From the NCBI RefSeq assembly GCF_007988945.1, contig NZ_BJVC01000002.1:124001-188000 (forward strand): DNA of 64,000 nucleotides, read 5' to 3'. The notes under the pieces are model-generated. The model was not told the DNA's origin and made no database searches. It worked only from the letters and a program-made list of their open reading frames with translations. Source of the stretch: Swaminathania salitolerans. Its GTDB lineage: Bacteria; Pseudomonadota; Alphaproteobacteria; Acetobacterales; Acetobacteraceae. Within the stretch, counting starts at the first letter, position 1; each line of letters opens with the position of its first letter. Position numbers and translations under genes: made by a program. Below are positions 1 through 64,000 of this stretch, piece after piece.

Positions 1-548
1 ACGACGGGAACCGCATGGCCTTCGCGGGCGAGGCGTTCATTGGCGGTATGGACGGCGGCATTGAGATCGGTCTGGCTGCACAGGCCGAGAATGACCGGAT
101 CGCGCGGCTTGATGTTCGCGCTGTTCCAGTGCTGGCGGTCTCTCACCTTGGCGATGGTGTCCTTGGTCGTGCCCAGAAGCTTGATGATCTGCAGCTCGGA
201 AAGCTGGGGAAACTGACGCAGAACGAAGGCGATGGCATCGGGACGGTCGTTGCGCCGGGCGATCGGCGTGTAGCGTGCACCCTTGGCGCGCCGCGCGACC
301 GGGTTGGCCTTTGCGGAAAGCTTGAGGCGCAGCTCCGGGTTGCCTTCACAACGCGTGATCTGCTCCTGCGTGAGCTGGTTGTTCTTGACCGGATCGTATC
401 CGTTGATACCCGCAGCGACCTCACCATCGGCAATTGCCTGGACCTCGAGCGGATGCATGCCGCAGAATTCGGCGATCTGTGTGAAGGTGAGGGCGGTTTT
501 GTCGATAAGCCAGACTGCAGTGGCTTTCGGCATCAGCGGCAAGGTCAT
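1..548 (-). CDS. trcR: Cell-cycle transcriptional regulator TrcR (DUF1013), 3' end cut by window edge
   Basis: The minus strand reads without a stop from an ATG at 548 to the left edge (about 182 residues; C-terminus outside). The N-terminus, MTLPLMPKATAVWLIDKTAL, and the following segment with FTQIAEFCGMHPLEVQAIAD match the DUF1013 family. In Caulobacter this family includes TrcR, a DNA- and RNA polymerase-associated regulator of cell-cycle genes. The first half resembles a helix-turn-helix (ALTFTQIAEFCGMHPLEVQ). A second repeat-like segment (QLSELQIIKLLGTTKDTIAK) looks like another HTH, as in this family. Identification is by recognition of conserved segments; the link to cell-cycle control is family knowledge, not seen here. 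Confidence 0.85.
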   Translation of the reverse strand, partial: MTLPLMPKATAVWLIDKTALTFTQIAEFCGMHPLEVQAIADGEVAAGINGYDPVKNNQLTQEQITRCEGNPELRLKLSAKANPVARRAKGARYTPIARRNDRPDAIAFVLRQFPQLSELQIIKLLGTTKDTIAKVRDRQHWNSANIKPRDPVILGLCSQTDLNAAVHTANERLAREGHAVPV

Positions 549-820
549 GTTCGGTCTATCCTGCGAGGGGAGCAGCGCTCCAGCAGGCACCGATTGACTT
601 GTCGACCCGGAAAGGAAGCCGGGAGATCTGCGCGGCACCTGCTGGATGCATTGCAAAGCTGCCATGAGATATGGTCCGAGCGAGCGGGAGGGGTCAAGCC
701 CCTCGCGCAAAAAACCACCCTGACCCGGCAGGATCGGCCCGGGGAACCGGCCCGCCAGACTTGCCCGAAGACCTGGCGCGAGCTTCCGGCCCGGGGAACC
801 CGGACCGGGAGGCCGACGCA

Positions 821-1318
821 TCAGGCGGCGCGATCGAGACCCTGGCCGTGAGGGCGGTGCTCCGGGGGTGGCGCGTGCGGCGTTGCGGGTGAGGCACGAC
901 CCGTCGCAATGGGGATCCGTCTCGGCTTGAGCGCCTCGGGCGTAAGTTGACGCACGGATACGGTGAGAAGACCGTTATCCATTTCCGCGCCCGTGACCTC
1001 GATATGATCGGCAAGGGCGAAGCGTCGCTCGAAGGCGCGCGTCGCAATCCCGCGATGGAGCACCTCGGTGTCGCCAATCGCGCGGGGAACGCTCCCCTTG
1101 ATGACGAGCTGGTTCTCGGCGAGATAGACATCGACATCGTCGGGACCGAAACCGGCCAGCGCCATGGTCAGGCGATAGGTCTCGTCCGGGGCTTTTTCGA
1201 TATTGTAGGGGGGATAGCTCGCATGAGCGGGCGCATTGGTCACGGCATCATCGACGAGGCGTGCCAGTCGGTCGAAGCCGATGGCCGAGCGAAGAAGCGG
1301 TGCGAAATCGTAGGACAT
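821..1318 (-). CDS. Hsp20/alpha-crystallin family small heat-shock protein
   Basis: A 165-residue protein with an alpha-crystallin domain at about residues 35-135. The core holds LAGFGPDDVDVYLAENQLVI and the strand-rich RAFERRFALADHIEVTGAEM, followed by a C-terminal RRIPI that resembles the I-x-I oligomer anchor. Small heat-shock proteins hold unfolding proteins in the cytoplasm for later refolding by DnaK/ClpB. The ATG at 1318 follows a strong AAGGAGG ribosome binding site at the usual distance. The tail after RRIPI is rich in Pro, His and Arg, longer than in IbpA, and of unknown use. No clear sigma-32 promoter was recognised upstream. Confidence 0.9.
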   Translation of the reverse strand: MSYDFAPLLRSAIGFDRLARLVDDAVTNAPAHASYPPYNIEKAPDETYRLTMALAGFGPDDVDVYLAENQLVIKGSVPRAIGDTEVLHRGIATRAFERRFALADHIEVTGAEMDNGLLTVSVRQLTPEALKPRRIPIATGRASPATPHAPPPEHRPHGQGLDRAA

Positions 1319-1476
1319 GGTGAACCTCCTTCAAAGGCAGATCCGGCGCCTCGTCTCCGAATGGGCAGACGCAGCGCCTGAGTGTCATGTCATGACCCCT
1401 GGGGCATCGTGACATGAAATTCATTTAGGATCGTTCCCGGTCCAGACAAGGACCGGAGAAGGAGGTCTGGCGGTTT

Positions 1477-1710
1477 TTACTTCTTGGCCGCGCGCGAACC
1501 GATTCCGGCGAAGCGCTTGTTGAACTTCGCGACCTGGCCGCCCGTATCGAGCATGCGCTGCACGCCGGTCCATGCGGGGTGCGACTTCGGATCGACATCG
1601 AGGCGGAGCGTATCGCCAGCCTTGCCGTAGCAGGAGCGCGTGGTGAACTCGGTGCCATCGGTCATGATGATCGTGATTTCGTGGTATTCGGGATGAATGC
1701 CGGATTTCAT
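1477..1710 (-). CDS. rpmE: 50S ribosomal protein L31
   Basis: A 77-residue protein beginning [19 protein letters not shown], the standard L31 N-terminus. The ATG at 1710 was chosen because the frame upstream of it has no L31-like sequence. L31 bridges the ribosomal subunits. Only one cysteine (in RSCYGKAG) is present, and the paired CxxC zinc ligands of the C+ form are absent, so this is the zinc-free C- type. It therefore should not depend on zinc status. The C-terminal Lys/Arg-rich tail is normal for alphaproteobacteria. Confidence 0.95.
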
Positions 1711-2033
1711 GAGAACTGTCCTTGCTGGGATGCTCCGATGCCGACCGGAGCGGATGGCGCGGTCATATCGGAAAGATCGCGGAAGGGAAACGATAAAAAC
1801 GCAGAAACTTTTGACCGGGTCGGGTTTTCTCAACCCGAGCGTAACCTTCGCGCCATGATACTGGCGCCGATACCCGCTTCGCCCGGTTGCCGGACACTGC
1901 CTCGTCGCATTGCGCGGGCCGGGCCATCAGAACCGTCGCCGCATGTGAAGGCTCGCATGCGCCTGCCCGATCCGGGGCGCGACACACGCAACCGCACACC
2001 GAACAAGACCAGAAAACAAGGAAATTACCGACG
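1711..2033. other. Divergent intergenic region between rpmE and mscL
   Basis: This 323-bp stretch separates two divergently read genes, so both promoters should lie here. I see no additional gene with a credible start or family signature. The mscL ribosome binding site (AAGGAA) sits at its right end. No clear repeat or operator was recognised. Confidence 0.5.
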
Positions 2034-2492
2034 ATGTCCGACCTTCGATCAAAGCTGCACACGCCGGGCTGGGTAACGGAATTCCAGAAATTCATCATGC
2101 GCGGCAACGTCATCGATATGGCGGTCGGTATCATCGTAGGTGCGGCGTTCACCTCGATCGTAACGAGCCTCGTCAAGGATATCCTGACGCCGGGTATCGG
2201 GCTTCTGACCGGCGGGATCGATTTCTCCAACATCTTCGTCACGCTCAAGGGCCCCGTATTGCCGACGCTGGCGGAGGCGCAGAAAGCGGGAGCCGTCACC
2301 GTCAATATCGGCGTCTTCCTGAATGCCGTCATCCAGTTCCTGATCGTCGCCTTCGCGATTTTCTGGCTGATCAAGATCATCTCGCGCTTCCAGCGCAAGC
2401 AGGAGGCCAAGCCAGCCGCTCCTCCGGCTCCGACGAAGACGGAAGTCCTCCTCACGGAGATTCGCGATATCATGGCGAAGGACCCGAAATGA
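2034..2492 (+). CDS. mscL: Large-conductance mechanosensitive channel MscL
   Basis: A 152-residue inner-membrane channel that opens under membrane tension to release solutes during osmotic downshock. The N-terminal helix is followed by the TM1 segment with [20 protein letters not shown], which is nearly invariant in MscL. TM2 is at about residues 80-103 ([20 protein letters not shown]). The charged C-terminal helix ([15 protein letters not shown]) is present. The ATG at 2034 has an AAGGAA ribosome binding site and agrees with the family N-terminus (MSDLRSKL...[10 protein letters not shown]). A Rho-independent terminator follows at 2532-2562. Confidence 0.96.
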
Positions 2493-2531
2493 AGCGGCAC
2501 CGGTCGCGCCATCTTGGCGCGAGGACGGGCA

Positions 2532-2562
2532 GGGCGCATGATCATCTCATGCGCCCTTTTTT
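2532..2562 (+). terminator. Rho-independent terminator after mscL
   Basis: A perfect 10-bp stem (GGGCGCATGA at 2532-2541 with TCATGCGCCC at 2547-2556), a 5-nt loop and a run of six T. The right arm and the T-run also contain the likely start codon (2549) and first codons of the next gene. Confidence 0.85.
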
Positions 2563-2941
2563 GTTGCCCTGTATCCTGACTGCTCTGACCCTCTTGACCG
2601 GTTGCGCCGGCAAGGGTGGCGGGGGGGTGATGGAGAACCGCTCCCCGAGTGTGCTTCTGACCAGCTATGCCATTGCCAACGGGATGGCGGAACACGGACT
2701 GATCAGCCGTATCCTGCGTCACGATGCAAACCGTGCGGATATCGCCCGCCTGATCGCTGTCGATCATAATACATGGATTTCGATCCGCCGTGCCGCCGCC
2801 GCGCCGACGCGGGCGAATTATCGTCTGGCCGATGAGGGCATAGCCCGGATTCTCGATTTCTCGACCAGCGTAGAGGGCGTGCCGGCCACCGATCGACCGG
2901 CACGGGGTGCGCTATCGCCTCAACCGCAGCGGATCCGGTAA
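2549..2941 (+). CDS. Small lipoprotein of unknown function
   Basis: From the ATG at 2549 the product is 130 residues. It begins with a lipoprotein signal peptide MRPFLLPCILTALTLLTGC, where LTGC fits the lipobox and Cys19 would be lipidated. The mature part (about 110 residues) includes SYAIANGMAEHGLISRILRH and looks helical; I do not recognise a family. The start codon lies inside the mscL terminator stem and has no visible ribosome binding site. Alternatively translation starts at 2489, in a 4-nt ATGA overlap with the mscL stop, which would add 20 charged residues before the signal peptide. Function unknown. Confidence 0.6.
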   Translation: MRPFLLPCILTALTLLTGCAGKGGGGVMENRSPSVLLTSYAIANGMAEHGLISRILRHDANRADIARLIAVDHNTWISIRRAAAAPTRANYRLADEGIARILDFSTSVEGVPATDRPARGALSPQPQRIR

Positions 2942-2990
2942 GGCGTATAGACGCCGGGGGTGTATCGAGCGCGCCCCGGCGGACGGGCGA

Positions 2991-3019
2991 CACCCCGGAT
3001 CGCCTTGGGATCCGGGGTG
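2991..3019. terminator. Hairpin between convergent lipoprotein gene and secF
   Basis: An 11-bp inverted repeat (CACCCCGGATC / GATCCGGGGTG) with a 7-nt loop lies between two convergent genes. It has no T-run on either side, so it is only a probable terminator. Confidence 0.45.
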
Positions 3020-3059
3020 AACGTAACGCGGGAGACGTGTCGCGCGAACAGCCCTGTCG

Positions 3060-4004
3060 TCAGGCGCTCTGTCCGCCATTGCGGCGCAGGCGCTTCTCTC
3101 CGATCAGAAGCAGAAGCGGGGCGGCAATGAAGATCGAGGACGATGTCCCGACGACAATGCCAAACAGCATGACCGTCGCGAAACCGGACAGGCTGTGTCC
3201 GCCGAAGATCGCAAGCGGAAGGGCTGCGAGAAATACGGTCGAGGATGTGCCGAGCGTCCGGTTCAGCGTCTCGTTGATGGAGCGGTCGAGAAGCTCGCGC
3301 AGAGGCATCGTGCGATATTTGCGGAGATTCTCGCGCACGCGGTCATAGACCACGACCTTGTCATTCGTCGAGTAGCCGAGAATGGTGAGGATCGCAGCCA
3401 CCATCACGAGGTCGAACTGGAACCGTGTGATGGCCAGAAAGCCGACTGTTTTCGTGAGGTCGAGCACCAGAGTGATGACGGCACTCACCGCGAACTCCCA
3501 TTCGAAGCGTATCCAGATATAGACGAGGATCATCGCAAGACTCAGCCCCAGCGCCAGCAGGCCATTGCGGAACAGCTCGCTCGAGACCGAGGCGCCGACC
3601 GCGTCGGCACGAAGCACCTGGGTTCCGGGCTGGGCTTCGACCACCGCATGGCGCACCGTGTCGACCAGCGACTGGGTTGCCTGTTCCTGATCGGGGCCGG
3701 AAGCGGGCGTGTCGAGCTGGATGAGCACATCGTCATCGCCGCCGAATTTCTGCAATCCGGCGGTGGAAATGCCATGCGCGGTCAGGGCGTGGCGGAGCTT
3801 GTCGAAATCGGCGGGGCCTTTCGTCTGCGCCTCGACGACGATTCCGCCCTGGAAGTCGAGACCCAGCTTCAGGCCCGGGACGAAGAACAGAACGACCGAG
3901 AGAAGCGAAAGAATCGCCGAGGTCGCGAGACCCGCATAGCGGCCGCGCATGAAGGGGATATGCTTGTCCTCACGGACGAAGCGGAGAAGGGGACGAGAGA
4001 GCAT
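3060..4004 (-). CDS. secF: Protein translocase subunit SecF
   Basis: A 314-residue inner-membrane protein. With SecD it uses the proton motive force to pull preproteins out of SecYEG on the periplasmic side. Visible are an N-terminal transmembrane segment (SAILSLLSVVLFFVPGL), the SecF signature LGLDFQGGIVVEAQ, a periplasmic domain, and then five membrane segments including MILVYIWIRFEWEFAVSAVI and GYSTNDKVVVYDRVREN. The ATG at 4004 was preferred to an upstream in-frame start because it lies 4 bp after the secD stop and gives the family N-terminus. Co-transcribed with secD. Confidence 0.95.
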   Translation of the reverse strand: MLSRPLLRFVREDKHIPFMRGRYAGLATSAILSLLSVVLFFVPGLKLGLDFQGGIVVEAQTKGPADFDKLRHALTAHGISTAGLQKFGGDDDVLIQLDTPASGPDQEQATQSLVDTVRHAVVEAQPGTQVLRADAVGASVSSELFRNGLLALGLSLAMILVYIWIRFEWEFAVSAVITLVLDLTKTVGFLAITRFQFDLVMVAAILTILGYSTNDKVVVYDRVRENLRKYRTMPLRELLDRSINETLNRTLGTSSTVFLAALPLAIFGGHSLSGFATVMLFGIVVGTSSSIFIAAPLLLLIGEKRLRRNGGQSA

Positions 4005-4008
4005 CGCT

Positions 4009-5556
4009 TCAGACCGGCAGTTCAGTGGGACGGGTGAGGGCATACCAGCGCACCATCAGCAGGCGGGACAGCAGCATGGTGGTGAACAGGGTGGTCACGA
4101 TACCGATCGTGATGGTCAGGGCGAAACCGCGCACCGGTCCCGTTCCGAAGACGAACAGCATGACATGCGCCAGAAACGCGGTCGCGTTGCTGTCGATGAT
4201 CGTCGAGGACGCCTTCTGGAACCCCGTCTGCATCGCGGCGAGCGGCGTTCGCCCTCTGCCCACCTCCTCGCGGATGCGTTCGTTGATCAGGATGTTGGCA
4301 TCGACGGCCATGCCGAGGGTCAGAAGCATGCCCGCCATGCCGGGCAAAGTCAGCGTCGCCTCGAAAAGGGACAGGATCGCCGTCATGAGAACGAGATTGG
4401 CCAGAAGGGCGATGTTCGCATAGAGGCCGAACCGCCCGTAGAACAGGGCCATGAAGACGATGACCAGCAGGAAGCCGATACCGAGGCTGATGGCGCCTGC
4501 GCGGATCGAGTCCGCACCGAGAGAGGGACCGATGGAGCGCTGTTCAATCACGGCGAGCGGGGCAGGGAGCGCACCGGCCCGAAGCATCACGGCCAGATCC
4601 GTTGCGGTCTGAGCCGAGAAATTGCCTGTGATCTGACCGTTGCCTCCCGTGATCGGGGTACGGATCACGGGCGCCTCGATCACCTTGTTGTCGAGCACGA
4701 TCGCGAAGCGTCGCCCGACATTCTGACTAGTCGTCTCCGCGAAGGCGCGCGCGCCCGCCCGGTTGAACGAGAAGGTCACGGCCCATTCGCCTGTCTGCTG
4801 GTCGATCGAGGCGGCGGCATTGGTCAGGGCCGCTCCATCGACCGCGACATGATCGAGCACGGGAAGCATGGCGTGGGTGCTGACGTCTTCCATCATCGTC
4901 GCGCCCGGTGGCGCGATGGAGCCGCCCGTATCGTTTGCGAGCAGGCGGAAGGTCATCTTGGCCGTCGTTCCGAGGAGCCGCTTTATATGCTCCGGATCGC
5001 TGATACCCGGAAGCTCCACCACGATCCGGTCGTCGCCCTGCCGGGTGATTTCCGGATCGACCGCACCGGTGCCGTCGATACGACGCCGGACGATCTCGAT
5101 CGACTGGGTCACGGCCTCCCGGGCGCGCTGCTGCAGGGCTGCCGCCTCGAGCGTGAGAACGACCCGCCCGTCATCGACCTTGCCGGTCACGTCGCTTCCG
5201 CTTCCCGTCAGGGCGGAGAGAGCGGCGAGGCTCTGCGCCTCCTGCCCGGGATCGCGGGGGAGGAAGCTGAGCGTGCGCGACGCAGCATCCTTGCGGAAAG
5301 CGCGATAGCCGAGATCCTTTGCGATGAGCGCCTGCTTGACCTGATCCTCGAGGCTTTGCAGCCGATCGGCCGCAAGGCTTTCCCGGTCGAGGCGCAACAG
5401 GAGATAGGAACCGCCCCGCAGATCCAGACCGAGATGAATCTGACGCCAGGGGAGTTTCGCTGCGGGTGCCTTCATGAAATTGGGCAGGCAGAGAAGGAGC
5501 CCGAGGAGGCAGACTCCCAGAACACCCATCATGGTTGACCGACTATAGTACATCAT
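4009..5556 (-). CDS. secD: Protein translocase subunit SecD
   Basis: A 515-residue partner of SecF in Sec-dependent protein export. It has an N-terminal membrane segment (GVLGVCLLGLLLCLPNF), the signature LGLDLRGGSYLLL, a large periplasmic P1 domain, and a C-terminal membrane bundle with GMAVDANILINERIREE. The gene order secD-secF with a 4-bp gap is standard. Usual partner yajC is not adjacent. Two consecutive ATG codons (5556 and 5553) make the exact start ambiguous by one residue; a further ATG pair nine codons on is less likely. Confidence 0.95.
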   Translation of the reverse strand: MMYYSRSTMMGVLGVCLLGLLLCLPNFMKAPAAKLPWRQIHLGLDLRGGSYLLLRLDRESLAADRLQSLEDQVKQALIAKDLGYRAFRKDAASRTLSFLPRDPGQEAQSLAALSALTGSGSDVTGKVDDGRVVLTLEAAALQQRAREAVTQSIEIVRRRIDGTGAVDPEITRQGDDRIVVELPGISDPEHIKRLLGTTAKMTFRLLANDTGGSIAPPGATMMEDVSTHAMLPVLDHVAVDGAALTNAAASIDQQTGEWAVTFSFNRAGARAFAETTSQNVGRRFAIVLDNKVIEAPVIRTPITGGNGQITGNFSAQTATDLAVMLRAGALPAPLAVIEQRSIGPSLGADSIRAGAISLGIGFLLVIVFMALFYGRFGLYANIALLANLVLMTAILSLFEATLTLPGMAGMLLTLGMAVDANILINERIREEVGRGRTPLAAMQTGFQKASSTIIDSNATAFLAHVMLFVFGTGPVRGFALTITIGIVTTLFTTMLLSRLLMVRWYALTRPTELPV

Positions 5557-5717
5557 CGAGCGGTGCGGCGTCCTTCTTGTAACGACCGGGGATATGAAGC
5601 TACCGCAGGGCGGTCAGGCTGCGGGAAGATGCAGGCAGGCGCAGCGCGTTGCAACCTCCCTCTTGGCCCTGCTACATCAAAATTCATGATCCCAGTAATG
5701 CGAGTGCTCCAAAAACC

Positions 5718-6686
5718 ATGCTGAAAGTCGGAATTGTCGGGGCCGGACATTTCGGCCGGTTCCATGCTCTCAAGGCGCGAGACTGCGCACGGGAGCAGCT
5801 CGTGGCGCTTTACGATCCCGATCGGGAGCGGGCGCGTCTCGTGGCGCAGGAGGCCGGTTGCGACGTGGCAGCCAGTCCGGAGAGCCTCGTGGACGCGGTC
5901 GATGCCGTGATTGTCGCCACCCCTGCCGAGTATCACTATCCGGCGGCCTCGGCGGCGCTTCGGGCAGGACGTCACGTGCTGGTCGAAAAGCCGATTGCCG
6001 CCACACTGGACGAGGCGCGTTCACTGGCTGCCCTCGCACGGGAAACGGGGTGTGTCCTCCAGGTGGGGCATCTCCTGCGTTATTCCTCCGAGCACAGGGC
6101 CATCTCGGAGCGGATCGGCAAGCCGCTCTATATCGAGGCGACCAGAATCGCGCCGTTCAAGCCGCGCGGCACGGATGTTTCGGTCATTCTCGATCTCATG
6201 ATCCACGATCTCGACCTCGTGCTCTCACTGGTCGATTCTCCTATCGCGTCCATCGATGCGATCGGCGTCGCGGTTTCGAGCGCGCATGAGGATATCTCGA
6301 ATGCCCGGGTGCGCTTCGAGAATGGCTGTGTCGCCAGCATTTCCGCAAGCCGCATATCGCTCAAGACGGAGCGCCGGATGCGCGTCTTCTCCGAGGAGGG
6401 ATATCTCTCCGCCGATTTCATGCAGAAGGAACTGACCATGATCGGGCGCAAGCGCGGCCTGCCTCTGCCGGGCACGGGCGGCTTCCGCCGCGAGGCGCTA
6501 CGCTGGAGCGAAAACGACTGCCTCGCTGCCGAGCACGAGGCCTTTGCGCGCGCCTGCCTCGAACGAGGTCCCGTTCTGGTGGATGCCGAAGCCGGCATAC
6601 GCGCGCTGGATGCCGCGATCAGGGTGAAGGCCAGTATGGATCAGTCGCGAATGCTGATGGAACATTCCGGGCTCATCACCGCATAG
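5718..6686 (+). CDS. Gfo/Idh/MocA family NAD(P)-dependent oxidoreductase
   Basis: A 322-residue protein starting MLKVGIVGAGHFGRFHALKA, a Rossmann dinucleotide-binding loop (GxGxxG). The family motif EKP (HVLVEKPIAAT) follows at about residue 95. A substrate-domain segment DLMIHDLDLVLSLV carries the usual catalytic-type His. Members oxidise or reduce sugars, inositols and related compounds; some alphaproteobacterial members sit near lipid A or surface-sugar genes. The neighbours here give no substrate hint. The ATG at 5718 begins exactly at the family N-terminus. Exact substrate unknown. Confidence 0.85.
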   Translation: MLKVGIVGAGHFGRFHALKARDCAREQLVALYDPDRERARLVAQEAGCDVAASPESLVDAVDAVIVATPAEYHYPAASAALRAGRHVLVEKPIAATLDEARSLAALARETGCVLQVGHLLRYSSEHRAISERIGKPLYIEATRIAPFKPRGTDVSVILDLMIHDLDLVLSLVDSPIASIDAIGVAVSSAHEDISNARVRFENGCVASISASRISLKTERRMRVFSEEGYLSADFMQKELTMIGRKRGLPLPGTGGFRREALRWSENDCLAAEHEAFARACLERGPVLVDAEAGIRALDAAIRVKASMDQSRMLMEHSGLITA

Positions 6687-6822
6687 CGGAGCCGGATAGC
6701 CCGGAGACGAAAGAAAAGCAGAACGGCCTGCCTGCGAGATTCATGCCTGCGAAATTCATGCCCGGGGACACCCGGCCCGGTGCCGGAAGCAACGTCATCG
6801 GGCGGCGTATACCGGAGCGTGG

Positions 6823-6847
6823 AAAAGCGCCCGATCCCGGAGGGCGC
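6823..6847 (-). terminator. Terminator downstream of uup
   Basis: On the minus strand a GCGCCC / GGGCGC stem with a 9-nt loop is followed by TTTT, about 60 bp after the uup stop. Just right of it, GCCGCGGTTCAG occurs twice in tandem near 6885-6911. Confidence 0.55.
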
Positions 6848-6908
6848 GCAGGCGGCGCAGCGTTTTCACTCCGCGCCTTCCGAGCCGCGGTTCAGCCCAA
6901 GCCGCGGT

Positions 6909-8714
6909 TCAGATCGTGGCTTCGAGGGATTCGCGCTTCATCTCGAGTTCCAGCCAGGACTCCTCGGCGGCGGCCAGTCCGGTTTCCGCCTTCGAGAGCG
7001 TCTCGCTCAGGCGGGTGAATTCGGAGGGGTTGCTCGCGTACAGCGTCGGGTCCGAAAGGGCCGCTCTGGTCGTCTCGATCTCTTTCTCGAGGCGGGCGAT
7101 TTCCGCAGGCAGTTTCTCAAGGGCAAGCTTGTCCTTGTAGCTGAGCTTTCTGCTCGTTCTCGTTGATCTTGCAGTATTGTTTTCCTGCGTCGTTTCGTTT
7201 GGCAACGCGCGCTCGGCCGGTGCTTCGCCCTGCGTCTGGGCAAGCATGTCGCTATATCCGCCGGCATATTCGACCCAGCGTCCATCGCCCTGGGCGACGA
7301 GTACCGAGGTGGCGACGCGGTCCAGGAAGTCTCGATCGTGACTGACGAGCATGACGGTGCCCGGGTAATCGTCGAGCATCTCCTGAAGGAGGTCGAGCGT
7401 CTCGAGATCGAGATCGTTGGTCGGTTCGTCGAGGACGAGGAGATTGGAAGGCTGGGCAAGAGCGCAGGCGAGCGCGAGCCGCCCGCGTTCGCCACCCGAA
7501 AGCACGCCGACCGGCGTTCGAGCCTGTTCCGGACGGAACAGGAAATCCTTCATATAGCCGATGACATGGCGCTTTTCCGTTCCGACCTGCACCATGTCGC
7601 CCGCGCCGCCCGTCAGGGTATCGGCGAGGCTCACGGAAGGGTCGAGGCTTGCCCGCCTCTGGTCGAGCGTGACGAGGGAGGTGGAGGGCCCGATCCGGAC
7701 CTGCCCCGTATCGGGCGTTTCCTCGCCCGTCAGAAGGCGCAGCAGGGTGGTCTTGCCCATGCCGTTCGCACCCACGATACCGAGGCGATCCCCCCTGAGG
7801 ACACGCAGGTCGAGCGCGCGAACGACGGTACGGTCACCGTAGGACTTGCTGACGTCTTCGGCGACCGTGGTCAGTTTCCCGGTGGTTTCCGCTTCCGAGA
7901 CGCTCATCCTGAGCGTACCCCGGAACTGGCCCGCGATTTCCTTGCGTCTCGCTCTCAGCCCCGCAAGCTCGGCGACGCGCCGGACATTGCGCTTGCGCCG
8001 GGCTGTGACACCGTAGCGCATCCAGTCTTCTTCCCGCGCGATTTCGCGGTCGAGCTTGTGCGCGGCGAGCTCCTCGAGCGCGAGGGTCTCCTCGCGCCAG
8101 TCCTCGAACCTCGCAAAACCCTGATCGAGGCGCCGGGTGGTGCCCTGTTCGAGCCAGACGACAGCGCGGGAGAGGGTCTCGAGAAGACGCCGGTCATGGC
8201 TGATGACGATCATGGCGGCCCGCATCGCGGAAAGTTCGCGCTCGAGCCAGGTGATCGTAGGCAGATCGAGATGATTCGTCGGCTCGTCCAGCAGGAGGAG
8301 ATCCGGACGCGCCGCGAGCGCGTGAGCGAGCGCGCAGCGCCGGGCCTCTCCGCCCGACATTGTCGCGGTGCTTTCCTCCCCGGTGAGACCCAGCTCGCTC
8401 AGAAGACTGCGCGCGAGATAGTCTTCTTCCGGCTGCAGCCCCTGCGCCACATAATCGAAGCTCGTGGCAAACCGTGTGAGATCCGGCTCCTGGGGAAGAT
8501 AGACGACCCGTGTCCCCGGCTGGAGGAAGACCTCACCGGAATCGGGTCGTATCTCGCCTGCGGCGATGCGCAGCAGGGTCGATTTTCCCGAGCCGTTGCG
8601 CCCGACGAGACAGAGTTTCTCACCCGGCTGAACGCCGATCTCGGCCCCGTCGAGGAGGGGGCGTCCGCCCAGCGAGTAAACGACATTGCGGAGATGAAGA
8701 ATCGGAGCGGCCAT
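6909..8714 (-). CDS. uup: ABC-F family ATPase, Uup-like
   Basis: A 601-residue soluble protein with two ATP-binding cassettes and no membrane segments. The first Walker A is GRNGSGKS with signature TMSGGEARR; the second is GANGMGKT with LSGGERGRL, and each has an LLDEPTNHL- or VLDEPTNDL-type Walker B. A C-terminal coiled-coil extension (about residues 520-601) is typical of Uup rather than EttA. ABC-F proteins act on ribosomes; Uup is linked to translation and to suppressing transposon precise excision. It stands alone in its direction with a terminator downstream. The start at 8714 gives the family N-terminus (PILHLRNVVYSLGG). Confidence 0.9.
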   Translation of the reverse strand: MAAPILHLRNVVYSLGGRPLLDGAEIGVQPGEKLCLVGRNGSGKSTLLRIAAGEIRPDSGEVFLQPGTRVVYLPQEPDLTRFATSFDYVAQGLQPEEDYLARSLLSELGLTGEESTATMSGGEARRCALAHALAARPDLLLLDEPTNHLDLPTITWLERELSAMRAAMIVISHDRRLLETLSRAVVWLEQGTTRRLDQGFARFEDWREETLALEELAAHKLDREIAREEDWMRYGVTARRKRNVRRVAELAGLRARRKEIAGQFRGTLRMSVSEAETTGKLTTVAEDVSKSYGDRTVVRALDLRVLRGDRLGIVGANGMGKTTLLRLLTGEETPDTGQVRIGPSTSLVTLDQRRASLDPSVSLADTLTGGAGDMVQVGTEKRHVIGYMKDFLFRPEQARTPVGVLSGGERGRLALACALAQPSNLLVLDEPTNDLDLETLDLLQEMLDDYPGTVMLVSHDRDFLDRVATSVLVAQGDGRWVEYAGGYSDMLAQTQGEAPAERALPNETTQENNTARSTRTSRKLSYKDKLALEKLPAEIARLEKEIETTRAALSDPTLYASNPSEFTRLSETLSKAETGLAAAEESWLELEMKRESLEATI

Positions 8715-8750
8715 TGCGCCTATGTGTCGCAGCCCCTCGGGACATGCAAG

Positions 8751-9503
8751 TCAGAATGCCTTCAACCCGCCCGTCACCGCCTGATAGGTCGTGATTGCGA
8801 GGGTCGTCGGCTCGAAGGGCTTGGTGATGATGAAGGATGGCTCCTCCTGTTCGCCTGTCAGGAGACGTTCCGGATAGGCCGTGACGAAAATGACCGGAGC
8901 CTGATGGTCCTTCATGATGCGCCCTACGGCGTGCATGCCATCTCCACCGCCGCCGAGATTGATGTCGGCAAGAATGAGACCGGGCCGGGTTTCCCTGGCG
9001 ATACGCACCGCATCGGCCTCCGTATAGGCAACGCCGGCGACATGATGACCGCATTGCAGAACGACGTCCTGGATATCCATCGCGATGATCGGTTCATCCT
9101 CGATGATGAGGACGCTGGTCTCGGCAACGGAGCGCAGGCCCTCATTGGCTGCCGCAATCTCGGTCAGAACCTCCCTCTCGGTGCAATCGAGTATGAGCGC
9201 CACAGCCGGGAGAGGGACCTCCTCGAGTGAGGTGAGAAGAAGGACGAGACGATGGGTCAGGCTGAGCGACGATCCTTGCTCATCGCCCGATAATCTGCTG
9301 CGGAAAGCCGCGATGATCGCCCTGTAGAGGCGAAACCGCGCTCCGAGATCATGCCCGGACGAGCCGGATCCGCCCGAGGCGAGGGAGCGGATCGCGCGTG
9401 CGACCAGCTGATCGCCCTGCGACTGACTTCCCTCCAGGGCTCTTGCAAAACGTCGCGCAAAGGGCAAGGCTTGCATGAGGTCTTGGCGCTCTGCATCGAC
9501 CAT
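8751..9503 (-). CDS. phyR: PhyR, general stress response anti-anti-sigma response regulator
   Basis: A 250-residue protein with an N-terminal sigma-like domain (about 1-120, beginning MVDAERQDLMQALPFARRFA) that mimics EcfG. A C-terminal receiver domain (about 130-250) has the acidic pair in IIEDEP, phospho-acceptor Asp180 in LILADINL, Thr208 and Lys228. When phosphorylated, PhyR binds NepR and frees EcfG to transcribe stress genes. The frame stays open far upstream, but the ATG at 9503 gives the known length and N-terminus; longer versions run antisense to ecfG. It is divergent from the first sigma gene. Confidence 0.93.
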   Translation of the reverse strand: MVDAERQDLMQALPFARRFARALEGSQSQGDQLVARAIRSLASGGSGSSGHDLGARFRLYRAIIAAFRSRLSGDEQGSSLSLTHRLVLLLTSLEEVPLPAVALILDCTEREVLTEIAAANEGLRSVAETSVLIIEDEPIIAMDIQDVVLQCGHHVAGVAYTEADAVRIARETRPGLILADINLGGGGDGMHAVGRIMKDHQAPVIFVTAYPERLLTGEQEEPSFIITKPFEPTTLAITTYQAVTGGLKAF

Positions 9504-9674
9504 TTGAAAACGAAGCTCCGAATTAATTCCCGCAATAAACGCGACAGGCGTCGACACGATGGCATCTTTTCGGGGTTCAGCAAAGAGGAATGCTTTGAAA
9601 CACGCCGCGAGAAACGAGCCCTGAGCCCGCGACCCAGCGACGAAGCCCGAGCGGACCGGGTCTCCGGCGATGCT

Positions 9675-10178
9675 GTGCGGCGCGGGCTGTCGGCACATCT
9701 GGTCGATCTGCGCGGTTTTGCCCGCTATCTCACACGGGACGTTCCGGCCGCCGACGATCTGGTGCAGGAAACGGTGGTGAGAGCGCTCGCATCCCGCAGC
9801 CAGTTCGTGGACGGCACGAATCTGAAAGCCTGGCTTTTCACGATCCTCAGAAATCTCTTCTATGAGCAGAGACGTCGCCATGTGCGTGAAACGGAGATCC
9901 TCTCTACGATCTCCCTCGAGACGGAGGAGAGCGGGCAGGAGAGCAGCGGGATGCGGGATCAGGTCATCGATCTTTCGGCGCTGCTCTGGCAGTTGCCCGA
10001 TCTCCTGCGTGAGGCCCTGATTCTCGTAGGCGCGCAGGAGATGAGCTACGAGGAGGCGGCGATCGTCTGCGATTGTCCCGTCGGCACCATGAAGGCCCGT
10101 GTCTCGCGTGCCCGCTCCAGGCTTGCAGAAATCGCGCAAGTGACCGCCACAGGGTCAGGCGGCATCACGTTCGGTTGA
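9675..10178 (+). CDS. EcfG-type ECF sigma factor (first copy)
   Basis: About 167 residues from a GTG at 9675. Region 2 is visible (HLVDLRGFARYLTRDVPAAD, then DDLVQETVVRALA) and region 4 is EMSYEEAAIVCDCPVGTMKA. These match EcfG, the sigma factor of the alphaproteobacterial general stress response. The position directly divergent from phyR is the classical one for ecfG, although nepR, which normally precedes it, lies 1 kb away here. No ATG exists in frame close to the conserved region, so the start is inferred from family length; its ribosome binding site is weak. Confidence 0.85.
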   Translation: MRRGLSAHLVDLRGFARYLTRDVPAADDLVQETVVRALASRSQFVDGTNLKAWLFTILRNLFYEQRRRHVRETEILSTISLETEESGQESSGMRDQVIDLSALLWQLPDLLREALILVGAQEMSYEEAAIVCDCPVGTMKARVSRARSRLAEIAQVTATGSGGITFG

Positions 10179-10302
10179 CTCATGTGACACCGGATTTCGC
10201 CTGCGTGAAAAATTACGTTCAAAAAATTTCAGTTCGATGCAACCGTCCGGAGATCCGGTTCATTGGTCAGATGAAAAGCCCCGAGCGAAGAAGGATATTC
10301 GC

Positions 10303-10881
10303 ATGTCAAGCTTCCATGACCAGGTCATCCAGATTCTTCCCAAGCTGCGTGTTCAGGCGCTCTCCCTGACGAGAAACCGCTCCGCTGCCGAGGATCTGGT
10401 TCAGGACGCTGTCTGCAATGCCCTCGCCGCACAGGACAGCTTCATCCCCGGTACGAATTTTTCTGCCTGGATGCATCGCATCCTGCGCAACCGGTTCATC
10501 TCCGATCTGCGCAAGCGTCGCGACACGACCGATATCGAGGATGTGCCCGCTTCCTCCTTCGCAAGCAATGCGACCCATGAGGACAGCCTGGCGCTCAAGG
10601 ATCTGTCCCTCGCCCTGTCCCGTCTCCCGTCCGATCAGCGCGAAGCTCTGGTCATGGTCGTGGTTCAGGGCATGAGCTATGAGGCTCTGGCCGAGGCGAC
10701 CGGCTGTGCCGTGGGTACGGCAAAAAGCCGTGTGTTCCGGGCGCGTCGCCAGCTTGAGGCGTGGATGACCGGCGAGCTGCCTGCCAATGACAAGCTCCGG
10801 GTCAAGGTAGCCGCCCTGCGCTCGATGCTCGACGATCGCCGTCGCAAGGGGATCAAGACAGACGATCTTTACTCCCTGTAA
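10303..10881 (+). CDS. EcfG-type ECF sigma factor (second copy)
   Basis: A 192-residue sigma factor with region 2 (IQILPKLRVQALSLTRNRSA, then EDLVQDAVCNALA) and region 4 (GMSYEALAEATGCAVGTAKS). It resembles the first copy but has a 25-30 residue basic C-terminal extension ending KTDDLYSL. The ATG at 10303 has an AAGGA ribosome binding site 7 nt upstream. Lying next to phyR, nepR and a stress kinase, it probably serves the same response. The two sigma factors may divide the regulon or compete for NepR. Which one is the principal EcfG cannot be told from sequence alone. Confidence 0.88.
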   Translation: MSSFHDQVIQILPKLRVQALSLTRNRSAAEDLVQDAVCNALAAQDSFIPGTNFSAWMHRILRNRFISDLRKRRDTTDIEDVPASSFASNATHEDSLALKDLSLALSRLPSDQREALVMVVVQGMSYEALAEATGCAVGTAKSRVFRARRQLEAWMTGELPANDKLRVKVAALRSMLDDRRRKGIKTDDLYSL

Positions 10882-11040
10882 GGGGAATTCCTGTCGGGTG
10901 TGAGCGCGACGGTTCCACCCGTCGGAAAGTCCGGGCGCTGGCAGCGAGACATGAGCGGGGGACGGGCGGCAGCGTCCATTCCACCGCTCTTGTTTTGTGG
11001 CGGGTCTCGCTTCAAGATAAGATGATTAAATTTCGTTAGT

Positions 11041-11065
11041 GGAACTCATGCCGATACCACTAGTT
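11041..11065 (+). promoter_or_regulatory. EcfG-type promoter upstream of nepR
   Basis: GGAAC at 11041-11045, a 17-bp spacer, and GTT at 11063-11065 match the general stress response consensus GGAAC-N16/17-cGTT. It lies about 40 bp before the nepR start, suggesting that nepR is under EcfG feedback control. Confidence 0.7.
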
Positions 11066-11104
11066 AAGGGTGCATGAGTTGAGATCTTTCATTGAGGTGA
11101 TGGC

Positions 11105-11293
11105 ATGAGTGGGGGAAAGGACGGCGCGCCCGAAAAGCCCCGACCGAAATCGGCATCACCGGAAAGCGACAGTCCGTTCGATATCTGGCTGAAGAGGGGA
11201 TTGCATCAGCTGTTCGACGATGTCGCCAACGAGCCTATTCCCGAGGAATTGCTGCGCCTCATCGAGGAGGACCGTGACGATCGTACGTCTTGA
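11105..11293 (+). CDS. nepR: NepR, anti-sigma factor of EcfG
   Basis: A 62-residue protein whose core, LKRGLHQLFDDVANEPIPEE, is the NepR motif of two short helices that clamp EcfG or PhyR. The N-terminal third is polar, charged and probably disordered, as in other NepR proteins. The ATG at 11105 follows a GAGGTG ribosome binding site. It is preceded by an EcfG-type promoter and followed by the kinase gene. In unstressed cells it should hold the sigma factor(s) inactive until phosphorylated PhyR takes it away. Confidence 0.88.
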   Translation: MSGGKDGAPEKPRPKSASPESDSPFDIWLKRGLHQLFDDVANEPIPEELLRLIEEDRDDRTS

Positions 11294-11375
11294 CGCTGTA
11301 TTCCCGGGATATGCTTCCCATTGCGATTTCAGGAAAGAGCGCGGATCTCCCGACGTCGCTTCGGAATAGTGCTGC

Positions 11376-13154
11376 ATGGGGTGGCGTGATCTCGTAAGCG
11401 GAGTGCGTTTTCGCTCCGGTCTGTTCGATACGGTTGGATCACGGGTGATGGCGCTCATCATCTGCACGTCCCTGCCGCTGGCCAGCGTGGCCGGAGGGCT
11501 TGCATGGCACGCCTATCTCGCAACATCGGATAACGCATACGAACGCACGCAAGTCGATGCAATCGACGCACGGCACGAGATTGTCGGCGAGATCGAACAG
11601 GCCCGCACAGCACTCGAGACATTGTCTGATATCGGGCTGCACGAGGATATCGCCGAGCGTGCGTTCCAGCTGGTCCAGTCTGTCAGTCAGCAGCGCTTCT
11701 GCCTGATCGCCCTGTTGGACAGCTCGGGGAAAATCGTCTCCTCCTCCGGCGAGACCAGCGCGAGAGACATGTCCTGCGGGTCCGAGGCATCGACGCGCCA
11801 CGCCGCGCTGGATTCGCTCCGTGCCAGAGAGGAAGACCCGGCCAGTCACACCGACATATTGTTTCTCGGCGGACATCCTTACATCCGGACCCTGCTCGAT
11901 ATCACCTACACCACGGGCGAGGGCGGGCGCGCGCCCGGGCTTCTCGTCTCCGTCAAGCCGATGGTCGGTCTGGACGACGACCGCTTTCGATCCGCCCGGC
12001 ATTTCGAGGAGAGACCCGGCGCAGGTCTGACGGATCTCTGGCTCTACAGCCATTCCACGACGCCACTCCCCCTCACACAGCATCCCGGTCTGCCGACCCC
12101 CTGGTCGGCCGAGGCCCTGACACGGCTCGATCGCGATCTTTCGGCGCATCGGCGTGTGGATCGTTTCCGGCTTGGCATGACGTATTACACGCTGGCACCC
12201 GGCTATGGCCCCGTCAGTATCGTCGCTGTTTCGCGCAGGAGTGAGGAAGAGACGCGCGCATTGCATCTCTTTCTCGCGCGGGTCCTGCTGATCGTCCTGA
12301 TCCTGATGATCGAGCTGCTTCTGGTGGCCCTCGCGGCAAGACGCTATCTGGTCGAACCGCTGGAGAAACTTGCCTCGAGTGTCGCGGATTGGCGCCGCCA
12401 TGGCGTTTTCCAGCCCGATCTGCCGCGCGCGTTACCGCTCGAAATCCGTCAGATGGAGCGTGCCTTCAGTCGTGCAACCCGCCGACTGGATCGCCACGAG
12501 GCCCGGTTGCAGCGCGCGGCGAAGCAACAGGATCTTCTGATTCGCGAGATTCACCATCGCGTCAAGAACAACCTGCAGATCGTCGCCTCGCTCCTCAATC
12601 TCCAGGCGAACCGCATTCGTCTGCCGGAGGCGAAAGAGGAGTTCCACCTCGTGCGCGACCGGGTGCGTTCTCTCGCGACCCTTCATCGTTATCTCTATCC
12701 CGAGGGGGGGCTCTCCGCGCTCGATATCAGGGCGTTTCTCGAGGAACTCTCGAGTCAGATCTTCACGGCGAACAACAGGATCAACAAGGGGCGCGTCAGT
12801 CTTTCGCTCGATGTCGATCAGGTGCCTGTCACGCCCGATCAGGCCGTACCTATTGCCCTGATCGTCACCGAGATCCTGACCAATGCGCTGCGTTACGCCT
12901 TTCCCGACGAGCGGGAGGGGCGCGTTCGCGTTTCGCTCCATCGCTCGGATGACAACGCGGTCCTCACGCTGGAGGATAACGGGGTGGGTTTCGACGATTC
13001 CTCTCCGGTCATGGGAAAGCGTGAGGGTATCGGACTTCAGCTCGTGCGTGGCTTCGCGCGGCAGCTCGACGGCACGCTCGAAATCGAATCCGGGCAGGGG
13101 ACCCGCTACCGTATCGTCTTCGCCGTACAGGTGGTCAGACGCCATCTCGCCTGA
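11376..13154 (+). CDS. Membrane HWE/HisKA_2 sensor histidine kinase, probable PhyR kinase
   Basis: A 592-residue kinase. A first membrane segment near residues 25-50 (VMALIICTSLPLASVAGGLA) and a second near 303-325 (LLIVLILMIELLLVALAARR) bracket a periplasmic sensor domain of about 250 residues. A HAMP-like linker follows. The dimerisation/phosphotransfer box LIREIHHRVKNNLQ places His394 as the likely phosphorylated residue. The ATPase domain has an N-box (ILTNALRYAF) and G1 (DNGVGFD). HWE/HisKA_2 kinases next to phyR/nepR (PhyK-type) phosphorylate PhyR. What it senses is unknown; the periplasmic part matches no domain I recognise. Confidence 0.85.
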   Translation: MGWRDLVSGVRFRSGLFDTVGSRVMALIICTSLPLASVAGGLAWHAYLATSDNAYERTQVDAIDARHEIVGEIEQARTALETLSDIGLHEDIAERAFQLVQSVSQQRFCLIALLDSSGKIVSSSGETSARDMSCGSEASTRHAALDSLRAREEDPASHTDILFLGGHPYIRTLLDITYTTGEGGRAPGLLVSVKPMVGLDDDRFRSARHFEERPGAGLTDLWLYSHSTTPLPLTQHPGLPTPWSAEALTRLDRDLSAHRRVDRFRLGMTYYTLAPGYGPVSIVAVSRRSEEETRALHLFLARVLLIVLILMIELLLVALAARRYLVEPLEKLASSVADWRRHGVFQPDLPRALPLEIRQMERAFSRATRRLDRHEARLQRAAKQQDLLIREIHHRVKNNLQIVASLLNLQANRIRLPEAKEEFHLVRDRVRSLATLHRYLYPEGGLSALDIRAFLEELSSQIFTANNRINKGRVSLSLDVDQVPVTPDQAVPIALIVTEILTNALRYAFPDEREGRVRVSLHRSDDNAVLTLEDNGVGFDDSSPVMGKREGIGLQLVRGFARQLDGTLEIESGQGTRYRIVFAVQVVRRHLA

Positions 13155-13560
13155 TCTTGCAGTAAGAGGCCATCCGGCAATCCGCTTGATCGAACAGGGT
13201 TCGGTATAGCGGCTCAGACCGTGGTTTCCTGGCGGTTATTACGCACGATAAGCCCATTCCGAAGTTCTTCATTTTTGACATGTTATGTCGCGCAGGCGAC
13301 AGAACGTCCTCGCGAAATGTGCGATGGACCGTCAGGGGCGTTGCGAGGGCTGGGTAAAGGCCGCTGCGTAAGCGAGAGCCAGAGTCCCGGCATGCAAATG
13401 CCAAGATAAAATCTCGAAGAGGTATCCGGTTCGTGCCTTCCCAGGCATCTGGAAGCCAGACCGGAGTTCGATTTTGCTTGTCGGTGGGTTGGGCGATCCC
13501 CGGATCCGATCCTGCCGCAGGGGCACTTCGCACATCCTTTTTCGACCTTGAACGGGAGGA
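13155..13560. other. Intergenic region before the Hint-domain gene
   Basis: About 405 bp with no gene I can support. It contains a small palindrome GACAT-GTT-ATGTC at 13277-13289 and, at the right end, the GGGAGGA ribosome binding site of the next gene. No EcfG-type promoter was found. Confidence 0.4.
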
Positions 13561-15441
13561 ATGAGGCAGGTGACGGACACGACATTCTGGATGAGCTTAC
13601 AAAGCGGCTCCGGAACGACCAAGGAAGGCGAGACGAACACGTTCAATGTGAACAGCAACTGCACTGGATGCTGGGTCGCAGGGACTGCGGGGCAAAACGA
13701 TCCGTTCAATGTCGACGGCACGCTGATTTTCAATCTCGCGGCGGGTGCGAGCGTCTCTCTGGGTGGATGGGGAGACGCGAGTTATCGTGGAGCCATCATC
13801 GGCCAGGGCGGTAAGGTCGAGGTCAACGGAAGCGGGCAACAGGGCACCGTCAACTCCGGAAACACATGGGACACGAGTGGATACTTCAATATCGCCGGGA
13901 AGACTTACAATAACGGAACTATAGATATAAATAATTGCACTCTGTATAACTGGAGTGGCGACTGGCACGGCACAAGCAGCATCACCGGATTCGGAACGAT
14001 CAACCTGACGAATGTGACGCTTGCGAAAGACCAGTACGGCAATCAGGATTGCTACTGGTATTCCTCATTCGTCAACGTTCAAACCCAGACGATCAATCTC
14101 CAGAACTCGCAGATCAGTTTCGGCACAAAGAACGGCGACGGTTCGATCGACGGCGTCAGCATCAATTGCTCAGGCGGCAATAACTACATCGCTTTCAATG
14201 TGGGGATGCAGGACAACGTCAAGGGTCTGTCAATACGCGGTTTCGGCGGGGGCGATATCATCGATTTCGGTTCGCGCGGCTATTCCGACAACGCCACCTA
14301 CGATCCCCAGACCGGCATTCTGACGCTCGCGACCTATAATGCACCCGGAAGTCTGGTCTATCTGCACATCGATATCGGGCTCGGATACGACCCCACGCAG
14401 TTTCATCAGGTAAAAACCTATACGGGTTCGAACGACTACGGCATCCAGTATGACGGGCCGGCTCCGTGCTATCTGGCAGGAACGCTCATCGAGACCGATA
14501 CCGGCATGAAGCCGGTCGAAATCCTGCGCCCGGGGGATATCGTGCTCGCGATCGAAGGCGATCGTCGCATCGGGCGTCGTGTTCTCTGGGCGGGCAAGAC
14601 CCGGATCGAGCGCGACGAACCTGCCGACCGGCGCGCATTGGCCACTGCGCCGGTCGTGATCCGTCGCAACGCGCTTGCGCCGGAGGTTCCGTTCAGGGAT
14701 CTCCATGTGACAGCCGAGCATTGTCTCTTTCTCTCGGGCGGGTTCGTACCGGCCAGAATGCTGGTCAATGGAATATCCATATCCCACGATACCGAGCGCG
14801 GGAGCTACGATGTGTATCATATCGAGCTTGAAAAGCATTCCGTCATCAATGCCAACGGGGCGTTGTCGGAGTCCTTCCTCGATACGGGTCATGTCAGGCT
14901 CGGCAAAGCCGGTTCGAAAGTGCAGGAATGGGGCAGGGATTCCTGTCATCCCCTGCGTACGGACAGGGATTTCGTCGAGCCCCTGCACCGCAGGCTCATG
15001 TCTCTCGCGGGCGGTCGCGAGGAGCGCGCAGTTCAGAGAGCACCGCAGGAGATCGCCCTGCTCGTGAATGGCGCACGACGGGTCGCTCCGCTGCGTCGCA
15101 GTGGCAATACCGTGGTTTTCTCGCTCGAGGGTCCTGTCCACAGTTTGAGCCTGCTGGCAACGACGGTGGTCCCGGGTGAGAGTATCGGTCCTTATGTCGA
15201 TGACAGGCGCGAGCTCGGCGTTCTGGTCGGTGAGATCCATCTTTTTTCACCGACCAGGACCGTCAGCTATACCAGACATCTCGAGGGCGGAGCGCTGCAG
15301 GGCTGGCACGATCACGAGAACACCACCTGTCGCTGGACCGGCGGTCGGGCGGAGCTGCCCGGGCTTCACAGCGATGGAGAATGCTGCCTCGTCTCGCTCG
15401 TGATCATGGATGGCGCAGTGCCGGATACTCTCGCCGCCTGA
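13561..15441 (+). CDS. Hint-domain (Hedgehog/intein-like) surface protein
   Basis: A protein of up to 626 residues. Residues 1-300 are rich in Asn, Gly, Ser and Thr with repeating beta-strand patterns (for example NNGTIDINNCTLYNWSGDWH), like a beta-helix passenger. A Hint_2 domain begins at Cys303 (PCYLAGTLIETDTGMKPVEI), followed by the block-B type TAEH (LHVTAEHCLFLSGG) and SVINANGALSESF. Hint domains can cleave themselves at the leading Cys, and this architecture is frequent in Acetobacteraceae. No classical signal peptide is visible, so export route is unclear. The ATG at 13561 sits too close to GGGAGGA; GTG at 13570 has better spacing and may be the true start. Confidence 0.8.
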   Translation: MRQVTDTTFWMSLQSGSGTTKEGETNTFNVNSNCTGCWVAGTAGQNDPFNVDGTLIFNLAAGASVSLGGWGDASYRGAIIGQGGKVEVNGSGQQGTVNSGNTWDTSGYFNIAGKTYNNGTIDINNCTLYNWSGDWHGTSSITGFGTINLTNVTLAKDQYGNQDCYWYSSFVNVQTQTINLQNSQISFGTKNGDGSIDGVSINCSGGNNYIAFNVGMQDNVKGLSIRGFGGGDIIDFGSRGYSDNATYDPQTGILTLATYNAPGSLVYLHIDIGLGYDPTQFHQVKTYTGSNDYGIQYDGPAPCYLAGTLIETDTGMKPVEILRPGDIVLAIEGDRRIGRRVLWAGKTRIERDEPADRRALATAPVVIRRNALAPEVPFRDLHVTAEHCLFLSGGFVPARMLVNGISISHDTERGSYDVYHIELEKHSVINANGALSESFLDTGHVRLGKAGSKVQEWGRDSCHPLRTDRDFVEPLHRRLMSLAGGREERAVQRAPQEIALLVNGARRVAPLRRSGNTVVFSLEGPVHSLSLLATTVVPGESIGPYVDDRRELGVLVGEIHLFSPTRTVSYTRHLEGGALQGWHDHENTTCRWTGGRAELPGLHSDGECCLVSLVIMDGAVPDTLAA

Positions 15442-15486
15442 TCGGCTCGCGGCCCGATCCGGCTCCTGTCCGGATCAACGGAAACA

Positions 15487-15517
15487 CCCCCTTCCGCCGA
15501 AACTATCCGGAAGGGGG
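15487..15517. terminator. Hairpin after the Hint-domain gene
   Basis: A perfect 10-bp inverted repeat (CCCCCTTCCG / CGGAAGGGGG) with an 11-nt loop, 45 bp after the stop. There is no T-run, so termination is probable but unproven. Confidence 0.5.
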
Positions 15518-15747
15518 CGGGATCGGCCGTCTCGACTTGCTCCGGTATCGGGCGTTTCGGGCCGATCCGGATCCGCCTCGATCGCGCAAAATGCGCCGGG
15601 CAATGAGGGACAGGCAGGGTGATCGCAAAGCCGATCCCTGTCCCGAGCACCACCACGTGCCTCCCCCCCCTGTTTGAAGAAACAAAAAACGGGCCCGAAC
15701 GCCGCCTCTTCCAGAAGGCAGGCGTTATCGGGAACGATGTATGGGAG

Positions 15748-16503
15748 ATGGCTGAAAAACTTATGACTATTATCGAGGAAATCTGTACCCTCAATCCCTG
15801 GTTCGCGTCTCTGGACCCGGAGATACAGAAGGAGCTTTGCGAGGATATCTCCATACGCCCCCTGTCGAAGGACGAGTTTCTGTACCGGCAGGGACAGGCA
15901 ATCACTCATATCGCCATCGTCCGGAGCGGATCTCTCTGGGCCGAGCGCTCGTCGTCGGAAGGGCGCAATCACGTCATGGCTGTGATGGGCCCCGGCTTTC
16001 TGGGGCATGTCGAATGGCTCGTTGCCGATACGCGCTCGCGATACGATGTCAGGGCAAGCAGTATCTCGGAGGTATTCATTCTGCCGCTTGACGGTATCCG
16101 GGCATGTCTCGCACGAAGCCCGGAACTGCAGCGCGGGGTACTCGAGCTGCTGGCCCGTTCTCATGCGCTTCTGGAGGAGTTCCAGTTCGTGATGGCCGTT
16201 TACGGCAATCTCGAGAAAGTCGCCTGGTTTCTGAGCATCGCCGTCAGCGGGTATTGCGGGCTGTGCAAGCCCAATCGCGTGGTTCCCGTCTCGCAGATGA
16301 TCATCGCGGAAAACATGGCCATGTCGCGTCAGACGATCAACCGGATGATCCGCGAACTGAGCGACGCAAAGACGATCGTCGCGCGCCGCGAGCATATCGA
16401 GGTGCTCGATCCGGCGGCGCTCGACGGAATCTGTTCATTCCGTCAGGAAATGTTCCTGAGGGATTTCCCCGAACATCGTGATCTGCCCAGGGACGGAGGC
16501 TGA
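15748..16503 (+). CDS. Crp/Fnr family transcriptional regulator
   Basis: A 251-residue regulator with an N-terminal cyclic-nucleotide-binding-type beta barrel (about 25-140, with IRPLSKDEFLYRQGQAITHI) and a long dimerisation helix. A C-terminal winged HTH contains ENMAMSRQTINRMIRELSDA, as in Crp/Fnr proteins. The cysteines do not form the N-terminal Fnr cluster pattern, so an iron-sulfur oxygen sensor is unlikely. The start is uncertain between ATG 15748 and ATG 15763; a GGGAG lies just upstream of the first. It is convergent with mesD, separated by two hairpins. Ligand and targets are unknown. Confidence 0.85.
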   Translation: MAEKLMTIIEEICTLNPWFASLDPEIQKELCEDISIRPLSKDEFLYRQGQAITHIAIVRSGSLWAERSSSEGRNHVMAVMGPGFLGHVEWLVADTRSRYDVRASSISEVFILPLDGIRACLARSPELQRGVLELLARSHALLEEFQFVMAVYGNLEKVAWFLSIAVSGYCGLCKPNRVVPVSQMIIAENMAMSRQTINRMIRELSDAKTIVARREHIEVLDPAALDGICSFRQEMFLRDFPEHRDLPRDGG

Positions 16504-16511
16504 ACAACGGA

Positions 16512-16577
16512 GAAGGGCGGTCGCCCTTCGAAAGCCGAAACGGATCCCGCGCCTGGATCGGCAGTCAGGCGCGGGAT
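16512..16577. terminator. Two hairpins between convergent crp-like gene and mesD
   Basis: GAAGGGCG-GT-CGCCCTTC at 16512-16529, then a perfect 12-bp stem ATCCCGCGCCTG / CAGGCGCGGGAT at 16544-16577. They lie between two convergent genes and probably act as a bidirectional terminator. Confidence 0.6.
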
Positions 16578-16583
16578 GTCTCG

Positions 16584-17615
16584 TCAGAGGCCGGTCAGGT
16601 CCCGGCGTACGATCGCGGCGCCTGCCGCGAGCGCGGCGAGCTTGCCGCGGGCCACGGTGCGGGAGAGCGGTGCCATACCGCAATTGGTGCAGGGATAAAG
16701 ATCGTCTGCATCGACATAATTCAGGGCCTTCCGAAGGGTGGCGGCCACCTCTTCCGGAGTCTCCACACGATTGCTTGCGACATCTATGGCACCGACCATC
16801 ACCTTCTTCCCGCGGAGGAGTTCGATCAGCTCCATGGGAACATGGGAGTTCTGGCACTCCAGCGACACAAGATCGATACTGGAGGCCTGCAGTGCGGGGA
16901 AAATACGCTCATACTGGCGCCATTCATCACCCAGGGTCTTTTTCCAGTCTGTATTGGCCTTTATACCATAGCCATAGCAGATATGGACGGCGGTACGGCA
17001 CTCGAGCCCTTCGGTGGCCCGTTCGAGCGCGGCAATGCCCCAGTCATTCACCTCATCGAAAAACACATTGAAGGCTGGCTCGTCGAACTGGATGATATCC
17101 ACCCCGGCCCGCACCAGTTCCTTCGCCTCGGCATTGAGAATGGCGGCGAATTCCCAGGCGAGTTTTTCCCGGCTCCTGTAATGGGTGTCATGAAGCGTAT
17201 CGATCATGGTCATGGGGCCGGGCAGGGCCCATTTGATCGGGGCATCGGTTTGCGTGCGCAGGAATCTGGCATCGTCCACGAAAACCGGCGTCTCACGCGC
17301 CACCGCACCGATGACGGTCGGCACGCTGGCCCGATAGCGGTTCCTTATGGTGACGGTCTCGCGCCTCTCGAAATCGACACCGGCCAGATGTTCGATGAAG
17401 GTGGTCACAAAATGCTGGCGCGTCTGCTCGCCGTCGCTGACGATATCGATGCCTGCATTGTGTTGCTCGAGCAGCGAGACGCGCAGGGCGTCCTGCCGCG
17501 CCTCCATCAGTGCCTCGCCCTCCATCTTCCACGGTGACCAGAGAGTTTCGGGCTCGGCGAGCCAGGAAGGCTTGGGGAGGCTGCCAGCCGTCGAAGTCGG
17601 GAGGAGCTTGATCAT
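16584..17615 (-). CDS. mesD: MesD, folate-independent methionine synthase (core-MetE type)
   Basis: A 343-residue protein equal to the C-terminal catalytic barrel of MetE, without the N-terminal folate-binding half. Zinc ligands typical of this barrel are visible: AVHICYGYG (His-x-Cys) and a late Cys in DLYPCTNCGMAPLS. FDEPAFNVFF and KWALPGPMTMIDTLHD match the homocysteine-binding core. Short MetE proteins of the MesD group make methionine without methyl-folate and act with MesX (DUF1852) in an oxygen-dependent way. The mesX gene lies directly upstream with a 4-bp ATGA overlap. Methyl donor unknown. Confidence 0.85.
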   Translation of the reverse strand: MIKLLPTSTAGSLPKPSWLAEPETLWSPWKMEGEALMEARQDALRVSLLEQHNAGIDIVSDGEQTRQHFVTTFIEHLAGVDFERRETVTIRNRYRASVPTVIGAVARETPVFVDDARFLRTQTDAPIKWALPGPMTMIDTLHDTHYRSREKLAWEFAAILNAEAKELVRAGVDIIQFDEPAFNVFFDEVNDWGIAALERATEGLECRTAVHICYGYGIKANTDWKKTLGDEWRQYERIFPALQASSIDLVSLECQNSHVPMELIELLRGKKVMVGAIDVASNRVETPEEVAATLRKALNYVDADDLYPCTNCGMAPLSRTVARGKLAALAAGAAIVRRDLTGL

Positions 17616-18634
17616 GAGATGTGGCTTTCAGAACGTGTGAGGCTGGGCGAGGGACAGCGGTCGGCCTCCCGGAAAGACAGCCGCTCGAGCAGATGCGCAT
17701 TCGGCGCAACGAAATACTCGGCAGCGAACCGGCCCTGCTCGAGGGCGAGGCGCGTGCGCTCCTCCCGGTCGTAGACGATACGTGTGTCGGAATAATCCCG
17801 CTGGGCGAGGCTGGGCGTGTAGCGGGATGCGGCCGCTGCATGCGCATTGTAGATTTCCGGCCGGTAGATGCGCTGGAACGTTTCCATCGTGCTGATCGTG
17901 CCGAAGAGCTCGAGCAGGGTGTAGTCGTTCAGCAGGTCTCCATAGAAATAGAAGGCCAGAGGTGCGACGCATCCGCGCGGCATGAAGTAGCGTGCCTGCA
18001 TGCCCATTTCAGAGAAATAGCGTTCTGTGAGCGAAGTATTTTCGCAGACGTACTCGACACCGAGGGCCGGATGCCGGTTGGGGGAGCGGACATATGTTCT
18101 GTTTTCCGAAACGCTCAGGCAGATGACCGGCGGCTTCGGGAAGCGCGCCCTGTAGAGATCGGAGGCGATGAACGCCCGGAACATCCTGCCATGCAATACG
18201 CCAAAGTTTTCCGGCACGGAAAAACCGGACGCTTCACGATTATGCGTCGGCAGCAGCACGCTGAAATCGTAATCGCGCAGATAGGAGGAGAAATTATTTC
18301 CTGCGATTCCCTCGATAGTTCTGCCCGTCTCCCGGTCGAGAATGGTCGTCCTGAGAAACTCGATCGAAGGGAAGGGCGCGCCCGAACCCGCGACAGCCAT
18401 CTCGACGGATACGATATCGAGCGCGAGCGCGTAGCGGAGACCTTCAGGATTGTCCCAGCGCGCGAGATCGTTGAGGCGTCCTTCGATCATACGCAGAACC
18501 GCACGCAAATTCTCTTCCCGGGCTTCTCCTCTGGCCAAATTGGCAAAATTTGTCGTCAGCCTTGTGCCGGGCGCGGGCGTGTAATCCTGGTCGAACCGGA
18601 CGCTTTTGAGCGTGAACGTGAAGTCGCTGGTCAT
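17612..18634 (-). CDS. mesX: MesX, DUF1852 putative oxygenase for methionine synthesis
   Basis: A 340-residue protein starting MTSDFTFTLKSVRFDQDYTP. It has the characteristic DUF1852 segments (LRDYDFSVLLPTHN, NRTYVRSPNRHPALGVEYVC, QARYFMPRGCVAPLAFYFYG). DUF1852 proteins co-occur with mesD and are required for MesD-type methionine synthesis; a role as an oxygenase that releases or prepares the methyl donor has been proposed. The ATG at 18634 was chosen over an in-frame codon 41 residues upstream because it gives the family N-terminus. A 7-bp inverted repeat (CCATGAC-TTCTC-GTCATGG, 18754-18772) lies about 120 bp upstream. Confidence 0.85.
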   Translation of the reverse strand: MTSDFTFTLKSVRFDQDYTPAPGTRLTTNFANLARGEAREENLRAVLRMIEGRLNDLARWDNPEGLRYALALDIVSVEMAVAGSGAPFPSIEFLRTTILDRETGRTIEGIAGNNFSSYLRDYDFSVLLPTHNREASGFSVPENFGVLHGRMFRAFIASDLYRARFPKPPVICLSVSENRTYVRSPNRHPALGVEYVCENTSLTERYFSEMGMQARYFMPRGCVAPLAFYFYGDLLNDYTLLELFGTISTMETFQRIYRPEIYNAHAAAASRYTPSLAQRDYSDTRIVYDREERTRLALEQGRFAAEYFVAPNAHLLERLSFREADRCPSPSLTRSESHIS

Positions 18635-18987
18635 GAAAAGCGCAAATCCTCTGCTGGATCCTGTCTCGCGCTTCATGGTGCATATCGAGGCGCGGGGTGG
18701 GCCCGTTATCCGGCAGGGGGAGTCATGAAGACAAATGATTAAATATCGTCTTTCCATGACTTCTCGTCATGGTGCGTCTTCATCGTCGGGGTGAGCCGGA
18801 GGTGCGGGAAGGACGCTCGCGGATGAGCTGCGCGGGAAATGCGCTGCTCGGGAATATCCGAACCCGTCCTGCCGGGCACAGGAAGGCTCGAGCAAATACC
18901 GTGGCCGGTTCTCGCGGTCGGCCAAGGCACCCGGGCCTCGATACCCGGGCCTCGATATATGCCAGAGAGGTCTTCGCTCCGCGCGCG
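18635..18987. other. Leader region upstream of mesX
   Basis: About 350 bp between the LysR stop and mesX. It contains the inverted repeat CCATGAC-TTCTC-GTCATGG (18754-18772), outer arms ATGAAGAC (18725) and GTCTTCAT (ending near 18782), and a tandem CGGGCCTCGATA pair near 18933-18958. An operator for the LysR regulator is plausible. I do not recognise a SAM riboswitch. Confidence 0.45.
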
Positions 18988-19860
18988 TCAGATATCGACC
19001 CCGGCGGCGAGCTGGATGAACCCGTCGAGAAAAGGCGGGGTCTTTCCGGCGCGATGCCCCAGATGGATCGATTTGAAAATGCCCTTCCCGATTCTGACGC
19101 CTGCCACATCTTTCGCCTTGCGCAGCAGCCAGTCCGGCGTCGCGCTGACTGCCCGCCGCGAAGCGACCAGACGCATCATCAGATCGGTCGTCTCGACAGT
19201 GCGGTGCCGGTAAGGCTCCGTATTGGCGGGCACCAGAAATTGCGTGTAGATATCCAGCCTCTCTTTCGAAACCGGATAGGTGATCAGGGTCTCGGTCGCG
19301 AGATCTTCAGGATTTGCGTGATCTTTCCGCGCCAGAGGATGATCTGACGCAACGGCAAGAACCAGCTCGTAATCGAAGACGGGAACGAAGGTCAGTTCTG
19401 GGCGCATGGTCGGATCGGGCGTTACGAGAAGATCGATCTCGCGACCGACAAGCGCGGAAAGCCCCCCGAACTGGAAGGCCGTGGTTACATCGAGCTCGAC
19501 ATCCGGCCAGGCCGAAAGGAAGGGATCGACCACCTGCATCAACCATTCCTGACAGGGATGGCATTCCATCCCTATACGGATCGAGCCGCACCGGCCGCGA
19601 GCATAATCCTCAAGTACGCTCGCACCCTGCTCGAGTTGGGGCAGGACCCGCTGGGCAAGCCCCAGCAGATACTCTCCCGCCTGTGTGAAGTGCAGCTTGT
19701 GCCCCTCACGCTCCAGAACCCTGACGCCATGCCGCTCCTCGAAGCGACGAATGGCATGGCTGACGGCAGATTGCGTCAGACAGAGCGCTTCCGCCGCCAG
19801 GGTGATGCTTCCCGCGCGCCGAACCTCCCTGAGAATAGCCAAAGGCTGGATATCGATCAT
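18988..19860 (-). CDS. LysR family regulator, MetR-like
   Basis: A 290-residue LysR regulator. The N-terminal winged HTH (LREVRRAGSITLAAEALCLT, then QSAVSHAIRRFEERHG) is followed by a substrate-binding domain. The short N-terminus (MIDIQPLAILREVRRAGS) and CHPCQEWLMQVVDPF recall MetR, which uses homocysteine as co-inducer. It lies upstream of mesX-mesD on the same strand, so it probably controls them in response to methionine status; this is inference from position. The ATG at 19860 was chosen because 58 extra upstream residues look non-coding. Confidence 0.8.
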   Translation of the reverse strand: MIDIQPLAILREVRRAGSITLAAEALCLTQSAVSHAIRRFEERHGVRVLEREGHKLHFTQAGEYLLGLAQRVLPQLEQGASVLEDYARGRCGSIRIGMECHPCQEWLMQVVDPFLSAWPDVELDVTTAFQFGGLSALVGREIDLLVTPDPTMRPELTFVPVFDYELVLAVASDHPLARKDHANPEDLATETLITYPVSKERLDIYTQFLVPANTEPYRHRTVETTDLMMRLVASRRAVSATPDWLLRKAKDVAGVRIGKGIFKSIHLGHRAGKTPPFLDGFIQLAAGVDI

Positions 19861-20364
19861 GATTCCATGTTTCCCGTCTCCGCGCTCTTTCTTGCGACGT
19901 TTCCCGATCCCCATGCAAGAAGGCGCGCGCGAAGGGATATTCGGAACTTGGATGCGCTCGGCGCCATTGGCAGGACGATCACTTGTCGCACGTCCGCGTA
20001 GTCGGGGTTGGAGGGCGGCATTCTGGGTAGACACCCATCATGGGGGATAAGCTGTTTCGCAGAAAAGAACCAAGCACCAGGCGCGATCGGAAAAAAGTCG
20101 TGATCCGTCTGACGTTCGCAAAGACAGTAACGACACCTTGAGGATACACGACGGAGTTTCAAACGCAAGTAGAACCAGCATGGTGCATTACGATAAAACA
20201 ACGGAGTTGCTTATCCTGCCAAAAATTCGATCTACACGATCCTTTTCATGTCAAAGCTTCAATAGGATATTACAATATCTTGTGACCGTCCGTTTGGCGA
20301 AAGGAACGGACTTTTCGCGATCAAAAAATATCGCTACGGTCAGAAAAGTTCTTATCTGAGTAAC
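19861..20364. other. AT-rich intergenic region upstream of the glycosyltransferase gene
   Basis: About 500 bp between divergent genes. Base composition drops to AT-rich from roughly 20,100, marking the left edge of a probably acquired block. No supported gene. A terminator-like hairpin lies at 20288-20315. Confidence 0.45.
20288..20315 (+). terminator. Terminator-like hairpin in the glycosyltransferase leader
   Basis: GTCCGTT / AACGGAC with a 10-nt loop followed by TTTT, 50 bp before the gene. It may terminate upstream transcription or attenuate the leader. Confidence 0.4.
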
Positions 20365-23300
20365 ATGCGAGAAATCCGAATGGTCTTTTTCCCTTCCAGA
20401 CGCCGCTCAAGGATCCGCTCCGCGAGGATCGATGCGGACCGGGCTCGAGATCGTGCCGATTGGGAAGCTGCGGCCACCGCCTATGGAAAAGTGCTGGAGT
20501 TAGATCCAGCACTCGCTGGAATTTGGGTCCAATACGGACATTCTCTCAAGGAACAGGGCCTCGTCGTCGATGCGGAAGATGCATATCGGCGAGCTTTGTC
20601 GTTGGAGGGAAACAATTTCGATACGTGCCTCCATCTCGGCCATGTCCTCAAAGTACAAGGGAAATACATTGAAGCCCTTAATGTTCTGGAGGCGGGCCTT
20701 AGGCTCAACAGCGATGAAACACGTTTAAAAACCGAGTTTGAAGATATTCGTTCCCTCATGGAACGTGAGCGCGCGCAACACCGGCTGGAAGAAAATATCG
20801 AAACCGTCGGAGGAGACGAAATCGTCTCGGGTTACAATAGGATATTGAAGGCGTTCGGAGACGAAAGCACTGTAAGATCTCTCGATGAGGTTGCTAAGCA
20901 TGTCGGAATATCGAAGCGGGCTTTGGATATATTTGATCATGAGTACTATTTTGTGTCGAATAAAGGACCCGATCTTCCCGATTTAACATCTGAAAGGGCT
21001 TCGTGCCTTTACCATTTTGGAAAAACAGGTATCGACCATCTTCGCGCTATCGGGTTTGGTTACGAGTTCGATGAGGGTTTCTATAAAAAAACGTATTTGA
21101 ACGGAGAGGCGAGGGACTCGAGAAGCGCTTATAGGCATTGGTTGCGGCGCGGGCTCATTGAGCAGATGTGGCCGAACGCGAAGAAATTTGCTGAAAGCCT
21201 CCTCGGTCCGGCAGCAGAATCCATCGAACATCTCGATCTGGATTACTATGCCTCTAAGCGGGGCCACGCGATCGAGCAATGGGGATGGGCTAATGCGCTC
21301 CGGGATTTTATCGAGATCGGTGTGCTCGATCATTCATTGTCGAATATCATAAACCGGGAAAACATCTTCGTTTTCATCGCAGTTGCTGATCGCTTCGCGC
21401 GCAGTGGGAATGATGATGCGGCTCTTTCGATATACGATCGGGTGTTGCGTGTGGAGCCCGACAACATCCATACTTTGCACAAAAGCAGTGATGTCCTCAT
21501 TCGGAAAGAGTGCTTCCAGGCAGCGGCAAGGAATCTTGATACCGTCATAAAATCCTCCTCCCCCAGCCCTTGGGCGTTTCTTAATCTAGCTCATTGCGAG
21601 GCAAAACTCGGCCGCCTGGACGAAAGCCTGGAAATTACGAGACGCGCGATGCAAGCGTTTCCGGGAGATTACTCCATGCGAGAGCGTTTCTGGCGCCAGG
21701 CGCAGTCTCTTACAGAACACACCTGGCAAGATGCGGAAGCCGTTGCTGAGGCGAGCGGTTTTGCGGCCGCGCAGCGAAAAATCTACGATACGCATAAACA
21801 TCTATCGCTTATGACGGCGCCTAAAAAGCCCGCAGCGCCCAAGCCAGTCAAAGCTGTTGCCTTGTACGCGAATCGACACCTCCCTCAGTGTACATTCTAC
21901 CGTGTCGATCAGAAAGCGGAACAGTTGAAAAATGCTGGATTCGAAGTCAGGATATTCGACCAGGATCACGGTTTGCATGATTTTATGGGGGAGGCTCACA
22001 AGTTCCAGGCGGCGATATTTTATAGAGTTCCGGCCCTCCCCGATATCGTTCGGGCGATTAATTACGCAAAATCTCTCGGTATTGCCACCTTCTACGAGAT
22101 AGACGATCAGATCTTCGACGGAGATCTCTATCCGCCGCCATTTGAAAATTATGCCGGTATGGTCACCAGAAACGATTACAGAGGTCTGGCGCTCGGCGTT
22201 CCCCTATTCCGTGTCGCGTTGGAAATGTGCGATTTCGCGATTGGTTCGACACCTGCACTCGTGAGCCAACTTGAGAGATGCGCACCCGGGAAACGTGTGT
22301 ATATGCACAGGAATGGTCTTGATTCGAGACACAGGCGCGTCTACCTCGGAGCCGAACCCCGTTACGATAACGACAAGGTCACGGTCTTCTATGGGTCCGG
22401 CACCAAGGCACATAAAGAAGACTTCAATGATCTTATCGAGCCGGCGCTGATCGCGGCTCATAAATCCTATCCGGGCAAGATCCGCCTTCTCGTGTGCGGT
22501 TATATCCCCGACGTGTATCGTCTTCGCGCCTCCGGGGTGGAGATCGTCGAGATCCCGGGCATGCTGGAAGCGGAAAACTTTTGGACGCTACTGAGGTCTG
22601 CGGACATAAACGTTGCTGTACTCAAGCCCGGCAAACTCACGAATACGAAAAGCGAGATAAAGTGGCTTGAAGCAGCGATGCTCGGGATCCCGTCTATCGT
22701 CAGTCGGACCCAGACATACGAGGAGATTTTGACGGATCGTGAAGACGGCCTGCTATGTTCTACGCTTGCGGAGTGGGAGTCTGCGTTCAAATATCTGATT
22801 TCCTCACCAGATACTCGGCAAAAAATTGGGAGTAATGCGTTGCGCAAGGCGCTCGCGCGTTACTCGGAAGAGCATATGGAGCATAATATTAAGGCAGTGC
22901 TTGATGATGCCTGTGCTCGTAGGCAGGAAAAGAAAAAAAAGCGCATCCTGATCGTAAATGTGTTTTATCCGCCTCAGGCTATCGGTGGCGCAACCCGGGT
23001 CGTGCACGACAATGTGCGCGACATAGTCGAGGATTACAGTGACGAATTTGAGCTCGAAGTCGTCTGTTCTGTCGAAGGAGGAGACAAACCCTATCTCGTT
23101 CGCAGCTACTCACTGGACGGAGTGCGGGTACACAGCATTACGACGCCAGACAGGCCTGACATCGATAGAGTTACCGTCGATCCGGAGATGGGCGCCACTT
23201 TTGGTACACTCCTCGACGCAATAAATCCTGACGTCATCCATTTTCACTGTATTCAACGTTTGACGCTTTCGGTTGTAAATGAGGCGTTCACACGAGAAAT

Positions 23301-24192
23301 CCCCTATATCGTGACAGTTCACGATGGTTGGTGGATCTCTCCAAATCAGTTTCTCCTGAACGACGTCACCGACAAAATCGAGGTCTTCGAATACAGCAAG
23401 GCGATGGAACGCATTACTGGAAGCTCTATCAAGGAGATGACTGACGCTGCCCTCATGTTTAGTGACAAACATGCGGCTTTGAAGTCCGCTTTTAAGGTGG
23501 CTTCGGTTTCAAAATCATTCGCGAAAATCTATGAGGGTACTAGTCTCCATAATGTGGTGACGATCGCCAACGGACTTCCGAAAATCCCACATATCGAGCG
23601 GTCAAGAAGAGACGATCACATCGTTCGTATCGGGTTCATAGGCGGAATATCGAAACACAAAGGATACAACTACGCAAGAAACTCGTTTATAAACACAAAG
23701 TTTCGTAACATAAGTCTCATCGTTATTGATCATGGGGCAGAGCCTGGATCTGTTCGTCATGAATGTTGGGGCGAGACTCCGGTCGAGTTTAGACCCAAAG
23801 TCAAGCAGTCTGAAATAGGCAATCTGTTCGCGGACATGGATGTTCTGCTCGCGCCCTCGATTTGGCCCGAGAGCTTCGGTCTGGTCACGCGTGAAGCAAA
23901 TCTTTGCGGGGTCTGGGTCATCGCCTCTGATCGAGGAGCGATCGGAGAGGATGTGATTGACGGCGTAAACGGTTTCAAAATTGATGTCTCGTCACCAGAA
24001 TCACTCGTCGCAGTCTTGTCGGAAATCGATGCGAACCCCGAGCGCTTCCTCGAATCGCCGCCGCGCCTGGAAAATCCGCGGCTCTCGAGAGCGCAGGCTA
24101 GAGAAATTGCAGCACTCTATCGGGAGGCGTGTCTAGCATTTCCGTCCCGTGCAGACGAAAGCTGCCGGCGGGGAGATCGTGCGCCCCGCTGA
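20365..24192 (+). CDS. Large TPR protein with two glycosyltransferase domains
   Basis: A 1275-residue cytoplasmic protein. Residues about 25-130 form tetratricopeptide repeats (ALAGIWVQYGHSLKEQGLVV), and a second TPR block lies near 330-460. A first GT-B-like domain spans about 490-850 (CTFYRVDQKAEQLKNAGF; C-terminal KSEIKWLEAAMLGIPSIVSR). A second, GT4-like domain spans about 865-1260, starting ILIVNVFYPPQAIGGATRVV and carrying the donor-binding LAPSIWPESFGLVTREANLC. It probably builds a surface polysaccharide or glycosylates surface proteins. The start could be ATG 20365 or ATG 20380. AT-richer than the core genes, so possibly transferred. Confidence 0.8.
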   Translation: MREIRMVFFPSRRRSRIRSARIDADRARDRADWEAAATAYGKVLELDPALAGIWVQYGHSLKEQGLVVDAEDAYRRALSLEGNNFDTCLHLGHVLKVQGKYIEALNVLEAGLRLNSDETRLKTEFEDIRSLMERERAQHRLEENIETVGGDEIVSGYNRILKAFGDESTVRSLDEVAKHVGISKRALDIFDHEYYFVSNKGPDLPDLTSERASCLYHFGKTGIDHLRAIGFGYEFDEGFYKKTYLNGEARDSRSAYRHWLRRGLIEQMWPNAKKFAESLLGPAAESIEHLDLDYYASKRGHAIEQWGWANALRDFIEIGVLDHSLSNIINRENIFVFIAVADRFARSGNDDAALSIYDRVLRVEPDNIHTLHKSSDVLIRKECFQAAARNLDTVIKSSSPSPWAFLNLAHCEAKLGRLDESLEITRRAMQAFPGDYSMRERFWRQAQSLTEHTWQDAEAVAEASGFAAAQRKIYDTHKHLSLMTAPKKPAAPKPVKAVALYANRHLPQCTFYRVDQKAEQLKNAGFEVRIFDQDHGLHDFMGEAHKFQAAIFYRVPALPDIVRAINYAKSLGIATFYEIDDQIFDGDLYPPPFENYAGMVTRNDYRGLALGVPLFRVALEMCDFAIGSTPALVSQLERCAPGKRVYMHRNGLDSRHRRVYLGAEPRYDNDKVTVFYGSGTKAHKEDFNDLIEPALIAAHKSYPGKIRLLVCGYIPDVYRLRASGVEIVEIPGMLEAENFWTLLRSADINVAVLKPGKLTNTKSEIKWLEAAMLGIPSIVSRTQTYEEILTDREDGLLCSTLAEWESAFKYLISSPDTRQKIGSNALRKALARYSEEHMEHNIKAVLDDACARRQEKKKKRILIVNVFYPPQAIGGATRVVHDNVRDIVEDYSDEFELEVVCSVEGGDKPYLVRSYSLDGVRVHSITTPDRPDIDRVTVDPEMGATFGTLLDAINPDVIHFHCIQRLTLSVVNEAFTREIPYIVTVHDGWWISPNQFLLNDVTDKIEVFEYSKAMERITGSSIKEMTDAALMFSDKHAALKSAFKVASVSKSFAKIYEGTSLHNVVTIANGLPKIPHIERSRRDDHIVRIGFIGGISKHKGYNYARNSFINTKFRNISLIVIDHGAEPGSVRHECWGETPVEFRPKVKQSEIGNLFADMDVLLAPSIWPESFGLVTREANLCGVWVIASDRGAIGEDVIDGVNGFKIDVSSPESLVAVLSEIDANPERFLESPPRLENPRLSRAQAREIAALYREACLAFPSRADESCRRGDRAPR

Positions 24193-24440
24193 GTCGAAGG
24201 CCTCATTCGAGCCAACGCATGGAGAGTCCGTCGCGATGGCGCGAATGCGGCTCATCCTTCCCCGCGGAGCATGTGATTCTATTTTTGAAAAAATGACTCG
24301 AATTAGTGTTTCGGTCGGAAGGTTCGTTGGGATCGCTCAGAATCGATGGGGCTTTGCGCAAGTCTCGTTCGGGAGCGATCATCTGCGAATTGCCGTCTCT
24401 GCATTCTGGTAGGAGACATCGACAGGTTAGGAGATTGACA

Positions 24441-25610
24441 GTGAGAGCTAAGACGGTCCTCTGCTTATTGTTGTTGTCTTTCATCTCCTCTGCCTACGCG
24501 AGTGGGAACTCGCACGAGGAGAACGATACGTATAGTCGTTCCTCAAACAGTCCGGATCTTAGAAACGTCTCCGGATCGGAATTGAACGCAGATTCCGCGG
24601 CTAGAATGGCTTGTCCGATCGGCTCGTGTCCTCCGGAAAAAAGCAGATATGGCGCGGTTTATGCGAGAAAAAGCCTGCAGGGGGAAACCCGGTTTGACAG
24701 CGGTCAGGGAGAGATGATGCTCAATCTCGGTCTCCTTGTAGACAAAGGAGGCAGCGCTGGGCCCGTAATTTATGGAAAACTTCCTCTCTATGTCGGGGTT
24801 ATGCAGACGGCTGGTGGAGGAACAGCTTGGGCCATGAATGCCAATTCCATTAGAAACGCCATTCCGGGTGGGAGGAATTCGTTCGGGGGCATGCCCGGCT
24901 CGGGCGTGCCTGGAAAACCGGGTGCCTTAGGCAATGTCAGCACAATTGGATTCGAAAACGATTTGACAAACTGGGATAAAGACTCAGCGCAGTCCGGAGC
25001 TTTCATTGCTTTATATTATGGTCATTTCCAAGGTTCTTTTTCCTCTAGCGCTTACTTCAATCTGGACGCGGTAATGGCAGGTGCGACTTACGGTGCCCAT
25101 TACGGAATGTACTGGCAGAAATCTTCGGTGAAGGACATAACCTGGATGGATGCAAGTGGCTCAGACACCGGAATGGAATTTGTAGGGAAGCACGCCAGTA
25201 GCGTGTTCGAAGATAATAGTTCTGGCAACGTCTCTCTTCTCCTTAAAGGTCGTAAATCCATGGCCTCGATAATAGATGCGGGAAGCGCCAATTCGTCGTT
25301 CAACCCGACGGGGAGCTTCCGCCAAGCAACGATAGAAGATAAAAGTACTTCGCCTAGTTTCTTGGAAATATCTGGCCTACATTCCTCCGCCGCAATAAAA
25401 GACTCCACGGAAACCTTGAGTGACAACTTCTTTATGGCCATAAAAGCCAATCATAAAGTATGTCTCAATGGTCGATCCGTCTGTATATATTACAGCGAGA
25501 CGGAAAAGATGGTGGTCGGTACCGACCCCGAAGGGCGACGAATATGGCATATAGACGATGCAGGTAACGCGGTTTTCGCTGGATCTGTAACGCCTCATGG
25601 CAAACCATGA
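24441..25610 (+). CDS. Secreted protein of unknown function
   Basis: A 389-residue protein starting at GTG 24441 with AGGAG 7 nt upstream. A signal peptide is clear (VRAKTVLCLLLLSFISSAYA, cleavage after AYA). The mature part is rich in Gly, Ser and Asn, with short strand-like repeats (SSVFEDNSSGNVSLLLKGRK; SMASIIDAGSANSSFNPTGS), reminiscent of beta-helical or tail-fibre-like proteins. The end reads EGRRIWHIDDAGNAVFAGSV, a motif type common near phage tail-fibre C-termini. I recognise no family. It follows the glycosyltransferase gene in the same direction and may be a surface partner. Confidence 0.6.
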   Translation: MRAKTVLCLLLLSFISSAYASGNSHEENDTYSRSSNSPDLRNVSGSELNADSAARMACPIGSCPPEKSRYGAVYARKSLQGETRFDSGQGEMMLNLGLLVDKGGSAGPVIYGKLPLYVGVMQTAGGGTAWAMNANSIRNAIPGGRNSFGGMPGSGVPGKPGALGNVSTIGFENDLTNWDKDSAQSGAFIALYYGHFQGSFSSSAYFNLDAVMAGATYGAHYGMYWQKSSVKDITWMDASGSDTGMEFVGKHASSVFEDNSSGNVSLLLKGRKSMASIIDAGSANSSFNPTGSFRQATIEDKSTSPSFLEISGLHSSAAIKDSTETLSDNFFMAIKANHKVCLNGRSVCIYYSETEKMVVGTDPEGRRIWHIDDAGNAVFAGSVTPHGKP

Positions 25611-25690
25611 GGCGAGGTTGACAGTCTATTTGGGAAGTTGGTGAAGTGTGATTCGAGCTGTGGATATGGGCACCAGAGCAGAGAAGTCGG

Positions 25691-25798
25691 ATGTCTGGGA
25701 TCAGCCGAAAGACGAAGCGCTATCCGTCTGATATGATGGACGAGGAGTGGGAGCAGATTGCGCGGCTGATGCCCGAAACCATGGCTCATGTGTTGTGA
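25691..25798 (+). pseudogene. IS5-family transposase N-terminal fragment
   Basis: Thirty-five residues containing KRYPSDMMDEEWEQIARLMP, the usual N-terminus of IS5-family (DUF4096-type) transposases, ending abruptly at a stop. The rest is replaced by a piece of another element. Confidence 0.65.
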
Positions 25799-25799
25799 C

Positions 25800-25967
25800 G
25801 TTGACGTGCTCCCTTTTTTGTATCCGTTCAAAAGGAGAGTTCCCTGCTTCTATGGGCTGATGGTGATGTGATGGCAACGCTCCTGGGGGCATGCCCCAGG
25901 AGCGTTGCCCGGCGATCTGATCGGGCGTCTTGCCACCGAGCTGCGAGTGTGGACGCATGGTGTTGTA
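25800..25967 (-). pseudogene. IS3-family transposase OrfB C-terminal fragment
   Basis: On the minus strand the sequence starts YNTMRPHSQLGGKTPDQIAG, the end of the integrase core of IS3-family OrfB, directly at the border of the IS427-type element. The remaining OrfB is missing. It contains a 16-bp hairpin (25873-25909). Confidence 0.7.
25873..25909. repeat. Perfect 16-bp inverted repeat with 5-nt loop
   Basis: GGCAACGCTCCTGGGG (25873-25888) pairs with its complement at 25894-25909 around GCATG. It lies within the IS3 OrfB remnant and has no T-run. Confidence 0.7.
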
Positions 25968-26800
25968 GGCTCAGGACCCTTTACGAGACTGAGATGATGT
26001 GATTCGACGGTCAACGGAAGGAGAACCCGATGTCTGATCTGCCGATGCTGCCTATGAGCAAGATGCGCGCGTTACGGCCATATTTTCCGAAAACGCGCGG
26101 CCTGAAACGCGTAGATGATCGCCGCGTGCTGAGCGGCATCGTCTACGTGATCCGGCATGGCTTGCAATGGAAGGACGCGCCGTCGGGCTACGGTCCGCAT
26201 AAGACGCTGTATAATCGCTTCATCCGTTGGAGCCGTCTTGGCGTATTTGCCCGGATCTTTTCCGCCCTGACGGGTAATGCTGGCGTTCCGGAGGAGTTGA
26301 TGATCGACAGCACACATCTGAAGGCGCATCGCACTGCCGCAAGTCTGCTCAAAAAGGGGGTGCTGCGCGTCGGATCGGACGCACAAGAGGCGGCCTGAAC
26401 TCGAAACTGCACGCCGTCTGCGACGGGCATGGCCGTCCAGTGGCGATGCTGCTCACCGAAGGTCAGATGAGTGACCACAAGGGCGCAGCCCTGTTGCTGC
26501 CACGCTTGCCCTCCGCTCGCCACCTGGTCGGCGATCGCGGTTACGACAACAATTGTTTCCGGCGCAATCTGACCGAAAGAGGCATCGAGCCATGCATCCC
26601 GTCCACGAAGAGCCGGAAAGTGCCGATCCCGTACGACAAGTCCCGATGTCGCCGGCGGCACAAGGTCGAGAACATGTTCGGCCGCCTCAAGGACTGGCGC
26701 CGCATTGCCACGCGCTACGACCGCTGCGCCCACACCTTCTTCTCGGCAATCTGCCTCGCCGCAACAGTCATCTACTGGACGCCGTAATGAGCCCTGAGCC
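25968..26800 (+). mobile_element. IS427-group (IS5 family) insertion sequence, copy 1
   Basis: An 833-bp element with imperfect terminal inverted repeats beginning GGCTCAGG at both ends. It is flanked by TA on each side (25966-25967 and 26801-26802), consistent with a TA target duplication. It encodes one transposase over two overlapping frames. A second copy of the same length lies inverted at 28877-29709. Confidence 0.88.
26030..26787 (+). CDS. IS427-group transposase, two frames joined by -1 frameshift
   Basis: OrfA (26030-26398, 122 residues, MSDLPMLPMSKMRALRPYFP) has the N-terminal DUF4096-type region. The DDE catalytic part continues in the -1 frame, giving GGLNSKLHAVCDGHGRPVAM, LVGDRGYDNNCFR and the C-terminal YDKSRCRRRHKVENMFGRLK (E of the DDE triad). 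The switch probably occurs at AAAAAGGGGG (26351-26360), where a -1 slip restores a continuous reading KKGGAARRIGRTRGG. Programmed frameshifting is known for this group. A separately translatable part of the second frame begins at 26440. Element appears intact. Confidence 0.85.
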
Positions 26801-26802
26801 TA

Positions 26803-27360
26803 GTTGGCGCAAGGGAACCAAGGGACGCTTGCCGGCTCGTCTCGCGGCCATACGCGTGCGCATCGCGGATGGTGCACCCCAGCGGATCGGCTTTGCTGGA
26901 GCCCAGCACATGCCGGGCGAAGAAACATGGCTGGTGGGTGAACATCGCTCGAATGTCGGGCGCAAATATTATCTTTCAAACTTGCCGGCAAACACGCCGA
27001 TCAAGGTTCTGGCGGGTGCGATCAAAGCGCACTGTAGATCAAAGCGCACTGTAGATCAAAGCGCACTGTATATGTGAACAGGCCCATCAGCAACTCAAGG
27101 AGGAACTGGGCCTGGATCACTTCGAGGGACGATCCCGGACTGGACTTCACCGCCATGCCTTGATGTCGATGATGGCCTACGCCTTTTCGTAATCCCGCAG
27201 GCTTACTCAGGCAGGATGAAAAAAAAGATCCTCCGGACCGCCACCGTAACCCAGCCTGCCAGCAGTGCGCCAGGCCATCCTCGACCGCATAGCTCGTTCA
27301 CCACCAACACTTTGCCCTCATTGCGGATGGACACTCAACAGACACCCTAACTCGATTCTG
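26803..27360 (+). pseudogene. IS701-family transposase C-terminal remnant
   Basis: Frames on the plus strand spell pieces of the IS701 transposase C-terminus: KGTKGRLPARLAAIRVRIAD, then GEETWLVGEHRS and KYYLSNLPANTPIKVLAGAI. After a frame break follows [15 protein letters not shown]-like sequence near 27090-27130. Frameshifts and a 17-bp triplication (27020-27070) break it. The N-terminal half is absent, and the left border is the IS427-type element. The end near 27345 (CTAACTCGATTCTGACAAAG) resembles an element terminus. Confidence 0.7.
27020..27070. repeat. Three tandem copies of a 17-bp unit
   Basis: GATCAAAGCGCACTGTA occurs three times head to tail (27020-27036, 27037-27053, 27054-27070) with no mismatch, inside the IS701 remnant. 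Confidence 0.95.
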
Positions 27361-27457
27361 ACAAAGTCGTGTTAGTCCGGGATATGATGACATCTGCCAA
27401 TAGGCGCTATATGGAATGCACTATTCGGCGATAGCCTCTTGTAGTGGCGGATAAAAA

Positions 27458-28612
27458 ATGGGTAGGTCAGTTTCACGGCGAAGTTTAATTACAAGCATTC
27501 CTGCCACGGCGGCAACAACGGCTTTCGCCGGTGCTAGAGCGCATGGCGATCTTCCCTCCATCGAGCACGCGGCTATGGAGGCAATTAAAAATCATGCATG
27601 CCCGGGCGTGTCCGTCGCTATAGGGCGGTCATCAACCATAATCGGAGCGTATGGCTGGGGTTTTTCCAATCTCGAGACGGGGACAGCCGTGTCAGAAAGG
27701 TCAGTCTTTCGCATCGGCTCTCTAACAAAACAGTTTGCGGCCGCCGCAATCCTGAAGTTGGCGCAAATGGGTCGTCTCGACGTTCATGCCTCGCCTGCCG
27801 CCTATCTACCACTCGCAGGACCGCTGAAACCTGTAACAGTGTTGCAGTTGATGAACCATACGGCGGGATTACACAGCGACGAAGGGGGAGGTGATGACCG
27901 GACCTGCGCTGCGCCAGCGAAGACGCAAATAGAATTGGCCACTGATATTGCTCGCCAGACGAATCCTTTCGATTTCGATCCAGGTACTGCTTGGCTTTAC
28001 AGCAATGCTAATTACATTGTCTTGGGTGCAATCGTAGAAAGCGTGACCCGCACCCCATTCCCGCGAGCAATGTCGGAACTGGTCTTTAAGCCTCTCGGGC
28101 TGAGATCTCTCGCTGTCGACGCCCCAAGCGAGGTGGTTGTTGATCGTGCCTCCGGGTATAGCTCGCCGGAGAAAGGTGGAGCGCGATTCGAAAACGCAGC
28201 CTATCTGGACGTTTCGCAAGCCGGTGCTGCTGGCGCAATGCGTGGCGACGCTATCGATCTATGTCGCTGGCAAGAGGCTCTTCTAAGCAACAAGCTTCTC
28301 GATCCTTACCATCTCGATCTGATGTTGTCGCCTGCTCGCTTGCGGGATGGTCGTCTCAGCAGCGCGAATCGATTTTCTGTCAATGACGCACATTACGCAG
28401 ACATGGAATACGGGTGCGGAGTGCTTTTATCGGGCCCGAGCGAACGCGACGCCAGCATCTTGCACTATGGTGCAATAAATGGGTTTGCATGCGTTTTGCA
28501 GACATATACGAAATCGAGAACAACGTTCTCTGTACTGTGTAATAGCGATATCGGTCCTGGTTTGCCTTTTGTCGCAATCCGTAAGGTCGTCATCTCTCAA
28601 TATTTGTCCTGA
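27458..28612 (+). CDS. Class C beta-lactamase-like serine hydrolase, exported
   Basis: A 384-residue protein with a Tat-like signal (SVSRRSLITSIPATAATTAF). The penicillin-binding fold motifs are present: SLTK (in FRIGSLTKQFAAAA; catalytic Ser and Lys), YSN (WLYSNANYIVLG) and HYG near the C-terminus (ILHYGAINGFAC) in place of KTG. This family includes class C beta-lactamases, esterases and D-amino acid peptidases. The HYG box and overall pattern fit esterase/peptidase-like members, so antibiotic resistance should not be assumed. It is the only apparently intact gene between the two inverted IS copies. Confidence 0.82.
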   Translation: MGRSVSRRSLITSIPATAATTAFAGARAHGDLPSIEHAAMEAIKNHACPGVSVAIGRSSTIIGAYGWGFSNLETGTAVSERSVFRIGSLTKQFAAAAILKLAQMGRLDVHASPAAYLPLAGPLKPVTVLQLMNHTAGLHSDEGGGDDRTCAAPAKTQIELATDIARQTNPFDFDPGTAWLYSNANYIVLGAIVESVTRTPFPRAMSELVFKPLGLRSLAVDAPSEVVVDRASGYSSPEKGGARFENAAYLDVSQAGAAGAMRGDAIDLCRWQEALLSNKLLDPYHLDLMLSPARLRDGRLSSANRFSVNDAHYADMEYGCGVLLSGPSERDASILHYGAINGFACVLQTYTKSRTTFSVLCNSDIGPGLPFVAIRKVVISQYLS

Positions 28613-28723
28613 ATATTAACTCTGCAGTCATGGCTTCTGCCCGAAATCAATCCAGCGCAGTGGTTGGAAAGTAGAAATACCCTTCCAAATTTATCTACCG
28701 CGCGACGACCCTGATTTGGAGGT

Positions 28724-28800
28724 TTGTCGCACATACTGGTCGGGTACATGCGGGTTTCCCCGGTCGATGATCGACAATCAGTTGAACTGCGCCGGGATTG
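28724..28800 (+). pseudogene. Tn3-type resolvase N-terminal fragment
   Basis: A reading from TTG at 28724 gives ILVGYMRVSPVDDRQSVELR, the start of Tn3-family serine resolvases (catalytic Ser in YMRVS). It then runs into unrelated sequence. Confidence 0.6.
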
Positions 28801-28809
28801 GCGGAGACC

Positions 28810-28876
28810 TATTCTTCTGAGGTCCGCGCCCGAGCGGTACGTCTGGTTCTGGAGCATGAGGGCGAGCATCTGTCTA
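28810..28876 (+). pseudogene. IS3-family OrfA N-terminal fragment
   Basis: The plus strand reads YSSEVRARAVRLVLEHEGEH, the N-terminus of IS3-family OrfA, and stops at the left border of IS427 copy 2. Confidence 0.65.
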
Positions 28877-29709
28877 GGCTCAGGACTCATTATGGCGTCC
28901 AGTAGATGACTGTTGCGGCGAGGCAGATTGCCGAGAAGAAGGTGTGGGCGCAGCGGTCGTAGCGCGTGGCAATGCGGCGCCAGTCCTTGAGGCGGCCGAA
29001 CATGTTCTCGACCTTGTGCCGCCGGCGATATCGGGACTTGTCGTACGGGATCGGCACTTTCCGGCTCTTCGTGGACGGGATGCATGGCTCGATGCCTCTT
29101 TCGGTCAGATTGCGCCGGAAACAATTGCTGTCGTAACCGCGATCGCCGACCAGGTGGCGAGCGGAGGGCAAGCGTGGCAGCAGCAGGGCTGCGCCCTTGT
29201 GGTCACTCATCTGACCTTCGGTGAGCAGCATCGCCACTGGACGGCCATGCCCGACGCAGACGGCGTGCAGTTTCGAGTTCAGGCCGCCTCTTGTGCGTCC
29301 GATCCGACGCGCAGCACCCCCTTTTTGAGCAGACTTGCGGCAGTGCGATGCGCCTTCAGATGTGTGCTGTCGATCATCAACTCCTCCGGAACGCCAGCAT
29401 TACCCGTCAGGGCGGAAAAGATCCGGGCAAATACGCCAAGACGGCTCCAACGGATGAAGCGATTATACAGCGTCTTATGCGGACCGTAGCCCGACGGCGC
29501 GTCCTTCCATTGCAAGCCATGCCGGATCACGTAGACGATGCCGCTCAGCACGCGGCGATCATCTACGCGTTTCAGGCCGCGCGTTTTCGGAAAATATGGC
29601 CGTAACGCGCGCATCTTGCTCACAGGCAGCATCGGCAGATCAGACATCGGGTTCTCCTTCCGTTGACCGTCGAATCACATCATCCCAGTCTCGTAAAGGG
29701 TCCTGAGCC
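28877..29709 (-). mobile_element. IS427-group insertion sequence, copy 2 (inverted)
   Basis: Same 833-bp length, ends (GGCTCAGG) and flanking TA (28875-28876, 29710-29711) as copy 1, in the opposite orientation. The two copies differ by only a few substitutions (for example MSKM versus VSKM near the OrfA start). Confidence 0.88.
28890..29647 (-). CDS. IS427-group transposase (copy 2), two frames joined by -1 frameshift
   Basis: Near-identical to the copy 1 transposase: OrfA is 29279-29647, and the second frame has a separately readable part at 28890-29237. Both the slippery AAAAAGGGGG and the catalytic-region motif LVGDRGYDSNCFR are kept, so this copy could also be active. Confidence 0.85.
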
Positions 29710-29975
29710 TAGGCCGACCATTCCAAAAAAAACCGATAGCTAAAACTGTCTGGTTCCGCTGAGGAGATCGCGCGCTTAAAATTCCTCCGGGCCTGGCTGC
29801 ATGATAAGCTCGGTCTTCGATATTTTGCGCCCACTGGCCGTACTACCGGTAATAGAGGCAACCGGGAGTCAAAAACCGAAAGAAGCTTGTCAATTTTCAA
29901 ATATCGGCTTCCTTGTCGCGCTATGCAGCATCGACCGATCCGATCGTCAGACTACGACAGACGTTGGCGGCTATC
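29710..29975. other. Degenerate sequence right of IS copy 2
   Basis: No intact gene. A short plus-strand reading (FLRAWLHDKLGLRYFAPTGR) looks like decayed coding sequence I cannot assign. Positions about 29927-29975 resemble 45317-45365 (both contain ATCGACCGATCCGATCG), a dispersed repeat. Confidence 0.4.
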
Positions 29976-30813
29976 CTACGCGCGTTGCAGTGTCCAGTCC
30001 TCGAGTGTAAGCAACGTCGGATACTCACGTCGCAGAGCTGAAATATCAGCCTTGAAGCCGTCTCGGGCGATCCACTCGAACATCAGGCGAAAGTCTTCGG
30101 GTAATCGCGTTCGCATAACAGAGGGGATTGTAAAGCCGCGGCTTGGGCGTATTCCGGCATTCGGCAGAATTGACGCTGCGGTGCGGGCTGTCACCTGCAA
30201 GCTCAATGGCCCGACCAAGGTACTGATCAGGTTTCTCGAACGCCTCCGCAGCGAACCAGGCAACATCCTGCACCGAGACAAGCTGCATAGCCTGATCCGG
30301 CCTCAGATAGGTCTTCATCATGGACAGCATAGTGATCCGAAAGATCAGGCTTGAAAAGTTTTCCATAAAGGCCGCTGGACGTAGAACCGTAGCCGGCAAG
30401 TTCAGTGACGCAATGTGCTGCTCAATCGCCCATTTGCTCTCGAAGTGGGGAACGCCGCTCCGTCGCTCAACCCCGCCTGCGGAGCACTGCACGAAGTGCC
30501 ACACGCCACTCTTCTTGGCGAGGCTGGCGAGCCTCTTTCCCTGTCGCTCCTCACCGGCTGGACCGATCTTCATGGGCGACTGGACAGATAAAACGCCTTC
30601 TGCCCCGTCAAGCGCCAATCGCAGGGAATGTTCGTCGTCCAGATCACCATGAACGAGCTCAACCCCATGCTTTGCCAGAGCGACTGCTTTTGGCGTCTGC
30701 GGGCTCCGGACGAGCGCGCGAATGTGCCAATGCCCTCGACGTTGCATCTCGCGGATCGTGGCGCCGCCTTGTTGTCCGGTCGCGCCCGTAATCAGAATGA
30801 CTGGTTTTGACAT
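29976..30813 (-). pseudogene. NmrA-like NAD(P)-binding protein, frameshifted
   Basis: The first frame, from ATG 30813, gives SKPVILITGATGQQGGATIR (Rossmann GxxGxxG) and an NmrA/atypical SDR body up to YLGRAIELAGD. Near 30190 the homology moves to the next frame, which supplies the expected C-terminus (FRLMFEWIARDGFKADISAL, then TLLTLEDW) and stops at 29976. One base change explains this: a real pseudogene or a sequencing error. NmrA-like proteins sense NADP redox state or reduce quinones. Divergent from a LysR gene. Confidence 0.75.
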
Positions 30814-30911
30814 CTCGGCCCCTTCAATACAGAGGTACGATAAGCCGTTCCCGTTGGACAGGGCAGGTGCGTCATCGTAGACGTCTTGTTCCATATCTGG
30901 AACGCAAGCCC

Positions 30912-31790
30912 ATGAACTCAGATGATCTCGGCAGCTTTCTGCGCATCGCGGAGACCATGAGCCTCAGCGCAGCCTCGCGCGTCACGGGAACGCCTAAATC
31001 ATCGCTCAGCCGGGCATTATCCCGTCTGGAGAGGGAAATCGGGGCGAAGCTGTTCGAACGCGGCGCGCATGCCCTCAGACTGACCGAGGCCGGGCGCATA
31101 CTCCTGATCCACGCAAGACGCGTCATGGACGATTTGAATGAGGCTGCCGCGGCCCTCGATGGGGTAACGGGGCAACCTCGAGGGGTTCTAAAAATCAGCG
31201 CAGCAACGACATTCGCAATCGGGCTGGTGGCGCCGATGCTGCCGCATTTTCTGCGAGAGTATCCTGATCTGCGCGTCCATCTTGAGGCTGAGAACCGGGT
31301 TGTCGATCTGGCGAGGGAGGATGTCGACATGGCAATCCGGATAGGGGCAATGCCAGACTCCGACCTGATCGCCAGCAAGTTGGGCAGGATCGAATTATGG
31401 CCCTGCTCGAGCCCAGCCTACCTCTTGGAAAGAGGTAGGCCCCAAACGCCACACGACTTGGCCGATCACGAGTTGCTTGGATGGACCGATCAACCGTCGA
31501 TCTGGCGTTTCAAAGATAGCGCGGGGTGCGAGCATCGCATACCCGTCGCGGTTCGATCCGTCATCCCGGAGCCCGCCGTCCTGCAGGTGGTCCTTGAGAG
31601 CGGGGGAGGGGTAGGACGTTTGCCTGCCTTCTTGGCAAACCCCTCAACCGAGAAGGGTAGGCTTGTGAGACTACTCCCCGACTATGAAGCGGAGACAGTG
31701 GAGGTACATGCGGTCTACGCAGCGCATCGGAGCCTCTCCTCCAAGGTCCGGGTATTTATTGATGCTTTGCGCGCACATATGACAGGATGA
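30912..31790 (+). CDS. LysR family transcriptional regulator (divergent from NmrA-like gene)
   Basis: A 292-residue LysR protein starting MNSDDLGSFLRIAETMSLSA. The HTH region reads SAASRVTGTPKSSLSRALSR, followed by a LysR substrate-binding domain of the LTTR group in which ALDGVTGQPRGVLKISAATT marks the hinge. It faces the NmrA-like gene across a 98-bp gap, a typical regulator-target layout, so it probably controls that gene and itself. The ATG at 30912 fits the family length. Effector unknown. Confidence 0.85.
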   Translation: MNSDDLGSFLRIAETMSLSAASRVTGTPKSSLSRALSRLEREIGAKLFERGAHALRLTEAGRILLIHARRVMDDLNEAAAALDGVTGQPRGVLKISAATTFAIGLVAPMLPHFLREYPDLRVHLEAENRVVDLAREDVDMAIRIGAMPDSDLIASKLGRIELWPCSSPAYLLERGRPQTPHDLADHELLGWTDQPSIWRFKDSAGCEHRIPVAVRSVIPEPAVLQVVLESGGGVGRLPAFLANPSTEKGRLVRLLPDYEAETVEVHAVYAAHRSLSSKVRVFIDALRAHMTG

Positions 31791-31960
31791 TCGCCCATAT
31801 CCTCCTGTGGGACACAGCTTATCGGCAGCGAAGGCGAACGCTATCTGACATCATCTTTGCCTACCGTCGCCCCGGCGCTGTTTGATATTTCGCTAGGATC
31901 AAAACCCGATTATGCCCCGGAAGGGTCGACCTGTGGCTTTTGACCACAGGCGTTCGGCCC

Positions 31961-32314
31961 TCAGTTCGGCTTTGCCATGTCGCCTTTCGAGTCATTGCTC
32001 ATCGCGTCATGTTCCATCGGGTCGTGCTTCATCGCACTGCCCATCTTGTTCTTCTTTTCCATACCCTCTGACTTCATCATGCTGCCATGCTTGCCCATGG
32101 ACCGCTTCGACATCCCGTGGGGCACCATTTCGTCCTTCGTCATGGCATGCTTCTTCATGCTGTCTGAAGACATGTCACCGTGTGACATGCTGTCATGTGC
32201 CATAGCGCCCTGCGACATCGTCCCTTGTGACATGGTGTCCTGAGCGAAGGCAGGGGCTCCCAGCAGCATTGTCGAAGAAAAGGCACAGGCGAGTGCGAGT
32301 GTACGAAAAGACAT
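31961..32314 (-). CDS. Secreted methionine-rich peptide (pentapeptide MxxDx-type repeats)
   Basis: A 117-residue protein with a signal peptide (SFRTLALACAFSSTMLLGAP; cleavage after AFA). The mature part of about 93 residues contains 18 Met (about 19%), spaced every 4-5 residues with His, Asp, Ser and Lys (for example TMSQGTMSQGAMAHDSMS). It belongs to the penta-MxKDx type and parallels MrpX of Azospira, a sacrificial scavenger of hypochlorite whose Met sulfoxides are repaired by YedY/MsrP. The ATG at 32314 follows AGGAATG. A SigF-type promoter lies 66-90 bp upstream (32380-32405), tying it to the neighbouring Msr genes. Confidence 0.82.
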   Translation of the reverse strand: MSFRTLALACAFSSTMLLGAPAFAQDTMSQGTMSQGAMAHDSMSHGDMSSDSMKKHAMTKDEMVPHGMSKRSMGKHGSMMKSEGMEKKNKMGSAMKHDPMEHDAMSNDSKGDMAKPN

Positions 32315-32379
32315 GATTACATTCCTGGATCGGTTCAAAGGGTCGGAAAATGGACGCGCCAGCTTCCGATATCTTTTCT

Positions 32380-32405
32380 TTCGCCTCAGCCTTGCCGCAG
32401 GTTAC
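32380..32405 (-). promoter_or_regulatory. SigF-type promoter of the Met-rich peptide gene
   Basis: On the minus strand GTAACC (32405-32400), exactly 16 bp, then CGAA (32383-32380). This equals the SigF motif known from Caulobacter. Confidence 0.78.
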
Positions 32406-32421
32406 ATGCCTGTGTGCTTTT

Positions 32422-33171
32422 TTATGAACCGCCGAACCAGTCATACCCCTGGTCTTCCCAATATCCGCCCGGGAAATGATTCGTGACCTCGATAGAGGCG
32501 AGATATTTCGGGTTTTTATAGCCGAGTTTTGTAGGAATGCGGATTTTCATCGGGGCGCCATAGGCGGGTGGGAGAGGGTTCCCGCCGAAATCCAGCGCCA
32601 TGATTGTCTGCGGATGAAGTGCCGTCGCCATATCGATACTCGTACTGTAATCATCAAAACAGCGGAAATTCACATATTTTGCCCGTAGATCGGCCCCGAC
32701 ATGCTGCAGGAATACAGAGAGCGGAACCCCCGACCAATCTCCGATAGCGCTCCACCCCTCCACGCAGATATGTCGCGTGATCTGCCTTTTCTGCGGCAGG
32801 GTACGAAACCGGGCGACCGACCAGGGGCTCTTGTCTGAAACAAGCCCGCTCACCTCCAGCCGCCAGGATGAAGTCTCGACGAGCCTTACGTCGCTCTCGT
32901 CATAATAGGCATTGAATGGAAAGGGATGTGTGATGCGCGACGGGTCAAATTCCCTTGCGAGGCGCTGACGGCTGAAAAGAAGCGCCTGCATCCGGTCGGT
33001 GAAACGTGACATCAGGCTAAGGGCCTGTTCCACGGACGCATTATCGTCCAGTGCGCAGCCTGACAGCAGGGAAAGCCCACCAATAGAAAGACTGTTCCGC
33101 AGGAAGAGCCTGCGTTCGAGCTTGCGCAATTCGGGCGCGACACCGGCGCGGTCGATTTTCGGCGGGCTCAT
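32422..33171 (-). CDS. msrP: MsrP/YedY-like periplasmic molybdopterin methionine sulfoxide reductase
   Basis: A 249-residue protein of the sulfite oxidase fold. The N-terminus has an RRLFLR Tat-type motif followed by a hydrophobic stretch ending LLSGC. The Cys ligand to molybdenum is in ITRHICVEGWSAIGDW. It would reduce Met-sulfoxide in periplasmic proteins using electrons from the quinone pool via its membrane partner. The preceding cytochrome gene overlaps it by 4 bp (ATGA), as in msrPQ-type operons, although the partner here is cytochrome b561-like. Transcribed from the SigF-type promoter at 33835-33860. Substrate inferred from context. Confidence 0.82.
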   Translation of the reverse strand: MSPPKIDRAGVAPELRKLERRLFLRNSLSIGGLSLLSGCALDDNASVEQALSLMSRFTDRMQALLFSRQRLAREFDPSRITHPFPFNAYYDESDVRLVETSSWRLEVSGLVSDKSPWSVARFRTLPQKRQITRHICVEGWSAIGDWSGVPLSVFLQHVGADLRAKYVNFRCFDDYSTSIDMATALHPQTIMALDFGGNPLPPAYGAPMKIRIPTKLGYKNPKYLASIEVTNHFPGGYWEDQGYDWFGGS

Positions 33172-33791
33172 GAGGCGCTCTCCTTGTCGCTATCTGGCAT
33201 ACGTCGCCCGAACACCATGCCCCACAAGGTGGCGGGCACCATCAGGGCAAGCGCGACATGGAGCAAAAGAAAGCCCACAATCAGGCTCATCATGGCAAAA
33301 TGGATGCACCGGGCAATGTCGTAGCCTCCGAACAACCAGGTCAGCCATCCAAGTTGCACGGGTTTCCAGATCGAAAGGCCCGTCGTGACCGTCAGCACAG
33401 CCACCACAAGCACGCCCGTGTAGAGCGCACGTTGCACAGCGTTGTAGTGCCCGGCCTTGTGGGAGAGCTTCAGGCGCAGGGCCTGCCCAATATCCCTCAC
33501 CACAGATCGCGGTCCTGCGGGGCGCAGGTCGTTGCGAAAATGCCCGCTTGCGGCGCCATACACAACGTAAACCAGCCCCGCCCCCATCAGCACCCACATG
33601 GCAGCAAAATGCCAGGCAATGCCGCCGCCAAGCCAGCCTCCAAGAGTGACGGCAGTGGGGAATTCAAAGGGCAGGATAGGGGAGGCGTTATAGATCTGCC
33701 AGCCACTACCGATCATGACGAGCATGGCAAGCGCGCCTGCCCAATGGGTGAGGCGTATGATCGGTGCGGGCGCGCGTCGCGATCGTGACAT
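33168..33791 (-). CDS. Cytochrome b561-type membrane partner of MsrP
   Basis: A 207-residue membrane protein with four main hydrophobic segments: WAGALAMLVMIGSGWQIY, the region with FAAMWVLMGAGLVYVVYG, TGVLVVAVLTVTTGLSIW and MSLIVGFLLLHVALALMV. Candidate haem-ligating His residues are in IRLTHWAG, IAWHFAAM, ARCIHFAMM and LLLHVAL. This is the cytochrome b561/Ni-hydrogenase b-type fold, which passes quinol electrons to periplasmic enzymes. The ATG at 33791 was chosen because 60 upstream residues look non-coding and overlap the promoter. It overlaps msrP by 4 bp. Confidence 0.83.
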   Translation of the reverse strand: MSRSRRAPAPIIRLTHWAGALAMLVMIGSGWQIYNASPILPFEFPTAVTLGGWLGGGIAWHFAAMWVLMGAGLVYVVYGAASGHFRNDLRPAGPRSVVRDIGQALRLKLSHKAGHYNAVQRALYTGVLVVAVLTVTTGLSIWKPVQLGWLTWLFGGYDIARCIHFAMMSLIVGFLLLHVALALMVPATLWGMVFGRRMPDSDKESAS

Positions 33792-33834
33792 GGCAGTTCG
33801 TTCCCTGAGTCTTATGGAGGCTGGCAGAGTTTTC

Positions 33835-33860
33835 TTCGTGTGGACGCCCTCAAAGGTTAC
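33835..33860 (-). promoter_or_regulatory. SigF-type promoter of the cytochrome b561-msrP operon
   Basis: Minus-strand GTAACC (33860-33855), 16-bp spacer, CGAA (33838-33835), 44 bp before the start codon. Confidence 0.8.
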
Positions 33861-33893
33861 GGCACGGGCTAAAAAAAAACGGTGTGACTGCCC

Positions 33894-33919
33894 GTAACCT
33901 CTGCGCGGTGCAGCACGAA
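33894..33919 (+). promoter_or_regulatory. SigF-type promoter of msrB-msrA-sigF-nrsF
   Basis: GTAACC (33894-33899), 16-bp spacer, CGAA (33916-33919), 34 bp before msrB. It is back to back with the cytochrome b561-msrP promoter, so one 85-bp region drives both operons. Confidence 0.8.
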
Positions 33920-33953
33920 GGATGGTGTGAAATTCATCAAAAGGGCGAAGTTC

Positions 33954-34415
33954 ATGACATCGCGTCGACAATTCTGCCTTGCTTCAGTCTGTCTGGCTCT
34001 GTCGGGCCGCGCCTGGGGCGCAGAACCTTATCCCGTGACGCATAGTGCTGCTGAATGGCGGCGCCTGCTCACACCGGAGCAATTCGAGATTCTGCGTGAG
34101 GCTGGCACAGAGGCACCCTGGTCCAGCCCGCTCCTGAACGAACACCGACAGGGGCGGTTTGCCTGCGCAGGCTGCGCAACGCCGGCATTTGACTCACACA
34201 GCAAGTTCGAAAGCGGGACGGGCTGGCCAAGTTTCACGGCAGCGCTGCCCCATGCTGTTCAGGAGCGTGGGGATGACAGTCTTGGCATGGAGCGCACGGA
34301 GGTACGGTGCGCGACATGCGGTGGTCATCTTGGCCATGTCTTTGATGACGGTCCCCAACCGACCGGCTTGCGCTACTGCATGAACGGCGCAGCCCTTACC
34401 TTCAGGCCAGTCTGA
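33954..34415 (+). CDS. msrB: Exported methionine-R-sulfoxide reductase MsrB
   Basis: A 153-residue protein with a Tat-like signal peptide (TSRRQFCLASVCLALSGRAW), so it should act in the periplasm. The MsrB domain has both zinc pairs (CAGC and CATC), the segment FESGTGWPSFTAALP, and the catalytic Cys in GLRYCMNGAAL. It reduces the R epimer of Met sulfoxide. ATG 33954 has an AAGGG ribosome binding site; an in-frame GTG at 33927 is less likely. First gene of a four-gene operon; msrA starts 8 bp after its stop. Confidence 0.92.
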   Translation: MTSRRQFCLASVCLALSGRAWGAEPYPVTHSAAEWRRLLTPEQFEILREAGTEAPWSSPLLNEHRQGRFACAGCATPAFDSHSKFESGTGWPSFTAALPHAVQERGDDSLGMERTEVRCATCGGHLGHVFDDGPQPTGLRYCMNGAALTFRPV

Positions 34416-34423
34416 AAGTTCGC

Positions 34424-35215
34424 ATGATGATCAGGAAAAACGTGCTTGGCGTCGCGCTCGCCACATTCAGCCTTTATGGAATTCTGCACGAGGTCACTTC
34501 AAGGGCGTCTGCCTATCCGACCTTGCCTGAGCCCGTTATCGTGGCAAAGACCGGTAACGACAAACCCATCGGGCAGATGACGGCACCCCCCGATGATTCC
34601 CGTCCGGGGATGACCCCATCCAGCGTCGTTTTTGCGGGAGGGTGTTTCTGGGGGGTGCAGAGCATATTCCAGCACGTGCGAGGCGTCACAGCCACCCGAG
34701 CTGGATATGACGGCGGTGCGCGTGACACGGCCCAGTATGAACGCGTCAGCGAAGGCGATACCGGTCATGCGGAATCGGTTGAGGTTGAGTATGATCCTAC
34801 CCTCGTCAGCTTTGGCACGCTGATGCGGATATTCTTCACCGTGGCACTGGACCCGACGCAGATCGACCAGCAATTCCCCGATACGGGGCCACAATACCGT
34901 TCCGTCATTTTTACGCGGACAGCGCAACAGGCGCGCGAGGCAGAGGCCTATATCGCGCAACTCGATGCCGCCCACATCTTTGCCCAGCCCATCGCAACGC
35001 ATGTTCAGCCTGACAAGGCGTTCACCGGGGCGGAAAGAGAGCATCAGAATTTTGCGGCGCGTTATCCGCATAATATCTACATCGAGACCTATGATGCCCC
35101 GCGGCTGGACGCACTGCGTGCCAGCTTCCCGGCAAGCTGGCGGACAGAGCCAGTCCTAGCACTTTCTACGGCGCCTGGGTCTTTACGTATGTCAAATGAT
35201 AGCGGTAGGAAATGA
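34424..35215 (+). CDS. msrA: Exported methionine-S-sulfoxide reductase MsrA
   Basis: A 263-residue protein with an N-terminal membrane/signal segment (VLGVALATFSLYGILHEVTS), an approximately 45-residue linker, and an MsrA domain. The catalytic motif is GGCFWGVQSIF, followed by the family segment GDTGHAESVEVEYDP and FAGGCFWG-type surroundings. It reduces the S epimer of Met sulfoxide. No cytoplasmic version is visible nearby, and the leader suggests periplasmic action together with MsrB and MsrP. The residues after the MsrA core (about 25) look variable. The sigF gene follows after 30 bp. Confidence 0.92.
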   Translation: MMIRKNVLGVALATFSLYGILHEVTSRASAYPTLPEPVIVAKTGNDKPIGQMTAPPDDSRPGMTPSSVVFAGGCFWGVQSIFQHVRGVTATRAGYDGGARDTAQYERVSEGDTGHAESVEVEYDPTLVSFGTLMRIFFTVALDPTQIDQQFPDTGPQYRSVIFTRTAQQAREAEAYIAQLDAAHIFAQPIATHVQPDKAFTGAEREHQNFAARYPHNIYIETYDAPRLDALRASFPASWRTEPVLALSTAPGSLRMSNDSGRK

Positions 35216-35245
35216 TCTCCGGTCACGCATGAAGGCAGCAGATTT

Positions 35246-35776
35246 TTGACAGAAGCGGATTGGAGCCGTTGGATGGAGGCCGCGCAGGCAGGAGATGCAC
35301 AGGCTTATCGCCTGGTGCTGGGCGAGGCACAGGCATGGTTGCGCCGTTTTTTCCTCAAACGCCTGCCGCCCTCAATGGTCGATGACGCCGTGCAGGACAC
35401 CCTTATGGCGGTGCACGAGAAGCGTCACACCTTCGATCCTTCCCAGAAATTCGGCCCGTGGATTGCGGCCATTGCGCGTTACAAATGGATTGATCGCCTC
35501 CGGGCCGCCAGGCGTACACAGACGACCCTGCTTGATGAGACGGTGGCTGTGGGCGATCACGAGGAACAGGTGACCACGGCTCATGCACTGGAAAAGCTTC
35601 TGGCGCAGTTGAAGCCGGGGCCGGCAGAAGCGATCAGGTTGGTGAAGTTGCAAGGTCTGAGCATAGAGGAGGCAGCACGTCGAACAGGGCAATCCGCGAC
35701 GTTGGTGAAGGTCAATATCCATCGTGGGTTGAATCGCATGAGCACTCTGGTGATGGGAGGCAACGATGGTGAATGA
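35246..35776 (+). CDS. sigF: SigF-type ECF sigma factor
   Basis: A 176-residue ECF sigma. Region 2 (EAQAWLRRFFLKRLPPSMVD, then DAVQDTLMAVHEK) and region 4 (GLSIEEAARRTGQSATLVKV) are clear. It partners with the DUF1109/NrsF anti-sigma gene that overlaps its 3' end, the arrangement seen for Caulobacter and Azospira SigF. Because it lies in the operon driven by a GTAACC-N16-CGAA promoter, positive autoregulation is expected. The start is TTG 35246 or, with a GGAG at good distance, ATG 35273; the second would still keep all of region 2. Confidence 0.88.
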   Translation: MTEADWSRWMEAAQAGDAQAYRLVLGEAQAWLRRFFLKRLPPSMVDDAVQDTLMAVHEKRHTFDPSQKFGPWIAAIARYKWIDRLRAARRTQTTLLDETVAVGDHEEQVTTAHALEKLLAQLKPGPAEAIRLVKLQGLSIEEAARRTGQSATLVKVNIHRGLNRMSTLVMGGNDGE

Positions 35777-36407
35777 TCCCCTGATCGAGCGGTTTGTAAC
35801 CGATCTTCGCCCCGTCCGGAGACGCTCACTCTGGCGCGATGCCTTGACCCTCACGGTTCTCGCCGGGGTCGAGATCGGTGCAGTGCTCGGGTTTGGCCTG
35901 ATGCGCCCTGACATGCCCCATGCCATGCACATGATGAGCTTCTGGTGGAAGGCAATCGGACTGCTGCTGATCGTCGGGCTGGGCGGCGCTTCGGCGCTGG
36001 TCTCGCTCGACCCGACACGTTCGCCCCGGCAGGGGCTGCGTCGGCTGGGCGTGACGGCTGTTGTTCTTTTTGCCCTTGGCTGGCTTGTGGATGCGCTTCA
36101 GGCTGGGCCAGAGGCGTTATGGCTCAGGCTGGATCCGGCGCATGGCATGGTCTGTGCACGCGAGATCGTGGAGCTTGCTCTTCCGGCTGTCCTCGCACTG
36201 GGTGTTATCGTGCGCCGCGGCGCACCGGTTGATGTGCGCGGAACAGCGTGGGTCACTGGCATTGCCGGCGCGGCTTTTGGTGCGCTCGTCTTTGCTCTGG
36301 CCTGCCCCTTTGATGACCCGCTCTACCTTGTCGTCTGGTATTCATTGGCCTGTGCGCTGGTGGCCTGCGGCACGCGTCTGGTGTTGCCTTGGTTGATACG
36401 CTGGTAG
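35766..36407 (+). CDS. nrsF: NrsF-type (DUF1109) membrane anti-sigma factor
   Basis: A 213-residue inner-membrane protein with six predicted membrane segments, including DALTLTVLAGVEIGAVLGFG, AIGLLLIVGLGGASALVSL, LGVTAVVLFALGWLVDAL and YLVVWYSLACALVACGTRLV. A short cytoplasmic N-terminus (PLIERFVTDLRPVRRRSLWR) is typical of the DUF1109 family that holds SigF at the membrane. Two periplasm-side cysteine-bearing positions (MVCAREIVEL and ALACPFDD) are candidates for redox sensing, as reported for related NrsF proteins. Overlaps sigF by 11 bp. Confidence 0.88.
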   Translation: MVNDPLIERFVTDLRPVRRRSLWRDALTLTVLAGVEIGAVLGFGLMRPDMPHAMHMMSFWWKAIGLLLIVGLGGASALVSLDPTRSPRQGLRRLGVTAVVLFALGWLVDALQAGPEALWLRLDPAHGMVCAREIVELALPAVLALGVIVRRGAPVDVRGTAWVTGIAGAAFGALVFALACPFDDPLYLVVWYSLACALVACGTRLVLPWLIRW

Positions 36408-36455
36408 GTCCGGGCGATGCATTGTGCATCGCCCGATGCGATTGGGTATAATCGA

Positions 36456-37340
36456 TCAGATCGCGCTGTCTTTCGTCAACTTGTCCTGCGTTCTGAGCTC
36501 GAAATCCGAGCTGTCATGGCGTTCGCGAAGCTGGGAAGACAGCGGGCCTGAGAGCCTGTTCACCATCCGGCCCCGCTGGACAGCAGGGCGTTCGAGCAAC
36601 CGGGCTGACCACGCCTGCACATGGGAATACTCCTGAACGCTCAGAAACTGTGCAGCATCATTATAGAGCCAGCCTTCTACAAGGCCGCCATACCATGGAA
36701 AGATTGCCATATCGGCAATTGTATAGGTGTCGCCCGCTATATAGTCATGCCGGGCAAGCTGCCGGTCGAGAACGTCCAGCTGGCGTTTGGTCTCCATGGC
36801 AAACCGGTTGATTGCATATTCGATCTTCTCAGGGGCGTAGGCATAGAAATGGCCAAAGCCACCGCCGAGATAGGGTGCGCTGCCGACCTGCCAGAAAAGC
36901 CAGTTCAGACAGGCCGTACGCGATGGAACATCCCGAGGCAGAAAAGCCGCGAATTTCTCTGCGAGATAAAGCAGGATCGATCCTGATTCGAAGACGGGCA
37001 GGGGGGTGCCCCCGCTTTGGTCGATCAGCGCCGGGATCTTGGAATTCGGGTTGATGGCTGTAAAGCCCGATCCGAACTGATCGCCATCCCCTATATTGAT
37101 CAGCCAGGCATCATATTCCGCCCCCTCATGTCCCAGGGCCAGGAGTTCCTCCAGCATGATCGTCACCTTTACCCCATTGGGCGTACCCAGTGAGTATAGC
37201 TGGAGCGGGTGACGCCCTACGGGGAGGTTCTTTTCATGCGTCGGCCCGGCGACAGGGCGATTGGTGCTGGCGAATTTGCCGCCATTATGTTTGTCCCATG
37301 TCCAGACACTGGGCGGTGTATAGTTTTCTGAAGCGGTCAT
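36456..37340 (-). CDS. yghU: YghU-like glutathione S-transferase / disulfide-bond oxidoreductase
   Basis: A 294-residue nu-class GST. The N-terminal extension and PVGRHPLQLYSLGTPNGVKV, then TIMLEELLALG, match E. coli YghU. The thioredoxin-fold domain includes NPNSKIPALID, and a helical C-terminal domain ends with the conserved VNRLSGPLSSQLRERH. Such enzymes bind two glutathiones and reduce organic peroxides and disulfides. ATG 37340 overlaps the stop of the upstream GST gene by 4 bp, so the two GSTs are translationally coupled. A longer frame upstream was rejected because it runs through that gene. Confidence 0.88.
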   Translation of the reverse strand: MTASENYTPPSVWTWDKHNGGKFASTNRPVAGPTHEKNLPVGRHPLQLYSLGTPNGVKVTIMLEELLALGHEGAEYDAWLINIGDGDQFGSGFTAINPNSKIPALIDQSGGTPLPVFESGSILLYLAEKFAAFLPRDVPSRTACLNWLFWQVGSAPYLGGGFGHFYAYAPEKIEYAINRFAMETKRQLDVLDRQLARHDYIAGDTYTIADMAIFPWYGGLVEGWLYNDAAQFLSVQEYSHVQAWSARLLERPAVQRGRMVNRLSGPLSSQLRERHDSSDFELRTQDKLTKDSAI

Positions 37341-38053
37341 GAGCGCTGCTCCCGATTGTGGATAGGGAAATTGGATGGGAAGAGGGCACGTTGTGCCTGA
37401 TCGTCCATATCTGTCTTGAATGCGTGCCTCTTCATGAGCGCCTGCACGCGCGACACGGCCGAGCGGGCATTGATGTCGTGCATGAAGCGAGCAAGTGCAG
37501 GCCAGCGCTCGAGCGGATAATCTTCCTTGAGCACACGGGGCGCGCGCTCCAGCCAGCCCCAGGCAGACATATCGGCAATTGTGAAAGTATCGCCCACGAT
37601 GTAACGGCGGTCCGTGAGGTGCTGGTCGAGAACTGTGTAATGTCGTTCGACCTCGCGCCTGTACCGATTGACGGCGTAGTCCAGCCCGGCGGGCGCTGCA
37701 TGCTGAAAATGCACGGCCTGACCGGAAAAAGGCCCAAGCCCGGATGCGATAAACATCAACCATGACAGCAATTCAGGCCGGTCCGCGGGGGTCCCGAGAT
37801 ATTGCCCGCTCTTTTCAGCAAGATAGAGCAGTATTGCATTGGAATCGAACACGCGTGTTGCCGGGCCCGCAGGACCTTCGGTGTCGATAATGGCAGGCAC
37901 CTTGCCATTGGGGTTGATCGCGAGAAACGCCGGGTCATACTGATCACCTTTGCGGGTATCGACCGGTATGGCCTCATAGGGCAAACCGGTTTCCTCGAGC
38001 ATGAGGGCGATTTTCGCCGGGTTGGGCGTGGGATGGAAATAAAAACGGATCAT
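37337..38053 (-). CDS. Glutathione S-transferase, YfcG/Ure2-like
   Basis: A 238-residue GST. The N-terminal thioredoxin-like domain (RFYFHPTPNPAKIALMLEET; NPNGKVPAIIDTEG; FDSNAILLYLAEK) provides the glutathione site, and an all-helical C-terminal domain follows (FTIADMSAWGWLERAP). The short Asn-containing N-terminal loop in place of Tyr/Ser/Cys is typical of the nu/YfcG group, which favours disulfide reductase and peroxidase activity over classical conjugation. Upstream partner of the yghU-like gene. Confidence 0.85.
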   Translation of the reverse strand: MIRFYFHPTPNPAKIALMLEETGLPYEAIPVDTRKGDQYDPAFLAINPNGKVPAIIDTEGPAGPATRVFDSNAILLYLAEKSGQYLGTPADRPELLSWLMFIASGLGPFSGQAVHFQHAAPAGLDYAVNRYRREVERHYTVLDQHLTDRRYIVGDTFTIADMSAWGWLERAPRVLKEDYPLERWPALARFMHDINARSAVSRVQALMKRHAFKTDMDDQAQRALFPSNFPIHNREQRS

Positions 38054-38159
38054 GATAGCTCACCCTTGCGAAACCATGTCAGTCTGATTGGCAGTATGGG
38101 CGGGTCCTGCTGACGCTCCACCGTACTGGTGATCGCAATCCTGTGGTTATCACGGAGCC

Positions 38160-38909
38160 CTAGACCGCGGCCGCACCACCGTCGACAATGAGGTCAATGC
38201 CTGCAACATGACTGCTTTCATCAGAAGCCAGAAAGAGCGCGGCCGCAGCAAGTTCCTCTGGCTGCCCCAATCGCTTCATGGGCACGGCTGCAGCCCATTG
38301 ACGCTTGACGGCTTCGGCACCTTCCGGCGTATCGGCCTGGCTGTCCATGATCGGTGTGTCGAACGGTCCGGGGCTGAGGGTATTGATCCGTATGCCGCGT
38401 TCGACCAGTTCGGCCGTCCAGGTTCTGGACAGGCTGCGTATTGCAGCCTTGCTTGCGCTGTATGTGCCATAGCCAGGCACACCCTTATTGGCAGCGATGG
38501 ATGAGACAAGGATGACTGAGCTGCCAGACCGCAACAGGCCAAGTGCCTTGCTGATCGTGAAATACAGGCCTTTCACGTTGATATCAAACGTCCGATCGTA
38601 ATTGGCTTGTGTTGCCTGTTCGAGTGTTTGAGGCAGAACGATGCCGGCATTGGCGACCAGAATATCGATAGCCCCACGTTCACGCCGTATCGTTTCCACC
38701 ATGCGTTCGATATCGCCGGGAAGACTGACATCTGCCTGTATAGAGGCGGCCTGACTGCCCAATGTCGGTACAGCCCGCTCAAGCTCGGCCTGTCGCCGAC
38801 CGGTGATATAGACAAATGCGCCTTCAGCGATGAAACGCGTTGCGATGGCAAGCCCGAGCCCGCTGCTTCCTCCGGTCACAAGGGCCGTTTTTCGATGAAG
38901 TTTCGTCAT
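38160..38909 (-). CDS. Short-chain dehydrogenase/reductase (SDR)
   Basis: A 249-residue classical SDR. It shows the cofactor loop TGGSSGLGLAIA, the structural NAG (LVANAGIVLPQ), the catalytic Ser (ILVSSIAANKG), the YSASK motif (YGTYSASKAAIRSL), and the C-terminal SDESSHVAGIDLIVDGG. Arg residues after the second strand (ITGRRQAELE) suggest NADPH. Ends a block of minus-strand redox genes. Substrate unknown; SDRs of this clade often act on small carbonyl compounds. Confidence 0.88.
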   Translation of the reverse strand: MTKLHRKTALVTGGSSGLGLAIATRFIAEGAFVYITGRRQAELERAVPTLGSQAASIQADVSLPGDIERMVETIRRERGAIDILVANAGIVLPQTLEQATQANYDRTFDINVKGLYFTISKALGLLRSGSSVILVSSIAANKGVPGYGTYSASKAAIRSLSRTWTAELVERGIRINTLSPGPFDTPIMDSQADTPEGAEAVKRQWAAAVPMKRLGQPEELAAAALFLASDESSHVAGIDLIVDGGAAAV

Positions 38910-39059
38910 AACTGTTCCTTTTCGAAGGCAGATTGCCGTGAAGGAATCACGAAGCGCGAGAGGGGCGCAGAGAGGTTCGTGAACGCCGCAGGCTGGATGT
39001 CATCGGGAGCGCGAGACGAGGCCCGTTCTACCGGCAGGGTACAGTACTTGGGTGAGGGC

Positions 39060-39476
39060 TCAGAGCAGACCGCGATGGCCTTCATACTCTTCGCTTTTGT
39101 CGAGTCCACGCTCAGCAATGATCTTCGCAGCGACAGGCATGACACCGGAAATGGCGGGAAAGCCGACATAAGGGAGCATCTGTATCAGAGCCTCCTCTAT
39201 TTCCTTCAGCTTCATACCGTGATCGAGCGCAAAACCCATATGGAGGCCGAATTCATGAGGCTGGCGCAGCGCAACCATGACGGTCATGGTGATGAGACTT
39301 CGACGCGCCTGATCGAGCCCTTCACGTGTCCAGATGTCCTCGAAAACATGATCAACTGCATACCCGGCTATGGCTGCGCCGAAAGTGCCTGACTGTGACG
39401 CCGCGATGAGCTTGGCGGATTGTTCGTCACCCATCAAATGGCGAGTGAAGCTATTGCCCATGTCATTGGAGCGCAT
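39060..39476 (-). CDS. Carboxymuconolactone decarboxylase family protein
   Basis: A 138-residue helical protein (LDQARRSLITMTVMVALRQP; MGFALDHGMKLKEIEEALIQ) like PcaC-type members. The CxxC of AhpD is absent, so it is probably not a peroxidase reductase. ATG 39476 follows a GGAG. Role unknown. Confidence 0.75.
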   Translation of the reverse strand: MRSNDMGNSFTRHLMGDEQSAKLIAASQSGTFGAAIAGYAVDHVFEDIWTREGLDQARRSLITMTVMVALRQPHEFGLHMGFALDHGMKLKEIEEALIQMLPYVGFPAISGVMPVAAKIIAERGLDKSEEYEGHRGLL

Positions 39477-39543
39477 ATCTCTCTCCGTATCCTCAGTGAA
39501 AAACTCCGCTCCTGCGCGAGCCGGGGCGGTATGGATGGAGTGA

Positions 39544-40218
39544 TCAGTCGGCCGACTGGGTCGCGTGGCGCAGGGCAGGAAGCATGTCGGCAGGTTCCGG
39601 GCGACGCGTATAATCCGGGTTGACCTCGGCATAGAGAATGACGCCGTCCTGACCGATGACGAAACGTCCGGGCATGGGGAGCGTCCAGCTGTCGTCACCA
39701 TTGAAACCGGGCAGATCGTTTTTGAGATTCCGGTAAAGCTCGATCAGATAGTCCGGCATGGTAAAACGCAGGCCGAATTGTGCTGCAACGTCGTTATGCG
39801 TGTCGGACAGGATCGGGAAATCCAGATCGTTCTGGCGGACGGATTTCCGGCTGTTCGCAGCCGTCTGCGGCGAGATCGCGACCAGCTCCGCACCGAGATC
39901 GCGGAATGAGGGAAGTGCCGCCTCGAGAGCCTGCAATTCCATGTTGCAGTAAGGGCACCAGACGCCACGATAGAAGCTGACGACCAGAGGTCCCCGGGCG
40001 AGAAGATCGGCAGAGGATACGGGATTGCCGTCGGGATCGTTCAGCGTGAAGGCCGGTGCCTTGTCTCCCGCCTTGAGGGCTTTCTCTGCGGCGCCCGAGG
40101 CAACCAGCTCGGCAGTGGCGCGGTGCATGGTCTCGATGACCGCGTGCGGGACGTTGTAAGGGGGCTTTCCGGCTTCGAAATCGGCCTTGAAAGCGTCGAG
40201 TTTTGCCTGGAGTGTCAT
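39544..40218 (-). CDS. Peroxiredoxin-like AhpC/TSA family protein
   Basis: A 224-residue thioredoxin-fold protein. An N-terminal helical part (LQAKLDAFKADFEAGKP) is followed by the AhpC/TSA domain with FYRGVWCPYCNMELQALEAA. The CPYC pair replaces the single peroxidatic Cys of true peroxiredoxins, so it may be a thiol oxidoreductase or an atypical peroxidase. The ATG at 40218 fits the family N-terminus. It lies downstream of the Old Yellow Enzyme gene in the same direction, separated by a 21-bp palindrome. Confidence 0.85.
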   Translation of the reverse strand: MTLQAKLDAFKADFEAGKPPYNVPHAVIETMHRATAELVASGAAEKALKAGDKAPAFTLNDPDGNPVSSADLLARGPLVVSFYRGVWCPYCNMELQALEAALPSFRDLGAELVAISPQTAANSRKSVRQNDLDFPILSDTHNDVAAQFGLRFTMPDYLIELYRNLKNDLPGFNGDDSWTLPMPGRFVIGQDGVILYAEVNPDYTRRPEPADMLPALRHATQSAD

Positions 40219-40300
40219 GGTTTCGTTTCCCTGGTTGTGGTGTCGGATCCGACGATATGCGGTCGCCGGACGGGAGGGATGACGGCGTGGCCGACTAACG

Positions 40301-40321
40301 CTCATTCCGTGACGGAATGAG
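40301..40321. promoter_or_regulatory. 21-bp perfect palindrome between OYE and peroxiredoxin-like genes
   Basis: CTCATTCCGT-G-ACGGAATGAG, with an extra half-site CTCATTCCG near 40333 over the end of the OYE gene. A one-base centre suits a dimeric repressor site better than a terminator hairpin. Confidence 0.5.
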
Positions 40322-40332
40322 CGCTCCGTCTC

Positions 40333-41439
40333 TCATTCCGCCGTTGCTGTCGCTGTTTCGGAGAAAGGATAGTCGGTGTAGCCATGGGCATCGCCGCCAT
40401 AGAAGGTCGAACGGTCATAAGGGGTCAGGGGAAGATCCAGACGCAGCCGCTCGGGAAGATCGGGATTGCTGATGAAGTGCCGACCGAAGGCGACCGCATC
40501 GGCATCGCCGGAATCGAGCAGGGCTCCTGCACTGTTCCTGTCGAACCCGCCTGCCGCGATCAGCGTGCCCCGGAACCTCTTGCGCAAGTCGCGCGCGGCG
40601 ACAGGCGCGCTTTCGGCAATGAGTTCCGTGCCCTTGATGCGGGGCTCGACCACATGCAGATAGGCGATTCCGAGCGCATCCAGCCGCTCTGCCACATAGC
40701 CGAAGGTTTCCTCGGGATTGCTGTCCGACATCGAGCCGTAAGTGCCGCTCGGGCTCAGACGAACACCTACGCGATCTGCCCCCCAGACGGATATGGCGGC
40801 TTGCGTCACCTCAAGAAGGAAGCGGGCGCGGTTCTCGACAGGGCCGCCATACTCATCGGTGCGGTGGTTGGTGCCATCCTGCAGGAACTGGTCCGGCAGA
40901 TAGCCATTGGCGCCGTGAATCTCCACGCCGTCGAACCCTGCCAGTCTGGCCCTTGCGGCACCTTTTCTGAACTGCTCGATCACGGCAGGAATTTCCTCCA
41001 GCGTGAGGGCGCGCGGCATGGAGAACGGGGCGGGGCCGCTGGGCGTGTAGGCGTCTCCTTCCGCCCGCAGGGCAGACGGAGCAACCGGAGCCGCGCCGCC
41101 GGGTTGCAGATCGTGATGCGACTGCCGCCCCACATGCCAGAGCTGCATGACGATCCTGCCACCGCGCGCATGAACGGCCTCGGTGACCGCGCGCCAGCTT
41201 TCGATCTGGGAGTCGTCATAAATGCCCGGTGCGCCCGCATAGCCATACCCTTCGAGTGCGACGGGTGTCGCCTCGGAGACGATGAGTCCGCCGGGCGAGC
41301 TGCGCTGGCTGTAATACTGCGCCATCAGCGCATTGGCCTTGCCGGATGCGTCCGATCGCATACGCGTCAGCGGTGCCATGACGATTCTGTGGCCGAGCGA
41401 CAATGCTCCGGCCCGGAGCGGGGTGAAGAGTGCGTTCAT
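40333..41439 (-). CDS. Old Yellow Enzyme family alkene reductase (NemA-like)
   Basis: A 368-residue FMN barrel enzyme. It starts MNALFTPLRAGALSLGHRIV, then VMAPLTRMRSD. The active-site pair His-Asn is in GVEIHGANGYLPDQFLQDGT, and the flavin-binding C-terminal part is DAVAFGRHFISNPDLPERLR. It reduces activated C=C bonds (N-ethylmaleimide, quinone-like electrophiles) with NAD(P)H. The ATG at 41439 was chosen over a longer frame that overlaps the GST gene. It follows the GST gene by 29 bp and probably shares its promoter. Confidence 0.92.
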   Translation of the reverse strand: MNALFTPLRAGALSLGHRIVMAPLTRMRSDASGKANALMAQYYSQRSSPGGLIVSEATPVALEGYGYAGAPGIYDDSQIESWRAVTEAVHARGGRIVMQLWHVGRQSHHDLQPGGAAPVAPSALRAEGDAYTPSGPAPFSMPRALTLEEIPAVIEQFRKGAARARLAGFDGVEIHGANGYLPDQFLQDGTNHRTDEYGGPVENRARFLLEVTQAAISVWGADRVGVRLSPSGTYGSMSDSNPEETFGYVAERLDALGIAYLHVVEPRIKGTELIAESAPVAARDLRKRFRGTLIAAGGFDRNSAGALLDSGDADAVAFGRHFISNPDLPERLRLDLPLTPYDRSTFYGGDAHGYTDYPFSETATATAE

Positions 41440-41468
41440 GGGAATGTCTTTCCTGAAAAGAGACGGGT

Positions 41469-42104
41469 TCAGTTCCTGGCGGTGAGCGCCTCGACGCGGT
41501 CGATACCGCGCTGCACGCCGGGTCGGGCGGCGATCTGCTCGTACCAGCGGGCGACATGAGGGGTGCGGTCGAGCGCGATGCCGGGAAAGCTGCGTCGCCA
41601 CAGCCAGCCGAAATGCGCGATATCGGCGATGGAGAAGGCATCGCCTGCCACGAAGTCGCGATGCGCCAGCACGCCGTCGAGTACACCCAGCACGCGTCTG
41701 GCTTCGTTGTCGAAGCGTTCGATGGCGAGCGGCAGGGTTTCGCTGGCAAAACGCCGGAAGAAGCCGGCTTGTCCGAAAGCGGGGCTCAGCGCGGAGGCAT
41801 GAAAGAAAAGCTGTTCGAATACGCGCGCCCGTTCGGCCCCGGTTGCAGGGAGAAGGCGGCCGGTTTTTCCAGCCAGGTACACGAGTATGGCTGCAGACTC
41901 TGTGAGGACGAGCTTCTCATCCCTCGCGTCGTGATCAACCAGTACGGGAACCTTCTGGTTAGGATTAAGCGTCGTGAAGGACGTGGTACCCTGTTCGCCT
42001 TGCCGGATATTGATGCCGTGTAGCGCATAGGCGAGATCGAGCTCTTCCAGCGCGATGGTGACCTTGACGCTGTTGGGCGTCGCGAAAGCGTAGACCTCAA
42101 TCAT
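41469..42104 (-). CDS. Glutathione S-transferase
   Basis: A 211-residue GST. The thioredoxin-like half has VYAFATPNSVKVTIALEELD, LNPNQKVPVLVDHD and LTESAAILVYLAGKTG, and the helical half carries FSIADIAHFGWLWRRSF. It is first in a probable minus-strand operon with the OYE gene, which suggests joint handling of electrophiles. A divergent LysR regulator starts 272 bp away. Substrate unknown. Confidence 0.86.
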   Translation of the reverse strand: MIEVYAFATPNSVKVTIALEELDLAYALHGINIRQGEQGTTSFTTLNPNQKVPVLVDHDARDEKLVLTESAAILVYLAGKTGRLLPATGAERARVFEQLFFHASALSPAFGQAGFFRRFASETLPLAIERFDNEARRVLGVLDGVLAHRDFVAGDAFSIADIAHFGWLWRRSFPGIALDRTPHVARWYEQIAARPGVQRGIDRVEALTARN

Positions 42105-42376
42105 GAGCGGTTCCTCCATCAGGTTTTGCAAGGAGAGTGGAGAGCGCCGGGAGAAGGGCGGCGACCATAGCTTGTGGCAGGTCACCCGTGAGCTGATAGG
42201 CCGAGATAAAATGCGACACCGGTCGTGTTGATACGGCGTTGGTGAAATGAACGATCATCCTGAAGCCTGCTCCATCCTTCCCCGACGCTGACCGGGTTGC
42301 AGGCTTGGTTTGCCTCTGTTTCACTGGGCATGGCAGATGGCTCGATGCGATAAGCATCATTCCCCGGAGGAATAGG

Positions 42377-43252
42377 ATGGACCGATATCAGGCGATGACG
42401 ACGTTCGTGCGTGTGGTCGAGACGGGTTCATTCTCAGCAGCGGCACGGCAGCTTCATGTTGGTCAGCCCGCTGTGTCGAAAATCGTGGCACAGCTGGAAA
42501 GCCGGTTGCAGGTCAGCCTGCTGATACGCTCGACGCACGGTCTGACGCCGACAGAGGCGGGGCAGGCGTTTTACGAGCGCGCGCGCAACGCGCTGCTGGA
42601 AGCCGACGAGGCCGAGCTGGCGGCGCGCGGCGCGGGAAGCGGTCTGTCCGGACGGCTGCGCGTATCGGCCGCCACGACATTTGCGCGGCTGCATATCATA
42701 CCCCGGCTTCCGGCTTTTCTCGATGCGCATCCGCAGCTCGATGTCGATATTCTGCTTGATGACCGGATGATCGATCTCGTGGCCGAGGGGGTTGATATCT
42801 CGTTGCGTATGGGGGCTTTGGCCGATTCCTCAGCGGTCGCGCGCAAGCTGGCGACGGGAAAACGTTCGGTGCTCGCCACACCGGCCTATCTGGCGCGTGC
42901 GGGCATGCCGTTGGTTCCTGCCGATCTGGCTGATCACACCGCGATCGTTTACAGTCAGCTCCCCAATGTCTGGTCATTTCACAGGGATGGCTCGGCCGTC
43001 TCGGTGTCCGTTGCGGGGCGTCTTAGGGTCAGCGCTGCCGAGGGCCTGCGGGCAGCCATACTCGCTGATATGGGCCTGACCATCACCTCGGACTGGATGT
43101 TCGCCCCGGAACTCGAAAGCGGCGCCGTAACGCGCCTGCTTCCAGCGTGGTCTTTGCCTGATATCGACCTTTGGGCTGTCTTCCCCACGGGAAGAATGAT
43201 GACCGCAAAGGCAAGGCAATTTGCAGATTTTGTTCAGGGCTTGATGGAATGA
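42377..43252 (+). CDS. LysR family regulator divergent from the GST-OYE operon
   Basis: A 291-residue LysR protein starting MDRYQAMTTFVRVVETGSFS. The HTH is SAAARQLHVGQPAVSKIVAQ, followed by a substrate-binding domain (SGRLRVSAATTFARLHIIPR; GLRAAILADMGLTITSDWMF). This is the CrgA/AaeR-like group that often regulates neighbouring oxidoreductases. AGGAATAGG precedes the ATG at 42377. It faces the GST-OYE operon and probably regulates it. Confidence 0.87.
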   Translation: MDRYQAMTTFVRVVETGSFSAAARQLHVGQPAVSKIVAQLESRLQVSLLIRSTHGLTPTEAGQAFYERARNALLEADEAELAARGAGSGLSGRLRVSAATTFARLHIIPRLPAFLDAHPQLDVDILLDDRMIDLVAEGVDISLRMGALADSSAVARKLATGKRSVLATPAYLARAGMPLVPADLADHTAIVYSQLPNVWSFHRDGSAVSVSVAGRLRVSAAEGLRAAILADMGLTITSDWMFAPELESGAVTRLLPAWSLPDIDLWAVFPTGRMMTAKARQFADFVQGLME

Positions 43253-43570
43253 AAGCAAGATGCCGCCGTTTGGTGCGCATACTGTCTTTTGCGATATTCA
43301 GAAAGACAAGGGCTGGCGTTGCGATCGCGTTGGCTCAGCTATGCTGGGAAGTCGAGGCAGAGTTCGACATCGACATCGACATCGACAGGTCAACGATGGG
43401 TGGTGCCTGACCCGATATGTTGCTCTCTTCAATCCGCTACCGTCGGCCTTGGCCATTCCATTCGGGAATAAGCGTTATTGCCATTACCCCGCTCCCCAAG
43501 CGAGAGGAAAATACGAAATCTCCGTTTCCTGATTGTCATATTGGCAAGCAAGGATACAGGAGTTTTCATA
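43253..43570. other. Intergenic region with GACATC microsatellite
   Basis: About 318 bp with no supported gene. A short tandem run of GACATC units lies at about 43364-43387. Nothing else recognised. Confidence 0.4.
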
Positions 43571-44149
43571 ATGACGACCAATGCGTTCAAGCTGCATGAT
43601 ATCGAAAATGCACCGAAGGCATCAGCAGACATTCTCAACGGGGTACAGCAGGCCTGGGGCTTTATCCCCAACTTGCATCGCGTTCTAGCCGAGAGCCCTG
43701 CGGCGCTTGAGGCATACGCTACCTTGTGGGGGATTGCTGAAAAAACGAGCTTCTCTCCCGTCGAGCGGAATATTGCCTATCTGTCGATCATCTACGAGAA
43801 CGAATGCACCTACTGCATGGCAGGTCACACCAATCTGTCGCGCATGGCAAAAGTCGACGATGCGTCAATTGAGGCGATCCGTGAGGGGAAGCCCCTTGCT
43901 GACCCCAAACTTGAGGCCTTGCGCAGATTCGCGGCGCTGGTAACACGCAATCGTGGCGTCCTGAGCGAAGCCGATGTCGATGCATTTAAAGCTGCTGGCT
44001 ATACCAATCAGTCCGTACTTGACGTGCTGGTGCTTGAAGCCACTAAACTGATTTCGAATTATACCAACCATCTCGCTCATACACCTCTGGACAGCTTCAT
44101 GGCGGGTGCCGAATGGACCGCCCCGGGTAAACTGGGTGTAGCAGGCTGA
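43571..44149 (+). CDS. AhpD-like carboxymuconolactone decarboxylase family protein
   Basis: A 192-residue helical protein with the redox motif CTYCMAGH (IIYENECTYCMAGHTNLSRM), so a peroxidase-linked disulfide reductase role like AhpD is likely. ATG 43571 is preceded by AGGAG. It sits in a redox-related neighbourhood but alone in its operon. Substrate unknown. Confidence 0.83.
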   Translation: MTTNAFKLHDIENAPKASADILNGVQQAWGFIPNLHRVLAESPAALEAYATLWGIAEKTSFSPVERNIAYLSIIYENECTYCMAGHTNLSRMAKVDDASIEAIREGKPLADPKLEALRRFAALVTRNRGVLSEADVDAFKAAGYTNQSVLDVLVLEATKLISNYTNHLAHTPLDSFMAGAEWTAPGKLGVAG

Positions 44150-44270
44150 ACGCAGCCCATTTTGGCAAATGGCCGAAGCAAGTCCTTCGGCCGAGGTGTC
44201 GCGGAGGTGTCTCGATACACCCCCGGGCTCATGGGCTGAACCTCAAATTTGTTGATCAGGGAAGCTTCCA

Positions 44271-44981
44271 TTAGATAAGTCCATTCTCATCACAGGCGCG
44301 TCGAAAGGCATCGGGCGGGCGGCAGCGCAGGCACTTGCTGACACGGGCTGGCACGTTATCGGCGTAGCCCGTTCAATTGCGGGAGGATTTCCGGGCGAGT
44401 TCGTCTCGTGCGATCTGACCGATAGCGACGCAATCCGGAAACTGGCGAGAGATGTCGTCAGCCGTGGTAACGTGCTGGGTGTCGTCAATAATTTCGGTAT
44501 TGCGAGACATGAGCGCTTTGAGAGCGTCACGGACGTCGACTTTATGGCGCTGCTTGGGGCCAACCTCCGCCCGGCATTACAGGTTACGCAGGCTTTGCTT
44601 CCAGGGATGCGCGATGCCAAGTTTGGGCGCATAGTAAATATTGGCAGTCTCACCACGCGTGGATTGCCCTATCGCGCCGGGTATGCGGCGGCAAAATCCG
44701 CACTCGAGAGCCTCACGCGGACGATCGCGATCGAATACGCTGCATATGGCATCACAGCGAACATCGTCGCCCCAGGTCCAACGGAGACGGAGCTCTTTCG
44801 CGCAAATAATCAGCCTGGTAGCGAAGGCGAGGCAAGATATCTTGCAGGCGTGCCTGCCGGAAGGTTTGGCCACCCCGAAGAAATCGCAGCAGCGATTTCT
44901 TTCTTCTGCTCAGACCTTGCCAGCTTCATTACAGGCCAGTCGCTTTTCATCGACGGCGGTAGCAGTCTGGGAAAAGGATGA
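44271..44981 (+). pseudogene. SDR family oxidoreductase lacking a start codon
   Basis: The reading LDKSILITGASKGIGRAAAQ, then NNFGIARHE, YRAGYAAAKSALESL (YxxxK) and FITGQSLFIDGGSS is a complete SDR body. Its first codon position holds TTA (44271), 8 nt after AGGGA, and a TGA at 44253 closes the frame upstream. No ATG, GTG or TTG occurs in frame before GTG 44469-44472, which would delete the cofactor site. The gene is probably inactivated by loss of its start codon, or the sequence has an error there. Confidence 0.6.
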
Positions 44982-45560
44982 TCGATATCGGAAGCGGCTC
45001 CGCGAACATACTGAATCTTAGCAGGCGTGAACCAAAATCCGCATAGCTTAGTCTTGTATCGTCTTCCCCTGATAGAGTCACTCGTCGGCACGCGTAGTTG
45101 AGCGTGGCTCGCCTCACGACGCGTGATAATGCTATGTCAGCAAAAATTCTGACGGTTACGCACCAGGGTGGAGACATGCCTCTGAGGAGGGGCTTTTGGG
45201 CCTTATAACCCCCTCGCCCCCCTCTACTTCCGATAATGATAAAAATCGGAAGTAGGAAAAAGGCGGAAGGCCGCCATTTTCTGTCTATCGGCAATCTTAT
45301 CTCGCTACGCGTTATCGACCGATCCGATCGGCAGACGACGACCGGCGTCGGCGGTTATTTTTCTACGTTTTAGCGCCCAGTTATTTGGAGTAGGTCGTCA
45401 CTGAGAGAACCCCGCCCAAAGGCTCTCCGTCTTGAATGGGGGGATAGCAGATTGTCAGCTCTCGACGAAAATTAGAGCGGAGCGGACATCAGAAACATTT
45501 TTAGCTTGAGAATTGAGTAGATTTCTCGTATCTACTCAGTATACACATGGGGATGGTTCA
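44982..45560. other. Noncoding region with palindromes related to 48.3-48.6 kb
   Basis: No supported gene in about 580 bp. It holds CTACTTCCGAT / ATCGGAAGTAG (about 45224-45255), a segment similar to 29927-29975 (ATCGACCGATCCGATCG), a GAGAACCCCGCC...GGGGGGAT block (about 45401-45445), and the mazE operator at the right end. Confidence 0.5.
45515..45537. promoter_or_regulatory. Operator palindrome upstream of mazE
   Basis: GAGTAGAT (45515-45522), 7-bp spacer, ATCTACTC (45530-45537): a perfect inverted repeat ending 23 bp before mazE. MazE-type antitoxins bind such sites to repress their own operon. Confidence 0.65.
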
Positions 45561-45803
45561 ATGCACGGTACGGTACGCAAGTGGGGTAATAGTGCTGCCA
45601 TTCGGCTGCCAACCAGCCTTCTCAACGCCGTCCAGCTTCAAATCGACCAAGCCGTCGACGTCCGGGAAGAAGACGGGCGGATTATTATCCAACCCCTTCG
45701 CCAAGACCGCCTCTCTCTGGAAAGCTTAACCTCGGCGATCACAGACGAAAACCGTCACAGTGAAATAGACTTCGGGCTTTCGGCTGGCGACGAGGCCTGG
45801 TGA
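45561..45803 (+). CDS. mazE: MazE-like (AbrB-fold) antitoxin
   Basis: An 80-residue protein starting MHGTVRKWGNSAAIRLPTSL, the swapped-hairpin AbrB DNA-binding fold of MazE. The acidic C-terminal tail (DENRHSEIDFGLSAGDEAW) would wrap the toxin. Its stop overlaps the toxin start (TGATG), typical of toxin-antitoxin operons. The palindrome at 45515-45537 is the likely autoregulatory site. ATG 45561 was preferred to an upstream start that would overlap the palindrome. Confidence 0.88.
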   Translation: MHGTVRKWGNSAAIRLPTSLLNAVQLQIDQAVDVREEDGRIIIQPLRQDRLSLESLTSAITDENRHSEIDFGLSAGDEAW

Positions 45804-46132
45804 TGCCGGAATGGGTCCCGGATTGCGGGGATATCGTGTGGCTCGAGTTTGACCCGCAGGCTGGTCGTGAGCAGGCAAGGCACAGGCCTGCCGTGGTACT
45901 ATCGCCAGCTTCATACAACGCAAAGTCAGGAATGATCGTGTGCTGCCCGACGACCACGCGCATCAAGGGCTACCCGTTCGAAGTTTCGCTGCGGGGCCAG
46001 CCCGAGAGCGTTGTGCTATCTGATCAGTTACGCAGTCTCGACTGGCGAGCACGACGCGCGAAGATGAAAGGAAAAGCTACCGACACCGAGCTCGAGGCCG
46101 TCCGCGAGCGAGTTCGTCTCTTAGTCGGATAG
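45803..46132 (+). CDS. mazF: MazF-like endoribonuclease toxin
   Basis: A 109-residue PemK/MazF toxin: DCGDIVWLEFDPQAGREQAR (beta-barrel start), HRPAVVLSPASYN with the catalytic Arg in the ARHRPAVV segment, and the later catalytic Thr region CPTTTRIKGYPFEV. MazF cleaves mRNA at short sequences and stops growth when the antitoxin is lost. It begins at ATG 45803 (a GTG at 45800 is possible) overlapping mazE. Confidence 0.9.
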   Translation: MPEWVPDCGDIVWLEFDPQAGREQARHRPAVVLSPASYNAKSGMIVCCPTTTRIKGYPFEVSLRGQPESVVLSDQLRSLDWRARRAKMKGKATDTELEAVRERVRLLVG

Positions 46133-46159
46133 CAGGACTTTGCAACTGAGCCGCTTCTC

Positions 46160-47149
46160 CTATGAAGCCGTCGACAATCCCGCCGTAAGGCGCTCCCAGT
46201 TGCCATGCGCGAAAGCGCACGCGGCAGCCTGATCGAGACCGCATTCGTTTAGAAAACGTCGCGCGTCACCTCCGGGGCGATATTGATAAGGGTAGTCGGT
46301 CGAAAACAGCAGCCGATCATAGCCGACGATGCGGGCCGCCTGTTCCAGGTAATGCGGCATAAACATGCCGCTCGCCGTGACATACAGGTTGCGCCGGAAA
46401 TAAGTCATCATGGGCTGCTGCAACCCGGAGACACGATCCATGTTGGCGATCCGCTCGGCGTAGAACAGGACCAGTTCTCCCCAATGCCCCAGAATGACCT
46501 GCAGGTCTGGAAAGCGATCGAAATGACCCGCAAGGGCGAGCCGCAGGAACTGGATGCCGGCGTCGTAGTGCCAGCCAAGCCCGAAACAGGCGAAGGCCGC
46601 ATCCACCATAGGGCTGAAACCCGAATAATAGGCGTCCCGCACCACCTTGTCCGGCGCCCTGGGATGCAAAAGGACCGGGGCATGCAACGCTGCGGCACTC
46701 TGAAAAATCGGTAGCAGATCGAGATGGTCCAGGTTGCGATTTCCGACCCGGCCGCACAGCATCGTCCCCTTGAAGCCCAGCGTTCTTACGCAGCGTTCGA
46801 GTTCGAGTGCTGCTTCGTCGGGCATGGTCACGGGTAGTGTCGCCAGTCCCTGAAAGCGATTCGGGTGGCGGGCAATTGCCTCGGCCACGGCATCGTTCGC
46901 CCGGCGGGCCAGATCCACGCTCTCTCGTCCAAGATCATGCAAGGCAGGCGTGGTCAGCGACAAAACCTGCACGTCCAGCCCCGTCTCATCCATGAGTGCG
47001 ATCCGCTCTTGGGAGAGATCAACCAGCCGTTTTTCGAGCGGGCCGCCATGAAATGCGACGCTCGGATCTGCGGCTTCTAGACTGATGGCAGACCAAGCGT
47101 TTTTCACCTCTTGTGTCAGGAAGTGCTCTTCGATGCCGATCAGTTTCAT
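46160..47149 (-). CDS. Amidohydrolase_2 family enzyme (gamma-resorcylate decarboxylase-like)
   Basis: A 329-residue metal-dependent TIM-barrel enzyme starting MKLIGIEEHFLTQEVKNAWS. EEH replaces the HxH of classical amidohydrolases, as in the ACMSD/resorcylate decarboxylase branch. Other probable metal or catalytic residues: His in ILGHWGELVLFYAERI and Asp in LLFSTDYPYQYRPGG. Such enzymes decarboxylate aromatic acids non-oxidatively. ATG 47149 was chosen because a longer frame upstream runs across the divergent LysR promoter. Substrate unknown. Confidence 0.82.
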   Translation of the reverse strand: MKLIGIEEHFLTQEVKNAWSAISLEAADPSVAFHGGPLEKRLVDLSQERIALMDETGLDVQVLSLTTPALHDLGRESVDLARRANDAVAEAIARHPNRFQGLATLPVTMPDEAALELERCVRTLGFKGTMLCGRVGNRNLDHLDLLPIFQSAAALHAPVLLHPRAPDKVVRDAYYSGFSPMVDAAFACFGLGWHYDAGIQFLRLALAGHFDRFPDLQVILGHWGELVLFYAERIANMDRVSGLQQPMMTYFRRNLYVTASGMFMPHYLEQAARIVGYDRLLFSTDYPYQYRPGGDARRFLNECGLDQAAACAFAHGNWERLTAGLSTAS

Positions 47150-47309
47150 GGGCTTGCTCCTGCCTGAAGACGCCTCGTCTGAACGGGACGCGCCTGTTTC
47201 ACGTCGGCGAAGATAAGCGCGCGCCAAGAGAGGCGCCAGACGCATCCCGATCAATGAATAGTTGCGTGCAACGCTATCTATTACCCGCCATGGGGGGTAA
47301 TATCGCGGC

Positions 47310-48233
47310 ATGGAGACCATGGATTTCAATCTGCTGACGGCGCTGGACGTGCTCCTCGCCGAGGCCAGCGTGACCGGTGCCTCACGTAAGCTGGGGCTGA
47401 GTCCATCCGCCATGAGCCGCACGCTGGCGCGGCTTCGCGCGGCTACCGGCGATCCGCTGCTGGTTCGCGCTGGCCGACACCTCGTGCCGACACCCTATGC
47501 GGCGGAAATCCATGATCGCGTCCACGAATTGACACGCGACGTGCGATCCATCCTGCATCCGTCATGTCGGGAGCTAGATCTAGCAACGTTGGATCGAACC
47601 TTTACCATCCGCGCCAATGAAGGCTTCGTGCAGTTCTTCGCAAGCCCGCTTGTCAAGGCCGTTATGGACGTAGCCCCCCGCGCCCGTCTGCGTTTCGCGC
47701 CCAAGCCCGACAAGGATGTCCAGCCACTTCGGGAAGGACGGATCGACCTGGAAATCGGCGTACGCAGCGAGTCCGCGCCCGAGATCCGAAGCCGCTTGTT
47801 GTTCCGGGATGAATTTATCGGCGTGGCCCGCGTCGGTCACCCGATCTTTTCCGGCGGGCCGATCAACGTGGAGCGATATATCGCGTGCCGCCACGTCATC
47901 ACGTCACGAAGGGGAGCGTTTCGGGGCCCGGTTGATGACGTATTGGAGGCGATGGGTCATCGGCGCATCGTGTCGGTCGTGGTTCCCGGATTTCCGGACG
48001 CGCTACGGATCGTAAATAGCTCTGATCTGATCACACATGTGCCGCAATCAGGACTTGGCCGCCATATCATCGATCCAGCGGAAACCAAGCGCCTTCGAAC
48101 ATTCCCACTACCTATCAGAACGCCTGAAATTGCTGTTTGCATGATGTGGCATCCACGGCTGGATGCGGATCCGGCGCACCAATGGTTACGTGAGACAGTG
48201 CACAAGAGCTGTCGAACGCTTCTTGGAAATTGA
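47310..48233 (+). CDS. LysR family regulator divergent from the amidohydrolase
   Basis: A 307-residue LysR protein of the NodD/LinR-like group (METMDFNLLTALDVLLAEAS; HTH TGASRKLGLSPSAMSRTLAR). The substrate-binding domain is complete (FTIRANEGFVQFFASPLVKA). It starts 160 bp from the divergent amidohydrolase gene and probably activates it in response to an aromatic compound. Confidence 0.85.
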   Translation: METMDFNLLTALDVLLAEASVTGASRKLGLSPSAMSRTLARLRAATGDPLLVRAGRHLVPTPYAAEIHDRVHELTRDVRSILHPSCRELDLATLDRTFTIRANEGFVQFFASPLVKAVMDVAPRARLRFAPKPDKDVQPLREGRIDLEIGVRSESAPEIRSRLLFRDEFIGVARVGHPIFSGGPINVERYIACRHVITSRRGAFRGPVDDVLEAMGHRRIVSVVVPGFPDALRIVNSSDLITHVPQSGLGRHIIDPAETKRLRTFPLPIRTPEIAVCMMWHPRLDADPAHQWLRETVHKSCRTLLGN

Positions 48234-48571
48234 CGTCTGTTTTTGAAAATAAATCAAGGCGTTTCTAATGTCCTAAAAGAGGTCGGAAGCCGCTATACGA
48301 CCTCGAGCGCAGCCGCACGGGAAGAAAGATGATCCGCACTTCATCACAAAGAGCGTCTGATGCAGACATTCCGACCCATCCCCCGCCGCTCTGCGCTCAT
48401 CGAGCCTACTTCCGATAATATAAGCTATCCGAAGTAGATCGGCGTTAGGAGAACCCCGCCAAAACTCTTTGTACAGAATTGGGGGGGATTGCAGTCGGTC
48501 CGCTTCATGCGAACGAGCTGTGGAAGCGGACATTCTGATTCGGTGTGAAAGGGGTGCGCTGCTGCCTCTCG
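48234..48571. other. Noncoding region with palindrome related to 45.2 kb
   Basis: No gene. It contains CTACTTCCGATA / TATCCGAAGTAG (about 48411-48440, one mismatch), then GGAGAACCCCGCC and a GGGGGGGAT block, and GCGGACAT: the same order of motifs as in 45224-45495. The palindrome is about the size of a Tn3-type res subsite. Confidence 0.5.
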
Positions 48572-48979
48572 CTAAACCCTGTCGTACCCGTAGCCTAGCA
48601 CTTTGATCACCCGACATTCCTCGATCGTACCGCGCGCGCACCGATCTAGCGAGCGTTGCAACTCGGCGCGCAGCGCCACCAGCTTCTCGATCCGTCGGTC
48701 AATATTCTCGACGTGGCGGTGAACAATAGCGTCCACTTCGGCGCAGGAACGCTCCCGCTGTTCGCTGAGCGTCAGCAACTCACGAATGTCGGCGACCTCG
48801 AAGCCCAGCTCGCGGGCATGGCGAATGAAGTTGAGCCGGGCGACCTCGTCCACACCGAAGCGCCTTTGCCGCCCTTCCGTTCGTGCCGGTGTCGGAAGAA
48901 GCCCGACGCCTTCATAGTAGCGGATCGTCGGCACCTTGACCCCAGTGCGCCGCGCCAACTCACCAATCGAGATGCTCAT
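48572..48979 (-). CDS. MerR family metal-responsive regulator, CadR/PbrR-like
   Basis: A 135-residue MerR protein: HTH SIGELARRTGVKVPTIRYYE, then GLLPTPARTEGRQRRFG, a long dimerisation helix and three metal-type cysteines (RSCAEVDAI; DRCARGTIEECRVIK). This Cys pattern matches CadR/PbrR, which sense Cd, Pb or Zn. It is divergent from a cation diffusion facilitator. The operator between them (48993-49023) has the 19-bp spacing MerR proteins require. The metal is inferred from family. Confidence 0.88.
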   Translation of the reverse strand: MSISIGELARRTGVKVPTIRYYEGVGLLPTPARTEGRQRRFGVDEVARLNFIRHARELGFEVADIRELLTLSEQRERSCAEVDAIVHRHVENIDRRIEKLVALRAELQRSLDRCARGTIEECRVIKVLGYGYDRV

Positions 48980-48992
48980 GGTGCTTTTCCCT

Positions 48993-49023
48993 TGAAGCTC
49001 TAGTGGCTAGAGATTGTAGGGTG
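48993..49023 (+). promoter_or_regulatory. MerR-type promoter/operator for the cation transporter
   Basis: TTGAAG (-35), a 19-bp spacer containing the perfect dyad CTCTAG-TGG-CTAGAG (48999-49013), and TAGGGT (-10). The dyad closely resembles CadR/PbrR operators. The AAGGAG of the transporter follows. Confidence 0.75.
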
Positions 49024-49043
49024 ATCCCGGAAAGGAGTCACTC

Positions 49044-49796
49044 ATGTCCAAGAACCGCTGCAAGTCCGAGACCGCCTGTTGCGCTCCGCCACCTCTGGTC
49101 GTGCCCACGAAAACAGTCACATCAACCGTCGAGGTGACGACATTCGACATCGTCCAGAATAGCTGCTGCCCGAAGGGTGTCCCGGTCTTCGACGGTATAG
49201 ACCCGCGTTACAAGCGCGTCCTGTGGACGGTGATCGCGATCAATGGCGGGATGTTCATGACCGAAATGGCGGCGGGACAGTTCGCTGGCTCGCAAGCCCT
49301 CAAGGCCGACGCACTCGACTTTCTGGCCGATACCGTCACCTACGGTTTGAGCCTGGCGGTGATCGGCGCGAGCCTGCGTACGCGAGCCACGGCGGCACTC
49401 GCCAAAGGCGTCTCGCTGTCGCTGATGGCGCTGTGGGTGTTCGGGTCCACCGTCTACCATACGCTGATCCTTGGCGTTCCGCAGGCCGAGATCATGGGTG
49501 CAATCGCCGTTCTGGCACTAACCGCGAACCTTGCCTCGGTGTTCCTGCTCTTGCCCTACAAGGATGGCGACGCCAACGTGCGCTCGGTGTGGCTCTGCTC
49601 TCGCAACGATGCGATCGGCAACCTAATCGTCATGGGCGCGGCACTCGGCGTCTGGAGCACCATCAGCGCATGGCCTGACCTTGCGGTGGCCGCGATCATG
49701 GCTGGCATCTTCCTTTCATCAGCGGTTCAGATCCTGCGGCAGGCATGGGCAGAATATCGAACCGAAGAGGCTGGCACGAAGGCAGCCGCCGCATAG
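49044..49796 (+). CDS. Cation diffusion facilitator-type metal efflux protein
   Basis: A 250-residue membrane protein with six hydrophobic segments (for example VLWTVIAINGGMFMTEMAAG; AIAVLALTANLASVFLLLPY). The CDF-like metal-site segments are GSQALKADALDFLADTVTYG and SRNDAIGNLIVMGAALGVWS, which carry Asp pairs. The cytoplasmic N-terminus has clustered cysteines (ETACCAPP and NSCCPKG), probably binding metal before export. It lacks the usual long C-terminal domain. Controlled by the divergent MerR-type gene. Probable substrate Zn/Cd/Pb. Confidence 0.82.
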   Translation: MSKNRCKSETACCAPPPLVVPTKTVTSTVEVTTFDIVQNSCCPKGVPVFDGIDPRYKRVLWTVIAINGGMFMTEMAAGQFAGSQALKADALDFLADTVTYGLSLAVIGASLRTRATAALAKGVSLSLMALWVFGSTVYHTLILGVPQAEIMGAIAVLALTANLASVFLLLPYKDGDANVRSVWLCSRNDAIGNLIVMGAALGVWSTISAWPDLAVAAIMAGIFLSSAVQILRQAWAEYRTEEAGTKAAAA

Positions 49797-50058
49797 GCGA
49801 GGATCATGCGCCATGTCCGCTTCCCGGCAACGCGAAGCGGTCCGGCCACGTCGTGAAAGAGGCGACACCAGACGTTCCCTATATCTGCCGAAACAGATGC
49901 AGGTAGGGGCGGTTGACCGGCACAGCGTCCTCGCGCTCGCGCAATCGGATTTCGGCTGAATTCATGCTCCAGGTGACAGATATGATCGATCGCCTCTAGA
50001 TTCATCCGGCATAGAGCGGCTCTCCGTTGACATGACCCCGCCGTAGGAAGGAAGACAA

Positions 50059-50961
50059 TCAAACATCGCGCACCTGCAATTCCCTGGTGGCGGCATCCTG
50101 AACCGCCTGCGTCAGGCGGATCAGGGTCTTGGCATGAAGGCGGGCGACGGTCCAGTAAAGCGGCACGCCGATCGTGACGCCCGGCGGTAGTTCGACCAGG
50201 CGCTCTGCCTCAAGGTGCTGTCTGACCAGTTGCACTGGATGCATTCCCCAGCCGACCCCGGCCAGCCCAAAGTCAAGGAATCCTTGGGTGGACGGCACCC
50301 AATGCACCGTCTTGCCCAGCTCGGTCCCATGGATTTCGCGTAGCCACCGGGCCTGTAGCCCATCGCGTCGATCGAAGCGCAAGGACGGCGCAGCGGCCAG
50401 CATTTCGACACTGAATCCCTCGCTGAGATGTCGCGCCATGAAAGCCGGGCTGGCGCAGGCGACATATCGCAGTGTGCCGAGTTTGATGGTCCTGCACCCG
50501 GGAATGGGGGCAGAATGAGAGCTGACGGCAGCCAAAACTTCGCCTGAACGTAGGCGATTGGCTGTTTGCCCCTCGTCGTCGAGCCGGAGATCGAGTGTTA
50601 CCGCCGTTTGGTGCGCGAAGTCGGCAGCTGCCCTTACAAACCACGTTGCCATGCTATCCGCGTTGACGGCGATCGCGACGGTCGCGGTGCTGCCGGATAG
50701 GATGCCGTCACGCCCCAGATCAGGCCCGAGATCCTGTTCCAGCAGGCGCACGCGGTCGACATGATCGCATAGCTTCCGGCCCAGATCAGTGGGGCGGCAA
50801 GGCTGCCCACGCTGAATAAGGATCGCACCCAGACGCTCCTCCAGGCCGCGCACACGTTGCGAAACCGCGGAGGGCGTATGGCCAAGAACGGCGGCAGCCC
50901 GCTCAAATGTGCCTTCGCGAATGACCGCGGCAACAGCCGCGAGCGACGGATAATCCAGCAT
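50059..50961 (-). CDS. ArgP-like LysR regulator
   Basis: A 300-residue LysR protein of the ArgP/IciA type: MLDYPSLAAVAAVIREGTFE, then HTH RAAAVLGHTPSAVSQRVRGL. Its placement back to back with a LysE/ArgO exporter is the classic arrangement, in which ArgP activates the exporter when lysine or arginine accumulates. The ATG at 50961 was chosen; the open frame continues 260 codons upstream but runs antisense to the exporter. Confidence 0.88.
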   Translation of the reverse strand: MLDYPSLAAVAAVIREGTFERAAAVLGHTPSAVSQRVRGLEERLGAILIQRGQPCRPTDLGRKLCDHVDRVRLLEQDLGPDLGRDGILSGSTATVAIAVNADSMATWFVRAAADFAHQTAVTLDLRLDDEGQTANRLRSGEVLAAVSSHSAPIPGCRTIKLGTLRYVACASPAFMARHLSEGFSVEMLAAAPSLRFDRRDGLQARWLREIHGTELGKTVHWVPSTQGFLDFGLAGVGWGMHPVQLVRQHLEAERLVELPPGVTIGVPLYWTVARLHAKTLIRLTQAVQDAATRELQVRDV

Positions 50962-51034
50962 TATGAAGTGTTGCTTCACCCAGTGAAGAAAAACAAGTTT
51001 TTCTGTCAAGTTTGTGGCTGCTACCCCCTCGAAA

Positions 51035-51673
51035 ATGATCCCCGTGCTGCTTCCCGTATTCTCCGGTTTCTGCCTGTCGGCCGCGCTCATCATGGCGATC
51101 GGCGCGCAAAACCTGTTCGTCCTGCAACAAGGTCTGAGGGGCGAGCATGTCGCCTTGGTCGTCCTGTTTTGCAGCCTCTCCGATGCCTTGCTGATCACAG
51201 TCGGCGTCAGTGGCCTTGGAACTTTTCTAGGCGCCGTTCCGGAGATCGGACGGGTTCTGGCGTTCGGCGGTAGTGCGTTTCTGGCATGGTACGGTCTTGC
51301 GGCACTGCACCGAGTGCGCGCGCCCCGACGCATGATCGCGGGCGAGACGCCCCCGATCCCGCGTGTGCGGGTATTGGCCATGCTGGCGGCCTTCACGTTC
51401 CTTAACCCGCATGTATATCTCGATACAGTGCTCCTGATGGGGGCGGCGGGGGCGGCCGAACCGTCCGGACAACGCCCACTCTTCATCGGGGGCGCCGCGT
51501 CCGCAAGCGTGGTATGGTTTACCTCGCTTGGATACGGCAGTCGTCTACTGCGGCCGATCTTCGCGCGCCCGATCGCCTGGCGAATACTCGACGCGATCGT
51601 GGGATGCGTCATGCTGACGCTGGCAGCATCGCTGATCCTGCGGGCTTTAGCCCCGGACTTGCGGTTGAAATGA
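51035..51673 (+). CDS. LysE/ArgO family amino acid exporter
   Basis: A 212-residue inner-membrane protein with five or six membrane segments. It shows the LysE signature AALIMAIGAQNLFVLQQGLR and the Asp-containing FCSLSDALLITVGVSGLG, plus LNPHVYLDTVLLMG. It exports basic amino acids. The start is ATG 51035; a GTG at 51014 is possible. Divergent from the ArgP-like gene across a 73-bp promoter region. Confidence 0.9.
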   Translation: MIPVLLPVFSGFCLSAALIMAIGAQNLFVLQQGLRGEHVALVVLFCSLSDALLITVGVSGLGTFLGAVPEIGRVLAFGGSAFLAWYGLAALHRVRAPRRMIAGETPPIPRVRVLAMLAAFTFLNPHVYLDTVLLMGAAGAAEPSGQRPLFIGGAASASVVWFTSLGYGSRLLRPIFARPIAWRILDAIVGCVMLTLAASLILRALAPDLRLK

Positions 51674-51931
51674 GCGTCACGTGGAGATCGATGCGAGCGA
51701 TCGATTATGTCTGACGTCCGCTTTGAGAGGGCAGTAAGCACCCTTATGGTTCCTGAGGGTAAGAAGACAAAACCCTGATTTACATATGTTTTGTATCACC
51801 ACAGGTCACTGCTTGTCACCCCTGATCTTCCTCCGTTTGGCTCACAAATGGCTCATGGCTCAGCCACGTCCGGTTGACGTGTCTAGCATCTGACGGCTCA
51901 ATGGGGGGCTTCGTTTCCGAACGCTGGAATC

Positions 51932-52255
51932 ATGGCCGATACACCTGAACCTCTCCGACCGGCCGTGCTGAATTATGAGGATGCGGCGCGCTATCTGGGT
52001 ATTTCCCCTGGGCGCTTACGCAATCTCAAGTGGATGGGTATCGCCCCGAAATCCATCAGCTATGGCAGACGCGACGTGCGCTTTCGCGTGACTGATCTGG
52101 ACGCATGGCTTGACCAGAAAGCAGGCGTGGCATCGCCACCCGAACCAGCGCGTAAACGCCCCAAGAGACCGCGCAGAGGTGTCACCGTCTGGCTCGTTCC
52201 AGCCTTGCTAGGTCTCATCGGTTTTATCATCTGGGTAATCAGTCTGATCCTGTGA
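51932..52255 (+). CDS. HTH_17 (excisionase-like) protein with C-terminal membrane segment
   Basis: A 107-residue protein. Residues 12-65 form a MerR-like helix-turn-helix (LNYEDAARYLGISPGRLRNL; RFRVTDLDAWLDQKAG), as in excisionase-family DNA-binding proteins. A basic linker and one C-terminal membrane helix (LVPALLGLIGFIIWVISLIL) follow, an unusual combination. It lies at the left border of a plasmid-like mobilisation region, convergent with the relaxase gene. Confidence 0.7.
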   Translation: MADTPEPLRPAVLNYEDAARYLGISPGRLRNLKWMGIAPKSISYGRRDVRFRVTDLDAWLDQKAGVASPPEPARKRPKRPRRGVTVWLVPALLGLIGFIIWVISLIL

Positions 52256-52277
52256 CGTGTTCGGGCTTGTCTGATCC

Positions 52278-54233
52278 TCAGGGTTCAAAGGCAGGAGATA
52301 CTCTCACTGGCGAAGAACCCTGAAGCTCAACGACAGGCGCAGCTTTTTCGCTCTCCATCTCCTTTGCCAGTCGTTCCGCCTCAGCCTCGTCCAACCTCCT
52401 CAAAGCGATGCGTGTCACGTATTTGGCCTTTTCAAGATTGCCGGTCAGCTTGCACTTCATGATTTCTGCCTGTGTTGCACGAGGCAGCTTTGCTGGCGGC
52501 ATCCAGATGGCCTTCAGCAGGTCCAGATCTCGCCTGGCCCTATCGCATTTCGCAACATGACGTTCTTTCCATGCGGCGATCTCCTCCTGCCTACGCCTGT
52601 CGGCCTCGCGGCAGAGCGTGACAAGCCATTCCCTGCATGTATCCCGCCTGACAATCTGCTGAAGCAGCTCACGGTTCTCTCTCCGTAGCCGCGTATTGGC
52701 TTCCTCGCGTTCTGTCGGCACAGGCAGGCAAAGCGGTTCAGGCGGCGTAGAGCGCAGGCCGAGATGCCAGAGTACGGTCTCCAGAAGATAGCGCAGGATC
52801 TCTGCCAGTGTTTTTGAAAGCCGCTCGATTTCCTCGTCGAGATGGGAGAGACGTTTCGTCTTCGAGAGGACGAATACCCTCTTACGCAGGGCGTCACGCT
52901 CCCGCCGTGTTTCCTGCAGCTGTTTTCCGGCCTGCCAGAGCTGCCTGCGCGTGTCTGCTATCTGAGCAAACAGCGCTGCGCTTTGCTCATCAACAGAGCG
53001 CCGTGGACCATACGCCAGAGGCGGCTTTGCATTCAGTACCGTCCGGCATGCTCTGACTTCCTGCTTCCACTGCTGGATGTAGTGAGCAAAGTTCGGTGGC
53101 AGTTCGTCGATACGATCCAGCGAAACGATTTTCGGCTTTTTGGGCGAGGAATGTGACGGCCTTACTCTCGCAGCCGCTCTCGCAAATGCTTCAGGGTCAC
53201 GTCTGAGTGCCTCGAGGGGCGGCAGAAGCAGACCGCTCTGCTCTGCGTGACTTTCCATCGCAGCCGTCGCCAGAGCTGCACGCTCCAGGAGCGGTTTGAC
53301 TGCTGCCCTGATATCGCCGCGCTTTGGCCGGGCGGCTTCCTCTACGAGGAGTAGGCGGAAATCCTTCATGCGTGTCTTCGTCAGGCGCGTGAAAGACCCG
53401 ATCAGAACGCCGTCTGACGTCTCGATGATATGCGCGTCCTTGCGGGTATCCTGCCGGTCTCCGGCACGCATAACCCAGCCTTTCGCTTTCAGCAGGGCGC
53501 GGAAACGATGCAGCTGATTGTCCGACCGCGCCCAGAGAGAGGCGATAGCCTTCTTCGCTTCCACAAGATCCAGCCCCTGTCGCTCGGCCATACGACGTGA
53601 TTGCGAGGTGTAGGCTGCACGTGGAAGGGGCCGTGACGCGGGATGTGCTTTGGTCAGAGAGGACGGTGTGTCAGGAGATGCTGGGGCAGGGGCGGCGAGG
53701 TTTGCAGTATCGCCTGCTGGTCCCTGCAGGACCGCCTCAACCCGACCTGCTTCTGCCGTCTTTCCTTCCTGACGCAGAGCTTTGACAATGGCCCGGTCAT
53801 GCCGTCCCGGTACCAGTGGATGCCCCAGTCGGATTTCCTCGAGACGGGCGCATTTCTCCAGACGCTGCCAGGAGAAGCGCGAGCTGAGCACATGGTCGTC
53901 CTGCCATTCGGGCAGAAGCAGATGGCCATGGGTGCTGCCATCCTTCTGATGCACGACGAGCGTCATGCGCTCCCTGTCCGCCTGCAGTTCGTCGCACAAC
54001 CTGGCTGCAAAAGAGGCGAGGGCCTCGTCACTCATGGGCTCGGCAGGGTTGAAGGCGATATGACGCAGGCCATAGCGTATGCCCTCACGTCTTGCTTCCT
54101 TCATCCAGTCCGCAAGACACCAGTCACTGCCACACAAGACACGTATGGCTTCATTCCTCGCGCCCTTTAGCACGTGCCGGGAAACGGCCTGATGGCCGCT
54201 GGTCGTCCGGATGCGGGTTTCCTGCACAATCAT
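52278..54233 (-). CDS. mobA: Relaxase / mobilisation protein MobA
   Basis: A 651-residue relaxase. The N-terminal domain (1-150) carries the histidine motif III (TLVVHQKDGSTHGHLLLPEW). The Tyr of motif I is not obvious in the first 30 residues, although GIRYGLRHIAF contains a candidate. A long, charged coiled-coil middle and C-terminus (430-640) follow. Relaxases nick oriT and lead plasmid DNA into a conjugation pore. mobC lies 27 bp upstream on the same strand. It probably needs a transfer channel supplied by another element, since no T4SS genes are here. Confidence 0.85.
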   Translation of the reverse strand: MIVQETRIRTTSGHQAVSRHVLKGARNEAIRVLCGSDWCLADWMKEARREGIRYGLRHIAFNPAEPMSDEALASFAARLCDELQADRERMTLVVHQKDGSTHGHLLLPEWQDDHVLSSRFSWQRLEKCARLEEIRLGHPLVPGRHDRAIVKALRQEGKTAEAGRVEAVLQGPAGDTANLAAPAPASPDTPSSLTKAHPASRPLPRAAYTSQSRRMAERQGLDLVEAKKAIASLWARSDNQLHRFRALLKAKGWVMRAGDRQDTRKDAHIIETSDGVLIGSFTRLTKTRMKDFRLLLVEEAARPKRGDIRAAVKPLLERAALATAAMESHAEQSGLLLPPLEALRRDPEAFARAAARVRPSHSSPKKPKIVSLDRIDELPPNFAHYIQQWKQEVRACRTVLNAKPPLAYGPRRSVDEQSAALFAQIADTRRQLWQAGKQLQETRRERDALRKRVFVLSKTKRLSHLDEEIERLSKTLAEILRYLLETVLWHLGLRSTPPEPLCLPVPTEREEANTRLRRENRELLQQIVRRDTCREWLVTLCREADRRRQEEIAAWKERHVAKCDRARRDLDLLKAIWMPPAKLPRATQAEIMKCKLTGNLEKAKYVTRIALRRLDEAEAERLAKEMESEKAAPVVELQGSSPVRVSPAFEP

Positions 54234-54260
54234 GCGTCCCCCTCCGGACTTTGATGAGGC

Positions 54261-54758
54261 TTAGTGTAGTGTTGTGGGCGAGGTCACTATCGGCTGGGAC
54301 ACTCCTGCTCTGGCCTCTATCCCTGTCTCTGGTTCGACCATCTTCCGCTGTCGGGACGTCCTCCTTGTCCTCGTCACCCGCAGGGATTTGAGCAGGACAT
54401 CGACGCGGTTCTTTGTCGTTTCCAGCGCATCGAGAACATCCCCCGCCCGGACGGCGTCGCCACAATGGGCAGAATGAGCCAGCTGATTGAGGTTGTTGCC
54501 GATGCGCCCGAACTCGCCCCGCAGCTTGCGCAATGAGGCACCCACAGCCATCCCGTCATGACCGGTCAGGGCGGCCTCTTTCAGCAGGGAGCGCACCCAG
54601 AGGGCAGTGGTCTCATGGCCCAGAAGACGCGCTGTACCGGCCCACGTAGCGAGCTCGTCAGGCGAGGCACGAACCGACAGGCGAGAGGAGCGGGCAGGGC
54701 GGGACAGGCTGGAAACAGGAGGCGTCACGGGCACAGGAACAAGGGGCGAGGCAGACAT
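54261..54758 (-). CDS. mobC: Mobilisation relaxosome protein MobC
   Basis: A 165-residue MobC family protein: a ribbon-helix-helix-like start (SRLSVRASPDELATWAGTAR) and the MobC segment GEFGRIGNNLNQLAHSAHCG. MobC helps MobA open oriT DNA. It sits between mobA and the inverted repeat at 54788-54803. Start ATG 54758. Confidence 0.86.
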   Translation of the reverse strand: MSASPLVPVPVTPPVSSLSRPARSSRLSVRASPDELATWAGTARLLGHETTALWVRSLLKEAALTGHDGMAVGASLRKLRGEFGRIGNNLNQLAHSAHCGDAVRAGDVLDALETTKNRVDVLLKSLRVTRTRRTSRQRKMVEPETGIEARAGVSQPIVTSPTTLH

Positions 54759-54787
54759 GGGATGCGCTTTCCATCAAGGGGGTCAAC

Positions 54788-54803
54788 GGGGGCGACAGCC
54801 CCC
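54788..54803. other. oriT-like inverted repeat
   Basis: GGGGGC-GACA-GCCCCC directly upstream of mobC, preceded by AAGGGGGTCAAC. Mobilisable plasmids commonly have such a GC-rich repeat at or near oriT. The nick site cannot be read directly. Confidence 0.5.
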
Positions 54804-55023
54804 TTGCCAGCTGCTTCGTGCACCCAACGGGTAGCCACGAAGCACTGCTGGCTCAGGGGAGCCAACCCACGACCTTATGATAGAACAGGACAGGAACGGA
54901 TGCCGGACAGAACAGGCGGCCTCTGACAAACCCCATGCAGAATGAGAGGAATTTTCTACCTTCCGTCTGATGAAAATTCGCTCTCTCGCTATCCATCGCG
55001 TCCGGTCGGCGAGGGGCTTTCCT

Positions 55024-55326
55024 TCAGCTTGCCCCGGTCTCCTGTGAGGCAGTCTCGGCGGTATCAGCATCGGCGGCAGTCTTCGGTTCCTCGACGGCCT
55101 TCAGTCTCACACCGGGGCCGAACTGCTCATCCGCCGGGATGAACACTGCCCCGCAGGCTTCGAGCGTTTCGCGCATGGCCCGCAGCGTGCGGATATGGGG
55201 TGTGCGGGCATTTGTCTCGAAATCGGCCACGGTGCGATGCGCCATCTCGGCCATCCTGGCGAGGTCACGCTGCGAGAGCCCCAGCATGGCGCGGGCGGCA
55301 CGGCATTGTGAAGCAACAAGCGTCAT
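55024..55326 (-). CDS. Xre family HTH regulator
   Basis: A 100-residue protein with HTH AARAMLGLSQRDLARMAEMA and SHRTVADFE-like recognition sequence (AHRTVADFETNARTPHIRTL), then a C-terminal segment (LEACGAVFIPADEQFGPGVR) often seen in plasmid/alphaproteobacterial Xre proteins, and an Ala/Thr/Glu tail. It may control the adjacent recombinase or mob genes. Confidence 0.85.
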   Translation of the reverse strand: MTLVASQCRAARAMLGLSQRDLARMAEMAHRTVADFETNARTPHIRTLRAMRETLEACGAVFIPADEQFGPGVRLKAVEEPKTAADADTAETASQETGAS

Positions 55327-55519
55327 GGAGGGCTCCGTATAGGTAAGGGCAGGAGATGGAAGAGAAGAGGGAGAGAGACAGGCGGTAGGGACAGAAAGAA
55401 GGGCAGCAATATTGATGCCGATACTGCATCATATGAGCTGCTTTCGGAAGGCGACCGGACGGTTTTCTGAAAAAAGGCAGGGGGTTTTCGCGTGGTTTAA
55501 TGTGCTTAGTATGAAATAA

Positions 55520-55570
55520 GGAGTCCATATAAGTCTGTTGGGAGTCCAAATATGATTTGGAGTCCAAATA
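55520..55570. repeat. Three GGAGTCCAWATA direct repeats
   Basis: Copies at 55520-55531, 55541-55552 and 55559-55570 upstream of a serine recombinase gene. Unequal spacing (21 and 18 bp) fits a recombinase-binding array or plasmid iterons; no replication gene is nearby. Confidence 0.7.
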
Positions 55571-55627
55571 CGTTGACTATGACATAAGAACGCCGCTATC
55601 TGTCGTCTCGAGAAGGAGAACGCAGTC

Positions 55628-56227
55628 ATGGCGCGCTATGGATATGCCCGTGTGTCGACCGATATGCAGAGTGTCGATGCCCAGCTTCCCGCCCTCGAAG
55701 CCGAGAAGCTGGACATGGTTTTCGTCGAGACCGTGTCAGGTGCCGTGCCTGCCAGAGAGCGTCCCGTCCTCGCCTCGCTGCTGGACCGGCTTCAGCCTGA
55801 CGACAGTCTTGTCGTAGTGCGTCTCGACAGGCTCGGGCGTGATGCAATCGATATGCTGCAGCTTGTCTCCGCGCTGGACGCACGCGACATCAGAGTGCGC
55901 ATTCTCTCGCTGGGCATCGAGACGGGCACGGCTAATGGCCGCCTGTTCCTCACTATCCTGATGGCGATAGCGGAGTTTGAACGCGAGCTCATTCGCGAAC
56001 GTACCCGGGCGGGGATTGCGGCAGCGCGGGCGGCGGGGCGTCGCATCGGACGGCCCCGTGCCCTGACATCGGCGCAGACCCGGCACGTGAAGGCATTGGC
56101 GGCGCAGGGGCTGTCTATCCGGGACATCGCGTCCGTCATGAATGTCGGGCGCGCGACCGTGCATCGAGCGCTGCAGGGTGAGGCTGGACCGCAGCGGGCC
56201 GGGCAATCCTCCAGCGCCGCAGCCTGA
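55628..56227 (+). CDS. Serine recombinase (resolvase/invertase), copy 1
   Basis: A 199-residue small serine recombinase. The catalytic Ser is in YGYARVSTDMQSVDAQ, the Arg pair is in VVVRLDRLGRDAIDML, and the long E helix contains AEFERELIRERTRAGI. A C-terminal HTH follows (GLSIRDIASVMNVGRATVHR). Its typical role is resolving plasmid multimers or cointegrates, or inverting DNA. The direct repeats at 55520-55570 may be its site. Related to the second recombinase at 58347. Confidence 0.9.
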   Translation: MARYGYARVSTDMQSVDAQLPALEAEKLDMVFVETVSGAVPARERPVLASLLDRLQPDDSLVVVRLDRLGRDAIDMLQLVSALDARDIRVRILSLGIETGTANGRLFLTILMAIAEFERELIRERTRAGIAAARAAGRRIGRPRALTSAQTRHVKALAAQGLSIRDIASVMNVGRATVHRALQGEAGPQRAGQSSSAAA

Positions 56228-56309
56228 GCCTCATGGTGTGGGACGCTTTGAAAGCCGCGAAAGGTTTGAGGAATAAGGCTCCGGCTGGAGCAACCGAGCT
56301 GTTGTTGCC

Positions 56310-57215
56310 TCAGTGGCGAGGCCTTTGCATCAGCGTGAAACCCGCCAGCCCGCAGGCGGCGGCAAGCGCAATCCAGTAGCCGCTATTCCATGAGGTCGCA
56401 TCAATCAGCGCGGTCGCCTGTTTCTGTACCATGGCCTGCAAATCATGTTGCATCGCGGCATTACCGCCGAAACCGCCAAGAAGCTGACCCGTGCTCTGGG
56501 CTGCCTCGGCTGCAAGATGATTCAGCCGTGCATGCACGACCAGAGGCATGGCGAACAGCAGGAGCAGCGGCAGGGTATTGAGCAGACGCGCCCGAGCAGA
56601 ACCGAGCCATGGTGTCACCCAGGGCAGGAGCGTGATGACACAGCCGAGCAGGCGCCAGAAGCCGAACGTCACAGTGATGTCCGCGCCTCCCGTCTGCACA
56701 CCGAGCAACTGGTTCAGCGTGTAATCGAGCCTCATGCCCAACATGGTGTTACCTGCATCGAGCGTCCATTCCGGCAGAACGTAGAACCCAAGCAGCAAGG
56801 CACCTGACATGACCATGCCGGGCAGGGTCATGCGGTCCCTCTGCTGGCACAGGTAGGGCAACATCACAGCTCCCAATGAGCCGCCATTGCTGCGCAGGGT
56901 CTGACCGAATGCGCTCAGCGTCTCATTGGCCAGGACATCGCGGCCCAGAACATGAATGGACGCGATGCGCCCTTCCGGTGTCAGGGTAAAGCTGACTTTC
57001 TGGTTCAGGGCCGGGGCTGCTGGTCCCTGCCAGATACCGGAGAGCGTGAACGCGTGTTGTTTCCCATCGGACACGAGAAGGCCCGGCTGGGCGTCGGGAA
57101 CGCGGATGATTGTGCCGCGATTGGCAGCGCTCGGCTGTACATCAGTGGGTGTATGGGCTGCGGAGCTGGCGTCACGGGTATTACCAGCGTTGGGCACGGA
57201 GGAGGGATGGTTCAT
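56310..57215 (-). CDS. Membrane protein of unknown function (plasmid-type cargo)
   Basis: A 301-residue protein. Residues 1-150 are soluble: low-complexity start, then a strand-rich domain (GTIIRVPDAQPGLLVSDGKQ; VSFTLTPEGRIASIHVLGRD). The C-terminal half has about four membrane segments (MSGALLLGFYVLPEWTL; LLGCVITLLPWVTPWL; LLNTLPLLLLFAMPLVVHAR; WIALAAACGLAGFTLM). ATG 57215 was chosen over a longer frame overlapping the next gene. I do not recognise the family. It follows a periplasmic protein gene; the two may act together. Confidence 0.6.
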   Translation of the reverse strand: MNHPSSVPNAGNTRDASSAAHTPTDVQPSAANRGTIIRVPDAQPGLLVSDGKQHAFTLSGIWQGPAAPALNQKVSFTLTPEGRIASIHVLGRDVLANETLSAFGQTLRSNGGSLGAVMLPYLCQQRDRMTLPGMVMSGALLLGFYVLPEWTLDAGNTMLGMRLDYTLNQLLGVQTGGADITVTFGFWRLLGCVITLLPWVTPWLGSARARLLNTLPLLLLFAMPLVVHARLNHLAAEAAQSTGQLLGGFGGNAAMQHDLQAMVQKQATALIDATSWNSGYWIALAAACGLAGFTLMQRPRH

Positions 57216-57225
57216 CAGTCTGTCC

Positions 57226-58071
57226 TCACAGGGCGGGCTTGGCAGTGGCATGCGCGAGTTTGGCGTCGATGGCTGTATTGAGCTGCCGGATGATCTCGGC
57301 TGTGATGGCCTGTTCGGCACCGATATCCTCGGTCGTGATGCTCAGGCTGCGCACGGCGGACGGGTTTTGCGGCACGACGCTGACAGCGATGCGCAGCCAG
57401 GCCTGTGTGGTGGCAGCGCGAGGGTCTGACGAGGGCGAAGGATCAATCCCGGTGCCATCCGCTTTCTCAAAGACAGGGCCGCTTTTGAGAGCGTAGAGCG
57501 CGGTGGCGGCACTTCCGCCCGACAGCGGTGGCAGATGAGCAGCGTAATGCGCGGTGAGTTCGGCCCTGAGGGCATCGTATGCGGGCGCATTGAGGGGCGG
57601 GTAGGAGGCAGTGCGCTCAATCCGGGTCACCACGCCGCCCATGACCGGTGGGGCGAGGGCGACATCAATCCTGTCACTCCCGCGCTGGCAGGCCAGCGAT
57701 GCCGGATAGGGCTGGCTCTCGATATCCACGCCCTTATGCGATGTCCGTAGCGTCTCGGTCCGGATGCTTGGTTCTGTCTGGCAGTACTGGCGCAGCACGG
57801 TAGTGGCTTCGGGGGCGGACATGCCGAGCGAAAGACCGAGTATGGAAGCCTGACCGATTGCATTGCTCATCCTCTGATAGGTGAGCTTCTGCGTCAGCGC
57901 GACGCCGCCATTATCCTGTGTCGCAGGAGAAGTCGGGGGTTCCGTGACGTGCCCCTGGCCAAGCGCATTGGCTGCATTGACCATGTTGCGGCGGAAAGCC
58001 TCCATATCCTGGGCCTGAGCGAGCGGCGCTGAGGCCGCAGACAGCAAGAGGCAGGCAATGACGCGTTTCAT
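57226..58071 (-). CDS. Periplasmic protein of unknown function (partner of membrane gene)
   Basis: A 281-residue protein with a clear Sec signal peptide (KRVIACLLLSAASAPLAQAQ). The mature part has a conserved-looking core (LGLSLGMSAPEATTVLRQYC) with a Cys, a second Cys (PASLACQRGSDRIDVA), and a strand-rich C-terminal half. I recognise no family. It is transcribed just before the membrane gene (10-bp gap), suggesting a common function at the envelope. Confidence 0.6.
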   Translation of the reverse strand: MKRVIACLLLSAASAPLAQAQDMEAFRRNMVNAANALGQGHVTEPPTSPATQDNGGVALTQKLTYQRMSNAIGQASILGLSLGMSAPEATTVLRQYCQTEPSIRTETLRTSHKGVDIESQPYPASLACQRGSDRIDVALAPPVMGGVVTRIERTASYPPLNAPAYDALRAELTAHYAAHLPPLSGGSAATALYALKSGPVFEKADGTGIDPSPSSDPRAATTQAWLRIAVSVVPQNPSAVRSLSITTEDIGAEQAITAEIIRQLNTAIDAKLAHATAKPAL

Positions 58072-58245
58072 GGTTTCCCCCGGAATGATGTGACGCAGGC
58101 CATCACAGGGTCGGGACAGGTGTCAGTCTAAGCCGCCTCAAAAGCCACGACAGGGCAAACATGGGGTTATGGGTGAGCGAAAGCCCGACCTTGCAAAACC
58201 CTTGCTCTGACTGACTTTTCGGCGGCTCGACCTTGTCCTGGCCGG

Positions 58246-58265
58246 TTGTGATGACCGGTTCACAA
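58246..58265. repeat. Inverted repeat upstream of the second recombinase
   Basis: TTGTGA-N8-TCACAA around TGACCGGT, 80 bp before the gene. ATGACCGGTTC recurs at about 58979-58990 just after the gene, suggesting recombinase-binding sites on both sides. Confidence 0.55.
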
Positions 58266-58346
58266 TCCGTCGGTTTCGGGACGGCACGGCATCGGGCCGG
58301 GTGTCCCGTCTCCAAACCGTGTTCCAAAATCAGCGAGGGGGTTTTC

Positions 58347-58979
58347 ATGACACGGTATGGCTATGCACGCGTCTCTACCGATGAACAGACGCATGATCCG
58401 CAGCTTCTGGCGCTTGAGCGCGAAGGGGTGCGGGAGATCGTGCTCGATACGGTCTCGGGCGGGGTTCCGGCGGCGTCACGACCGGGTCTGTCCGGGCTGT
58501 TGGCGAAGCTGCAGCCGGGCGACAGTCTCGTTGCAGCACGCCTCGACCGGCTGGGGCGGACCATGCTCGACGTGATGGGGCTGGTGGGCAGTCTTGTGGA
58601 ACGTCAGGTGCGCGTGAGGCTTCTCGATGTCGGGATCGAGACCGGCACGGCAAACGGGCAGCTCTTTCTGACCATCCTCGCCGGGTTTGCGGAGTTCGAG
58701 CGGGAGATTATCCGTGAACGAACGCGGGCCGGGCTGGAGGCAGCACGATGTAGCGGGTCACGGCTCGGGCGGCCTGCGCGGCTGACCGGCAGGCAGCGCA
58801 GGCACGTGGTCGAATTGCACAAGGCCGGAAAATCTTTGCACGAAATTGCGCAGATCATGGCTGTCTCGAAAACCACGATCTGGCGCGCGGTTTCCTGCGG
58901 GGGAAGGCGTTCCGGAAACGGAGGTTCCGGGACGGACGACCGGGTCACCCGGCCGGTTCGATTGACACCGGCACAATAA
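58347..58979 (+). CDS. Serine recombinase (resolvase/invertase), copy 2
   Basis: A 210-residue serine recombinase similar to copy 1: catalytic Ser in RYGYARVSTDEQTHDPQL, LVAARLDRLGRTMLDVMG, and AEFEREIIRERTRAGLEAAR. The C-terminal HTH is GKSLHEIAQIMAVSKTTIWR, followed by a Gly/Ser/Arg-rich tail. ATG 58347 gives the family N-terminus. Clear sequence divergence from copy 1 suggests a separate origin rather than recent duplication. Confidence 0.9.
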   Translation: MTRYGYARVSTDEQTHDPQLLALEREGVREIVLDTVSGGVPAASRPGLSGLLAKLQPGDSLVAARLDRLGRTMLDVMGLVGSLVERQVRVRLLDVGIETGTANGQLFLTILAGFAEFEREIIRERTRAGLEAARCSGSRLGRPARLTGRQRRHVVELHKAGKSLHEIAQIMAVSKTTIWRAVSCGGRRSGNGGSGTDDRVTRPVRLTPAQ

Positions 58980-59349
58980 TGACCGGTTCCGGGACAGAAA
59001 ACGTGGCTAGGGGCGGTAGGTTTGGTGCGAGGGGGCGGCTATTGGGGGTAAACGGAAGGGCAGCTTTGTGTAGGGCAATCGGTAAAACCGAACATTCACA
59101 TGGGTGACCCTCGCGAAGGGTTTCACCCCACTCCGGTCGTTCAAGTAACCCATGAGACTTACTATAAAGCCGACATTTGCGCATAAAACAGTCAGGCATC
59201 AGCCAACATAAGCGTTCGAATCCCCCATGGTCCGCTATTTTCTCACCACTCCAGTATAGCTCTGGGCACGCCAATCGCCGCCGATTGCCGCATATGCTGT
59301 TGAGACTATCCTGTAGGGGTATACATATGCTGGCCTTAGGATAGGGGAA
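58980..59349. other. Intergenic region between recombinase and hsdR
   Basis: About 370 bp with no gene I can support. It contains GTTCGAATC near 59214, which resembles a tRNA T-loop, but its flanks do not pair as a tRNA. No attachment site could be proven. Confidence 0.4.
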
Positions 59350-62310
59350 TCAATGGCCGGCAGGCACGCCGTTATCGAGGTATGTCGCTGCGAAGATCAT
59401 CTCCGAGAGCCATTTCTTGAACGACGGATTATCGCTGAACTGCTTGAAAAGTTCAGTGTGATCTGAAAGCAGTTCGATGACCGCGCGCTCCAGTGCCTTG
59501 TCGTGCTCAATGCGAGCGTTCTGCTTGTCAGAATTCTGCATCGCGTTTTGATAGGCCTTGTCGGCTGCGACCTTCGATGGCAACTCCTCAGCTATCACCT
59601 TCCCGATCTTATCGGCGTCCTTCCAGTCGATGTTGCCGAACATCTCGTTGAACGTCTTGAGGATGTTGCTGAGCATGTCCAATTCCGGCTCAGGCTTGCG
59701 ACCGCCTCCGCCCAACGGCACAGGTCCGATTTCCGAGTCGGCATTTGGAAGCGCAATCGCCATTGTCGCCTGCGCCTCGACTCGGTAGCTGTCCATGTCG
59801 ATGGCCTCCAGAATGCCCTTCGACAGGTCCTGCTCCTCCGGAGCGGGCAGTTTCGACGTCAGGAAGTTCAGGAAAATTGAGAGCTTCTCCCACTCAGCAT
59901 TCGTGTAGGGCAGGATTGTCGCGAGGAATCCGTAGGTGCGCGTGAAAGCCTTTGCCTTGCCCTTGAAGTCGACCTGCCCATCCTCATCGAGATCGGCTTT
60001 GTAGACCGCGACGCACGCGTCGAGGATGGGGTCGAGCTTGTCGCGGTCGGCGCCACCGAGATAAAGCGCCACGAGGTCCTCCACCTGCTCCCAGGAATAG
60101 ACCTGGTAGCCGTCGAGCCTCGCTTTCAGGTCGTGCAGCTTGTTCGGGTCGGTCTCCTCGCTCAGGATCGTCGTGCGGTAATAATCCTCGAACGACGCCT
60201 TGATGCTGTCCACATCGTTCATGAAATCCAGCACGAAGGTGTCGTGCTTGTGCGGATGTGCCCGGTTCAAGCGCGACAACGTCTGCACGGCCTTGATGCC
60301 GGACAGCGTTTTGTCCACGTACATCGTGTGCAGAAGCGGCTCATCATAGCCGGTCTGGAACTTGTCGGCGACGATGAGGAACCGATACGGGTCCTTCTGG
60401 ATCAACTCCTCGATCTTGTTGCTAGGAAAGTCGTTGAGCGACGCCTCGGTCACCTTCTGACCGCCATATTCGTGCTCGCCCGAGAAGGCGACGATGGCCT
60501 GATAGGGGCTCTTGCGCTCCTTCAGATAGTCCCCGAACGCGTGAAAATATTGGATGGCCCGATGAATTCCGCTGGTCACCACCATGGCGCGCGCGGCCCC
60601 GCCGATTTTGCGGCGAGCCCTCACCTGGTCGTGGAAGTGGTCGACCATGATCTCAGCTTTCTTGCGGATGGCATGGTCATGGGATTCGACATAGCGCCGG
60701 AGCTTCTTTTGCGCCCGTTTGGCGTCGAACTGCGGGTCGTCCTCCACCGTCTTCATGAGCCGGTAGTAGCTCTCGACCGGCGTGTAATGCTTCAGCACGT
60801 CGAGGATGAAGCCCTCTTCGATGGCCTGCTTCATCGAATAATTGTGGAAGGGGACGTGCCTGACCTTCCCGCCCTCAGGAACTGCCGTGCCGAAGATCTC
60901 CAGCGTCTTGTTCTTGGGCGTGGCGGTGAAGGCAAAATAGCTCGCGTTCGGCAGCACCTTCCGCGCTTCCATCAGCCGGTTGACGGTGTCCTCGAGGGTC
61001 TCGTATTCCTCCTCGGCGCCATTCGCGGCAAGCGCGATGTTCATCTTGGCTGAAGTCCGGCCGCCCTGGCTGGAATGCGCCTCGTCGATGATGATGGCGA
61101 AGGTTCGTCCGCGATGGCTGTCCCCGATTTCGTCCAAGATGAAGGGGAATTTCTGCACCGTGGTGATGATGATCTTCTTGCCCTGCTGAAGGAACGTCCG
61201 AAGCTGTTGCGACCCCTCTGTTACCGCGCCGACAATGGACGATACCTGCGCGAACTGCTTGATCGTGTCGCGGATCTGTTTGTCGAGATTGCGCCTGTCA
61301 GTGACAACGATAACGGTGTCGAAGGTCGGCTTGTCGCCGGCCTCCAGCCCGATCAGCTGGTGGCCGAGCCAGGCAATCGAGTTGCTCTTGCCCGAACCTG
61401 CCGAGTGCTGGATCAGGTACCGCCGCCCGACGCCGGAAGCCTCGGCGTCAGCCAAAAGCTTACGCACGACGTCGAGCTGGTGAAAGCGCGGGAAAATCTG
61501 CTTCGGCGGCTTCTTCTTTCCGCGCTCATCCGTCTCCTCCACCAACTGCGAATAGTTTTCCAGGATGTCGGTGAGTTTGCGCTTCGTTAGAACCTGCTTC
61601 CAAAGGTAATCGGTCTTCAGGCCATGCGGGTTCGGCGGGTTGCCCGCGCCGTCATTCCAGCCCTTGTTGAAGGGAAGGAACCAGGAAGCCTTCCCCTTCA
61701 GGTGGCTGCACATCCGCACCTCGTGGTCGTCCACCGCGAAATGGATGACGCAGCGGCCGAACTGGAACAGCAGTTCCTTGGGGTCGCGGTCGCGCTTGTA
61801 CTGCTCGATTGCGTCCTCGACCGTCTGCTTGGTCAGGCTGTTCTTCAACTCGAAGGTGGCGACGGGCAGGCCGTTGATGAACAGCGCCGCGTCGAGTGAT
61901 AGCTTGGTCGCATTCTTGGAATAGTGCAGCTGCCGGGTGACGCTGAACACGTTGGCGGCGAATAGCTCCTCGGCCTTGGCGTTGCCGGGGGTCGGCGTGC
62001 CGAAGAACAACTCGACCGAGCCGGGGCCATGCTTCACACCGTTGCGCAGCACGTCGATGACCCCGCGCTTGGCGATCTCGCCTTGCAGCCGGTGAAGGAA
62101 CTGCAGCCGCTTCGGACCGTCTTCACCTATACCTAGGGCTTCGACAACCTCTGGCTGCGTGGCGTTCAGGAAGTCGAACAGCTTGGCCCGGTCAACGGCG
62201 TGGTCCTGGTCGAAATCCGTCGATGCGCCAGCGACGTAACCGGCCTCGTCGATCAGCGAGCAGACAATGAGGGCTTCGAGACCTTTCTCGCTAGTGTCAG
62301 TTGTCGGCAT
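59350..62310 (-). CDS. hsdR: Type I restriction enzyme R subunit HsdR
   Basis: A 986-residue motor/nuclease subunit. An N-terminal PD-(D/E)xK nuclease region includes LPVATFELKNSLTKQTVEDA (ExK). A superfamily 2 helicase core follows with Walker A in IQHSAGSGKSNSIAWLGHQL, DEAH in AIIIDEAHSSQGGR, TATP (FAFTATPKNKTLEIFG), and motif VI region RLNRAHPHKHDTFVLDFMND. It cuts unmethylated DNA after translocation. The start ATG 62310 overlaps the hsdS stop by 14 bp. HsdM must be to the right, outside the window. Confidence 0.93.
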   Translation of the reverse strand: MPTTDTSEKGLEALIVCSLIDEAGYVAGASTDFDQDHAVDRAKLFDFLNATQPEVVEALGIGEDGPKRLQFLHRLQGEIAKRGVIDVLRNGVKHGPGSVELFFGTPTPGNAKAEELFAANVFSVTRQLHYSKNATKLSLDAALFINGLPVATFELKNSLTKQTVEDAIEQYKRDRDPKELLFQFGRCVIHFAVDDHEVRMCSHLKGKASWFLPFNKGWNDGAGNPPNPHGLKTDYLWKQVLTKRKLTDILENYSQLVEETDERGKKKPPKQIFPRFHQLDVVRKLLADAEASGVGRRYLIQHSAGSGKSNSIAWLGHQLIGLEAGDKPTFDTVIVVTDRRNLDKQIRDTIKQFAQVSSIVGAVTEGSQQLRTFLQQGKKIIITTVQKFPFILDEIGDSHRGRTFAIIIDEAHSSQGGRTSAKMNIALAANGAEEEYETLEDTVNRLMEARKVLPNASYFAFTATPKNKTLEIFGTAVPEGGKVRHVPFHNYSMKQAIEEGFILDVLKHYTPVESYYRLMKTVEDDPQFDAKRAQKKLRRYVESHDHAIRKKAEIMVDHFHDQVRARRKIGGAARAMVVTSGIHRAIQYFHAFGDYLKERKSPYQAIVAFSGEHEYGGQKVTEASLNDFPSNKIEELIQKDPYRFLIVADKFQTGYDEPLLHTMYVDKTLSGIKAVQTLSRLNRAHPHKHDTFVLDFMNDVDSIKASFEDYYRTTILSEETDPNKLHDLKARLDGYQVYSWEQVEDLVALYLGGADRDKLDPILDACVAVYKADLDEDGQVDFKGKAKAFTRTYGFLATILPYTNAEWEKLSIFLNFLTSKLPAPEEQDLSKGILEAIDMDSYRVEAQATMAIALPNADSEIGPVPLGGGGRKPEPELDMLSNILKTFNEMFGNIDWKDADKIGKVIAEELPSKVAADKAYQNAMQNSDKQNARIEHDKALERAVIELLSDHTELFKQFSDNPSFKKWLSEMIFAATYLDNGVPAGH

Positions 62311-63772
62311 CCGCCCCCTCCATCACCTCGGCATCGTCGGCCTCCATTTCCTTGTCAAGCATATCATCCTCGTCGACGACCGGCTCGTCCGCTGACGCGG
62401 CGATCTCGATATGACGCACGTCCAACTTGCCGGTGACCACATCGGCGATCAGGCGCTCGCGGTATTCCAGAACAAGCGAAATCTCCGCCTTCGTCTTCTC
62501 AATCGTCTGGTTGATTTTTTTGGTCTCGCTGACCACGCGGGCGAGAATGCTTTCCTGCTCTGGCAGATCGGGAAGGCCGAGCGTGAACTCGCGCATGAAA
62601 TTCAAGGGAACTCGTTGCTGACCTGCTGCTCCGGTCATTGCCATTTCGCCATCGCGCCGAAATGCGCGCAGCATTATTATCTGATACAGGAAGCGTGGGT
62701 CGATTTCTGCGCTTGCTCGTAATACCACGAACTCCGTGGTGCCGAAGCCGATTTCGGTTTCAAGTGCGCCCAGATACGCGCCTTTTCCATTCTCGAAGCA
62801 CGGCGTTATCTTGGCGACGACCACATCTTGCCGCTTGAAATAAGTATAACTGCTTCGAAGATCAGCCACCTTGCCGCGCGCACTGCAGTCAATCTCACCT
62901 GTAGCTGAAACATTCTCCATCGGCAGGAAAACAACTTCATCGCCATCTGCAAAATTTGCTGAGCTCTCGGTTCGGGAGGGATTGAAGGAAGCGACCTGCT
63001 TGAGCTTACGCACCTCCCAATGCGCAGGAACCTCAGTCATCCCATCGATGCCGGTGGGCTTCATCGGGGCGTTTGGGTTCAGGCCGCGCGTGACCACCCA
63101 GTCGATAATCGTCTGCTTCCGCTCGTTCAACAGCCCGATCAGCCGCCGCTTGTTGCGGGCCAGACGGGTCGTCAAGCGGCCATGCACATCAAGGAAATCG
63201 GCAATCCGTGTCTGTTCCTCGGTCGGAGGAAAAGCAGACGGCATCTGCTTGAACTCGTCCCAGTAGAGCCGATTGCGGTCTGATACTATGCCCCGCGAGA
63301 ACTTGTTCACCTCGCGCTTATAGGCTTCGGTTCTGAACAGGTACGCGTAGTAGCGCGGCTCGACCTCAGGGAATGGACGAGCGACAACGTAGGCGGGGCT
63401 GATGAGGCCATCGGCGGGAGCGACGCCCACTGCGCCTTGCCACATCCTCATCATGTTGTATGCGATGTCACCCTTGGCCGCCCGCTTATACTTGCTGCGA
63501 TCCGTCATCTGCTGCTTGCGCGTGCCGTTCTCCATGTCGCGAACGCGAACGCCCGTGCGCAGAGAAACTTCGAGTATCGGCAATTCCTCGAAGCCGGTCT
63601 CAACACGCTCAGCGAACAGGCGGCCATTGCGACGGACATCCCAATGCGCAGGGATCTCGCCCAGCCAAGGAAGACCACTCTCCCGATACTGAGGAAAAGG
63701 CGCCGGGGCCATCCGGCCGCTCGCAGCTTTGACGTGAGGATTGGAATCTGCGGGCTTGGTGTCGGTAATCAT
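62297..63772 (-). CDS. hsdS: Type I restriction specificity subunit HsdS (start uncertain)
   Basis: From ATG 63772 a 491-residue protein with two target-recognition domains, each introduced by an HsdS signature (GLPWLGEIPAHWDVRRNGRL; GMTEVPAHWEVRKLKQVASF). Each is followed by conserved helical spacers (TEEQTRIADFLDVHGRLTTR; PEQESILARVVSETKKINQT). It reads the DNA target for both methylation and restriction. The same frame is open from 63772 to the right edge (64000) and includes ELREQLKGDEAESLRFIAPL. Either hsdS starts earlier or this is the end of another gene fused in frame. The C-terminus is acidic. Confidence 0.85.
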   Translation of the reverse strand: MITDTKPADSNPHVKAASGRMAPAPFPQYRESGLPWLGEIPAHWDVRRNGRLFAERVETGFEELPILEVSLRTGVRVRDMENGTRKQQMTDRSKYKRAAKGDIAYNMMRMWQGAVGVAPADGLISPAYVVARPFPEVEPRYYAYLFRTEAYKREVNKFSRGIVSDRNRLYWDEFKQMPSAFPPTEEQTRIADFLDVHGRLTTRLARNKRRLIGLLNERKQTIIDWVVTRGLNPNAPMKPTGIDGMTEVPAHWEVRKLKQVASFNPSRTESSANFADGDEVVFLPMENVSATGEIDCSARGKVADLRSSYTYFKRQDVVVAKITPCFENGKGAYLGALETEIGFGTTEFVVLRASAEIDPRFLYQIIMLRAFRRDGEMAMTGAAGQQRVPLNFMREFTLGLPDLPEQESILARVVSETKKINQTIEKTKAEISLVLEYRERLIADVVTGKLDVRHIEIAASADEPVVDEDDMLDKEMEADDAEVMEGADADN

Positions 63773-64000
63773 TGGCTGCTCAAATAGGGAAGACTGGGGA
63801 TCGCTTGGCCGCGGCTGGACGGCGTCGACCTGGGATGGCCGCCGACGAGTCCAGCCGGGGATCTCGGCATTGGGCGCGGCCTGGACCGCCTCGATGGGCT
63901 GGCCGAACAGCAGAAACTCTGAGATCGTCAGCGGCGCTATGAACCGCAGGCTCTCCGCCTCGTCGCCCTTCAGCTGCTCGCGCAGTTCCATCAGCAGCCG
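63773..64000 (-). other. In-frame extension upstream of hsdS, open at the edge
   Basis: About 76 further codons without stop, reading SLRFIAPLTISEFLLFGQPI and ending SSLFEQP before Met 63772. It could be the C-terminus of a fused upstream protein or an N-terminal domain of HsdS. I recognise no domain. Confidence 0.4.

Follow-up and report, generated by a model that had tools for sequence, protein, structure and literature searches.

A SigF-NrsF (ECF16-type) locus of Swaminathania salitolerans that combines a Met-rich peptide, an MsrP-like molybdoenzyme and exported MsrB and MsrA

The stretch of DNA analysed here (henceforth the window; 64,000 nucleotides of Swaminathania salitolerans contig NZ_BJVC01000002.1) contains three exact GTAACC-N16-CGAA sites, located upstream of three units: the gene of a Met-rich peptide, a pair of genes for a cytochrome b and a molybdoenzyme, and the group msrB-msrA-sigF-nrsF. 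Profile searches matched the products of the locus to TIGR02953, PF00174, PF01292, PF01641/TIGR00357, PF01625/TIGR00401, ECF sigma factors and PF06532. The order msrB-msrA-sigF-nrsF behind the plus-strand motif had been proposed in a sequence-only reading and was borne out by the gene coordinates and family matches. The gene set is real and conserved, and both its components and a nearly identical combination have been described before (see below).

The peptide gene (31961..32314, minus strand) belongs to the pentapeptide MXKDX repeat family (TIGR02953, 63.5 bits, cut-off 41) and its product is MrpX/BcrX-like. The earlier description of a secreted peptide with about 19% Met agrees well with its composition, since 18 of the 93 residues past the presumed signal peptide (judged by eye) of this 117 aa protein are Met (19.4%). 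It is the Met-richest of the 358 ORFs of at least 60 aa in the window, and TIGR02953 matches nothing else in the genome. In all 14 loci read, window included, the same promoter is followed by an ORF that is rich in Met and has a signal-like N-terminus; at locus L094 such an ORF lies behind the minus-strand promoter. Across 200 genomes of the family, 32 had TIGR02953 matches at E up to 0.001, and 15 peptides scored over the cut-off, the set to which all neighbour counts refer. An NrsF gene lay 2.3–3.5 kb from 12 of these 15, the molybdoenzyme/cytochrome b pair adjoined all 15, and msrB-msrA adjoined 11. The pair accompanied four peptides that had no msrBA, so that it is the pair, and not MsrA/MsrB, that is the constant neighbour of the peptide.

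The second unit encodes a sulfite-oxidase-family molybdoenzyme (32422..33171, minus strand; PF00174, 103 bits) and a membrane cytochrome b of the b561 type (33168..33797, minus strand; PF01292, 75.7 bits), its presumed electron donor. The pair had been read earlier as cytochrome b561/MsrP, but the score of the enzyme against PRK05363 (MsrP; 89.7 bits) is under the curated equivalog cut-off of 207. MsrP is nonetheless its best NCBIfam model (37.6 bits for SorA), and the closest solved sequence is 1xdq (E. coli YedY/MsrP). The sulfite-oxidase-type Mo domain has its Cys ligand, as Cys136 (in RHICVE) aligns with the Cys of 1xdq. This presumed Mo ligand is invariant in the 12 rows of the alignment, and so is Cys39, within a lipobox-like L-S/T-G-C; the enzyme is probably anchored as a lipoprotein, exported by the Tat route.

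In the third unit, msrB (33954..34415, plus strand; TIGR00357, 163 bits, cut-off 113), which probably starts at the ATG at 33954 and not at the GTG at 33927, is followed by msrA (34424..35215, plus strand; TIGR00401, 143 bits, cut-off 108). Export signals had been proposed for both proteins and were recognized by eye, a twin-arginine-like start in MsrB (SRRQFCLASVCLAL) and a hydrophobic N-terminal extension in MsrA, with similar export-type starts in most of the relatives compared. These enzymes come on top of one MsrA and one MsrB encoded elsewhere in the genome, which by eye have no export signals. MsrB has the curated domain, its four zinc-binding Cys and the catalytic Cys, but Thr (SGTGWPSF) stands in place of the resolving Cys of two-Cys MsrB enzymes (SGCGW type). 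MsrA likewise has the curated domain and the catalytic GCFW motif, Cys74 in GGCFWG being its sole Cys, and no Cys beyond the catalytic one is present in any of 12 exported MsrA rows in the alignment. One-Cys enzymes exist for MsrB and for MsrA alike, so that an absent resolving Cys does not bar membership of either family, but it does imply that both proteins need an outside thiol donor. A single DsbD, comprising N, TM and thioredoxin domains, is encoded in the genome. As its gene lies on another contig, a thiol route from DsbD to MsrA/MsrB is a guess.

The ECF sigma factor gene (35246..35776, plus strand; PF04542, PF08281; SigF/EcfF/BcrS group) lies in the operon preceded by the plus-strand motif and overlaps, at 35766-35776, the gene of an NrsF/OsrA-type (DUF1109) membrane anti-sigma factor (35766..36407, plus strand; PF06532, 124.6 bits), the neighbour that characterizes ECF16 sigma factors. 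The anti-sigma factor is of the same Pfam family as the NCBIfam equivalog NF042994 (anti-sigma-F factor NrsF), against which it scores 53 bits, below the cut-off of 300. Its Cys130 (12 of 12 aligned rows) and Cys180 (10 of 12) are the counterparts of two cysteines that form a described pair in NrsF of Caulobacter and OsrA of Bradyrhizobium. The first loop is Met-rich (MRPDMPHAMHMM), and Met54 is kept in 11 of the 12 rows. This ECF16-type pair, along with conserved promoters before all three units, supports the proposed SigF-NrsF regulon as a prediction.

The promoter motifs are at 32380..32405 (minus strand, peptide gene), 33835..33860 (minus strand, cytochrome b/molybdoenzyme unit) and 33894..33919 (plus strand, msrB-msrA-sigF-nrsF), all exact and precisely where they had been reported (100 shuffles of the window gave a mean of 0.03 and a largest count of 1). 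They fit the ECF16 consensus tGTAACc-N16-CGAA, as quoted in PMC3420878, at the operon of the sigma factor itself and at its putative targets. Each recurs in the corresponding position in all 17 loci with the same gene order, i.e. the window and the same-order loci counted once each, although several are near-identical (L085 and L086; L054, L057 and L058 with the window) and they are therefore not 17 independent cases. The pattern GTAAC-N(15-18)-CGAA had 52 matches in these 17 Acetobacteraceae loci (313 kb), all sharing one spacer length, 51 at the three promoter places and one elsewhere, while the reversed pattern had 7. Given this concentration and the single spacer length, the three motifs are very probably ECF16 promoters. 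The number of exact motifs in the 2.92-Mb genome is unremarkable (4, versus 2 for the pattern read backwards), and the signal lies in finding three motifs within 1.5 kb, and finding them again in relatives, not in the bare genome total. The fourth exact match (L001:1501-1526) was rejected as a promoter, being inside an ORF (1458..1901, minus strand) and antisense to it. A genome-wide search for the shortened GTAAC-N17-CGAA with one mismatch gave no clear excess (386 versus 358 reversed). Comparing identity in the promoter core and spacer is partly circular, the search pattern itself having prescribed nine of the ten core bases, and we have therefore relied on place, number and spacer counts in the 17 loci.

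The distribution of the set was followed in 40 of the 94 family genomes with an over-cut-off NrsF, chosen in approximate order of score from the best down, several being passed over, plus one more NrsF-bearing genome (G008), a choice that makes the sample lean to close relatives. Among 46 annotated named loci, ten (L085–L093 and L113) keep the window order MsrP-like enzyme, cytochrome b, MsrB, MsrA, SigF, NrsF; in L087 the molybdoenzyme is split across two frames. The same kinds of genes occur in other orders in L102, L103, L104 (with a weak MsrB match) and L107, and neither L102 nor L103 yielded a promoter motif. Within the stretches covered, some on short contigs, the remaining loci are without msrBA, the Mo enzyme or both.

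The Azospira suillum PS sigF-nrsF-mrpX-yedYZ system is not known to include an exported MsrA or MsrB. It shares with the present locus the ECF/anti-sigma pair, the Met-rich periplasmic peptide and a YedY-type reductase (via PMC4623255, PMC8315932). The sequence-only reading had presented periplasmic MsrA and MsrB as an extension of such systems; both, however, are already in print for perchlorate islands (PMC4623255), and Bradyrhizobium EcfF-OsrA also governs Msr genes (PMC3420878). As described in the former paper, sigF/nrsF, yedYZ and mrpX are key oxidative-stress genes of perchlorate reduction islands, and those of Propionivibrio militaris MP and Dechlorobacter hydrogenophilus LT-1 also have predicted-exported msrA and msrB, a close likeness to our locus (PMC4623255). 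Those two islands, compared here by gene content, are tied to perchlorate respiration (PMC4623255), whereas the seven genes of the present set are gathered at a single locus with three ECF16-type promoters in a genome (99.99% complete) with no match to chlorite dismutase (PF06778). Brucella BcrS-AbcS/bcrXQP shares the ECF16 pair, divergent promoters and MXKDX peptide; BcrS activates an HOCl-induced operon for this peptide and a reductase pair described as MsrP/MsrQ homologues, but it is a single operon, bcrX-bcrQ-bcrP, unlike our three units, and the main text on the system does not mention msrA (PMC8315932). Bradyrhizobium EcfF, also an ECF16 sigma factor, controls three Msr genes, one with a predicted periplasmic product, in a regulon scattered over seven transcription units that includes a thioredoxin predicted to be periplasmic and a DsbD-core protein; no MXKDX peptide appears to be named in the account of this regulon (PMC3420878). 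The Burkholderia pyrrocinia msrB-dipZ-msrA cluster has a similar exported-looking one-Cys MsrA and an MsrB without resolving Cys, but holds a gene for DsbD-like DipZ inside, and its eight listed genes include neither a sigma factor nor an MXKDX peptide.

The sequence by itself establishes the genes, promoter motifs, export-type N-termini, cysteine patterns and conservation of the set; control by SigF/NrsF and methionine sulfoxide repair in the envelope are well-founded interpretations, and the sequence-only reading as a whole is partly supported. We consider it fairly probable that the locus is an ECF16 (SigF-NrsF) envelope-oxidation module whose three units are switched on for methionine scavenging and repair by peptide, molybdoenzyme and MsrB-MsrA. 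A periplasmic oxidant, which we infer to be hypochlorite-like, would alter NrsF, probably via the conserved Cys180 and perhaps the Met-rich first loop, freeing SigF to fire the three promoters. The secreted peptide would then be oxidised in place of other targets, as a renewable sink, while the quinol-fed cytochrome b/MsrP-like molybdoenzyme, probably lipoprotein-anchored, would be produced as well, and exported MsrB-MsrA would reduce the R and S forms of methionine sulfoxide, taking thiol electrons from a source external to both enzymes, most likely via the one DsbD.

It is possible, if rather unlikely, that the exported Msr enzymes act in repair on envelope proteins in general, with the peptide leaving the cell as a one-way decoy that is not recycled. 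An MXKDX protein and an MsrB are indeed among the proteins released by Asaia bogorensis in minimal medium (PMC12502724), but that list holds many known cytoplasmic proteins, so that release may be lysis, and the two may or may not be homologues of the locus proteins. We also find it doubtful that the Mo enzyme and cytochrome reduce another sulfur or oxygen compound, leaving the peptide to MsrA and MsrB alone. The sub-cut-off MsrP score would suit such a role, as would a b561-type partner that matches PF01292 alone, in place of MsrQ (Pfam, E up to 1). A low-confidence model of the enzyme (mean pLDDT 63.8, matches spanning residues 87–249 only) does not appear to separate MsrP from sulfite dehydrogenases, the latter (2blf, Z 18.2, 23% identity) matching no worse than 1xdy (Z 15.4, 29% identity) and 1xdq (both Z 15). 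Against this stand the closest NCBIfam model and closest solved sequence, and the pair being the constant neighbour of the peptide even where msrBA is absent.

An answer to metal stress, with the peptide binding periplasmic copper or silver and the Msr enzymes mending metal-caused damage, seems unlikely, although a peptide with 18 Met and 7 His among 93 residues would suit it. Caulobacter SigF-NrsF, which shares the sigma/anti-sigma pair, the Cys pair and a YedY-type gene in the regulon, controls otherwise DUF2282/DUF692/DUF2063 and DoxX-family genes, and its targets responded to dichromate and cadmium and not to H2O2, a pattern that speaks for a metal response and against envelope oxidation (PMC3511200). 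The related Brucella operon is, however, HOCl-induced (PMC8315932), and an MsrP-like enzyme beside every over-cut-off peptide better fits methionine oxidation. That the motifs are chance matches and the genes mere neighbours might be argued from the genome-wide count, but with one motif per unit, at places kept in every same-order locus, we regard it as extremely improbable.

The methionine-scavenging module known from perchlorate reducers is thus also found in acetic acid bacteria, as a compact and probably mobile set of seven genes; the present host has no detectable chlorite dismutase. Its carriers include named, non-pathogenic strains such as Gluconacetobacter diazotrophicus PA1 5, suited to deletion of each reductase, which opens to test any recycling of the peptide and the electron supply of periplasmic one-cysteine Msr enzymes. 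A bolder version, which we think improbable, would be a transferable envelope cassette working as a closed loop, in which the first-loop methionines of NrsF are the oxidant sensor, reset by MsrB-MsrA of the same operon, with the peptide competing for oxidant and regenerated by quinol-fed and thiol-fed reductases. The locus lies within a block of ~13.4 kb (29902..43351) that recurs in three genomes of another genus (g85), in one of them only from 31893. The block probably moved between the genera by recent horizontal transfer, since its DNA is 91–94% identical while DsbD and cytosolic MsrA of that genus are only 70–85% identical to those of the host; a scan of the window for an integration site found no tRNA. 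The block also carries GST-type, peroxiredoxin-like, old yellow enzyme, SDR and LysR genes.

The module is real and conserved. The sequence-only reading had placed three GTAACC-N16-CGAA promoters at 32380-32405 (reverse strand, ahead of the Met-rich peptide), 33835-33860 (reverse strand, ahead of the cytochrome b/molybdoenzyme pair) and 33894-33919 (forward strand, ahead of msrB-msrA-sigF-nrsF); each is matched exactly there, and chance is not expected to give them in 64 kb. Over the whole genome there are four exact matches, versus two for the reversed control; the fourth lies within an ORF and antisense to it. Comparative data provide stronger promoter evidence than these counts. Across 17 loci that share the window's gene order (313 kb in all, the window among them, some loci being nearly identical), we scanned both strands for a looser pattern, GTAAC-N(15-18)-CGAA, which permits four spacer lengths. 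All 52 matches nevertheless had an identical spacer length, and 51 fell at the window's three places, with one elsewhere (locus L087); the reversed looser pattern matched seven times.

The proteins were identified by Pfam and NCBIfam as an ECF sigma factor, NrsF, MsrB and MsrA. The first loop of NrsF (35901-35936, MRPDMPHAMHMM) is rich in Met and is a candidate sensor site. The peptide scores over the cut-off of NCBIfam TIGR02953, and its 93 residues past the presumed signal peptide include 18 Met, 12 Lys, 9 Asp and 7 His, with no Cys, Trp, Phe or Tyr. In all 14 loci read, the equivalent promoter is followed by an ORF that has a signal-like start and 8.4-20.5% Met past residue 24; its sequence varies among the loci.

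The module is ordinary in kind, and the useful corrections concern enzyme types. The molybdoenzyme (PF00174), labeled MsrP earlier, is MsrP-like but falls under the MsrP cut-off (89.7 vs 207 bits), and its partner is a b561-type cytochrome (PF01292). The molybdoenzyme's nearest solved sequence is 1xdq, while sulfite dehydrogenases match its low-confidence structure model (pLDDT 63.8) at least as well. Because a lipobox-like L-S/T-G-C Cys is kept in 12/12 aligned sequences (window and 11 relatives), preceded by twin arginines in 11, the molybdoenzyme is probably a Tat lipoprotein.

The predicted exported MsrA has a single cysteine, and 11 other such MsrAs have none past the catalytic one, any others lying at least 34 residues N-terminal of it, within the signal peptide or close by. 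By contrast, four cysteines occur in the second MsrA of this genome, which lacks a signal. The MsrB carries Thr at the position holding the resolving Cys in resolving-Cys enzymes. Without a resolving Cys, both enzymes would need a separate thiol donor. PF02683 has one match in the genome, a DsbD with all three domains, and in a Burkholderia relative a DipZ gene sits between msrB and msrA.

Induction, recycling and electron flow we infer. Several relatives are published. For perchlorate islands, PMC4623255 describes a mechanism of methionine cycling in the periplasm that comprises sigF/nrsF, yedYZ and mrpX; two of the islands additionally have msrA and msrB, predicted exported. The bcrXQP genes are BcrS-activated and induced by HOCl (PMC8315932), EcfF controls three Msr genes (PMC3420878, where a DsbD-type donor and sensing by OsrA methionines are both speculation), a metal response is reported for Caulobacter (PMC3511200), and proteins released by Asaia include an MXKDX protein and an MsrB (PMC12502724).

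Among 200 genomes of the window's family, PF06532 exceeds its cut-off in 94 and TIGR02953 in 15. The molybdoenzyme/cytochrome b pair adjoins all 15 of these peptides; msrB-msrA also adjoin in 11 and are missing there in four. An NrsF gene lies 2.3-3.5 kb away for 12/15; two peptide-bearing genomes (G150, G195) gave no NrsF match, and a third (G186) has NrsF and peptide on different contigs. The window's gene order recurs on Kozakia baliensis plasmid pKB14400_3 and in Gluconacetobacter diazotrophicus PA1 5, Acetobacter sacchari (two loci), Acidomonas, Tanticharoenia, Brytella (molybdoenzyme split), Gluconacetobacter sacchari, two further Acetobacter strains and isolate KSS12. In Brytella acorum (L087, 6690-7440) the molybdoenzyme is broken across two frames. 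The A. sacchari and G. diazotrophicus loci L085 and L086 have motifs and genes at equal coordinates and almost identical promoters; the second A. sacchari locus (L093) is diverged.

Seven other genomes were searched as well. Three of them, labeled Bradyrhizobium, Bradyrhizobiaceae or Afipia, carry an MXKDX gene with an upstream GTAAC-type site; the other six locus genes were absent from the 13-14 kb read. Since two of these sites resemble the published EcfF promoter, this peptide may belong to the EcfF regulon too.

The module is probably mobile. A block at about 29902-43351 shares 91-94% DNA identity with three genomes of another genus, with one of them only from 31893. Six locus proteins (the peptide excepted) are 91-99.6% identical to their counterparts there, whereas DsbD (70-72%) and the cytosolic MsrA (83-85%) are less alike; these yardsticks, although only two, both indicate recent transfer. 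Further genes in the block encode three GST-type proteins, an SDR, a peroxiredoxin-like protein, a CMD protein, an old yellow enzyme, an NmrA-like protein and two LysR regulators. Immediately to its left, two inverted 838-nt copies (99%) of an IS4/5-type element, at 25966-26803 and 28874-29711, bracket a PF00144 beta-lactamase-fold gene (27458-28612).
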